DNA from: a virus
Length of the DNA stretch: 32,513 nt
Direction: 5' to 3' (one strand)
IMG/VR virus record: IMGVR_UViG_3300009183_005465
Location: 1-32,513 of that record
The notes beneath the pieces were generated by a model. That model did no database searches, was not told the origin of the DNA, and saw only the letters and a list, made by a program, of their open reading frames with translations. Positions 1-32,513 of the stretch are shown here, in pieces. How positions within the stretch are numbered: the first letter of the stretch is position 1; each line of letters starts with the position of its first letter. Both the position numbers and the translations under genes were made by a program.

Positions 1-26
1 CAGCAAAGATCAAAAAGATAAAAAAG

Positions 27-34
27 AATAAATA
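27..34 (+). promoter_or_regulatory. T4-late-promoter-like box (AATAAATA)
   Basis: AATAAATA differs from the T4 late consensus TATAAATA at one base. A late transcript would start about 6 nt downstream, near position 40. That falls just before an AGGA Shine-Dalgarno (41-44) and the ATG at 52, a normal short-leader layout. It argues that the upstream ATG at 34, which overlaps the box, is not used. Confidence 0.45.
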
Positions 35-51
35 TGTTACAGGAACCTGAT

Positions 52-660
52 ATGAAAAATTTTGCCCATTACCTCGCCGAAAGCGAACGTACCTACAACT
101 ATCGTATCAAAATGCTGGGCAAACCGCCCGGTGATTTGGTATCGCAGTTGAAGAAAAAGTTGGATCAATTTGATCCTGTAAAGATGAGTGATCCTCGGAC
201 CACTCCTATACAGATTGTGCCCACTGACTTCCCCAACAACAAAAATGACTCAGTAACAATGTTTGACGTGAGTTTCCGGTATCCAGCCATTGAGCCACAG
301 ATCAAACAATTGGCACAGTTGCTGGGACTTGACCCCAATCATGTGATCATGCAGACCACACCACACGTGGATGGCTTGGTAGATGAGTATGAAAAAATTG
401 ATGCTGAAAACAAAGACCTGTTGGGTGACACAGACTATCCTGCTCCTGACGCAGAACAAAAGGCATTGAAGAAAGACTACTCAACTGGTCCTTATGATCA
501 TGCTGTGTTGAAAAATGCCTACCGCAGTGACTTCACTATTGCTGGTGGTAAAACACCGCCAGCCAAGACCACAAATGATATTCCAACGGGCAATAAGAGC
601 CCAATGAGCAAGATCAATCGCCCACCCAAGCCAGCCACTGGCGCCAACCCAAGAGGATAA
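52..660 (+). CDS. Putative virion/prohead protein with capsid-targeting-like N-terminus
   Basis: Soluble 202-residue protein with no family I can name. I chose the ATG at 52 over the in-frame ATG at 34 because an AGGA Shine-Dalgarno lies 7 nt before it and the upstream ATG overlaps a late-promoter-like box. The protein then begins MKNFAHYLAE|S, which resembles the capsid targeting sequence of T4 internal proteins (MKTYQEFIAE) and ends in L-x-E, the T4 gp21 prohead protease cleavage signature. A compact central part (about residues 55-115) is followed by a Pro/Lys/Thr-rich, probably disordered tail. It lies 4 nt before the 949-residue protein. Inference: a processed internal or structural head protein. 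No catalytic motif is visible. Confidence 0.6.
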   Translation: MKNFAHYLAESERTYNYRIKMLGKPPGDLVSQLKKKLDQFDPVKMSDPRTTPIQIVPTDFPNNKNDSVTMFDVSFRYPAIEPQIKQLAQLLGLDPNHVIMQTTPHVDGLVDEYEKIDAENKDLLGDTDYPAPDAEQKALKKDYSTGPYDHAVLKNAYRSDFTIAGGKTPPAKTTNDIPTGNKSPMSKINRPPKPATGANPRG

Positions 661-664
661 TACA

Positions 665-3514
665 ATGAGTTTCTTTTACGATTTAAACAAAAAACTAGAC
701 GCCATCCGCCAAACACCAAGCAAGACACATGGTCAATTGAACGAGCGTGACATGGGCAAGCACAACAATGCTACCACTGGCTTCAAAGCCGTAGCCGACA
801 AAGCGGCCAAAGAATACGGCAGCAAAGCCGCTGGTGAGCGTGTGGCTGGTGCACAATTTCAAAAGATGAAAAAAGCCGGACAGTTGGAAGAAGAAGGCTT
901 TCCAGCGATTCAAGCGGCCCGTAAAAAGTATGGTGATGACGGCCTGGAGGCTTTGCGAAACAAAAAGGCAGCAGGTGCCAGCAAAAAAACAATGCAGGCC
1001 ACCCGCAAAGAATATGACAAGTATGATAATGAAGAAGTAAATGAAGAGTCTGGCGAGTGGAGCAAGATTCCTGTTGGAGTAATTGACGGACCTGGCGGCT
1101 ACGAAGGGGCACAGCAACGTATACAAGATTACGAATCTGGTAACATCAATCGAGATGGTAAAAAACTTCCTCCAGTGGTTGACAGATCTCGACCAGCCGA
1201 CAGCCCAACAGTGTATGACTACAGAGGTAAACCAGAAGAATATGCCAGTCCTCCTGGGTGGAAAGGAAAATATATTCCCCCAGTTGTTGACAGATCTCGT
1301 TCGGCCACAGATGAAAGCGGAGGCCCATCTGCTGCTGCAAAACCAACCAAACCAGCCACCCAAGCGCCTGCCAAGCCCAGCAAGCCAGCCCCCAAAGGCG
1401 AATTCATGGGCACTATCAAAGGTGGCGTATGGACTGCTGATCCACCCAAGCCAGGCGAAAGAGGAGTTCCAGCACCCAGTGGAGATCCTGAAGGCGTGCC
1501 AGAGTCTGGTGCTCCAATGACCGCCAAACAAAAGTCATTTGCCAAACTGGCACCTCCTGCAAACAAAATCACTTTTGCTGACAAGATTGCTGGAGCCAAA
1601 AAAGAAGTTGATGAAATGCTGGGCGATGTGGCTGCTGAAGCCATGCGTAATGCATTGAGTCCAAAGCAAAAGAAAATGGCTGCATTGGGCGGCGACCCAA
1701 AAAGAATTGATGGTCCTGATTTAGCCGCACTACGCAAAGGTGCCAAGATGGGCGAAGACAATGCATTTGACTACAAGTCACCAAGAAAAGATGCACCACG
1801 AGTTGGCAGCGTTGAACGTGGACATAAACACGATATCAAACACACCGCCACTGGCCGTATGGTCACACGCCGTACAGATGACCAAGGCAATTCAGTTGGC
1901 GCAGATGATGACACAGATGCACAACAAGCACCACGTGGACGTGGCAGACCAAAAGGTACCAAAGGGGCTATTGGTGCCAAGGGACCAAGTGGCAAGTCAA
2001 AGTTGATGACTCGAGAAGGTGATTTGAGTATCACTGACCAAGGCGAGTACGATCAAGAAGGCGACATGGCCAAAGACGACATCAAGACCATTGTGCGTCA
2101 TGCACAGGCCTTGAGTAGAGTTCTAGGCGACAACGACAACTTGCCAGAATGGGTACAATCAAAACTGGCCAAGATTGAAGGCATGATGATCAGCATCGAC
2201 GAGTACATGCAAAATCAAGCCAGCGACGATGGCGAAGAAGAACCCATTGCTGAAAAAGCAGTGAGCAAGAAACAACAACGTTTCATGGGCATGGTGCATG
2301 CAGCACAAAAGGGCGAAAAGCCTGCCAGCAAAGAAGTTGGCAAAGTGGCCAAGACCATGAAAAAGTCTGACGCTGAAGATTTTGCCAAGACCAAGCACAA
2401 AGGCTTGCCAGAAAAAGCCAAAAAGAAAGAAGTTGATGAGAACTCTGACCAAGGCAGATTGACCACTACACAAACTAGCCCTGGGCAAAGTTATACAACC
2501 AGTAGCACCGGAAGAGTCAGTGCAACCATTGGCAATGGTAAAATGACTGTCAAACCAGGCAAACCAGACAAACCGATGGACGATGACGTGGATACAGCAT
2601 CCTCATCTACCAAGGATACCTCCTCAACCAAGTCCAACAGCATGGTTGGCAAAGGCATTTATGATTCAATGAATCGTGAACTGGAACTGATGATTGCCGA
2701 ATCAATGAGTATCAACATGAGTGACTCAACAGAAGGCAATCAAAGCCTTACTGTCACAGCCACAGATGAAGATGCCATGCGACTGGCCATGATGCTGAAG
2801 TCAGCAGGATTAGGCGGCCAAGGTCGTGAATTACAAGGCGATGAATCATGCTCAACCTGCGGTATGCAAGATTGTGGTTGTGGAGATGTACACGAAGCAG
2901 TGGACGAAAATGCTCCTGATTGGCCTACTAACACTGAACAAGCCGACAACAACTTTGGTTATGCAGGTGGCTTGAACAAGCCCAAGACTGACGTGGCTGG
3001 TGATGGACAAACTACCACTCCCAACCAAGCGGTTCATACACAAGAAGAAGACGCACTACGTAGAATGATGGAGCAGGCTGGCATCAAAATTAAAAATAAT
3101 CTAGGGCCAACATCTCCTGAAATTGCTCGTATGTCAAAAGACGAAGTAGATGCTGCATTGAAATCAGGCATAAGTCCCAATACTGCTCGTATGTCAAAAG
3201 ACGAAGTAGATGCTGCATTGAAATCAGGCATGCGTCCAGATACTTCTGACATGAATCCTGATGGAGTGTATGGTGGAAGTGGCAGCAGCAACGATCCTCC
3301 ACAGTACGAGGACAGTATTCGTCGTATGAGAGAAATGGCTGGTATCAAAGAAGCCAAAAAACAAGTTGATCAAAACGGCGATGGCAAGAACGATTTTGAA
3401 GATATAAAAATTGCTCGAATGAAAGCCAGCGGAGCCATTGACGACAAAGAAGAAAAGAAAGTTGATGAAAGCATTTTTGCTCTCACCAACCAATGGCGAG
3501 CATACAAGGGGTAA
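665..3514 (+). CDS. Very large low-complexity putative virion protein (949 aa) with Cys cluster and EF-hand-like loop
   Basis: Long hydrophilic protein rich in Lys, Ala, Gly, Asp and Pro, with no recognised enzyme domain. The start has a good AGAGGA Shine-Dalgarno (651-656). The N-terminal ~120 residues look helical and charged. A duplicated PPVVDRSR motif lies near residues 170 and 205. Near residue 729 is a cysteine cluster, CSTCGMQDCGCG, that could bind metal. Around residues 820-856 is a perfect tandem repeat. Near residue 900 is DQNGDGKNDFED, a calcium-loop pattern of the EF-hand/dockerin type. Short motifs such as RRMMEQAGI, RRMREMAGI and LAMMLKSAG recur, and a related one occurs in the 977-residue protein at 10222. 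Inference: structural or scaffold-like head component. Large antisense open frames here are composition artefacts. Confidence 0.6.
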   Translation: MSFFYDLNKKLDAIRQTPSKTHGQLNERDMGKHNNATTGFKAVADKAAKEYGSKAAGERVAGAQFQKMKKAGQLEEEGFPAIQAARKKYGDDGLEALRNKKAAGASKKTMQATRKEYDKYDNEEVNEESGEWSKIPVGVIDGPGGYEGAQQRIQDYESGNINRDGKKLPPVVDRSRPADSPTVYDYRGKPEEYASPPGWKGKYIPPVVDRSRSATDESGGPSAAAKPTKPATQAPAKPSKPAPKGEFMGTIKGGVWTADPPKPGERGVPAPSGDPEGVPESGAPMTAKQKSFAKLAPPANKITFADKIAGAKKEVDEMLGDVAAEAMRNALSPKQKKMAALGGDPKRIDGPDLAALRKGAKMGEDNAFDYKSPRKDAPRVGSVERGHKHDIKHTATGRMVTRRTDDQGNSVGADDDTDAQQAPRGRGRPKGTKGAIGAKGPSGKSKLMTREGDLSITDQGEYDQEGDMAKDDIKTIVRHAQALSRVLGDNDNLPEWVQSKLAKIEGMMISIDEYMQNQASDDGEEEPIAEKAVSKKQQRFMGMVHAAQKGEKPASKEVGKVAKTMKKSDAEDFAKTKHKGLPEKAKKKEVDENSDQGRLTTTQTSPGQSYTTSSTGRVSATIGNGKMTVKPGKPDKPMDDDVDTASSSTKDTSSTKSNSMVGKGIYDSMNRELELMIAESMSINMSDSTEGNQSLTVTATDEDAMRLAMMLKSAGLGGQGRELQGDESCSTCGMQDCGCGDVHEAVDENAPDWPTNTEQADNNFGYAGGLNKPKTDVAGDGQTTTPNQAVHTQEEDALRRMMEQAGIKIKNNLGPTSPEIARMSKDEVDAALKSGISPNTARMSKDEVDAALKSGMRPDTSDMNPDGVYGGSGSSNDPPQYEDSIRRMREMAGIKEAKKQVDQNGDGKNDFEDIKIARMKASGAIDDKEEKKVDESIFALTNQWRAYKG
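3124..3231 (+). repeat. 60-bp tandem duplication inside the 949-aa protein gene
   Basis: Two copies of a 60-bp unit lie head to tail. 48 nt (3124-3171 and 3184-3231) are identical, including synonymous positions, and encode ARMSKDEVDAALKSG twice. Identity at third codon positions points to a recent duplication or recombination slippage. Each unit reads as one short helix. Confidence 0.9.
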
Positions 3515-3517
3515 ATC

Positions 3518-3691
3518 ATGATGAGACCATACAGTGAAGTGGCAGCAGAAATTGCACAGCGTAATGCCAACAATTACGTGCCGCCTGCCGTTCCCGCAGT
3601 AAAACAAACACCTGTGGAGATTCCGGGTGTGATGTATCAAGCACGAGAACTATTTCAACCCATAGTCTCCAAACCTGAAGGTAGCAAATAA
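3518..3691 (+). CDS. Small uncharacterised protein (57 aa)
   Basis: A 57-codon frame starts ATGATG 3 nt after the 949-residue protein gene. Its TAA overlaps the ATG of the next gene (TAATG), the coupling seen throughout the window. The peptide MMRPYSEVAAEIAQRN... has a helical N-terminal half, a Pro/Val-rich middle (PPAVPAVKQTPVEIP) and a QARELFQPIV segment. There is no signal peptide or membrane segment. No Shine-Dalgarno is obvious, so translation probably depends on coupling. It fills what would otherwise be the only gap in the structural block. Function unknown. Confidence 0.6.
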   Translation: MMRPYSEVAAEIAQRNANNYVPPAVPAVKQTPVEIPGVMYQARELFQPIVSKPEGSK

Positions 3692-4038
3692 TGGCAACCA
3701 CGACACAAGTTGTAAACGCTGTAGGCAACGTAGCATGGACCACAGATAAAGTGGAATTCGCTACATCACTCAGCAACGTGACATTTCAAGTCAGTGCAGT
3801 GCAGTTGACCTATAAAGAAGCCAATGGCAACACGGCCAACGCCACAATGACCACTCCAGTGGGCAATTTGTATGCCAATGCCATCAGTGTTCCTGGCAAT
3901 GCTGTGGCACAATACTATGTGGGTGCTGGCAACTACTTGAATATTCTCACAGGTACCGGCGGTTTTACTGCCACTGCCCTGGGCACAGCAACCTCGGCCA
4001 CAGCAGCCAGCAATGGTATAGCAACTCCAGCCACATAA
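3691..4038 (+). CDS. Small Thr/Ala/Asn-rich beta-type putative virion protein
   Basis: 115-residue protein, almost free of charge and rich in Thr, Ala, Asn, Val and Gly, with alternating hydrophobic/Thr stretches typical of beta-sandwich virion decoration or fibre-type proteins. It has no Cys, Trp is scarce, and there is no signal peptide. A GAGNYLNILTGTGGFTATALGTAT segment dominates the C-terminal part. The ATG overlaps the stop of the 57-residue gene by one base, and the next ATG follows after one base, so it belongs to a tightly coupled structural operon. Assignment as a decoration protein is inference from composition and position only. Confidence 0.5.
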   Translation: MATTTQVVNAVGNVAWTTDKVEFATSLSNVTFQVSAVQLTYKEANGNTANATMTTPVGNLYANAISVPGNAVAQYYVGAGNYLNILTGTGGFTATALGTATSATAASNGIATPAT

Positions 4039-4039
4039 C

Positions 4040-4411
4040 ATGAGAGCACAAGAGTTTGTTGCTGAAGACCGTGTTGGCAAAATTAGCAAAAGACTTGACA
4101 TAGGCACAGTGGGCCTGCACAAGTTTCGTGATGCGCAATTTGCTGACCGTACCTACGAACTCAATCGTATCATGATGGCCGTAGCTTCAACTGACGGCAC
4201 TTTTGTGCCCGAACTAGATGGCGAGTCATGGGCAGGCCGCAACAACATTGCCGCACCGTACACTCCTGAAGAACAAGACATGCTGAAAATGGCCTACAAG
4301 GCCATTGGCAGCCACCATGAAGATTTGAATCACGGTGACTTGCGCAGTCAAGAACATCCTGCGGTGAACACCACTAGTCCTGTGTCAGCGTTCAAAGGCT
4401 ACCCACGATGA
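4040..4411 (+). CDS. Putative capsid-targeted protein (MRAQEFVAE leader, GYPR tail)
   Basis: 123-residue protein beginning MRAQEFVAE|D. Charge pattern, aromatic position and length match the T4 internal-protein targeting sequence MKTYQEFIAE, here with V-A-E at the expected cleavage point. The body is helical and acidic (PYTPEEQDMLKMAYKAIG). It ends in AFKGYPR, almost the same ending as the protein at 4905 (PFAGYPR). The stop overlaps the next ATG (ATGA). Known: T4 gp21 cleaves after (L/I)-x-E. Inference: delivered into the prohead and trimmed. The function of the mature part is unknown; no enzyme motif is visible. Confidence 0.6.
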   Translation: MRAQEFVAEDRVGKISKRLDIGTVGLHKFRDAQFADRTYELNRIMMAVASTDGTFVPELDGESWAGRNNIAAPYTPEEQDMLKMAYKAIGSHHEDLNHGDLRSQEHPAVNTTSPVSAFKGYPR

Positions 4412-4908
4412 GCATGCATTCTGCAGCCGAAGTTGATGCTCATATCAAATCTTGGATAGAGCATGTCAGCCAACCTCAAGAACAGTTGGGCAATATGCCT
4501 GTTTGTCCATTTGCTAAAAAAGCAGTGTATCAAATCATCAACACAGAATTAAATATGATGGCAGTTCCTGCCGTAGATTTTAAACTGGTAATTTATATTT
4601 TGCCTGATGAAGTAACAAATCAACAGATGACCGAACGTTGTTTACAGTTAAATTCTCAAAATCCTGAATATGTGTTTCTACCCGATCACAAAAACAATCG
4701 CGCCTATGTTAAAGGTGTGTTGACCAACAACTGCAAATACAATTTGGTAATGTGCCAGCCCAAAGTAGAAATAGAAAAAAGCAGAGAAAGTTTGTTGAAA
4801 ACCAAGTACCATACATTCTTTGATGATGATTACTGGAATCAACAATCTGATTATAAATCCATTATTCCTGATAATCACTGGGATAAAACAGTGGAGACAG
4901 CAGCATGA
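4408..4908 (+). CDS. Uncharacterised protein with CPFAKKA motif
   Basis: 166-residue soluble protein. Residues 32-39 read VCPFAKKA, a motif I associate with uncharacterised proteins of aquatic phages and bacteria. A predicted alpha/beta core follows (FKLVIYILPDE, then YVFLPDHKNNRAYVKGVLT, KYNLVMCQ) and an aromatic acidic C-terminal part (FFDDDYWNQQ). Cys residues at about 33, 78, 109 and 116 are not in a clear metal pattern. It overlaps by 4 bp both upstream and downstream with two proteins carrying capsid-targeting leaders but lacks such a leader itself. That makes it a possible helper or modifier of its neighbours (inference). No function is assigned. Confidence 0.55.
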   Translation: MSMHSAAEVDAHIKSWIEHVSQPQEQLGNMPVCPFAKKAVYQIINTELNMMAVPAVDFKLVIYILPDEVTNQQMTERCLQLNSQNPEYVFLPDHKNNRAYVKGVLTNNCKYNLVMCQPKVEIEKSRESLLKTKYHTFFDDDYWNQQSDYKSIIPDNHWDKTVETAA

Positions 4909-5291
4909 GAGCACGAGAGTTTATCACTGAACAAACAACGCTGCCTCCTGAGCAAGCTGATCCCATGAATCATGTGTTCACATTGCCTGGGGTACAATCC
5001 AGCGATCCATATCAGATTTATCGACTGGGCGTGGCCATGGCCCGTGCCAGAAGTGATGCTGGCACAGATGGCATTGCTGACAACTTTCCAGACTGGTCGC
5101 CCAAAGCTGCATTTGGAGAAGAAGCAGTGATTGGTGGTTTTAATGCTACTATTGAACCCATAATTGATCAGGCATTGAAAATGGCTGGCTTGCCTGCTAA
5201 AAAAGTACAAATCAGCACACCAAACAGTTTAGAACCTGCGTCTGTACTGAAACAAAGCCCTGTAAAACCATTTGCCGGCTATCCTCGTTAA
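4905..5291 (+). CDS. Putative capsid-targeted protein (MRAREFITE leader, GYPR tail)
   Basis: 128-residue protein whose first nine residues, MRAREFITE|Q, are very close to the T4 internal-protein leader (MKTYQEFITE/IAE) and contain I-T-E, a textbook prohead protease site. The body has a helical YQIYRLGVAMARARSDAG stretch and an IEPIIDQALKMAGL helix. The C-terminus PFAGYPR matches the AFKGYPR of the 4040 protein although the middles differ. The pair therefore look like cargo sharing a leader and a tail. ATGA overlap with the upstream gene. Inference: internal head protein removed from its leader by a gp21-type protease; mature role unknown. Confidence 0.6.
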   Translation: MRAREFITEQTTLPPEQADPMNHVFTLPGVQSSDPYQIYRLGVAMARARSDAGTDGIADNFPDWSPKAAFGEEAVIGGFNATIEPIIDQALKMAGLPAKKVQISTPNSLEPASVLKQSPVKPFAGYPR

Positions 5292-5297
5292 CCAATC

Positions 5298-5305
5298 AAT
5301 AAATA
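5298..5305 (+). promoter_or_regulatory. T4-late-promoter-like box (AATAAATA) before the nuclease gene
   Basis: AATAAATA ends 5 nt before the ATG at 5311. A start site 6 nt downstream of the box would fall on the start codon. No Shine-Dalgarno is visible between box and ATG. Confidence 0.4.
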
Positions 5306-5310
5306 TCAAT

Positions 5311-6117
5311 ATGACAAAACTTTTATTTGTGCTGTTGCTCACAGCCTTAAACTCAGCACACGCTTGGGACCAAACTGCCCCACTAGCAGTAGACCACTGC
5401 AAGACCCACAATCCTTATGGTTGGGCACAGACCAGCAAACAAGTCACAGCCATCTGCCGCAGAGCATACTTTGTGGCTTATGATGCAGCCGCAAAGATTC
5501 CCAACTATGTGACATATACACTGACCCCGCCCAATGCACTAGGATGCTGGCCAAGAACCAATGCATTTGTTGCTGATGCGTCAGTGCCCAACGGACCAAG
5601 ACCAGATGACTATGCTGGCACAGGCTACGACAAAGGTCATGCTGCTCCAGATGGTGATTTGAGTTGGGATCAACAAGTAGAATATGAAAGTTTCCTAATG
5701 ACCAACATGTACCCACAACTGGGTGGACTCAATCGTGGCATTTGGAAACTACTAGAAACTTCAGTACGTGGTTGGACAGTGCAACAAAATCAAACCTACA
5801 CAATCTATGTGGGTGCTGTGTATGACACAGCCACTGACAAAAAGATTGGCAACGGTGTTGTAGTACCCACAGGTTTCTACAAGATTGTGATCAATCAAGC
5901 CACAGGTGCCATGGCTGGCTGGTATTTCCGACACGAAGGTGGACAGGGCAATGACTTGACCCGGGCTCGTGCTGCCGTCTCTGCTATTGAAAACAAAGCA
6001 GGTGTGAAGTTTGCTTATCCTGCCAATGCACGAGAACTGCCCATTGGACAAGAATGGCCTGTGGACTTTGGCGCACTCACAAATGCCAAACGCCAAAAAT
6101 GCAAGAGCAGCGAATAA
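5311..6117 (+). CDS. Secreted DNA/RNA non-specific endonuclease (NUC1 / Endonuclease_NS family)
   Basis: 268-residue nuclease that hydrolyses DNA and RNA without sequence specificity. Residues 1-18 (MTKLLFVLLLTALNSAHA) form a Sec signal peptide with an AxA cleavage site, so it should act in the periplasm or outside the cell. The catalytic signature is DKGH at 107-110 (family DRGH, general base His110). The Mg-binding Asn motif (TNMYPQ...LNRGIW, Asn141) follows at the expected distance. I chose the ATG at 5311 because it gives an intact signal peptide; the frame extends upstream only with a TTG codon. A late-type TAAATA box lies just upstream. Possible roles: scavenging host or competitor DNA, or clearing DNA at lysis (inference). 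The family call is firm. Confidence 0.9.
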   Translation: MTKLLFVLLLTALNSAHAWDQTAPLAVDHCKTHNPYGWAQTSKQVTAICRRAYFVAYDAAAKIPNYVTYTLTPPNALGCWPRTNAFVADASVPNGPRPDDYAGTGYDKGHAAPDGDLSWDQQVEYESFLMTNMYPQLGGLNRGIWKLLETSVRGWTVQQNQTYTIYVGAVYDTATDKKIGNGVVVPTGFYKIVINQATGAMAGWYFRHEGGQGNDLTRARAAVSAIENKAGVKFAYPANARELPIGQEWPVDFGALTNAKRQKCKSSE

Positions 6118-6120
6118 CAC

Positions 6121-6128
6121 TGTAAATA
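6121..6128 (+). promoter_or_regulatory. Late-promoter-like box (TGTAAATA) before the first radical SAM gene
   Basis: TGTAAATA lies 4 nt before the ATG at 6133, within CACTGTAAATACG (6118-6130). The identical 13-mer occurs in inverse orientation before the minus-strand operon (30339-30351). No Shine-Dalgarno is visible. Confidence 0.5.
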
Positions 6129-6132
6129 CGGT

Positions 6133-7257
6133 ATGAGCAATTTCTACTGTGCAGCCCCTTGGCGCGGCCTGCACATCAATCCTCGTGGTGATGTCAAAAC
6201 TTGCTGTGCTGGTGACCCCAACATGCTGGGCAATCTCAACTCACAGTCAATAGAACAAATCTTGCACGGTCCTGCCATGCAAGAAATACGTCAGAGCATA
6301 CGCCAAGGGCAACCGCATGCCTACTGTTACAACTGTGTGCAGGCCGAACGTTACGGGCGCAGTGAACGAGATTGGCACAACAATGTCAGTCCGGAGTTTG
6401 ACTGTGAAACTGCCAACGACACTGAACATCGTCCCACCCTGATTGATGTGCGTTGGAATACTACTTGTAACTTGAGTTGCAACTATTGTGCCGAAGCATG
6501 CAGTAGCAAATGGGCCGCGTTGAAACACATGTCTGTGGCATCAGGAGCAAGACCCTACTACAAAGCAGTGTGCGACTATCTTGCACAACACCAAGACCAC
6601 ATACGTGAAGTGGCATTAGTAGGCGGCGAACCGTTGTTGTTGCCTGAAAATGATCAATTGTTGGATGTGATCCCTGCGGAATGTGTGGTTACCCTGATAA
6701 CCAATGTCAGTGTTGAACTAGACAACAACCGTGTGTTTAAAAAACTAGCCCAACGACAAAATGTAGGTTGGAGTTTGAGCTTTGACAATGTTGGCGATCA
6801 ATTTGAATATGTACGCTACGGCAGCAACTGGCCGCTGTTGTTGAAAAATTTAGATATCATACAACAACTCATGAGAGAGCAAGGCCACTGGGGAGGCATA
6901 CATGCAGTGTACAACATATACAACGCTACTAATCTGGTAGAATTAACTGACTTTGCTAGAACTTGCGGGCTGTCCATACACTGGCAGAGTTTGTATCAAC
7001 CTGATTGTTTGGATCCCAGCAACTTGGGTGTAGATATAGTAGACCTGGCTCAGAATGAAATACATCAGTTGTTGCAAAAACAAATCTGCTTGCCAGCAGA
7101 GCAACAATTTTTTGAAACAGTGTTACAAAATTTACAATCAAAACAAGATTTGAGATCACAACTGCGTGAGCACAATACATTGATAGAACAAAAATATCAT
7201 CCCAACAGTCAGGACGAGTTTGCACGACTATGGCCAGAGGTTGCACAATGCTTGTGA
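6133..7257 (+). CDS. Radical SAM protein with twitch/SPASM-like cysteines (paralog 1)
   Basis: 374-residue radical SAM enzyme. C112-x3-C116-x2-C119 (CNLSCNYC) would ligate the SAM-binding 4Fe-4S cluster, and GGEP at 164-167 is the SAM-binding strand. An unusual N-terminal module carries C6, C24/C25 and the C65-x2-C68 pair in a SPASM/twitch-like arrangement (CAAPW...GDVKTCC...CYNC), so an auxiliary cluster is likely. The substrate is unknown. In characterised relatives this architecture modifies peptides, sugars or alcohols. The neighbours are a 2OG-oxygenase-like protein overlapping by 1 bp and an SGNH hydrolase, so glycan or peptide tailoring is the best guess. Three further paralogs lie at 15930, 17479 and 19941. 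Confidence 0.88.
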   Translation: MSNFYCAAPWRGLHINPRGDVKTCCAGDPNMLGNLNSQSIEQILHGPAMQEIRQSIRQGQPHAYCYNCVQAERYGRSERDWHNNVSPEFDCETANDTEHRPTLIDVRWNTTCNLSCNYCAEACSSKWAALKHMSVASGARPYYKAVCDYLAQHQDHIREVALVGGEPLLLPENDQLLDVIPAECVVTLITNVSVELDNNRVFKKLAQRQNVGWSLSFDNVGDQFEYVRYGSNWPLLLKNLDIIQQLMREQGHWGGIHAVYNIYNATNLVELTDFARTCGLSIHWQSLYQPDCLDPSNLGVDIVDLAQNEIHQLLQKQICLPAEQQFFETVLQNLQSKQDLRSQLREHNTLIEQKYHPNSQDEFARLWPEVAQCL

Positions 7258-7787
7258 TGCCTATAGACAGTGAAAACAATTTGTTCCGTGTAGAACATGC
7301 TGTGAGTGCAGAACTGGCCGCACAAGTTATGGCCACAGACTGGATGAACTTGCCTTGGCAACGTCAGGAAGGTCAAGAGAACTGGGCACGTAGACGTATT
7401 GTAGACACAGCCATACCTTGGATTGAGCAATGGCATGAAGAAATCAACAGTCAATGGCCTGTGATAGAACAACAAGTGGGAAAACAATTACATGCTTACT
7501 CGGGCACTGCCTGGTGGCTGGATGAACCGGGATTTACTTGTAGCATGCACACCGATGGAGAAATGCCAGGCAGCATGCATCTAACTTGGAAGGGCCCTGG
7601 CACAGCATTTTACTGGCACAAAGATCCGTCAACCTTGCGTTATCAAACACCAGAACAGCCCAATGCAGGCTACATTATGATCAATCAAGCAGATAGCACA
7701 GGATATAGACCGCTGTTGTGGCATGCCATGCTCTCACCATCAGACTCTTATAGAGTAACATCATACACATGGATTGCACCCCAATGA
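7257..7787 (+). CDS. Putative 2OG-Fe(II) oxygenase-like protein
   Basis: 176-residue protein starting at the ATG that overlaps the radical SAM stop (TGATG); an in-frame ATG at 7248 is the alternative. The facial-triad pattern is visible: H98-T-D100 (CSMHTDGE), distal His156 (LLWHAML) and Arg166 (YRVTSY), which would bind 2-oxoglutarate. Spacing fits a small double-stranded beta-helix oxygenase. This suggests hydroxylation or a related oxidation, probably on the same substrate as the coupled radical SAM enzyme (inference). No similarity to a characterised member was recognised, so the fold call rests on the motif alone. A cupin without oxygenase activity is the alternative. Confidence 0.6.
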   Translation: MPIDSENNLFRVEHAVSAELAAQVMATDWMNLPWQRQEGQENWARRRIVDTAIPWIEQWHEEINSQWPVIEQQVGKQLHAYSGTAWWLDEPGFTCSMHTDGEMPGSMHLTWKGPGTAFYWHKDPSTLRYQTPEQPNAGYIMINQADSTGYRPLLWHAMLSPSDSYRVTSYTWIAPQ

Positions 7788-7891
7788 TTACTGAGAGTCC
7801 TACATTTTAACATGGCACAAGAATATGGAAACAACATTAAAAAAATCTACAACGTTTGTGGACTTGTGGCCTAGCATAGCAAAGGAATACA

Positions 7892-8644
7892 ATGAAGAAA
7901 AATAAAACACTATGGCATTTTGGTACAAAACGTGCTGGAGAAACATTAAAATGGATGCCCACGGATACCGAAGAAAGTTTTCAGCGGTTGATTCAAAATG
8001 AAGAATATCGTGAATATTTTTGCAGCAAAGGATGGCTTGACCCCGATGCTATAACATATCGTATAAACAGCTCAGGATTTAGGTCAGAAGAATTTGATCC
8101 TCGAGCAGACAGTTTGGTTTCATTGGGTTGCAGTTATACCATTGGTATTGGTCTTCCAGAACAAGCCACATGGCCTTGCTTGGTATCGCAGGCACTGGGC
8201 TTGAAAAATTATAATCTAGCCTGGGGCGGCACCAGCGCAGACACTTGTTTTATGATAGCAGATCATTGGTTACCCATACTACGACCAAAGTTGGTAGTAA
8301 TGGCAGCACCTCCCAAACATCGCTTTGATTTGATAACAGAAAAAGTTGATCACTATCATGATACCTACTTGCCCGGCAGTGAAATTGGGCAAGCCGATCA
8401 AGATGGGTTTGTTAAAACTTGGTTTTTGAATGACCGCAATGCAGACTTAAATAATGCACGTAATCGACTGGCTGTTGAAGGATTGTGTAACAAACTAGGC
8501 ATACATTGTTTGACTTACAATGCACATGATTGGTTTGCCAAAAGTCGCGACGAAGTAGAGTATGCAAGAGATCGTATGCATGCTGGCCCATTGGGACATA
8601 AAAAGTTTGCAGAAAGAATCATAAATGATTTCGCCACCAAGTAA
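7892..8644 (+). CDS. SGNH/GDSL-type hydrolase-like protein
   Basis: 250-residue protein with an AAAGGA Shine-Dalgarno (7880-7885). Block I of the SGNH fold is LGCSYTIG (nucleophile Ser81, with Cys in place of the Asp of GDS). Block II is the NLAWGGTSAD Gly region. The catalytic dyad is D227-x2-H230 in ARDRMHAG near the C-terminus. Such enzymes remove or transfer acyl groups, often O-acetyl on polysaccharides. There is no signal peptide, so it acts in the cytoplasm or is virion-carried. It overlaps the terminase gene by 20 bp. The preceding 104-bp gap (7788-7891) holds only this Shine-Dalgarno and no convincing gene. Role in glycan deacylation is inference. Confidence 0.72.
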   Translation: MKKNKTLWHFGTKRAGETLKWMPTDTEESFQRLIQNEEYREYFCSKGWLDPDAITYRINSSGFRSEEFDPRADSLVSLGCSYTIGIGLPEQATWPCLVSQALGLKNYNLAWGGTSADTCFMIADHWLPILRPKLVVMAAPPKHRFDLITEKVDHYHDTYLPGSEIGQADQDGFVKTWFLNDRNADLNNARNRLAVEGLCNKLGIHCLTYNAHDWFAKSRDEVEYARDRMHAGPLGHKKFAERIINDFATK

Positions 8645-10211
8645 AAATTTAGAAACGGTCCTGGTCAAAGCACCGCACCGTAAGGAAGTGTACACTGAAG
8701 ATGAACTTGTAGAGTTTGCAAAGTGCGCTGATCCTGTTACTGGCCCGTTGTATTTCATGGATAACTTTTTCTTTATTCAGCATCCCACACGCGGCAAAAT
8801 GTTGTACCATCCGTTTGAGTACCAGACCAGACTGATTGAAACTTATCACAACTACCGATATTCAATATCCTTGATGCCTCGACAAACAGGCAAGTCAACT
8901 TCAGCAGCTGGTTACTTGTTGTGGTATGCAATGTTTGTGCCAGACAGTACCATCCTTGTGGCTGCACACAAATACACAGGTGCACAGGAGATCATGCAAC
9001 GTATTAGATACGCATACGAACTGTGCCCTAATCATATCCGAGCAGGTGCTACCAGTTACAACAAGAATTCATTGGAATTTGAAAACGGATCACGTATTGT
9101 AGCGCAGACCACAACAGAAACAACAGGACGGGGTATGAGTATTTCACTCTTGTACGCTGATGAGTTTGCATTTGTGCGACCCACTATTGCTAGAGAGTTT
9201 TGGACTTCTATCAGCCCCACGTTGGCCACTGGTGGTAAAGCTATTATTACATCAACCCCTAACTCTGATGAAGATCAATTTGCGTTCTTGTGGAAAGGTG
9301 CCAACAAGACTGAAGACGAACATGGCAACACCACTGAACTAGGTATCAACGGATTCCGCGCATTTAGAAGCAATTGGCGTGAACATCCCGACCGTGATGA
9401 GAAGTGGGGTGCAGAACAGTTGTCACAACTGGGAGAAGATCGATTCCGCAGAGAAATGGAATGCGAATTTGTTATAAATGATGAGACATTGATTGCTCCT
9501 ACCCGATTGCTGGACTTGGAAGGCGTGGAGCCTAACCGACGTACCGGACAAGTGCGTTGGTACAAAACTCCAGTTAAAGATAAAATATACATTGTGGCCC
9601 TAGACCCTAGCCTGGGCACAGGTGGAGATCCTGCAGCCATACAGGTGTTTGAAGCAGATACAACAGAGCAAGTGGCTGAATGGCGACACAACCGAACAGA
9701 CATTCCCACTCAGGTCAAACTGTTGGCGGACATTGTACAAGAACTGTACGATGTTACAAAAGACGATAAAAAAATCTACTACTCGGTGGAAAACAACACC
9801 ATAGGTGAAGCTGCCTTGATCAGCATAAACGAGTACGGAGAAGAAAATATAAAAGGATATTTTTTAAGTGACAACTCAGTGACAGGCACAACAGGACGCA
9901 GATTTCGCAAAGGATTCAACACCACAAACAAAGCCAAACTCACTGCATGCAACAAGTTCAAAATCCTTGTGGAATCTGGGCGCATGCGACTGCACAGCAG
10001 ACCCCTGATTTCTGAACTGAAAACTTTTGTTGCGTCAGGCGGCAGTTATGCTGCCAAACCTGGGGAAACAGACGATCTTGTGATGAGTTCGTTGCTGGCT
10101 GTGCGTATGTTAATGATGTTGCAAACATATCACGCAGAATTAGACACACAAATGAAAGACCACGGCGACAACGTGATTGAGCCAATGCCGTTCATATCAA
10201 TGCTGCGCTAA
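8625..10211 (+). CDS. Terminase large subunit (gp17-type packaging ATPase/nuclease)
   Basis: 528-residue motor protein that packages and cuts concatemeric phage DNA at the prohead portal. Walker A is MPRQTGKST (84-92). Walker B is SLLYADE (174-180). The TSTPNS coupling motif is at 209-214. The C-terminal RNase H-like nuclease has D327 (VALDPSLG), E389 (YSVENN) and D483/D484 (ETDDLV). Length and motif order match T4 gp17, somewhat shorter at the N-terminus. It overlaps the SGNH gene by 20 bp, and no small terminase is seen beside it. Its stop codon forms part of the TAAATA box for the next gene. The strongest phage marker in the window. Confidence 0.95.
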   Translation: MISPPSKNLETVLVKAPHRKEVYTEDELVEFAKCADPVTGPLYFMDNFFFIQHPTRGKMLYHPFEYQTRLIETYHNYRYSISLMPRQTGKSTSAAGYLLWYAMFVPDSTILVAAHKYTGAQEIMQRIRYAYELCPNHIRAGATSYNKNSLEFENGSRIVAQTTTETTGRGMSISLLYADEFAFVRPTIAREFWTSISPTLATGGKAIITSTPNSDEDQFAFLWKGANKTEDEHGNTTELGINGFRAFRSNWREHPDRDEKWGAEQLSQLGEDRFRREMECEFVINDETLIAPTRLLDLEGVEPNRRTGQVRWYKTPVKDKIYIVALDPSLGTGGDPAAIQVFEADTTEQVAEWRHNRTDIPTQVKLLADIVQELYDVTKDDKKIYYSVENNTIGEAALISINEYGEENIKGYFLSDNSVTGTTGRRFRKGFNTTNKAKLTACNKFKILVESGRMRLHSRPLISELKTFVASGGSYAAKPGETDDLVMSSLLAVRMLMMLQTYHAELDTQMKDHGDNVIEPMPFISMLR

Positions 10212-10214
10212 ATA
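10207..10214 (+). promoter_or_regulatory. Late-promoter-like box (GCTAAATA) before the 977-aa gene
   Basis: GCTAAATA includes the terminase TAA stop and ends 7 nt before the ATG at 10222. The predicted start site would be about 2 nt from the start codon, and no Shine-Dalgarno is present. Confidence 0.4.
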
Positions 10215-10221
10215 CACAACT

Positions 10222-13155
10222 ATGACAATGGAAGCATTACCTCAAGATCTAGCAGACTTTCTGGTTACAAAGAATTTTGACCCAGAATATTTCAACAAAA
10301 AAGGCGACCCTTCAGAAGCCGGCGAAGCCACCACCATAAAATTTGATTATGTGGCAGATTCAGGCAAAAACTATGGCACAGCGGTGTGTGTGATATCCAA
10401 TGATGAGCTGAGTTTGTACTACGGAGACAACTTGGGCAGAGGTATGGAACCCCAAGACAAACAAGGATGGTTTGACTTCTTGGAACAACTTAGCAATCAG
10501 GCTGCCAGCCATTCAGCAACCTGGACGCCTACAGAAATCAACAAACTCAAACATAACTTGGCTGGCATTGCTGCCATCAAAGAAGGATTGTTTGAAGGCT
10601 ATTATGGCAACCGCAAGGTCAGCTACATGGGCGAGCAAACTCAAGCACGCCTGGTAATCAATCACAATCGTGTGCTAGGCGAAGAAGACAAGCGTTATCG
10701 CTATGTGGAAAGTTTGTTTATTGAAACAGCAGACCAAGAACGCTTTAGATTACCATTTAAAAGTTTGGCAGGCGGCAGAGCCATGCTGGAACATGTGCGC
10801 CAAGGTGGACGTCCGTACGATGTACGTGGCAATCACATTACTGAAGTTGTGAGTGAAATGGCTGTGCTCAGTCGTTTTAATCGTGCTCAACACAATCGTG
10901 TGTTTGAAGGCGTCACACAAGAACTGGTAGAAAGCGCAAGACAATACTATCAAAACTTACAAGAAACAATGAAGCATCTTGGCAGCCCACGTGGCTATCA
11001 AGCATACTTCGAATCCTGGGCTCCTGACCAAACAGGCGAGGCCGAAGCCCTGGTAGAAAATCTACGCGACCTGTTTGTGGAACAAACACTGGATGCTAGA
11101 ATTGAAGCTGCCTTGCCCACACTGGCCAAGATACAACAACAAGGAAACAACATGAAAGAAGCACAAATATTTGAAAACTGGATCCAAAACCTCAGTGAAG
11201 GCACTTGGGCATTACCAGAAACTCCTGAGCAAATGGAAAAACTCAACCAGTTGATGAGTGGCGAACTCATAGTTGGTCCTGACGCCACCAATGCCACAGA
11301 ACAGTTGTATGACCTTGTGGGTGATGATGAGTTGTTTGACATACTAAACGACCTAGCCGACCGAAGTGAAGGCCGTGCCAATGTTTGGGACGACTCAGAT
11401 GTACAACGCAGACTGGCTGAACTGGGCATTCAAACCCCTCAGAGTACTGAAGCAGAACCTGCCGACGTTGATCAAGACACAGCACCTGAGGTAAAAGAAG
11501 ATGATGCACCTGCGCCATCAGACATGTCTGATTTTTGGAAACAAGCAAGAAGAAACCACTACGGTGCTCCACGTCCTGTAAAAGAAGGTGAAGAAGCGGA
11601 CTACAGTATGTCCAATCCAGGAAAACTCAGCAATCAAGAATACAAAGATCAAATGAACCGTCGTTACGGACAACCTGACATGGACACATCTCGCATGAAC
11701 AAAGCACATCAGGATTTCTACGACAAGAACCCCAGTTTCAAACAAGGTGGAAGAGAAATTGTTTCTCCTGGTGATGGTCGATTGGCTTCAAAAGTTGTGC
11801 CAGCGGTCTCTGACACAAAAGTAGGCCGCATTCCAATGAACACACCTGGTGGCAGTGCAATGCGGGGTGGTGGCGGAATGGGTGGTGCAATGGGTGGTAG
11901 AAAACCAGGTGAGCCGCCTTCTTATTTGATGAACCCACTGAAGTTAGAGAATGCCGAACTGGCTCGTATGCTGAAACACGCTGGTGTACCACTGCAAGAA
12001 GGTGTGTTGACTGATTCAACAGGCAGCAAAATGGAACACATCAAAGACACATTCCAGCGTGACATTAAAGACTTTGAACAAACTGGTGACATGAGCAAGC
12101 ACTTGTACCATGCATTGCATGACTATTATTTTGATGACATGCCATATGGTGCCCGAACTGGTGATGACATTGATCCCCATGAATGGATCAGCAATCGCTT
12201 TGCTGAAGATCTTGGATTAGACGAAAATCTCATCAGCCCAATGATCATGCCTGTGAGTGAAGGCTCCTGCAACATGACCATGGAAGGTTCTTACTGTCCC
12301 GAACACGGCCTGGCCGAATGTGGCAGCATGTATGAAGGCGTGAATGATCCAGACTATAGAGGTGGACACAACAACGAATTTGACGAACTGGAAGACTTAC
12401 TAAGTAGGTCAGGGATGAGTCAAGATGATTTGTTGCGTCAGCGATTTTTAGCCAACAAGTATGGACTCAATACTCCGGCAGACATGGCCAAATTGCCCGC
12501 GTTGAAAAAAGACGCCGAAGCAGGATACCGAACACGCAAGGCCGAAATTGATGTTGATTTAGAAAAACGCAATCAACAATACATGCAAGACAAACTTGCG
12601 GACCTGGAATATCAACAAGATCCAATTGCTTTTTTGAAAAGACGCACACAACAACTTGTACCAACTGCGCCAACAGCGCCAACAGCGCCAACCGCACCTA
12701 CTGAACCAACCGCACCTACTGAACCAACAGCACCAACAGGTGTAACAGATGAACCTGGTACAGATTATTCCACAGGCCAAGCAAAATTAGGGTCAAGCCC
12801 AAGTGTAAAATTACCTAATTTTAGACCAGAACCCGCTGCAGAAGTGCCGGCAACCGAACCAGGTGTAGATTATTCATTGCCACGAGCAAAGTTGGGATCA
12901 ACCCCCGGTGTGAAAATGCCTAACTTTAGACCAGATGCAGACACATCAGGTCCTGCTCCTGAAAAGTCATCTATATTTCAACAACTAGCACAGTTGAGAA
13001 ACCGAACCCGTGGCACAATGGCAGAAACCAGCAATGATGATCCAATCAATTACAATGCTGCTATGACTGGTGCATACTACGAAGGCAAAGAAACCGATAT
13101 CCAAGAAGGCGATGCACTTTTAGCAAGAATAAAATCATTGGCTTTGCTCAGATAA
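10222..13155 (+). CDS. Very large repeat-containing putative virion protein (977 aa)
   Basis: Starts at the ATG at 10222; upstream in-frame extension would need a TTG inside the terminase gene. The N-terminal ~400 residues look globular (two acidic alpha/beta or helical segments). The rest is low complexity: a Gly/Met-rich stretch (RGGGGMGGAMGG), an LARMLKHAG motif shared with the 949-residue protein, a globular insert (about 600-670), a cysteine/histidine group near residues 682-702 (SCNMTMEGSYCPEHGLAEC) that could bind zinc, Pro-Thr-Ala repeats from residue 814, and a duplicated ~27-residue module (PG-DYS...AKLGS...NFRP). It has no enzyme motif. Position after terminase and kinship in style to the 949-residue protein suggest a structural role (inference). 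Identity unknown. Confidence 0.6.
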   Translation: MTMEALPQDLADFLVTKNFDPEYFNKKGDPSEAGEATTIKFDYVADSGKNYGTAVCVISNDELSLYYGDNLGRGMEPQDKQGWFDFLEQLSNQAASHSATWTPTEINKLKHNLAGIAAIKEGLFEGYYGNRKVSYMGEQTQARLVINHNRVLGEEDKRYRYVESLFIETADQERFRLPFKSLAGGRAMLEHVRQGGRPYDVRGNHITEVVSEMAVLSRFNRAQHNRVFEGVTQELVESARQYYQNLQETMKHLGSPRGYQAYFESWAPDQTGEAEALVENLRDLFVEQTLDARIEAALPTLAKIQQQGNNMKEAQIFENWIQNLSEGTWALPETPEQMEKLNQLMSGELIVGPDATNATEQLYDLVGDDELFDILNDLADRSEGRANVWDDSDVQRRLAELGIQTPQSTEAEPADVDQDTAPEVKEDDAPAPSDMSDFWKQARRNHYGAPRPVKEGEEADYSMSNPGKLSNQEYKDQMNRRYGQPDMDTSRMNKAHQDFYDKNPSFKQGGREIVSPGDGRLASKVVPAVSDTKVGRIPMNTPGGSAMRGGGGMGGAMGGRKPGEPPSYLMNPLKLENAELARMLKHAGVPLQEGVLTDSTGSKMEHIKDTFQRDIKDFEQTGDMSKHLYHALHDYYFDDMPYGARTGDDIDPHEWISNRFAEDLGLDENLISPMIMPVSEGSCNMTMEGSYCPEHGLAECGSMYEGVNDPDYRGGHNNEFDELEDLLSRSGMSQDDLLRQRFLANKYGLNTPADMAKLPALKKDAEAGYRTRKAEIDVDLEKRNQQYMQDKLADLEYQQDPIAFLKRRTQQLVPTAPTAPTAPTAPTEPTAPTEPTAPTGVTDEPGTDYSTGQAKLGSSPSVKLPNFRPEPAAEVPATEPGVDYSLPRAKLGSTPGVKMPNFRPDADTSGPAPEKSSIFQQLAQLRNRTRGTMAETSNDDPINYNAAMTGAYYEGKETDIQEGDALLARIKSLALLR
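12661..12739 (+). repeat. Pro-Thr-Ala/Glu coding microsatellite
   Basis: Tandem 9-bp (CCAACAGCG-type, Pro-Thr-Ala) and 18-bp (Pro-Thr-Ala-Pro-Thr-Glu) units encode an extended PT-rich linker. Near identity at the DNA level suggests slippage-prone length variation between related phages. Confidence 0.85.
12751..12936 (+). repeat. Diverged 81-bp module duplication in the 977-aa protein
   Basis: Copies at 12751-12831 and 12856-12936 encode PGTDYSTGQAKLGSSPSVK and PGVDYSLPRAKLGSTPGVK, each followed by NFRP. Third-position differences show the duplication is older than the 60-bp repeat at 3124. It follows directly on the PTA linker. Confidence 0.85.
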
Positions 13156-13158
13156 CAC

Positions 13159-14196
13159 ATGCGTGAGGTAGCATTGATGCCAAGTAGCATACCAAGTATC
13201 TTTGGTATGCCACAGTGGTTGCCTATTGTGCAAAATCAATCATCACGCGAGTTGTGGGCAGATTATTGGGCATACAAAGTCCAACCCGATACCCGACGAG
13301 ACGGATACACAAAAAAAACACTCAAACAGTACATAAAAACTCACTCAATTCAAAAATTGGTGTTTTATGATTTGTTTCATTATGAATCAATCTTTGAAAT
13401 AGAACGTACTGCACTGATAAAATATTTTCAAAAAATATTGCCGACCACTCTGATAACTTTTCGTAAAAATCCCATACCTGAAATCGATCATGTTGTACAC
13501 TTTGATTTTTATTGGAATCGATGCAAACAAGCCTACTACGACAAAATCTCAGGGTGGAAGCAACTTGGTAAAGAAAACTTTAATCAATGGCCAGTACATC
13601 TAGACAAACGCCCATTGTTTATATTGTCATTGTACGGCTTGAATAATCAACACATCAAAAGACATTTATACAATGCAATTAATCATGTTCCGGGTTATCA
13701 CAGTGGACTAACAAAAGAAACAGTATTGCCATCTGAAACAGGCGAAACTCATGTCAGCAGTTTGGCAGCCACACCGCCAGCAAGAAAATTTTTTGATGAT
13801 ACCTATATATCGGCACAGATAGAATCAATGATAAAAGGCAACAATGTAATATTTTGCGAAAAAACGTATGATCATTTAATACAAGGAAGATTTGTGTTGA
13901 ACTTTGGTCCCAGACATTATTATCGCACTCTGGTCAACGACGGGTGGAAGATTCCCGGTGGAATTGATTTTAGTTGGGACGACATTGAAGATCAAAACAC
14001 AGACAATGATGACTTGCAAGATGAGCCAAGATTTACCAAGTATATTGAATGCTTGACCAAACTAACATCCAATATAGATACCTTGCATGATTTGTTTATA
14101 GCCAATATTGATGTGTTTGAACACAATCATCAGCAACTACAACAACGACCCTACAATATTTTTAATTTAGAACATCTTGATCATAAATACTCTTGA
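13159..14196 (+). CDS. Uncharacterised phage protein, possible glycosyltransferase-like (EKT motif)
   Basis: 345-residue soluble protein. Its C-terminal third has CEKTYDHLIQGRFVLNFGP (233-251) followed by LVNDGWKIPGGIDFSWDDIED. I recognise this 'EKT...F...G...L...G(W/F)K...ID..WD' pattern from uncharacterised proteins near glycan genes in aquatic phages and bacteria, where some resemble exostosin-type glycosyltransferases. The N-terminal half is alpha/beta without a DxD motif. The start is uncertain: the ATG at 13159 has no Shine-Dalgarno, while the in-frame ATG at 13177 has GAGG at the right distance. A terminator-like hairpin follows at 14206. Function unproven. Confidence 0.45.
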   Translation: MREVALMPSSIPSIFGMPQWLPIVQNQSSRELWADYWAYKVQPDTRRDGYTKKTLKQYIKTHSIQKLVFYDLFHYESIFEIERTALIKYFQKILPTTLITFRKNPIPEIDHVVHFDFYWNRCKQAYYDKISGWKQLGKENFNQWPVHLDKRPLFILSLYGLNNQHIKRHLYNAINHVPGYHSGLTKETVLPSETGETHVSSLAATPPARKFFDDTYISAQIESMIKGNNVIFCEKTYDHLIQGRFVLNFGPRHYYRTLVNDGWKIPGGIDFSWDDIEDQNTDNDDLQDEPRFTKYIECLTKLTSNIDTLHDLFIANIDVFEHNHQQLQQRPYNIFNLEHLDHKYS

Positions 14197-14221
14197 CACG
14201 TAGACAAAGAGCGCATATACT
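14193..14221 (+). promoter_or_regulatory. Sigma70-type promoter for gp32
   Basis: TTGACA (14193-14198), a 17-bp spacer and TATACT (14216-14221) form a near-consensus bacterial promoter. The start site is expected near 14228, giving a leader of about 94 nt. A CATAAATA late-type box (14182-14189) sits immediately upstream, so the gene may have both early/middle and late transcription. The -35 overlaps the stop codon of the preceding gene. Confidence 0.8.
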
Positions 14222-14243
14222 ACTACAGTGTTTGCGCTTTTTT
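14206..14243 (+). terminator. Rho-independent-type hairpin overlapping the gp32 promoter
   Basis: AAAGAGCGCA (14206-14215) pairs with TGCGCTTTTT (14233-14242), including one G-U pair, across a 17-nt loop, and the 3' arm runs into a T tract. The loop contains the -10 box. RNA from upstream would carry both arms, whereas RNA starting at the nested promoter (about 14228) lacks the left arm and would escape termination. Confidence 0.55.
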
Positions 14244-14254
14244 GTTTGTGTCAC

Positions 14255-14302
14255 AGGCAACAGAGATCTAAACATTTAGATAGGCAACATAACATAGGCA
14301 AC
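14255..14302 (+). promoter_or_regulatory. gp32 leader with three AGGCAAC repeats and a stem-loop
   Basis: The untranslated leader carries AGGCAAC at 14255-14261, 14282-14288 and 14296-14302; the last two are extended to ATAGGCAAC. Between the first and second lies a perfect inverted repeat ATCTAAA/TTTAGAT (14266-14281). T4 gene 32 is autogenously repressed through leader RNA structure and cooperative gp32 binding. These elements could be the equivalent operator (inference). A strong Shine-Dalgarno TAAGGAG (14307-14313) follows. Confidence 0.5.
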
Positions 14303-14321
14303 TTACTAAGGAGAAAAAACT

Positions 14322-15320
14322 ATGGCATCATTAGCAGAAATCAGAGCAAGACTACAGGCAGCAGAGGGCAACAAAGGTGGGCAATCCACCGGTGGAGACA
14401 ATTCAATTTATGCCCATTGGAACATGGAAGAAGGACAAAGTGCAACACTGCGATTCCTTCCCGATGCAAATACAAAAAACACATTTTTCTGGCAAGAACG
14501 AGCAATGATTCGTTTGCCTTTCGCTGGCATCAAAGGCGAAGGGGATTCCAAACAAGTGTACGTGCAAGTACCTTGTGTGGAAATGTGGGGCGAAGCATGT
14601 CCTATCTTGGCAGAAGTACGCACCTGGTTCAAGGACAAGAGCCTTGAAGAAATGGGTCGCAAATACTGGAAGAAACGCAGTTACATATTCCAAGGCTTTG
14701 TGCGTGAAAACCCACTAAGTGAAGACAAGACTCCAGAAAATCCCATCCGACGTTTCATCATCGGCCCACAAATCTTTGCTACTATCAAAGGCGCATTAAT
14801 GGATCCTGAGCTGGAAGAAATGCCCACAGACACCCTGCGTGGCTTGGACTTCCGTATTACTAAAACATCCAAAGGTGGCTATGCTGACTACAGCACAAGC
14901 AAGTGGGCACGTAAAGAATCAGCATTGACCGAAGCCGAACAAGCCGCTGTTGCCACACATGGTGCGTTTGACTTGAGCACGTTCCTGCCCAAGAAGCCAG
15001 GCGACGTCGAACTCAAGGTCATCAAAGAAATGTTTGAGGCCTCAGTAGATGGACAACCTTACGACACAGAGCGTTGGGGTCAATACTTCCGTCCTGCTGG
15101 TGTTCAAGCACCAGGTGGTGCCGGAGCCGCACATGTGGATGAGGACACACCTGCACCAGCAGCCAAGCCAGCACTCAAAGTGGCAGCACCTGCTCCAGCA
15201 GACAATGGGTTTGATGATGACGACACTCCTACAGCAGCCGCACCTGTGGCCAAGCCTGCAGCCTCAGGTCAAAATGCCCAGGACATCCTGGCCATGATCC
15301 GTAGCCGTCAAGCCAAGTAA
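14322..15320 (+). CDS. Single-stranded DNA-binding protein, gp32-type
   Basis: 332-residue replication protein that coats single-stranded DNA and recruits replication and recombination factors. The N-terminus (MASLAEIRARLQAAE) matches the basic cooperativity domain. The core carries the aromatic/basic DNA-binding residues (LRFLPDAN, FFWQERAMIRLPF, VPCVEMWGEACPI). The C-terminal ~90 residues are an acidic Pro/Ala-rich tail ending in a short helix (AQDILAMIRSRQAK), like the protein-interaction tail of T4 gp32. The T4 zinc ligands are not conserved: only Cys85 and Cys93 remain and the CxxC pair is missing. It has its own promoter and a structured leader. The stop overlaps the next ATG (TAATG). 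Confidence 0.9.
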   Translation: MASLAEIRARLQAAEGNKGGQSTGGDNSIYAHWNMEEGQSATLRFLPDANTKNTFFWQERAMIRLPFAGIKGEGDSKQVYVQVPCVEMWGEACPILAEVRTWFKDKSLEEMGRKYWKKRSYIFQGFVRENPLSEDKTPENPIRRFIIGPQIFATIKGALMDPELEEMPTDTLRGLDFRITKTSKGGYADYSTSKWARKESALTEAEQAAVATHGAFDLSTFLPKKPGDVELKVIKEMFEASVDGQPYDTERWGQYFRPAGVQAPGGAGAAHVDEDTPAPAAKPALKVAAPAPADNGFDDDDTPTAAAPVAKPAASGQNAQDILAMIRSRQAK

Positions 15321-15949
15321 TGCGAACAGCTCTGGACACAGAGCTGTTTCCTGAACTGTGTGAGGTGGTAGAGATACCACCTCACAATCAATGGGTTTAT
15401 CTAATTCAAAAAAACGGAAGCAGCAGTTTGAGGGTTCAGCAAAAAAGAGATAATCTTGCTGTGTTCGCCAATGAAAAAATACATGGCCTTGATTACATAG
15501 ATGTGTATATTCGTAATCCTAGGTCCAGATATGTCAGTGGAATCAACACTTACATACAACTTTTGTTAACTGATCATCCTGAACTGGATTACAACACTGC
15601 ATTTTGGTTTGCTCGACGCTATAAATTTTTAAACACACATTATTTGCCGCAATTCCATTGGCTGGCAAACCTCAGTCAGTACTTGCATTCAAATGCAAAA
15701 ATACGTTTTAGAAATTTTCAAGACTTACGTCAGATCACTGACCTCAATCTTGGACCCACAGGAGTAACCAGTGCCACAGCTGAATTTGTCAAAACATTAT
15801 TTAAAAATGATGCTAACATTGAGCTGTGGTTATTTTTAGATCAAATATTACTGGATCTTGCAGGCCAGGAACTGACCTGGTCCCAATTGCTAGAGCATTA
15901 TCATCATAACCATCCTGAAATTATAAAACATGTATTGCCCAAGACTTGA
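15320..15949 (+). CDS. Sulfotransferase-family-like protein
   Basis: 209-residue protein with the two PAPS-binding signatures of sulfotransferases. A 5'-phosphosulfate loop-like LIQKNGSSSL lies at 29-37 (Lys31) and a 3'-phosphate motif-like VYIRNPRSRYVSGINTY at 62-78 (Arg65, Ser73). The spacing suits a short cytosolic sulfotransferase, though the protein is shorter than most cellular members. It would transfer sulfate from PAPS to a sugar or other hydroxyl. The start codon overlaps the gp32 stop by one base, so it is probably expressed from the gp32 promoter, unusual company for a tailoring enzyme. Function is family-level inference; a catalytically dead homolog cannot be excluded. Confidence 0.68.
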   Translation: MRTALDTELFPELCEVVEIPPHNQWVYLIQKNGSSSLRVQQKRDNLAVFANEKIHGLDYIDVYIRNPRSRYVSGINTYIQLLLTDHPELDYNTAFWFARRYKFLNTHYLPQFHWLANLSQYLHSNAKIRFRNFQDLRQITDLNLGPTGVTSATAEFVKTLFKNDANIELWLFLDQILLDLAGQELTWSQLLEHYHHNHPEIIKHVLPKT

Positions 15950-16907
15950 TCATTTTGTAAGATTTAACCCTGATGGCTCGATTGGTCGTTGTGGTCATAT
16001 GAACAACACACCAAAATTTGATTCACTAGAACAAATGGATTCTAGTGAATGGCTTGCAAATGTTCGAATATCGATGAGCAAAGACATTTGGCCAACAGAA
16101 TGTATTCGTTGCAAAGAAACAGAAGATGTTGCAAGCAAAAGTGTTAGGCAACATTCATTGGATCAACATGCGCAACTGCTGGATGCAAGATCAGATTATC
16201 TTGTGCTAGGTGGTGTGCTAGACAATGTGTGCAATAGTGCATGCCAAACATGCAATGAAACATTAAGCACTAAAATAGGTAGTTTGCATTCAAAAGACTA
16301 CATCAAGATCAACAACAAAACATTGATTGATACATTGCCTGCAGAACGTATTGTACAAATGGATATCAATGGCGGCGAACCCAGTACCAGCCCTGATTAT
16401 TTGAAGTTGTTGGAAAACTTGCCACCCAATGTCAAACATGTGCGAGTCAATACCAACGGCAGCAGATTGATCACAGTGTTGCCTGATTTGATTGAGCGCG
16501 GCATCAAAGTCACTGTGACTGTGAGTTTGGATGGCATCGGTCGCCGACATGATTATGTGCGTTGGCCTATTAAATGGCAGGATGTTGAACAAAATATTCA
16601 GACATATCAGGCCATGGGACTGCATGAATTAAACACCTGGACCACAGTAAGTGCATTGAACATCGGCGACTTGAAGAATATTTTTTCTTACGTACAACAA
16701 CACAATTTAAAAAATTCTTGGGCACTGTTGGAAAATCCTTCGATACTGAATGTAAAATATAGCAATCATTTGACAAGACAAGCCAAAGTCCCAGACGAAT
16801 TGAAGTCTGTCGTGGCTTCGGGTGAGGACAACACAGTTGAGTTGCAACTGTGGACTTTGGCGCAAGATCAGTTGCGCGGCATCAAACTCTGGGACTATTT
16901 TCAATGA
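15930..16907 (+). CDS. Radical SAM protein with twitch/SPASM-like cysteines (paralog 2)
   Basis: 325-residue radical SAM protein. The SAM cluster motif is C101-x3-C105-x2-C108 (CNSACQTC), with GGEP at 148-151. The N-terminal auxiliary module has C3, C21 and the C58-x2-C61 pair in the same layout as the paralog at 6133 (FNPDGSIGRCG, then CIRC). This copy is the shortest of the four. It overlaps the sulfotransferase-like gene by 20 bp and the SDR by 4 bp, so the three probably form one functional unit. Substrate unknown; modification of a sugar nucleotide, lipid head group or peptide is possible. Confidence 0.85.
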   Translation: MYCPRLDHFVRFNPDGSIGRCGHMNNTPKFDSLEQMDSSEWLANVRISMSKDIWPTECIRCKETEDVASKSVRQHSLDQHAQLLDARSDYLVLGGVLDNVCNSACQTCNETLSTKIGSLHSKDYIKINNKTLIDTLPAERIVQMDINGGEPSTSPDYLKLLENLPPNVKHVRVNTNGSRLITVLPDLIERGIKVTVTVSLDGIGRRHDYVRWPIKWQDVEQNIQTYQAMGLHELNTWTTVSALNIGDLKNIFSYVQQHNLKNSWALLENPSILNVKYSNHLTRQAKVPDELKSVVASGEDNTVELQLWTLAQDQLRGIKLWDYFQ

Positions 16908-17479
16908 AAGTAGCCATTACTGGACACACTGCAGGCATAGGCCAGGCATTTGCAAAGACCTTGCAGAAACGTGGTCATGAGATTGTGGGGTTGAGCAAAC
17001 GTGATGGTAACAACATTAGAAATTGTTCTAAGATTGTAGAAAAAATAATTCCATGCGATTTGTTCATAAACAATGCACAAGATGGTTATGCTCAAACAGA
17101 ATTACTATTTGCTGTGTGGCAGGCATGGCAAGATTGCCCAGGCAAGCACATTTGGTGTGTTGGTACCATGATGACCTTGGTCCCGGTGGCACCCCCAATT
17201 GTGAATCAAAGTGAAATGGCCATGGACGCCTACAGAAATCAAAAAATTGCACTGGATGATGCAGTATCTCAGCTTCGTCATAGAAAACATCTACCAGTTA
17301 TTACTATGATTAGACCAGGTAGTGTGGCCACTCAAGCAGGACAAACAGCTGAGTGGCCCAATTGCGATGTTGATACATGGGCAGACACAATAGTATCAAC
17401 GGTGGTATTGGCCAACGAACAAGGCATGAGATTTGTTGAATTGTCGTTGGCATCTGCTAAAAATAGGATCCCTTTGTAA
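16904..17479 (+). CDS. Short-chain dehydrogenase/reductase (SDR)
   Basis: 191-residue Rossmann enzyme starting at the ATGA overlap with the radical SAM gene. The nucleotide-binding TGHTAGIG is at 6-13, NNA at 56-58 and the catalytic Y110-x3-K114 (YRNQK). The usual catalytic Ser about 13 residues before the Tyr is not present (Pro-rich APP at that place; nearest Ser103), so activity may differ from standard SDRs. It is shorter than the usual ~250 residues. Likely an NAD(P)-dependent oxidation, reduction or epimerisation step in sugar modification, coupled with the flanking radical SAM genes (inference). It abuts the next radical SAM gene as TAATG. Confidence 0.8.
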   Translation: MKVAITGHTAGIGQAFAKTLQKRGHEIVGLSKRDGNNIRNCSKIVEKIIPCDLFINNAQDGYAQTELLFAVWQAWQDCPGKHIWCVGTMMTLVPVAPPIVNQSEMAMDAYRNQKIALDDAVSQLRHRKHLPVITMIRPGSVATQAGQTAEWPNCDVDTWADTIVSTVVLANEQGMRFVELSLASAKNRIPL

Positions 17480-18636
17480 TGCATGCTCGAGAAATACTAA
17501 CCAATCGTGCATTTTGCCCAATGCCATGGACTGGTATTATGTACAACTTTGATGGCACAATAAAAAATTGTATTCGCAGTTCAGCATCTATTGGCAATAT
17601 CAGCAATGTTCCCATCGAGGAAATACTCAGCCAAGATCATATGATCAAAACTGACATGAGAGCCGGTCAAAAACCCAATCGCTGTGATCCTTGTTATGAA
17701 TTAGAGCAAGAAAAAAACAAATTTGATATAATCAGCGATCGAGTATTTTATCTCAAAGAACTGCGCAATGTAGATAACACACTGTATGATACCACAAACT
17801 TTGACTTGCAAACTGTGGACATTCGTTGGAGCAACTTATGCAATTTTGCTTGTGTATATTGTAATCCAGAATTTAGCAGTAAGTGGGCCAGCGAACGTGA
17901 AGTTACAATGCTAACTCCTTCTGCTCAGCAAGTTGAAAAATTTAAAAGTTACATATTTGATCGAGCCTCACAACTCAAGCATGTGTATTTGGCAGGCGGA
18001 GAGCCATTGCTGATGAAAGAAAATTTGGAGTTTCTCGAATTACTCAAACAAGTCAATCCAGATGTTAATTTAAGAATCAATACCAATCTCAGTAAAGTTG
18101 ATACACGTATATTTGACACAATTTGCACATTTAAAAATGTACATTGGATTGTGAGCATAGAGACTATAGAATCAGAATACGAGTACATACGATATGGTGG
18201 AGTTTGGCAGGACTTTGTGGATAATTTACAAATTATCAAACAACTCAATCACAAAATATCTTTTAACATGCTTCATTTTTTGTTGAACCATTTTAGTATT
18301 TTTGATTGTGTGGATTATTTGTCTGCTCAAGGATTTCACAACAACAGTTTTATAATTGGTGCATTAACAGGGCCAGCATACCTAAATATTAGACATCTGC
18401 CAGAAAATGTGTTAAACTCAGTAAAGAAGATTTTAGCAGATCGAATCTCTGATCGTCCAGGATATCTATTGGAAAATGGATATCAAAATATGTTAAGGCA
18501 TTTAGATCAATCATTTGAAAAAGATCTAGCAGGATCATTTGAAAAAATAGCCAAGCTGGATCAACGGCGTAAATTAGACAGTAGAGCAATTTTTAAAGAT
18601 TTATACAAGGAAGAAAATCATGGGAAAACCATTTGA
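17479..18636 (+). CDS. Radical SAM protein with twitch/SPASM-like cysteines (paralog 3)
   Basis: 385-residue radical SAM protein. The cluster motif is C121-x3-C125-x2-C128 (CNFACVYC) followed by NPEFSSKWASER, close to AEACSSKWAALK of the paralog at 6133. GGEPLL is at 173-178. The auxiliary N-terminal Cys are C13 (FCPMPWTG), C31 and C69-x2-C72. After the core comes ETIESEYEYIRYGG, matching DNVGDQFEYVRYGS in paralog 1, so these two are the closest pair. The C-terminal part is a basic helical extension. It overlaps uvsX by 17 bp, tying its translation to a recombination gene. Substrate unknown. Confidence 0.87.
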   Translation: MHAREILTNRAFCPMPWTGIMYNFDGTIKNCIRSSASIGNISNVPIEEILSQDHMIKTDMRAGQKPNRCDPCYELEQEKNKFDIISDRVFYLKELRNVDNTLYDTTNFDLQTVDIRWSNLCNFACVYCNPEFSSKWASEREVTMLTPSAQQVEKFKSYIFDRASQLKHVYLAGGEPLLMKENLEFLELLKQVNPDVNLRINTNLSKVDTRIFDTICTFKNVHWIVSIETIESEYEYIRYGGVWQDFVDNLQIIKQLNHKISFNMLHFLLNHFSIFDCVDYLSAQGFHNNSFIIGALTGPAYLNIRHLPENVLNSVKKILADRISDRPGYLLENGYQNMLRHLDQSFEKDLAGSFEKIAKLDQRRKLDSRAIFKDLYKEENHGKTI

Positions 18637-19675
18637 CGTAAGCAAGTTCCGCAAGGACATTACCAAAAGCATCGAAGGCCTGAGCATTGGATTCAATGAT
18701 CCAACAGACTGGATTAGCACAGGCAACTTTGCCTTGAACTATCTCATCAGCGGAGATTTCAATCGAGGCATTCCCTTGGGCAAGATCACAGTGTTTGCCG
18801 GAGAATCTGGCGCAGGCAAGAGTTATATCTGTTCAGGCAACATTGTGAAGAATGCACAAGAGCAAGGTATTTTTGTTATCTTGGTTGATACAGAAAACGC
18901 ATTGGATGAGACATGGCTACATGCACTGGGTGTAGACACCGGCCCAGATAAGTTGCTCAAGCTGAACATGAGCATGATTGATGATGTGGCCAAGGCCATT
19001 TCAACATTCATGATTGACTACAAAGCCCTGCCAGACGGTGAACGGATGAAGGTGCTATGGGTGATTGACTCATTGGGCATGTTGTTGACACCAACTGATG
19101 TCAACCAGTTTGAAGCAGGCGACATGAAATGTGACATGGGTCGCAAGCCCAAGGCACTTACAGCACTGGTTCGTAATTCAGTCAACATGTTTGGTGGGTT
19201 TAATGTTGGCATGGTATGTACCAATCATACATACGCCAGTCAAGACATGTTTGATCCAGATGACAAGATCTCAGGCGGTCAAGGCTTTATCTATGCGTCA
19301 AGTATTGTTGTGGCCATGAAGAAAATGAAACTGAAAGAAGACGAGGATGGCAACAAGATCTCTGAAGTCATGGGCATACGTGCCGGTTGTAAAGTAATGA
19401 AAACTCGTTATGCAAAACCATTCGAAGGCATGCAGGTTAAAATTCCCTACGAAACAGGTATGAATCCCTACAGTGGGCTGACTGATCTTGCAGAGAAAAA
19501 GGGCATGCTCAAGAAAGAAGGCAATCGTTTGGTGTTTGTTACCAGCGAAGGCGAGATAATTAAACAATTCCGCAAGGCCTGGGAAGCTAACGAAGATGGG
19601 TGCCTGGACAAAGTCATGACGGACTTCAAGAACATCAAAACTGAGGTAAGTACAGCCGACACAACGAAGGAATAA
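18620..19675 (+). CDS. uvsX: UvsX/RecA-like recombinase
   Basis: 351-residue strand-exchange ATPase used in phage recombination-dependent replication and repair. Walker A is GESGAGKS at 61-68. A VLWVIDSLGML strand serves as Walker B, and GGFNVGMVCTNHTY follows as the RecA-core Q/N sensor region. A Phe-rich N-terminal segment and an acidic C-terminus complete the fold; length is close to T4 UvsX. The start has an AAGGAAG Shine-Dalgarno (18608-18614) despite overlapping the upstream radical SAM gene by 17 bp. It is followed 2 nt later by a small acidic protein. Identification is firm. Confidence 0.93.
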   Translation: MGKPFDVSKFRKDITKSIEGLSIGFNDPTDWISTGNFALNYLISGDFNRGIPLGKITVFAGESGAGKSYICSGNIVKNAQEQGIFVILVDTENALDETWLHALGVDTGPDKLLKLNMSMIDDVAKAISTFMIDYKALPDGERMKVLWVIDSLGMLLTPTDVNQFEAGDMKCDMGRKPKALTALVRNSVNMFGGFNVGMVCTNHTYASQDMFDPDDKISGGQGFIYASSIVVAMKKMKLKEDEDGNKISEVMGIRAGCKVMKTRYAKPFEGMQVKIPYETGMNPYSGLTDLAEKKGMLKKEGNRLVFVTSEGEIIKQFRKAWEANEDGCLDKVMTDFKNIKTEVSTADTTKE

Positions 19676-19677
19676 AA

Positions 19678-19941
19678 ATGTCAGCAGAAGTAGCAAGCGA
19701 AATTTGGGGCGAATTAAAAAGATACGTCAATGTGGTAGATCGTATAGATGCTGCCGAAAGCATTGTGTCTATCCTGATTGATCACGATCATGACGTTGAA
19801 GAAATTCGAAATGCCTTCAAAGGTGATTCAGACATCAAAAAAGCCCTCACTGCATACCTAGACAACGACAAGGACTATGCAGAAGAGGATGAAGAAGAAC
19901 CGGATGAAGAAGACAACTACAATCAAGAAGATGACTACTGA
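19678..19941 (+). CDS. Small acidic conserved phage protein downstream of uvsX
   Basis: 87-residue protein, helical in the first 60 residues (IWGELKRYVNVVDRIDAAESIVSI...) and ending in a very acidic tail of about 25 residues (EEDEEEPDEEDN). It has an AAGGAA Shine-Dalgarno and an ATG 2 nt after the uvsX stop. Small proteins of this kind accompany uvsX in some marine T4-like phages, as I recall. An acidic tail could mimic DNA or dock to a recombination or SSB partner (inference). The TGA overlaps the next ATG (TGATG). No named function. Confidence 0.65.
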   Translation: MSAEVASEIWGELKRYVNVVDRIDAAESIVSILIDHDHDVEEIRNAFKGDSDIKKALTAYLDNDKDYAEEDEEEPDEEDNYNQEDDY

Positions 19942-21122
19942 TGTCTGCAGACAGAGACTACTATTGCTCTTATAAATTTAAATATTTAAAGATTGATCTA
20001 GTATCTAATGCCACATACAATTGTCATGCGGCCAAACAACATGCCATTGACTTTGAATGGTTGGCCAACAATCAAGGAAATGTATTCAATACCGACATCA
20101 ATATTGCTGAACGGCAAATGATGTTGGTCAATCAACGCAATGCCAGTTGCGAAGAAAATTGCTGGCCCTTAGAAGATAAAGGTGCAGTTAGTCCAAGATT
20201 ATGGCAGAACGGCAAAATAAAAACTCATGCGGATGTTTACACACAGCCAGAAATATTAGAAATAAAACTAAACGACAACTGCAATTTATCTTGCTCATAT
20301 TGCTGTAAGGAATTTAGTAGTGCATGGCGTAGAGATTTAGATATCAATGGAAATTATGCCATTGACACTGGCGATTCGAGATATAAGTTGACAACTCGTG
20401 ACAAGACGATGATCAAAGTCAGCCAGAATGAAGTTAAAAATACAAAACAATTTCAAATTCTAATGGATGAAATAAAAAGTTTTGCACCAGGATTAACAGA
20501 AATAGTAATAACCGGTGGAGAACCTTTGTTGGACAATCAACTGTTTGATGTTTTAGATGCAGTATCAAACAGTTCAGCAGTGATTAACATTTATACTGGA
20601 CTGGGAGTAGAGGTCAAAAGATTTCAACGCATGCTGGATAAAATAAAACAAATACCCACAGCAATGGTATCTATCAGTGCAGAGTGTACAGACGAGTTTT
20701 ATGAGTTTAACCGCTATGGAAATTGCTATACTGATTTTCTTTCCAAGATTGAGTTGTTGAAAAAATCTGGGATTGAATTTAGATTTAGTACAGCCATATC
20801 TAATCTCACAGTATTTGGATTAACAAGTTTTATTAAGTATTTCGTTGATCAACGCATAGGATTGGTGTTTGTCAATCAACCCAGCATGATGGCTCCGTAT
20901 GTGTTGGATGCCGACAGCAAGCAACAGATCATATATGACATTCAATCCCTGCCTGACCATTATCAAACTCAAATTGCACAGTCTATACAGGCTGACCCTA
21001 GTGAATCTCAGCGGCAACAAATGTCAGAATTTTTAAAAGAATATGTTGTTCGTAGAAATCTCAACGTGAACATTTATCCTCAAAGTTTTTTAGATTGGCT
21101 AGGTATACATGTGGTACAGTAA
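19941..21122 (+). CDS. Radical SAM protein with divergent N-terminal cysteines (paralog 4)
   Basis: 393-residue radical SAM protein. The SAM cluster motif is C114-x3-C118-x2-C121 plus a further Cys122 (CNLSCSYCC), then KEFSSAWRRDL, matching the SSKWA segment of paralogs 1 and 3. GGEPLLD is at 192-198. The N-terminal module is diverged: C9, C28, C70 and C74. An insertion of about 35 residues lies between the cluster loop and GGEP relative to the other copies. Codon use is more AT-rich in places than uvsX, suggesting separate acquisition. It is coupled to the acidic protein by TGATG and overlaps the next gene by 14 bp. Substrate unknown. Confidence 0.85.
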   Translation: MSADRDYYCSYKFKYLKIDLVSNATYNCHAAKQHAIDFEWLANNQGNVFNTDINIAERQMMLVNQRNASCEENCWPLEDKGAVSPRLWQNGKIKTHADVYTQPEILEIKLNDNCNLSCSYCCKEFSSAWRRDLDINGNYAIDTGDSRYKLTTRDKTMIKVSQNEVKNTKQFQILMDEIKSFAPGLTEIVITGGEPLLDNQLFDVLDAVSNSSAVINIYTGLGVEVKRFQRMLDKIKQIPTAMVSISAECTDEFYEFNRYGNCYTDFLSKIELLKKSGIEFRFSTAISNLTVFGLTSFIKYFVDQRIGLVFVNQPSMMAPYVLDADSKQQIIYDIQSLPDHYQTQIAQSIQADPSESQRQQMSEFLKEYVVRRNLNVNIYPQSFLDWLGIHVVQ

Positions 21123-21561
21123 AGTAGTAGCGGATCTTGGCAACATACCCGACTTCATTGCACACTTTGAATCAGAGTTGACAGAAGCCAAGCGTGACTG
21201 CAAGATTGGCGGCTTGGTAGAGAAGAACATCACAGCCTTGCCAGGCATCACTGAGCACAGATTCAACCAGTTACAAGAGATTGAGGCTGTGCTAAACTTT
21301 CTCAACATCCAACTACGCAAGATACGTACTCGGCACTTTAAGAAATATTTAGAAGGCTATGCTCGTGCGCTCACAGCACGTGACGCTGAAAAATATGTGG
21401 ATGGTGAAGAAGAAGTTGTGGACTTTGAAACCATCATAAATGAAGTGGCCTTGTTGCGCAATCGTTGGCTGGGCATAATGAAGGGCTTGGATACCAAACA
21501 GTGGCAAATGGGTCACGTGGTAAGACTGCGCACTGCCGGCATGGAAGACATCACAGTATAA
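21109..21561 (+). CDS. Conserved T4-like phage protein of unknown function (150 aa)
   Basis: 150-residue helical, highly charged protein. Blocks such as ALPGITEHRFNQLQEIEAVL, KKYLEGYARALTARDAEKYV and RNRWLGIMKGLDTKQWQ look familiar from cyanophage-type genomes, where the protein is uncharacterised. Size, charge and closeness to uvsX recall UvsY, but I do not see the UvsY pattern, so I do not name it. It starts inside the end of the radical SAM gene (14-bp overlap). Probably part of replication, recombination or transcription machinery (inference). Confidence 0.65.
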   Translation: MWYSKVVADLGNIPDFIAHFESELTEAKRDCKIGGLVEKNITALPGITEHRFNQLQEIEAVLNFLNIQLRKIRTRHFKKYLEGYARALTARDAEKYVDGEEEVVDFETIINEVALLRNRWLGIMKGLDTKQWQMGHVVRLRTAGMEDITV

Positions 21562-21562
21562 C

Positions 21563-21673
21563 ATGACTGACCAAGAACGCTGGCGCCGAGATCTTGAAGA
21601 GATGGAATTCTTTTTACTAATATTCTTCATTGCTGCTTGGACGGGATTTTGGTGGTGCATGAGTCATACATAA
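21563..21673 (+). CDS. Small single-span membrane protein (36 aa)
   Basis: Starts one base after the preceding stop and ends 4 nt before the methyltransferase gene. The N-terminal charged helix MTDQERWRRDLEEME is followed by one hydrophobic span, FFLLIFFIAAWTGFWWCM, and a short SHT tail. Charge distribution would place the N-terminus in the cytoplasm only weakly. Such mini-proteins in phages may be holin-like, superinfection or membrane-anchoring factors; nothing here decides. Supported by exact fit between neighbours and a clean amphipathic plus membrane design. Confidence 0.5.
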   Translation: MTDQERWRRDLEEMEFFLLIFFIAAWTGFWWCMSHT

Positions 21674-21677
21674 CACT

Positions 21678-22196
21678 ATGACAGGTATATACAAAGAACT
21701 TTTGCCCAAGTATGACTTGGTATATGATTTTATTGCCAAGTATCAACCGTGTAGTCTAATAGATTGGGGGTGTGCAAATGGCAATCTTCTCAACCGTGTG
21801 GGACAAGATTTCCCTGATATTCAAGAACTGGGAGGCTACGACCCTGGCAACCCTGATTATATGGTTGTGCCTGCTAGCACTTATGATTGTTTGGTCAGTT
21901 GTGATGTGATAGAACACTTTGAACCTGAACTGCTGGACCAATCATTGAAACTCATGCAAAGCAAGTTCCAACGTGCAGCCTTTCTAATCATTGCTTGTTA
22001 TCCTGCAAAGAAACGCCTGCCCGACGGGCGCAATGCACACTTGATCATTGAAAATGCAGACTGGTGGATGCGACGAGTTAAACAACAGTTTGATCAATGC
22101 AATATTACGTGGTCCGAGTCTGTGAACTTTACCGCCAACCCAGTAAAAAATCCCAATGGCAATCCTGAACTGCGATTGATATTAGAGAAACTTTAA
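21678..22196 (+). CDS. Small class I SAM-dependent methyltransferase (tandem copy 1)
   Basis: 172-residue Rossmann-like methyltransferase. Motif I is LIDWGCANGN (27-36), the acidic strand-2 residue is D55 (GYDPG), and the motif IV-like CDVIEH is at 75-80. The C-terminal segment ends in HLIIENADWWMRRV, and the following gene shares the H...(A/E)DWW signature, so the two are tandem paralogs. The short length leaves little room for a substrate domain. Likely O- or N-methylation of a sugar in the glycan cluster (inference). There is no clear Shine-Dalgarno. Confidence 0.8.
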   Translation: MTGIYKELLPKYDLVYDFIAKYQPCSLIDWGCANGNLLNRVGQDFPDIQELGGYDPGNPDYMVVPASTYDCLVSCDVIEHFEPELLDQSLKLMQSKFQRAAFLIIACYPAKKRLPDGRNAHLIIENADWWMRRVKQQFDQCNITWSESVNFTANPVKNPNGNPELRLILEKL

Positions 22197-22199
22197 AAC

Positions 22200-22712
22200 A
22201 TGAATACTCAATTAGATTTAGTAAAACAATTTCATGCTGGCAATAAAAATTGGGCAGGCAAAGGTACTTTGCAATATCTTCCAACAATTGAATCGGCATT
22301 TAAAAAACACGGTTGCCAAACTTTATTGGATTATGGTTGCGGCAAAGGACATCAGTATAGTGTGTATCAGATACAAAATAATCTATGCATACCACTGAGT
22401 GCAGTGTATCAATTTGATCCAGGATATGAGCCAGTTAGTCAAGAGCCAGACTGGAACTCTTCTTTTGATTGTAGTATGTGTCTTGATGTGTTGCAATTTT
22501 GTACAGATCAGCAAATTGATGACATAAAACAAAAATTACAAAAAGTCACTGCAAAAGTGTGCATAGTTGGCATAGGAATGGCACCCCCAAAGAACTTAAA
22601 AAAACCCTATGCCAGTTTGCACCCAGAAGATTGGTGGCGACAAAAGTTCTCAAACTGGGCCGGAACGTCAGAATTGATATTGGATTTACAGCACAACACT
22701 TTGTCCTCATAA
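22200..22712 (+). CDS. Small class I SAM-dependent methyltransferase (tandem copy 2)
   Basis: 170-residue methyltransferase 3 nt downstream of its paralog. Motif I is LLDYGCGKGHQY (42-53), D73 (FDPGYEP) would bind the SAM ribose, and CLDVLQF fills the motif IV region. Like its neighbour it has PP-K...SLHPEDWWRQKF near the C-terminus. The stop is followed by a palindromic late-promoter region. Two similar enzymes in tandem suggest methylation at two positions of one product (inference). Confidence 0.8.
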   Translation: MNTQLDLVKQFHAGNKNWAGKGTLQYLPTIESAFKKHGCQTLLDYGCGKGHQYSVYQIQNNLCIPLSAVYQFDPGYEPVSQEPDWNSSFDCSMCLDVLQFCTDQQIDDIKQKLQKVTAKVCIVGIGMAPPKNLKKPYASLHPEDWWRQKFSNWAGTSELILDLQHNTLSS

Positions 22713-22731
22713 TCTACGTAGATAAATATCT
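22712..22731 (+). promoter_or_regulatory. Palindromic ATCT/AGAT array containing a late-promoter-like box
   Basis: The sequence is a perfect 12-bp palindrome ATCTACGTAGAT (22712-22723) that shares its right half with an imperfect one (AGATA/TATCT, 22720-22731). The result is alternating ATCT-AGAT-ATCT half-sites every 8 nt. The late-type box GATAAATA (22721-22728) lies within it, 5 nt before the ATG at 22734. It could be an operator over a late promoter (inference). Confidence 0.4.
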
Positions 22732-22733
22732 GC

Positions 22734-23498
22734 ATGAAAATTGTAATTGTCACAGGCGGTTTTGACCCGCTACATTCTGGGCACATTGCCTATTTCCAAG
22801 CAGCCAAGGCTTTGGGACACAGACTGGTTGTTGGACTCAATTCAGACGACTGGTTAGTACGCAAAAAAGGCAGACCATTCATGCCCATGACTGAGCGTAG
22901 AGCCATTGTGGAAAATCTCTCCATGGTAGATCGAGTAATCGAGTTTGATGACTCTGATGACAGTGCTCGAGACGCCATACGCCTGGCCAAACTGTACTAT
23001 CCCATGCCTAAGGCCAAATTTATCTTTGCCAATGGCGGCGACAGGACTCAGGACAACATTCCTGAAATGTCAGAAACTAACGTGGAGTTTGTGTTTGGTG
23101 TAGGTGGTGAGAACAAAAAGAATTCCAGTTCGTGGATACTTGAAGATTGGAAGAAACCCAAGACTGAACGCACCTGGGGATATTATCGTGTGTTACACGA
23201 AGTACCGCCAAGAACCAAACTTAAAGAACTCACAGTCATGCCCAAAACATGCTTGAGCATGCAACGCCATAACAGTCGTGCAGAGTTTTGGTTTGTGGCC
23301 GAAGGTGAAGCCACTGTGTACACCTTGGATGAAGCCAGCACTGATCAAGAAATCAAATGCCACTTGACTGTGCATGAGAATACTTTTATTGCTGTGAATG
23401 AATGGCATCAACTTTGCAACGAAAGTGATCAACCCTTGAAGTTGATTGAAATCCAATACGGGGAACACTGTGTTGAGGAAGATATTGAACGTCGATGA
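22734..23498 (+). CDS. Nucleotidyltransferase-cupin fusion (sugar activation)
   Basis: 254-residue two-domain protein. Residues 1-140 are a cytidylyltransferase-like domain with GGFDPLHSGH (8-17, the HxGH nucleotide motif) and a C-terminal SSSWIL segment at the place of the family's ISSTxxR-like motif, as in RfaE2/TagD enzymes. Residues about 150-254 are a cupin resembling the type II mannose-6-phosphate isomerase/ManC C-terminal domain (LSMQRHNSRAEFWFVAEGEATV...NEWHQLCNES). The fusion suggests isomerisation or sensing of a phosphosugar coupled to its activation to an NDP-sugar (inference). It heads a co-directional glycan gene run; the stop overlaps the next ATG (ATGA). Confidence 0.85.
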   Translation: MKIVIVTGGFDPLHSGHIAYFQAAKALGHRLVVGLNSDDWLVRKKGRPFMPMTERRAIVENLSMVDRVIEFDDSDDSARDAIRLAKLYYPMPKAKFIFANGGDRTQDNIPEMSETNVEFVFGVGGENKKNSSSWILEDWKKPKTERTWGYYRVLHEVPPRTKLKELTVMPKTCLSMQRHNSRAEFWFVAEGEATVYTLDEASTDQEIKCHLTVHENTFIAVNEWHQLCNESDQPLKLIEIQYGEHCVEEDIERR

Positions 23499-24187
23499 AA
23501 CCCATTCCTGTATTTGTAGGATACGATCCACGAGAAGCCATTGCATATCATACATGCGTGAATTCAATTATTAGACATGCCAGTCAGCCTGTGGCAATTA
23601 TTCCTGTGGCGCTTAACTTGTTCCGAGACTACGATGAAACACACACTGATGGCAGCAATCAATTTATCTACAGCCGCTTCCTTGTGCCGCATTTGATGGA
23701 CTATCAAGGTTGGGCCATATTCATTGATGGCGACATGATCCTGCGTGGAGACATTGTGGAACTATGGAATTTGCAAAGCCCTTTCAACGACGTTATGGTC
23801 GTAAAACACAACTACAAAACACGCATGACTGAAAAGTATCTTGGCAGCAAAAACGAAGACTATCCACGCAAGAACTGGTCAAGTGTGATATTATGGAACT
23901 GCAACAGTTTTCCCAATCGCAAACTGACACCCGAGTTTGTGCAAAAATCAACAGGTGCTGAATTGCACAGATTCACATGGTTAGATGATGACCGCATTGG
24001 AGAACTGCCCCCAGAGTGGAACTGGTTGGACGTTGAGTATGAGTACAACCCTAACGCCAAACTTGTACACTACACACTGGGCACACCTTGCTTTCATGAG
24101 TTTGCTGATGCAGGTGATTTTGCAGAAGACTGGCATCAAGAAAGATTGCTAACTAACTATTGCGAACAGAGAACACAACATGGATGA
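23495..24187 (+). CDS. Glycosyltransferase, GT-A fold, GT8-like
   Basis: 230-residue GT-A transferase. The N-terminal strand IPVFVGYDPREAIAYHTCVNSI and the metal-binding D78-G-D80 (IFIDGDMI) fit GT8-like nucleotide-sugar transferases. A conserved NQFIYSRFLVP motif precedes the DxD, and HYTLGTPCFHEF near the C-terminus supplies the His metal ligand. Retaining transfer of hexose is usual for GT8; donor and acceptor here are unknown. Coupled by ATGA to the sugar-activating fusion upstream, whose product may be its donor (inference). There is no membrane segment. Confidence 0.82.
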   Translation: MKPIPVFVGYDPREAIAYHTCVNSIIRHASQPVAIIPVALNLFRDYDETHTDGSNQFIYSRFLVPHLMDYQGWAIFIDGDMILRGDIVELWNLQSPFNDVMVVKHNYKTRMTEKYLGSKNEDYPRKNWSSVILWNCNSFPNRKLTPEFVQKSTGAELHRFTWLDDDRIGELPPEWNWLDVEYEYNPNAKLVHYTLGTPCFHEFADAGDFAEDWHQERLLTNYCEQRTQHG

Positions 24188-25139
24188 ACAAGAACTAGCA
24201 CCGTTGTTACAACACGAACTTGACCTAGCACCACCTGAAGTCAAAGAATTATTTTATGACTTATTAAAATACCGTGTGGATCCAGCAGGAGACTATTATG
24301 GCCTGGACTTGGAAACATTGACTAAAAAAATTCAAACCTTAGACAATAATACCATACATGCCATTGACAGTGAATTTAGATATGCAGAAAAGGGAAAAAT
24401 GTTTGATCCTATATTACAAAGTTTTACCATGGGATGTGGTGGCCAAATAACCAATTGGAGCAAGAGTGAGCAGAGCATGGTGCCAGTGGTGTTGCGTGGT
24501 ATTACCAAACGCAAACAAATGGATGCTTGCCGTGCTGTCGGCAGAGATTTTTATTACATAGATACTGGATACTTTGGAAACGCCAAAAAAAAATCCTTTC
24601 ATCGAGTGACTCGTAACGATGTACAAAACTTTGGTCCTATTATAGATCGTCCCAGAGACAGACTGGGTGTAACAGGATTTCAACCACGCAAGTTCTATCG
24701 TGGTAGCAAAATACTCTTGGCTCCTCCCAGTCAAAAGTTGTTGAATCTTTATGACATAGATCTAGAACAATGGTTGGACAATGTTCTCAAAGATCTTGCT
24801 GGCAGAACAGATCGCGAAGTTGTTGTGCGCCGCAAGCCTGGCCGTACAGCCAGAACCAGTGATGATTCAATGGCACATGCCCTGGAACAAGACATACATT
24901 GTTTGATAACATTCTCAAGCATTGCTGCTGGTGAAGCCTTGCTCAATGGCAAACCTGCTATCACACTTGGACCTAACGCAGCCGCAGCATTGTGCAGCCA
25001 AACATTGGATGCTGTAAATGATCCTTATGTGCCCACACTAGACGAAGTAGAGCGTTGGGCAGCACACATTGCTTATTGTCAATTTACCGAAGCAGAAATG
25101 CGCAACGGTACAGCATGGAGAATTTTGCAGGGTGGTTGA
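24180..25139 (+). CDS. KpsC/KpsS-like capsule-type protein (paralog A) with extra N-terminal domain
   Basis: 319-residue protein distantly like KpsC/KpsS/GT-B capsule enzymes. The C-terminal half has EVVVRRKPGR, then CLITFSSIAAGEALLNGKPAITLGP and a DEVERWAAHIAYCQFTEAEM end. The minus-strand gene at 28750 is a close paralog through MLRGI/VLRGI, YIDTGYFGN/YMDSGYLGN, RPRDR/RPSDR and the SIA-EA-L-G-P block. About 70 residues at the N-terminus (acidic, helical) have no counterpart in that paralog. It overlaps the upstream GT gene by 8 bp. Probable role: sugar transfer or glycan handling; reaction unproven. Confidence 0.62.
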   Translation: MDEQELAPLLQHELDLAPPEVKELFYDLLKYRVDPAGDYYGLDLETLTKKIQTLDNNTIHAIDSEFRYAEKGKMFDPILQSFTMGCGGQITNWSKSEQSMVPVVLRGITKRKQMDACRAVGRDFYYIDTGYFGNAKKKSFHRVTRNDVQNFGPIIDRPRDRLGVTGFQPRKFYRGSKILLAPPSQKLLNLYDIDLEQWLDNVLKDLAGRTDREVVVRRKPGRTARTSDDSMAHALEQDIHCLITFSSIAAGEALLNGKPAITLGPNAAAALCSQTLDAVNDPYVPTLDEVERWAAHIAYCQFTEAEMRNGTAWRILQGG

Positions 25140-26055
25140 TGTTGTAGTGTACATTAGCAGTGTGGCTAATCCGCAGAAACATTCCAGAAAAATACAATGC
25201 CTGGAAAGTTTTGCTGATGGTGTGAGAGCGGTTGGCCACACAGTCAACATAGAATGGGAACACAAATATACCCCCAGTAAACTAGCAGTGATGTTGGGCT
25301 GGGCTACCACAAACACTGGTGGCCGCAATATTGCACTAAGAAAACAAATCATTCCTGAACAGCGCAGACTGGGATTTCAAACCATGTGTATAGATGCGTC
25401 ATGTTGGAAGTATCTTGACGATCACGGCAACTACTTGCGATACAGTCTAAATGGTCCATTCTATGACCGTGCTGAATATGCCAACCGCAACAGTGATGCT
25501 ACCAAATGGTTAGAAATAAGTCGTACACTAGGGGTACAGTTGAACCCAGTCAAGGTCAACTCAGCAGGGCATATCTTGATCTGCATGCAACGAGATGGCG
25601 GGTTTGCGATGAAAACTCTGGACCCAATGACTTGGTTGCATGAAAAAATACATCAAATCAGAGCAGTGAGCAGTAGACAGATTTATGTGCGTCCACATCC
25701 TGGTCAATACAGCATGGCAGACTTTGCTATGTACAACAGCAAAATGGGCAAGAGACAAAACGTGGTCATACTAGAGCCTACTCAAAGTCGTTTGATTGAC
25801 AATTTGCAAGGCGCACATTCAGCAGTGTTCTTTAACAGCAGTGCCAGCGTGGCAGCGGCATGCGAAGGTATCCCTGTATTTGCAGATGATTCAAGTTGTG
25901 TGGCCTGGGCAGTGGCCAACAAGGATGTCTCTAAAATTGAAACACCAGAAACATTCTCCAGAGAACAATGGATGTACGATCTAGCAGCCGCACACTGGAG
26001 CGACGCGGATGCCCGTGCAGGGCGTGTCTATCAAAAGTTTTTGCCTTACTTGTAA
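25132..26055 (+). CDS. KpsC/KpsS-like capsule-type protein (paralog D)
   Basis: 307-residue protein. I chose a GTG start at 25132, which overlaps the upstream stop by 8 bp and has GGAG 11 nt before it; the only longer option begins with TTG inside the upstream gene. Signatures are RQIYVRPHPGQYS in the middle, then AHSAVFFNSSASVAAACEGIPVFADDSS, the same 'A-vv-nS-a-a-aG-P' block as paralogs A, B, C and E. Its 3' end overlaps the convergent minus-strand gene by 10 bp, with no terminator between. Likely GT-B-type glycan enzyme (inference). Confidence 0.62.
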   Translation: MVDVVVYISSVANPQKHSRKIQCLESFADGVRAVGHTVNIEWEHKYTPSKLAVMLGWATTNTGGRNIALRKQIIPEQRRLGFQTMCIDASCWKYLDDHGNYLRYSLNGPFYDRAEYANRNSDATKWLEISRTLGVQLNPVKVNSAGHILICMQRDGGFAMKTLDPMTWLHEKIHQIRAVSSRQIYVRPHPGQYSMADFAMYNSKMGKRQNVVILEPTQSRLIDNLQGAHSAVFFNSSASVAAACEGIPVFADDSSCVAWAVANKDVSKIETPETFSREQWMYDLAAAHWSDADARAGRVYQKFLPYL

Positions 26056-26888
26056 ATCTGATAAGCTTCAACCAAGTCGGCCACAGATTCTGTACAATCA
26101 GTAAATTCCCAGATATGAAACTGACTCCAACAAACATGATCCCACCAGTCTGTTCTATCCGGGTATTGTCTGTCAAACAAATTTTCCAACCCTCCCATGA
26201 GCAAGGTAGTAATTGACAAGTCTACGGTGTATGCGGGCACACCCGACAACACTGCCTCTGCACAGGCCATAGTGCGTTCTCCAACCACGGCATGTGCTCG
26301 AGTCATTTGATTTTGAAAATTTTGAAATCTTAACGATTTGTCCCCAGCCTTTTTACGCCACATGATAGGACCGTCCCAGTATTTTTTAATTTCTTGTGCA
26401 ATTTCATCACACCATTGCACCAATGTGATACCTCGACGCTGAATCAATATTTCGTTGACAGGCATGGGTACTAGCACATATTCTCCAGGTGTGTGTTTCC
26501 ACTCTTGCTGCTCAGGTTTTTGAAACAACTGTGTTCTTGGCCAAGGACGTATGCGCATGTTCATATTATGATGCCCACAATAGGTAACTCTACGAGTATT
26601 ACGCCTGGGAATGTCTTCTCCCCAGTAACCAAAATCAATTTCAATCCAAGGACGACCAGCCTCAATCCACTCTTTGAGTGGACTCCACCAAGGTGCAAAA
26701 TGGCTCACTACCAATATATGATCTTCAGGAATGTCTTCGATCAAATCAAATATTTTTAGTCCTTTAAGCCGCCAAGGTTCCAAGGTCCATCTTTCATGGT
26801 CACCTTTGACTGCTGGTGACCATGCGTATTTTATTTCCACCCCATGATCCAGTCGTCTTTGACTTGATCCAGACGTATCATACCCCAT
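26046..26888 (-). CDS. KpsC/KpsS-like capsule-type protein (paralog C), minus strand
   Basis: 280 residues from the ATG at 26888, which overlaps the FkbM gene by 58 bp. An in-frame GTG at 26840 (VEIKYAWSPAV...) overlaps by only 10 bp and may be the true start. Features: a DIPEDHILVVSHFAPWW strand, PIMWRKKAGDKS, then AHAVVGERTMACAEAVLSGVPAYTVD, the family block with ERTMA replacing the usual NSxA. It is the last gene of the minus-strand operon and ends tail to tail with paralog D. Aromatic-rich C-terminus. Function inferred only from the shared pattern. Confidence 0.6.
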   Translation of the reverse strand: MGYDTSGSSQRRLDHGVEIKYAWSPAVKGDHERWTLEPWRLKGLKIFDLIEDIPEDHILVVSHFAPWWSPLKEWIEAGRPWIEIDFGYWGEDIPRRNTRRVTYCGHHNMNMRIRPWPRTQLFQKPEQQEWKHTPGEYVLVPMPVNEILIQRRGITLVQWCDEIAQEIKKYWDGPIMWRKKAGDKSLRFQNFQNQMTRAHAVVGERTMACAEAVLSGVPAYTVDLSITTLLMGGLENLFDRQYPDRTDWWDHVCWSQFHIWEFTDCTESVADLVEAYQIYK

Positions 26889-27481
26889 GACCGCATGAGT
26901 TCGATGGCAGCATGTTGAGCATACTGATCACTGTAGGCATCGTGAGGCTTTTGCTCTACCACCACAACAGGACGACATCTTTTGATAGTTGCTTCGGCAC
27001 CTTGCAAGATACGATACTCGTAGCCTTCGCAGTCCATTTTGATATAGTCTACTGTGTCTAAGTCTAGATCATCCAGTCGGTATACTTCGGTATCTCCTTG
27101 CCCTAGTGTAGCAGGATCGATGTGGGTGTGGCCGGTATTGCCTTCTGTAATGATCATGGTGGCAGTTGTGCGCTGGTCCCCTAATGCAAAGTCTTTGACC
27201 TGCAGGTTGTCAGCAGCAACATTTCGAATCAAGCACTCGCGGAACATGGCCACAGGTTCAAATGCCAGTACTGTGCGGAAGTTCTTGCAAAGGCTACGAC
27301 TCCACAAGCCCACGTTGGCGCCAATGTCCAAGGCAACACCACGTTGTTTGACATAGGTCATACTACGGTCCCTTACTTGATATTGATATTCAGCAGGTCC
27401 ACCTTTGTCTATGCTTTTTTTCAGCATCTTTGGAAAATGTGATTCGGCATCTGGAAACCACCACCCTTGGTATTCATACAT
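26831..27481 (-). CDS. FkbM-family methyltransferase
   Basis: 216-residue SAM-dependent methyltransferase. Motif I is VALDIGANVGLW (49-60), followed by AFEPVAMFRECL, a DLDTVDYIKMDCEGYE motif (the typical FkbM 'D-x-K-x-D-x-E-G-x-E' block) and ILQGAEATIKRCRPVVVVEQ. FkbM members methylate hydroxyls of polyketides and sugars and are common in surface-polysaccharide loci. It has a clear AAGGAG Shine-Dalgarno 7 nt before the ATG on the minus strand. Fifth gene of the inverted operon. The family call is firm; the acceptor is unknown. Confidence 0.88.
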   Translation of the reverse strand: MYEYQGWWFPDAESHFPKMLKKSIDKGGPAEYQYQVRDRSMTYVKQRGVALDIGANVGLWSRSLCKNFRTVLAFEPVAMFRECLIRNVAADNLQVKDFALGDQRTTATMIITEGNTGHTHIDPATLGQGDTEVYRLDDLDLDTVDYIKMDCEGYEYRILQGAEATIKRCRPVVVVEQKPHDAYSDQYAQHAAIELMRSWGMIRLDQVKDDWIMGWK

Positions 27482-27496
27482 TTGATATCTCCTTGT

Positions 27497-28192
27497 TTAT
27501 TGTTGATTTGACAAAAATTTTGTATTTCTAGTCAGTGACATTGCGTGAATGTTATCGTCTACAGCATAGAATGGATGCAATCTTGCCATGGTTGGCCAGC
27601 AAGTTTCTATACATGCTACCCGTGTGCCCAATTGATGATCTGATGGCAAAAATCCACGGTCAGCAATCCAGTCAATTATGTTTTTTGCGGCATGGGGCTT
27701 GATGATGTATGCATAAGATCCCCAGGAATAAAAGCCAGCGTCATTGTGTAATTTTTCATTGTGGTTGATTTCAGTTATCTCTAGGCCACAATCATCATGG
27801 AATGAATCTTCTATGATTTTTGAGTACTCTAGATCGTAAGGATTCAATGAATCTAATTTCAAAATGTCTTGAAATCTATCTAAAATATCATCGGGCAATG
27901 GCCTAATAAAGTAACCATCATGTTCCAGTATTATTATGGGTTCATTTAGTTCTACGCATTTTGACCAAAGATAGTAATGGCTCAACAAACAGCCATACAC
28001 TCCTGGCAGGCCTTTTTTAAAAAATTTCAACGGCCGTATGTTTAACTTTTCGCAATGTGTTTGATGTTCAAGGCCATTCACAGCATCAAAATATTCAACA
28101 TCTATGTTGAATGTTCGGGCTTGTTCCACACAGTCCTGGGCCTGTTGTTCAGAAATTTTATTGTGTTTCAATCTAATTATAAACGATTTCAT
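27497..28192 (-). CDS. Glycosyltransferase family 25-like protein
   Basis: 231-residue protein starting at the ATG at 28192 (MKSFIIRLKHNKISEQ); a longer frame would need a TTG. GT25 signatures are the N-terminal 'RLKHNKISEQQA..C...A' strand-helix, GVYGCLLSHYYLW (64-76) and IIILEHDG (86-93), the latter supplying the acidic donor-binding residues. GT25 enzymes add beta-linked galactose in lipooligosaccharide synthesis. No Shine-Dalgarno is seen; it lies 7 nt after the upstream methyltransferase stop. Cytosolic. Donor and acceptor unknown. Confidence 0.82.
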   Translation of the reverse strand: MKSFIIRLKHNKISEQQAQDCVEQARTFNIDVEYFDAVNGLEHQTHCEKLNIRPLKFFKKGLPGVYGCLLSHYYLWSKCVELNEPIIILEHDGYFIRPLPDDILDRFQDILKLDSLNPYDLEYSKIIEDSFHDDCGLEITEINHNEKLHNDAGFYSWGSYAYIIKPHAAKNIIDWIADRGFLPSDHQLGTRVACIETCWPTMARLHPFYAVDDNIHAMSLTRNTKFLSNQQ

Positions 28193-28199
28193 AGTATGT

Positions 28200-28760
28200 T
28201 CAAACACAAATGGCTGCAATGCTGGAGTTATCTAACCAATACAAACTGGAAACTTTTTTGTTGCTAAATTTATTGATGGTATTCTTCAAGGTATATGGGC
28301 TGTACCAACAGTTGTGATCAGCATGCACCAGTTCACTAAATCCATCAGCAGTTTCTTCAAAATTCTTTTGCAACAAGTATGCATCCGGTGCAGTAACAAT
28401 CAAAGTACCAGTGTAGTTATTTAATGTGGCAAAAAAATCAGCCACATTGCTCACATGTTCAATCACTTCTGGTACCAAAATCACATCATAGTCATTGGGA
28501 ACCTGATCCCAATCCGAAAAAATATCACCATTGGGCACACGTAATTTTTCTGCTGGTTCAATATTGGCATCTATACCATCCAATCTAGCACACCAAGGCG
28601 CTATCACAAGATGCAGAGTTTTATCTGCTGAAATCTTTTTTGGCCAATCCACAAATCCCACATGCAAAACTTTTTTACCCATCAGTAGTGGCTGAAAAAA
28701 ACCTAATCTACTGCTGTGGCGATGTGTTTGATCTACTGACAACAGTGGTCTACTGCCCAT
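28200..28760 (-). CDS. Class I SAM-dependent methyltransferase (minus-strand copy)
   Basis: 186 residues from the ATG at 28760, supported by GAGGA (28769-28773) 8 nt upstream and an 11-bp overlap with the preceding gene; an ATG at 28817 would overlap 68 bp. The pattern KKVLHVGFVDW replaces a canonical motif I (G-x-G weakened to GFVD), while VILVPEVIEHVSN (93-105) is a strong motif IV-like block and HADHNCWYSPYTL matches sugar or quinone methyltransferases. The weakened SAM loop is worth noting. Probable methylation in glycan assembly (inference). Confidence 0.72.
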   Translation of the reverse strand: MGSRPLLSVDQTHRHSSRLGFFQPLLMGKKVLHVGFVDWPKKISADKTLHLVIAPWCARLDGIDANIEPAEKLRVPNGDIFSDWDQVPNDYDVILVPEVIEHVSNVADFFATLNNYTGTLIVTAPDAYLLQKNFEETADGFSELVHADHNCWYSPYTLKNTINKFSNKKVSSLYWLDNSSIAAICV

Positions 28761-29556
28761 ACAGCATTTCCTCTGTTGCTCTAAGTATCTTTTCTGCTCG
28801 ACCGTTCTTGAATTCATCTATATGAAACTGACCATAAGCCAAATGATATGCCCAGGCCAACACCTGATCTCGATCTGGAAACCAAGGTTTGTCTATGCAA
28901 GCCAAGTCTGTGTTGCTTACTGGTCTGGCAGCATTTGATGGTGCCATGGCAAACACGGGCACACCTGCTAGGATGGCTTCTGTGCCTGCTATTGAGTTGA
29001 ACGTTACAACAGCATGCACATCATCCAAGGCTCGCTCCACACGATTTGTTTTTCTATCAGTGCGACTCCGATTGCGTTCACGTACGACAATGGGACGATC
29101 AGTGTGTTGTTGGATAGTGGCCACAGTCTCCGCCAACCAAGTGTCTAGTTCTATGTCGTAAAACTTGCAAGGCTTTTCATCAGGTGCCACAATTAATATT
29201 TGACTGCCACCACGGCGATTGGCTGCCTCTAATCCCAGTTGATTCCAACGATCACTGGGTCGTGGAATAACTTGATCATGTTGTAGATTGTTGGGCACAA
29301 TCCTGTGCCAATGTTTCCAACCGTGAGGATTTTTAAAACCAGGACGATTGCCCAAGTATCCCGAATCCATGTATCTAAATGGTCTTTTATCTGCCCAGCA
29401 CTGTTTGATGATCTTGTGCTTCATTATGCCACGTAGCATGAGTGGCTCGTCGCTGTCCTCATAACGCCAAGATTCCAGGGGCGTACTCTCAAGCCCAAGC
29501 CCATGTGCATACATGTCAATGTATTCGTCATCGCCATTCTTGCTTAAAAATATCAT
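28750..29556 (-). CDS. KpsC/KpsS-like capsule-type protein (paralog B), minus strand
   Basis: 268-residue protein clearly paralogous to the plus-strand gene at 24180. Shared elements are LRGI-K, Y-D(T/S)GY(F/L)GN, IPRPSDR, FYDIELDTWLAETV, PIVVRERNRSR and AVVTFNSIAGTEAILAGVPVFAM, with a QFHIDEFKNG end. It lacks the ~70-residue N-terminal addition of paralog A. Start ATG overlaps the upstream stop (ATGA). The opposite orientation of two close paralogs about 4 kb apart makes them a potential substrate for inversion of the intervening DNA. Likely glycan enzyme. Confidence 0.62.
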   Translation of the reverse strand: MIFLSKNGDDEYIDMYAHGLGLESTPLESWRYEDSDEPLMLRGIMKHKIIKQCWADKRPFRYMDSGYLGNRPGFKNPHGWKHWHRIVPNNLQHDQVIPRPSDRWNQLGLEAANRRGGSQILIVAPDEKPCKFYDIELDTWLAETVATIQQHTDRPIVVRERNRSRTDRKTNRVERALDDVHAVVTFNSIAGTEAILAGVPVFAMAPSNAARPVSNTDLACIDKPWFPDRDQVLAWAYHLAYGQFHIDEFKNGRAEKILRATEEMLYGQ

Positions 29557-30335
29557 TGCCAGTATTTTTCAGTGCGTCGGACCACAAGGTCTTTGAGTTT
29601 GCTACGGCCATCGCCCTTGCGTTTGCCTTTGAGATGGTCAATGTATGCACCCCATTCACAGTTGATCAGCGGATGACCTTCGCCGTTGATCAGGCCGGCT
29701 GACCAGTTTAGTTCTGCTAGTCCGCTACGATTCTTAACATCATCGAACACATAACTGTCATGCCATTCTGACAGTCGGAATATACCGTTTTCGGCATCGT
29801 CATACATACGTTGGAACTCTGCCAAGAACTTTTGTATGGGGTCACGCCGCAAGTTCATGCCGTACAAGCCACATTCAGAGAACTTGTTGCTACGACCTGC
29901 ATAACACAGTTCTCGATCATCTGGAAAGAATTGTGCAATACGCGGTACAGTGATTGGGCTGTGGCACACCATGTCGGCATCCATCCAAATTAGCCAATCT
30001 GTAGTGGCATGCCGGGCAGCATGAAATATGGCATACACTTTGTGAGCAAAACGCACTGCTTGCCATTTGAATGCTTTGCGTTCACTGCCTGGACCAATGT
30101 CCCCATTGGCCTTGGGCACGTTGCGCCATTTGTTCTTAAATGTCACAAGGTCTGCACTAACCCCTTCCAGATCCAGCACTTGCAAGTTGGGCGCAGTTTC
30201 AGTTACTACACAGCCCTCGGCGTACACTCGGAGCAGGATATCTTTGGGCCATGTGGCCAAAAATGTTTGAATCATTCGCCGACCATAAGTCTTATAACCT
30301 TCGGCGTTAAAAGTGGTAACTACAGTGTATTTCAT
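29553..30335 (-). CDS. Glycosyltransferase, GT-A type, first gene of the minus-strand operon
   Basis: 260 residues from the ATG at 30335 (MKYTVVTTFNAEGYKTYG). Metal-binding D119-A-D121 lies in WLIWMDADMVCHSP. The N-terminal strand TVVTTFN and a C-terminal LNWSAGLINGEGHPLINCEWG segment fit nucleotide-sugar transferases. A TGTAAATA late-type box ends 5 nt upstream, and no Shine-Dalgarno is visible. It heads six tightly spaced genes running 30335 to 26046. Sugar specificity unknown. Confidence 0.78.
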   Translation of the reverse strand: MKYTVVTTFNAEGYKTYGRRMIQTFLATWPKDILLRVYAEGCVVTETAPNLQVLDLEGVSADLVTFKNKWRNVPKANGDIGPGSERKAFKWQAVRFAHKVYAIFHAARHATTDWLIWMDADMVCHSPITVPRIAQFFPDDRELCYAGRSNKFSECGLYGMNLRRDPIQKFLAEFQRMYDDAENGIFRLSEWHDSYVFDDVKNRSGLAELNWSAGLINGEGHPLINCEWGAYIDHLKGKRKGDGRSKLKDLVVRRTEKYWQ

Positions 30336-30340
30336 AGACG

Positions 30341-30348
30341 TATTTACA
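30341..30348 (-). promoter_or_regulatory. Late-promoter-like box (TGTAAATA) for the minus-strand operon
   Basis: On the minus strand CACTGTAAATACG (30351-30339) is identical over 13 nt to the sequence before the radical SAM gene at 6133. The box lies 5 nt before the ATG at 30335. It occupies the 13-bp space between divergent genes and overlaps the putative GTG start of the plus-strand gene. Confidence 0.5.
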
Positions 30349-31200
30349 GTGATCAAAACCATAGCCTATTTTCCTGCCCAATGTGCGCTAAACAGCAAGC
30401 CTGTAATGAGTGCATTTTTGGATTGTTGTCAGGCCTCGGGCATACAAACACAAGAGAACTCCATGACTGCAGATGCGGCAGTGATTTGGTCAGTGCTGTG
30501 GCATGGTAGAATGCGCCCCAATCAAGGAGTGTATGAACACTACCGCAGTCAAAACAAGCCGGTGATTGTGATAGACATTGGTGCGCTGTATCGTGGGCAA
30601 ACTTGGAAATTGGCAGTGAACCACATCACTCGGGATGGCTATTACGGTCATGAACACGATTTGGATCTGGGTCGTCCTAGACAATTGCAAATAAGTCTAG
30701 CCACCCAGCTAAACCCAGGTCCTGAAATCATTATTGCTGCACAACATCGAAACAGTCTGCAAGTGGACGGGCTTGGCAGCATGGAAGACTGGGTATTGAT
30801 GCAAATTCAACAACTACGCAACTCAACTGATCGTCCCATACGTATACGTGCGCACCCTCGCTCACCATTACGCATGCCATACCTGCCCAAAAACGTCACA
30901 ATGGAAGTTGCACGTCCTGTGGTCAACACTTACGACAGTTTTGACATGCACTTTAACTGTCATGCTGTAGTCAATCACAATTCGGGACCGGGTATACAAG
31001 CAGGCATTGCAGGGTGCAGACCCATTGTGGCACACAGCAGCCTGGCATATCCTGTGGCAGTGGGTATGCCTGACATTGAACAACCCTATGAAGTAGACAG
31101 AGAACTGTGGTTAGCAAAGATATGCCACACTGAATACACTGTGCAAGAACTACGAGAAGGACTATGGCTAAAAAGAATCGAGCCCGCACTGACAGCATGA
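30349..31200 (+). CDS. KpsC/KpsS-like capsule-type protein (paralog E)
   Basis: About 283 residues from a GTG at 30349 (IKTIAYFPAQCALNS...); an ATG at 30406 is the alternative start, and a more upstream GTG would overlap the divergent gene. Features: DAAVIWSVLWHGRM, PVIVIDIGALYRG, RPIRIRAHPRSP, then CHAVVNHNSGPGIQAGIAGCRPIVAHSS, the family 'nS...aG-P' block, and a YTVQELREGLW end. Same fold type as paralogs A-D but only distantly similar. ATGA overlap with the next GT gene. Probable role in transfer or processing of a surface sugar chain. Confidence 0.62.
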   Translation: MIKTIAYFPAQCALNSKPVMSAFLDCCQASGIQTQENSMTADAAVIWSVLWHGRMRPNQGVYEHYRSQNKPVIVIDIGALYRGQTWKLAVNHITRDGYYGHEHDLDLGRPRQLQISLATQLNPGPEIIIAAQHRNSLQVDGLGSMEDWVLMQIQQLRNSTDRPIRIRAHPRSPLRMPYLPKNVTMEVARPVVNTYDSFDMHFNCHAVVNHNSGPGIQAGIAGCRPIVAHSSLAYPVAVGMPDIEQPYEVDRELWLAKICHTEYTVQELREGLWLKRIEPALTA

Positions 31201-31913
31201 CTGATTGTGCATGTGTGATCCATGGCACTGGTTACGACTGGGTGTACGTGGAAAAACTATACAACATGTTGTCACGTCATTTACCTGATGGTATACGTTT
31301 TCATGTTTATACTGAAGCAGATAGGCCAGTGCCACCACACATGATCAAGCATGTGGTGAAAGAATGGCCGGGTATTTCGGGACCCAAGCGTGAATGGTGG
31401 TACAAGATGCAGTTGTTCAATCCTGAGCATCACTCAGGCAACTTGTTGTACTTTGATCTTGATTGTGTGATCATAAATGATTTGAGTTGGATTCCAGCAT
31501 TGAGTACAGAATGCTTTTGGACCATTAGAGACTTTAGATATCTTCAACGCAAAACATATTCAGGAATGAATAGCAGTGTGATGTGGTGGAATGTTGCCCG
31601 GTATGCACATGTGTGGCACGACTTTGATCAATTGGATATCAACAGAACAGTTGTAAAATACCCCGGCGACCAAGATTACTTGGGAGTGGTAATTGATCCC
31701 AATCAACGCAGACACTTTGATCAGCACCATTTACAAAGTTGGCGCTGGCAAGTGAGTGATGGCGGATATAATTTTGCCACAAGAAAACCCAATGCACCAG
31801 GTGCTGGGGCAAATGCCTACATTGGTGGCGAAACAAGTATATTGGTATTTCATGGCCGTCCCAAGCCGCATGAATGTACCAGCGATCCTGTAATTGCAAA
31901 CAACTGGTGCTAG
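31197..31913 (+). CDS. Glycosyltransferase-like protein, GT-A type
   Basis: 238 residues from the ATG at 31197, which overlaps the upstream stop (ATGA); the ATG at 31164 would overlap 37 bp. Metal motif D87-L-D89-C (LLYFDLDCVI), a PKREWWYKMQLF helix before it, GDQDYLG (D-x-D acceptor-region motif) and a C-terminal VFHGRPKPHE that supplies the His ligand. This set matches a GT8-like uncharacterised glycosyltransferase common in bacterial and phage genomes. Last gene of the glycan cluster; its stop runs into the promoter module at 31914. Confidence 0.78.
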   Translation: MTDCACVIHGTGYDWVYVEKLYNMLSRHLPDGIRFHVYTEADRPVPPHMIKHVVKEWPGISGPKREWWYKMQLFNPEHHSGNLLYFDLDCVIINDLSWIPALSTECFWTIRDFRYLQRKTYSGMNSSVMWWNVARYAHVWHDFDQLDINRTVVKYPGDQDYLGVVIDPNQRRHFDQHHLQSWRWQVSDGGYNFATRKPNAPGAGANAYIGGETSILVFHGRPKPHECTSDPVIANNWC

Positions 31914-31960
31914 GTAATACTTAGGTAGTACTTGACCAGAAATTCCCTTTTTGTTATACT
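31914..31960 (+). promoter_or_regulatory. Sigma70-type promoter with GTAATACTT/GTAGTACTT repeats (copy 1)
   Basis: TTGACC (31932-31937), 17-bp spacer, TATACT (31955-31960). Upstream, GTAATACTT (31914) and GTAGTACTT (31925) are direct repeats 11 bp apart, one helical turn, the second overlapping the -35. The same module recurs at 32197. Drives the 69-residue gene. Confidence 0.8.
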
Positions 31961-31990
31961 AGTGGCATACAAAGCAAAAAGGAGCCAGCA

Positions 31991-32200
31991 ATGGGATATC
32001 GTGTAGTTGACACTGTGGACATGATGCGTGACAAATACGGCCCTCGCAAGGGACTGGAAGGCCCGTTCAACTTCTCAGGTCGTGTGTTGTATTATGACAA
32101 CAAACAGGGCCAGTACTACGATCCTGCCACTGATTTCTATGTGGAGCAGGCGGAAATGGACGAAATAAATACCCGTTTCTTTGAACAATTCAAAAAGTAA
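31991..32200 (+). CDS. Small uncharacterised phage protein (69 aa)
   Basis: 69-residue protein with a strong AAGGAG Shine-Dalgarno (31979-31984) and its own sigma70-type promoter. The sequence MGYRVVDTVDMMRDKYGPRK is followed by YYDNKQGQYYDPATDFYV (Tyr/Asp-rich) and a helical end. It has no Cys, signal or membrane segment. Independent promoter and strong translation signal, unlike the coupled genes upstream, suggest early, high-level expression (inference). No family recognised. Confidence 0.7.
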   Translation: MGYRVVDTVDMMRDKYGPRKGLEGPFNFSGRVLYYDNKQGQYYDPATDFYVEQAEMDEINTRFFEQFKK

Positions 32201-32243
32201 TACTTTGGTAGTACTTGACCATTAATTCAATATTTGCTATAAT
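32197..32243 (+). promoter_or_regulatory. Sigma70-type promoter with GTAATACTT/GTAGTACTT repeats (copy 2)
   Basis: TTGACC (32215-32220), 17-bp spacer, TATAAT (32238-32243). GTAATACTT (32197) and GTAGTACTT (32208) repeat the layout at 31914, with one change in 25 nt between the copies. The left repeat lies within AAAGTAATACTTT, a near-perfect palindrome, and overlaps the stop of the 69-residue gene. Confidence 0.8.
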
Positions 32244-32286
32244 AGAGACATAAACAGTAAACAACCGCATTTCAAAGGAGCCAACA

Positions 32287-32513
32287 ATGAGTGCAATTCG
32301 TGTAATTAAAGGTGTGTATCGCAACAAACCCGTGCGCAACATCGCTTTCAATCTTGTGTCAGGCTTTCAGTCTGGTGCCAAAGGTAACTTCGTGACAGTA
32401 GAAAACAACGGTGCATTTCCCAACTGCCCCGACACCATCCGTATCAAAGTCAACAACATTAGCGACATCGAGTATGTCAATGGAGATGCAGTGAGCAAAG
32501 AAAATACAGTGGC
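32287..32513 (+). CDS. Small uncharacterised protein, 3' end outside the window
   Basis: At least 75 residues, open at the window end. It has an AAAGGAG Shine-Dalgarno (32274-32280) and an ATG at 32287. The sequence begins MSAIRVIKGVYRNKPVRNIA, with alternating hydrophobic and polar residues suggesting a small beta-rich fold (FVTVENNG, TIRIKVNNISDIEYV). Transcribed from the second copy of the duplicated promoter module, so probably co-regulated with the 69-residue gene. No function recognised. Confidence 0.7.
   Translation, partial: MSAIRVIKGVYRNKPVRNIAFNLVSGFQSGAKGNFVTVENNGAFPNCPDTIRIKVNNISDIEYVNGDAVSKENTV

Follow-up and report, generated by a model that had tools for sequence, protein, structure and literature searches.

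A gene cassette that is conserved in, and common among, freshwater large phages appears to encode a viral branch of the fold of the bacterial beta-Kdo transferases KpsC, WbbB and KrkA, retained under strong selection without the aspartate nucleophile, and probably builds a phage-specific sugar coat. Our best reading, which as a whole explanation we put at about an even chance, is that the cassette would work as a cytosolic glycan assembly line decorating virion proteins. The DNA analysed, referred to throughout as the window, is 32,513 nt of IMG/VR virus record IMGVR_UViG_3300009183_005465, read on one strand. Its source is a large phage: the window encodes a T4-type terminase whose closest relatives, at 51% identity, are those of Pseudomonas phage PA5oct and its kin, followed by Sinorhizobium phage Phosso and Agrobacterium phage Atu_ph07. 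The window further encodes an SSB and a UvsX-like recombinase; a tRNA scan found none, and scans for cassette promoters and terminators returned matches at chance level.

At the core of the cassette are five genes, a to e, which a preliminary description of this DNA had proposed to be divergent paralogs. All five open reading frames are present (table below), and pairwise sequence comparison identifies them as true paralogs. With BLOSUM45, a and d align at 37% identity (E 6e-48), and further links join c to d (5e-12), a to c (3e-10), b to d (1e-9), b to e (2e-9) and d to e (2e-7), with shuffle z-scores of 6 to 54 in nine of the ten pairs; direct comparison of b with c was not significant, and these two are linked via d. 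A profile built from the five recovered each of them together with 342 further ORFs from the loci of relatives. The motifs singled out in the preliminary description proved real, comprising an invariant R in a 'vR-hP/rkpG' strand, an 'HAVV-nS-A-EA-l-G-P' block and a 'W--h-AyxQF--E' end. Pfam, PHROGs and NCBIfam gave no usable name for any of the five. The capsule synthesis family of KpsC and KpsS (PF05159, Capsule_synth) had no match in the window, with none of a to e reaching its gathering cut-off, and matched the related protein gp127 of phage CcrColossus at E 0.068 only. The putative glycosyltransferase family PF20471 (DUF6716) matched 13 of 54 family members weakly (best E 2e-4), and d, at 14.4 bits, fell below its gathering cut-off of 27 bits. 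A literature search that covered few subscription journals found no description of these phage proteins.

Table. Features of the cassette and its surroundings in the window; counts refer to 61 distinct loci, some of them truncated.
Feature	Position	Strand	Remarks
Small methyltransferase-like ORF	21678-22196	+	Methyltransf_23-like, below Pfam cut-off
Small methyltransferase-like ORF	22200-22712	+	Clusters with the ORF at 21678 by sequence
Cytidylyltransferase-like (RfaE domain II / TagD superfamily) and ManC-type cupin protein	22734..23498	+	53/61 loci
GT8-family GT-A glycosyltransferase (PF01501)	23495..24187	+	Partner of a
Paralog a, K-type (PSQKLL / R-x-K)	24180..25139	+	319 aa
Paralog b, HP-type (QRDGG / RPHPG)	25132..26055	+	About 307 aa, GTG start; model pLDDT 89
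Paralog c, K-type	26046..26888	-	280 aa; optional, in a subset of relatives only
FkbM-type methyltransferase	26831..27481	-	55/61 loci
GT25-family glycosyltransferase	27497..28192	-	Optional cargo of the b-d interval, 13/61 loci
Methyltransf_23-like methyltransferase	28200..28817	-	Optional; below Pfam cut-off
Paralog d, K-type (PDEKPC / RERN)	28750..29556	-	268 aa; model pLDDT 90
GT2-like GT-A glycosyltransferase	29553..30362	-	Partner of d; 57/61 loci
Paralog e, HP-type (QHxxS / RxHPR)	30349..31200	+	About 283 aa, GTG start
phrog_1962 glycosyltransferase	31164..31913	+	Partner of e; 47/61 loci

Structure prediction and profile comparison converged on a single fold. The AlphaFold model of b matched KpsC best (Z 14.6, 246 residues), then WbbB (Z 14.0) and KrkA (Z 12.6), with the next GT-B structure at 11.2; Foldseek likewise put KrkA and KpsC first, the best chains spanning E 1e-6 to 7e-6 with KrkA on top at 1e-6. 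For the model of d, a protein without the catalytic motifs, WbbB, KpsC and KrkA filled the first 15 places, from Z 11.4 for WbbB down to 9.0, and the next structure scored 8.9. The margin is thus clear for b and narrow for d, which is the weaker of the two results because unrelated GT-Bs come close behind. Searched against PDB sequences, the family profile matched WbbB alone (E 0.0035). The comparison with KpsC and KpsS, for which we took both references from the annotated E. coli Nissle chromosome, aligned the profile colinearly with KpsC over 200 columns (hhalign E 1.2e-5, probability 81%) and with KpsS over a short block; the N-module of KpsC aligned weakly, the C-module and the full-length protein better. 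These sequence links to Kdo transferases are modest, and we weighed them jointly with the fold. Together they indicate that the five are GT-B glycosyltransferases with the modified GT-B fold of WbbB, KpsC and KrkA, as predicted by the models for b and d and by homology to these two for a, c and e, rather than members of unrelated folds.

The cassette is old and fixed. In loci that span it completely, the order is a+ b+ d- e+ in 72 cases and a+ b+ c- d- e+ in 23 (some contigs being counted more than once), shorter loci hold pieces of the same a-b-d-e order, and the exceptions are one a+ b+ a+ locus and one a+ d- e+ locus. The order of a, b, d and e holds across at least 100 related phage contigs, with c as an optional fifth, and a scan with a d/a-type query returned at least 584 related stretches. 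Larger contigs, up to 364 kb, carry exactly four copies each, and one 66-kb contig holds five. The 'expansion' of the preliminary description predates the lineage of the window: four copies are common to all the large related contigs searched, and only c is optional. In a tree, each of the five genes forms one clade, a groups with d, and b and e group with the member from the small phage ct7QV12 and with the HP-type copies of Caulobacter phages; long branches leave these deep placements unsure. All five are under strong purifying selection relative to their relatives (median omega 0.07 to 0.14), as are the neighbouring GT-A genes, and a to e are therefore most likely functional rather than decaying. 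In a scan of genome contigs for bacterial homologs, the only match was a contig of a Woesearchaeota MAG, possibly a viral sequence assigned to that bin in error. In the lineage of the window, the cassette is flanked by recombination and terminase genes on one side and by replication genes (helicase, primase) on the other; it does not lie directly beside tail-fibre genes, an observation that runs against virion decoration.

Coupling to a GT-A enzyme is seen for three of the paralogs, namely a, d and e. The GT8 gene overlaps a by 8 nt in the window, and in relatives 25 ORFs carry the two as a fusion; the start of d shares 4 nt with the stop of the GT2-like gene, and the overlap between e and the phrog_1962 glycosyltransferase gene is 37 nt. 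With the GT25 protein, and with the phrog_1962 product read as GT-A from its DLD motif, this accounts for the four nearby GT-A enzymes that had been reported from the sequence; the methyltransferases reported alongside them are likewise present, one FkbM-type and others Methyltransf_23-like. Gene content between b and d varies, with 23 architectures of methyltransferases, GT25 and others among the 61 loci. Upstream, the N-terminal domain of the nucleotidyltransferase-cupin protein resembles both heptose-1-phosphate adenylyltransferase and glycerol-3-phosphate cytidylyltransferase, below the cut-off for each. The co-conservation of GT-A enzymes, methyltransferases and this nucleotidyltransferase-cupin protein leaves the earlier proposal of a custom glycan well supported.

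Where that glycan goes is suggested by distant relatives and by the missing export machinery. In Caulobacter Dolichocephalovirinae, members of the same family occur as an HP-type and a K-type copy side by side (CcrSC gp170/gp171, CcrColossus gp127/gp128), accompanied by an FkbM methyltransferase in CcrSC and CcrPW and by other glycosyltransferase genes in CcrColossus; these phages differ from the lineage of the window in having two copies only, which immediately follow tail genes and precede lysis genes. A relative in a Bradyrhizobium phage-plasmid sits between portal and tail genes, and the ct7QV12 member adjoins the terminase. The pairing of HP-type with K-type is not universal, because Pelagibacter phage Mosig has two K-type copies but lacks an HP-type one. 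None of the cassette proteins contains a hydrophobic segment above KD 1.4 that would mark a membrane protein, and neither a Wzx flippase (PF01943) nor an ABC-2 exporter (PF01061) was found in contigs of up to 364 kb. Given this lack of export genes and the location of distant relatives among virion genes, virion decoration would be the better fit of the two roles raised in the preliminary description, ahead of receptor masking; for the lineage of the window the argument is one by analogy, since its cassette lies between recombination/terminase and replication genes.

The alternative that the glycosyltransferases modify the host surface during infection, at the LPS core or O-antigen, and so block superinfection or stop released virions from sticking to debris, draws on the same fold, whose relatives are LPS and capsule enzymes, and on the RfaE-like nucleotidyltransferase domain, which recalls heptose donors. 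LPS core assembly occurs at the cytosolic face of the membrane, where soluble glycosyltransferases could reach it. The want of any membrane segment in the cassette or of a flippase or exporter family match in the contigs, together with the position of distant relatives inside virion gene blocks, nevertheless makes host-surface modification unlikely.

The active sites set the phage proteins apart from their bacterial relatives. WbbB, KpsC and KrkA are glycosyltransferases with a demonstrated double-displacement reaction, in which the Asp of a QXXXD motif carries the sugar and a (K/R)XHP motif binds CMP (PMC9587256; PMC12887879); the general-base Glu in the N-terminal half varies in position between Kdo-transferase families (PMC12887879). 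We read these motifs in 365 distinct sequences, about 350 of which fall into the five clades, and found each clade uniform: QRDGG with RPHPG in b, mostly QHxxS with RxHPR in e, PSQKLL with R-x-K in a, PDEKPC with R-x-R in d, and P-x-x-E/K with R-x-K in c. The nucleophile Asp at +4 is absent from all five clades, its place being taken by G in b and S in e. Only b and e keep the Gln, which is replaced by P in a, c and d, and the (K/R)XHP motif is present in 81 of 84 b and 82 of 83 e sequences, against one loose match among the 187 sequences of a, c and d. The profile alignment places the Gln of b, and likewise its HP His, opposite the corresponding KpsC residues.

Set against the individual enzymes, b is structurally similar to and colinear in profile with KpsC (GT107, both modules of the group 2 capsule Kdo-linker synthase); unlike KpsC, the phage proteins are single-module and lie outside any capsule export locus. 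The GT99 module of WbbB, the Raoultella O-antigen beta-Kdo transferase, is the best match to d in structure and the best PDB match in sequence, yet the equivalent of its D232 is missing from all five paralogs and that of H265 from a, c and d. KrkA (GT140, E. coli K13), the top Foldseek match of b with a lower Z than the other two, likewise has a nucleophile that the phage proteins lack. The name 'KpsC/KpsS-like' is thus apt for fold and distant homology but not for enzyme family: there is no PF05159 match, the Asp is gone in five and the HP His in three. On these grounds we also rejected the label 'Kdo transferase'.

Loss of the known catalytic residues, coupled with the GT8-a fusion and the GT2-d coupling, could also mean that some of a, c and d are catalytically dead and serve instead to position or regulate the GT-A enzymes, an idea compatible with any acceptor. 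We consider it unlikely: the replacement residues are conserved clade by clade (PSQKLL, PDEKPC, R-x-K), which suggests an active site that has changed rather than been lost. Less probable still is that the HP-type proteins are genuine retaining transferases of beta-Kdo or another CMP-ulosonate, with a displaced acid as nucleophile. In its favour, b has an acid at +2 after the Gln in all 81 sequences read (QRDGG or QREGG), which could in principle serve, the +4 assignment itself coming from sequence alignment; b and e retain both Gln and HP; and ct7QV12 is the sole member seen with a full set, QVPQD and RPHP. Against it, the +4 Asp is missing from every clade, and a, c and d have neither the Gln nor the HP His.

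For the cytosolic assembly line that we favour, b and e would retain binding of a cytidine-linked donor, by way of R-x-HP and the Gln upstream of it, and, with the Asp gone, might rely on an inverting mechanism or on another nucleophile for sugar transfer. The K-type proteins a, c and d would have switched to another donor, whose phosphate would be contacted by Lys or Arg instead. Proteins a, d and e may each act in series with a translationally coupled GT-A partner (GT8-a, GT2-d and e-phrog_1962), and the methyltransferases may cap or vary the glycan chain. Donors would be supplied by the nucleotidyltransferase-cupin protein encoded at 22734 and by host pathways; neither a CMP-sugar synthetase nor NeuB was found in the contigs, so any CMP donor would have to be of host origin. 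Assembly would be cytosolic, and the likeliest acceptor a virion protein of the tail or head. GT-B enzymes act on DNA in some phages, and the cassette is bordered by recombination (UvsX) and replication (helicase, primase) genes, yet hypermodification of phage DNA in the manner of T4-type glucosyltransferases is improbable, as no protein of the thymidylate synthase/dCMP hydroxymethylase family was matched in contigs ranging from 66 to 364 kb, which may be incomplete, and at least seven glycosyltransferases with FkbM methyltransferases exceed the needs of known DNA glycans.

Differences in the genes that lie between b and d would alter glycan structure from phage to phage. We offer, tentatively and as a possibility rather than a probability, a more specific version: a phage-specific branch of the Kdo fold that dispenses with the covalent-Asp mechanism, uses different donors in its HP-type and Lys-type members, wires a, d and e each to a GT-A enzyme in a modular glycan assembly line, and through its exchangeable middle genes generates phage 'serotypes'. 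A viral branch that keeps the fold under strong selection and has no nucleophile is a natural test of how this mechanism is gained or lost, and the unannotated proteins of so common a cassette point to widespread phage-built glycans. Moraphages, aquatic large phages with four core glycosyltransferase orthogroups and predicted Bacteroidota hosts (PMC12619734), resemble the cassette phages by description only, in being aquatic and large and in having core glycosyltransferases.

A complete QVPQD...RPHP motif set is carried by the family gene of phage ct7QV12, a gene for which annotation is mostly lacking. The encoded protein is the likeliest candidate for a true Kdo-type transferase, ahead of the other phage relatives.

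Family members, or proteins matching them, were also found in other settings. On the Bradyrhizobium elkanii plasmid pUSDA31-2 (NZ_CP126028.1), a member lies inside a glycosyltransferase/methyltransferase cluster flanked by portal and tail genes, and the replicon looks like a phage-plasmid. CALCXY010000050.1, binned as Woesearchaeota, encodes a member resembling paralog a (34% identity) and may be a viral contig placed in the wrong bin. The AlphaFold model of paralog d was matched in BFVD by four proteins (A0A2P0VP54, A0A2P0VNK4, A0A2P0VP74 and A0A2P0VP72) of Tetraselmis virus 1, a giant virus of algae, making this a second case of multiple copies within one virus.

Elsewhere in the window, four radical-SAM genes lie scattered among virion and recombination genes; of their products, the first at least has a SPASM domain. 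One related contig carries several further radical-SAM ORFs, adjoining ORFs that by eye resemble a 2OG-oxygenase and SGNH hydrolases. Beyond the cassette, two almost identical promoter-like boxes, both with TG preceding the -10, lie upstream of small genes.

Coordinates of the ct7QV12 family gene (L102, a stretch of MW202713.1) and of features in the window
Feature	Position	Strand	Motif or domain
ct7QV12 family gene	L102:4759-5610 (MW202713.1, about 37.09-37.94 kb)	minus	QVPQD...RPHP
Radical-SAM protein 1	6133-7257		SPASM
Radical-SAM protein 2	15930-16907		
Radical-SAM protein 3	17479-18636		
Radical-SAM protein 4	19941-21122		
Promoter-like box 1	31925-31960		GTAGTACTTGACC-N-TATACT/TATAAT
Promoter-like box 2	32208-32243		GTAGTACTTGACC-N-TATACT/TATAAT
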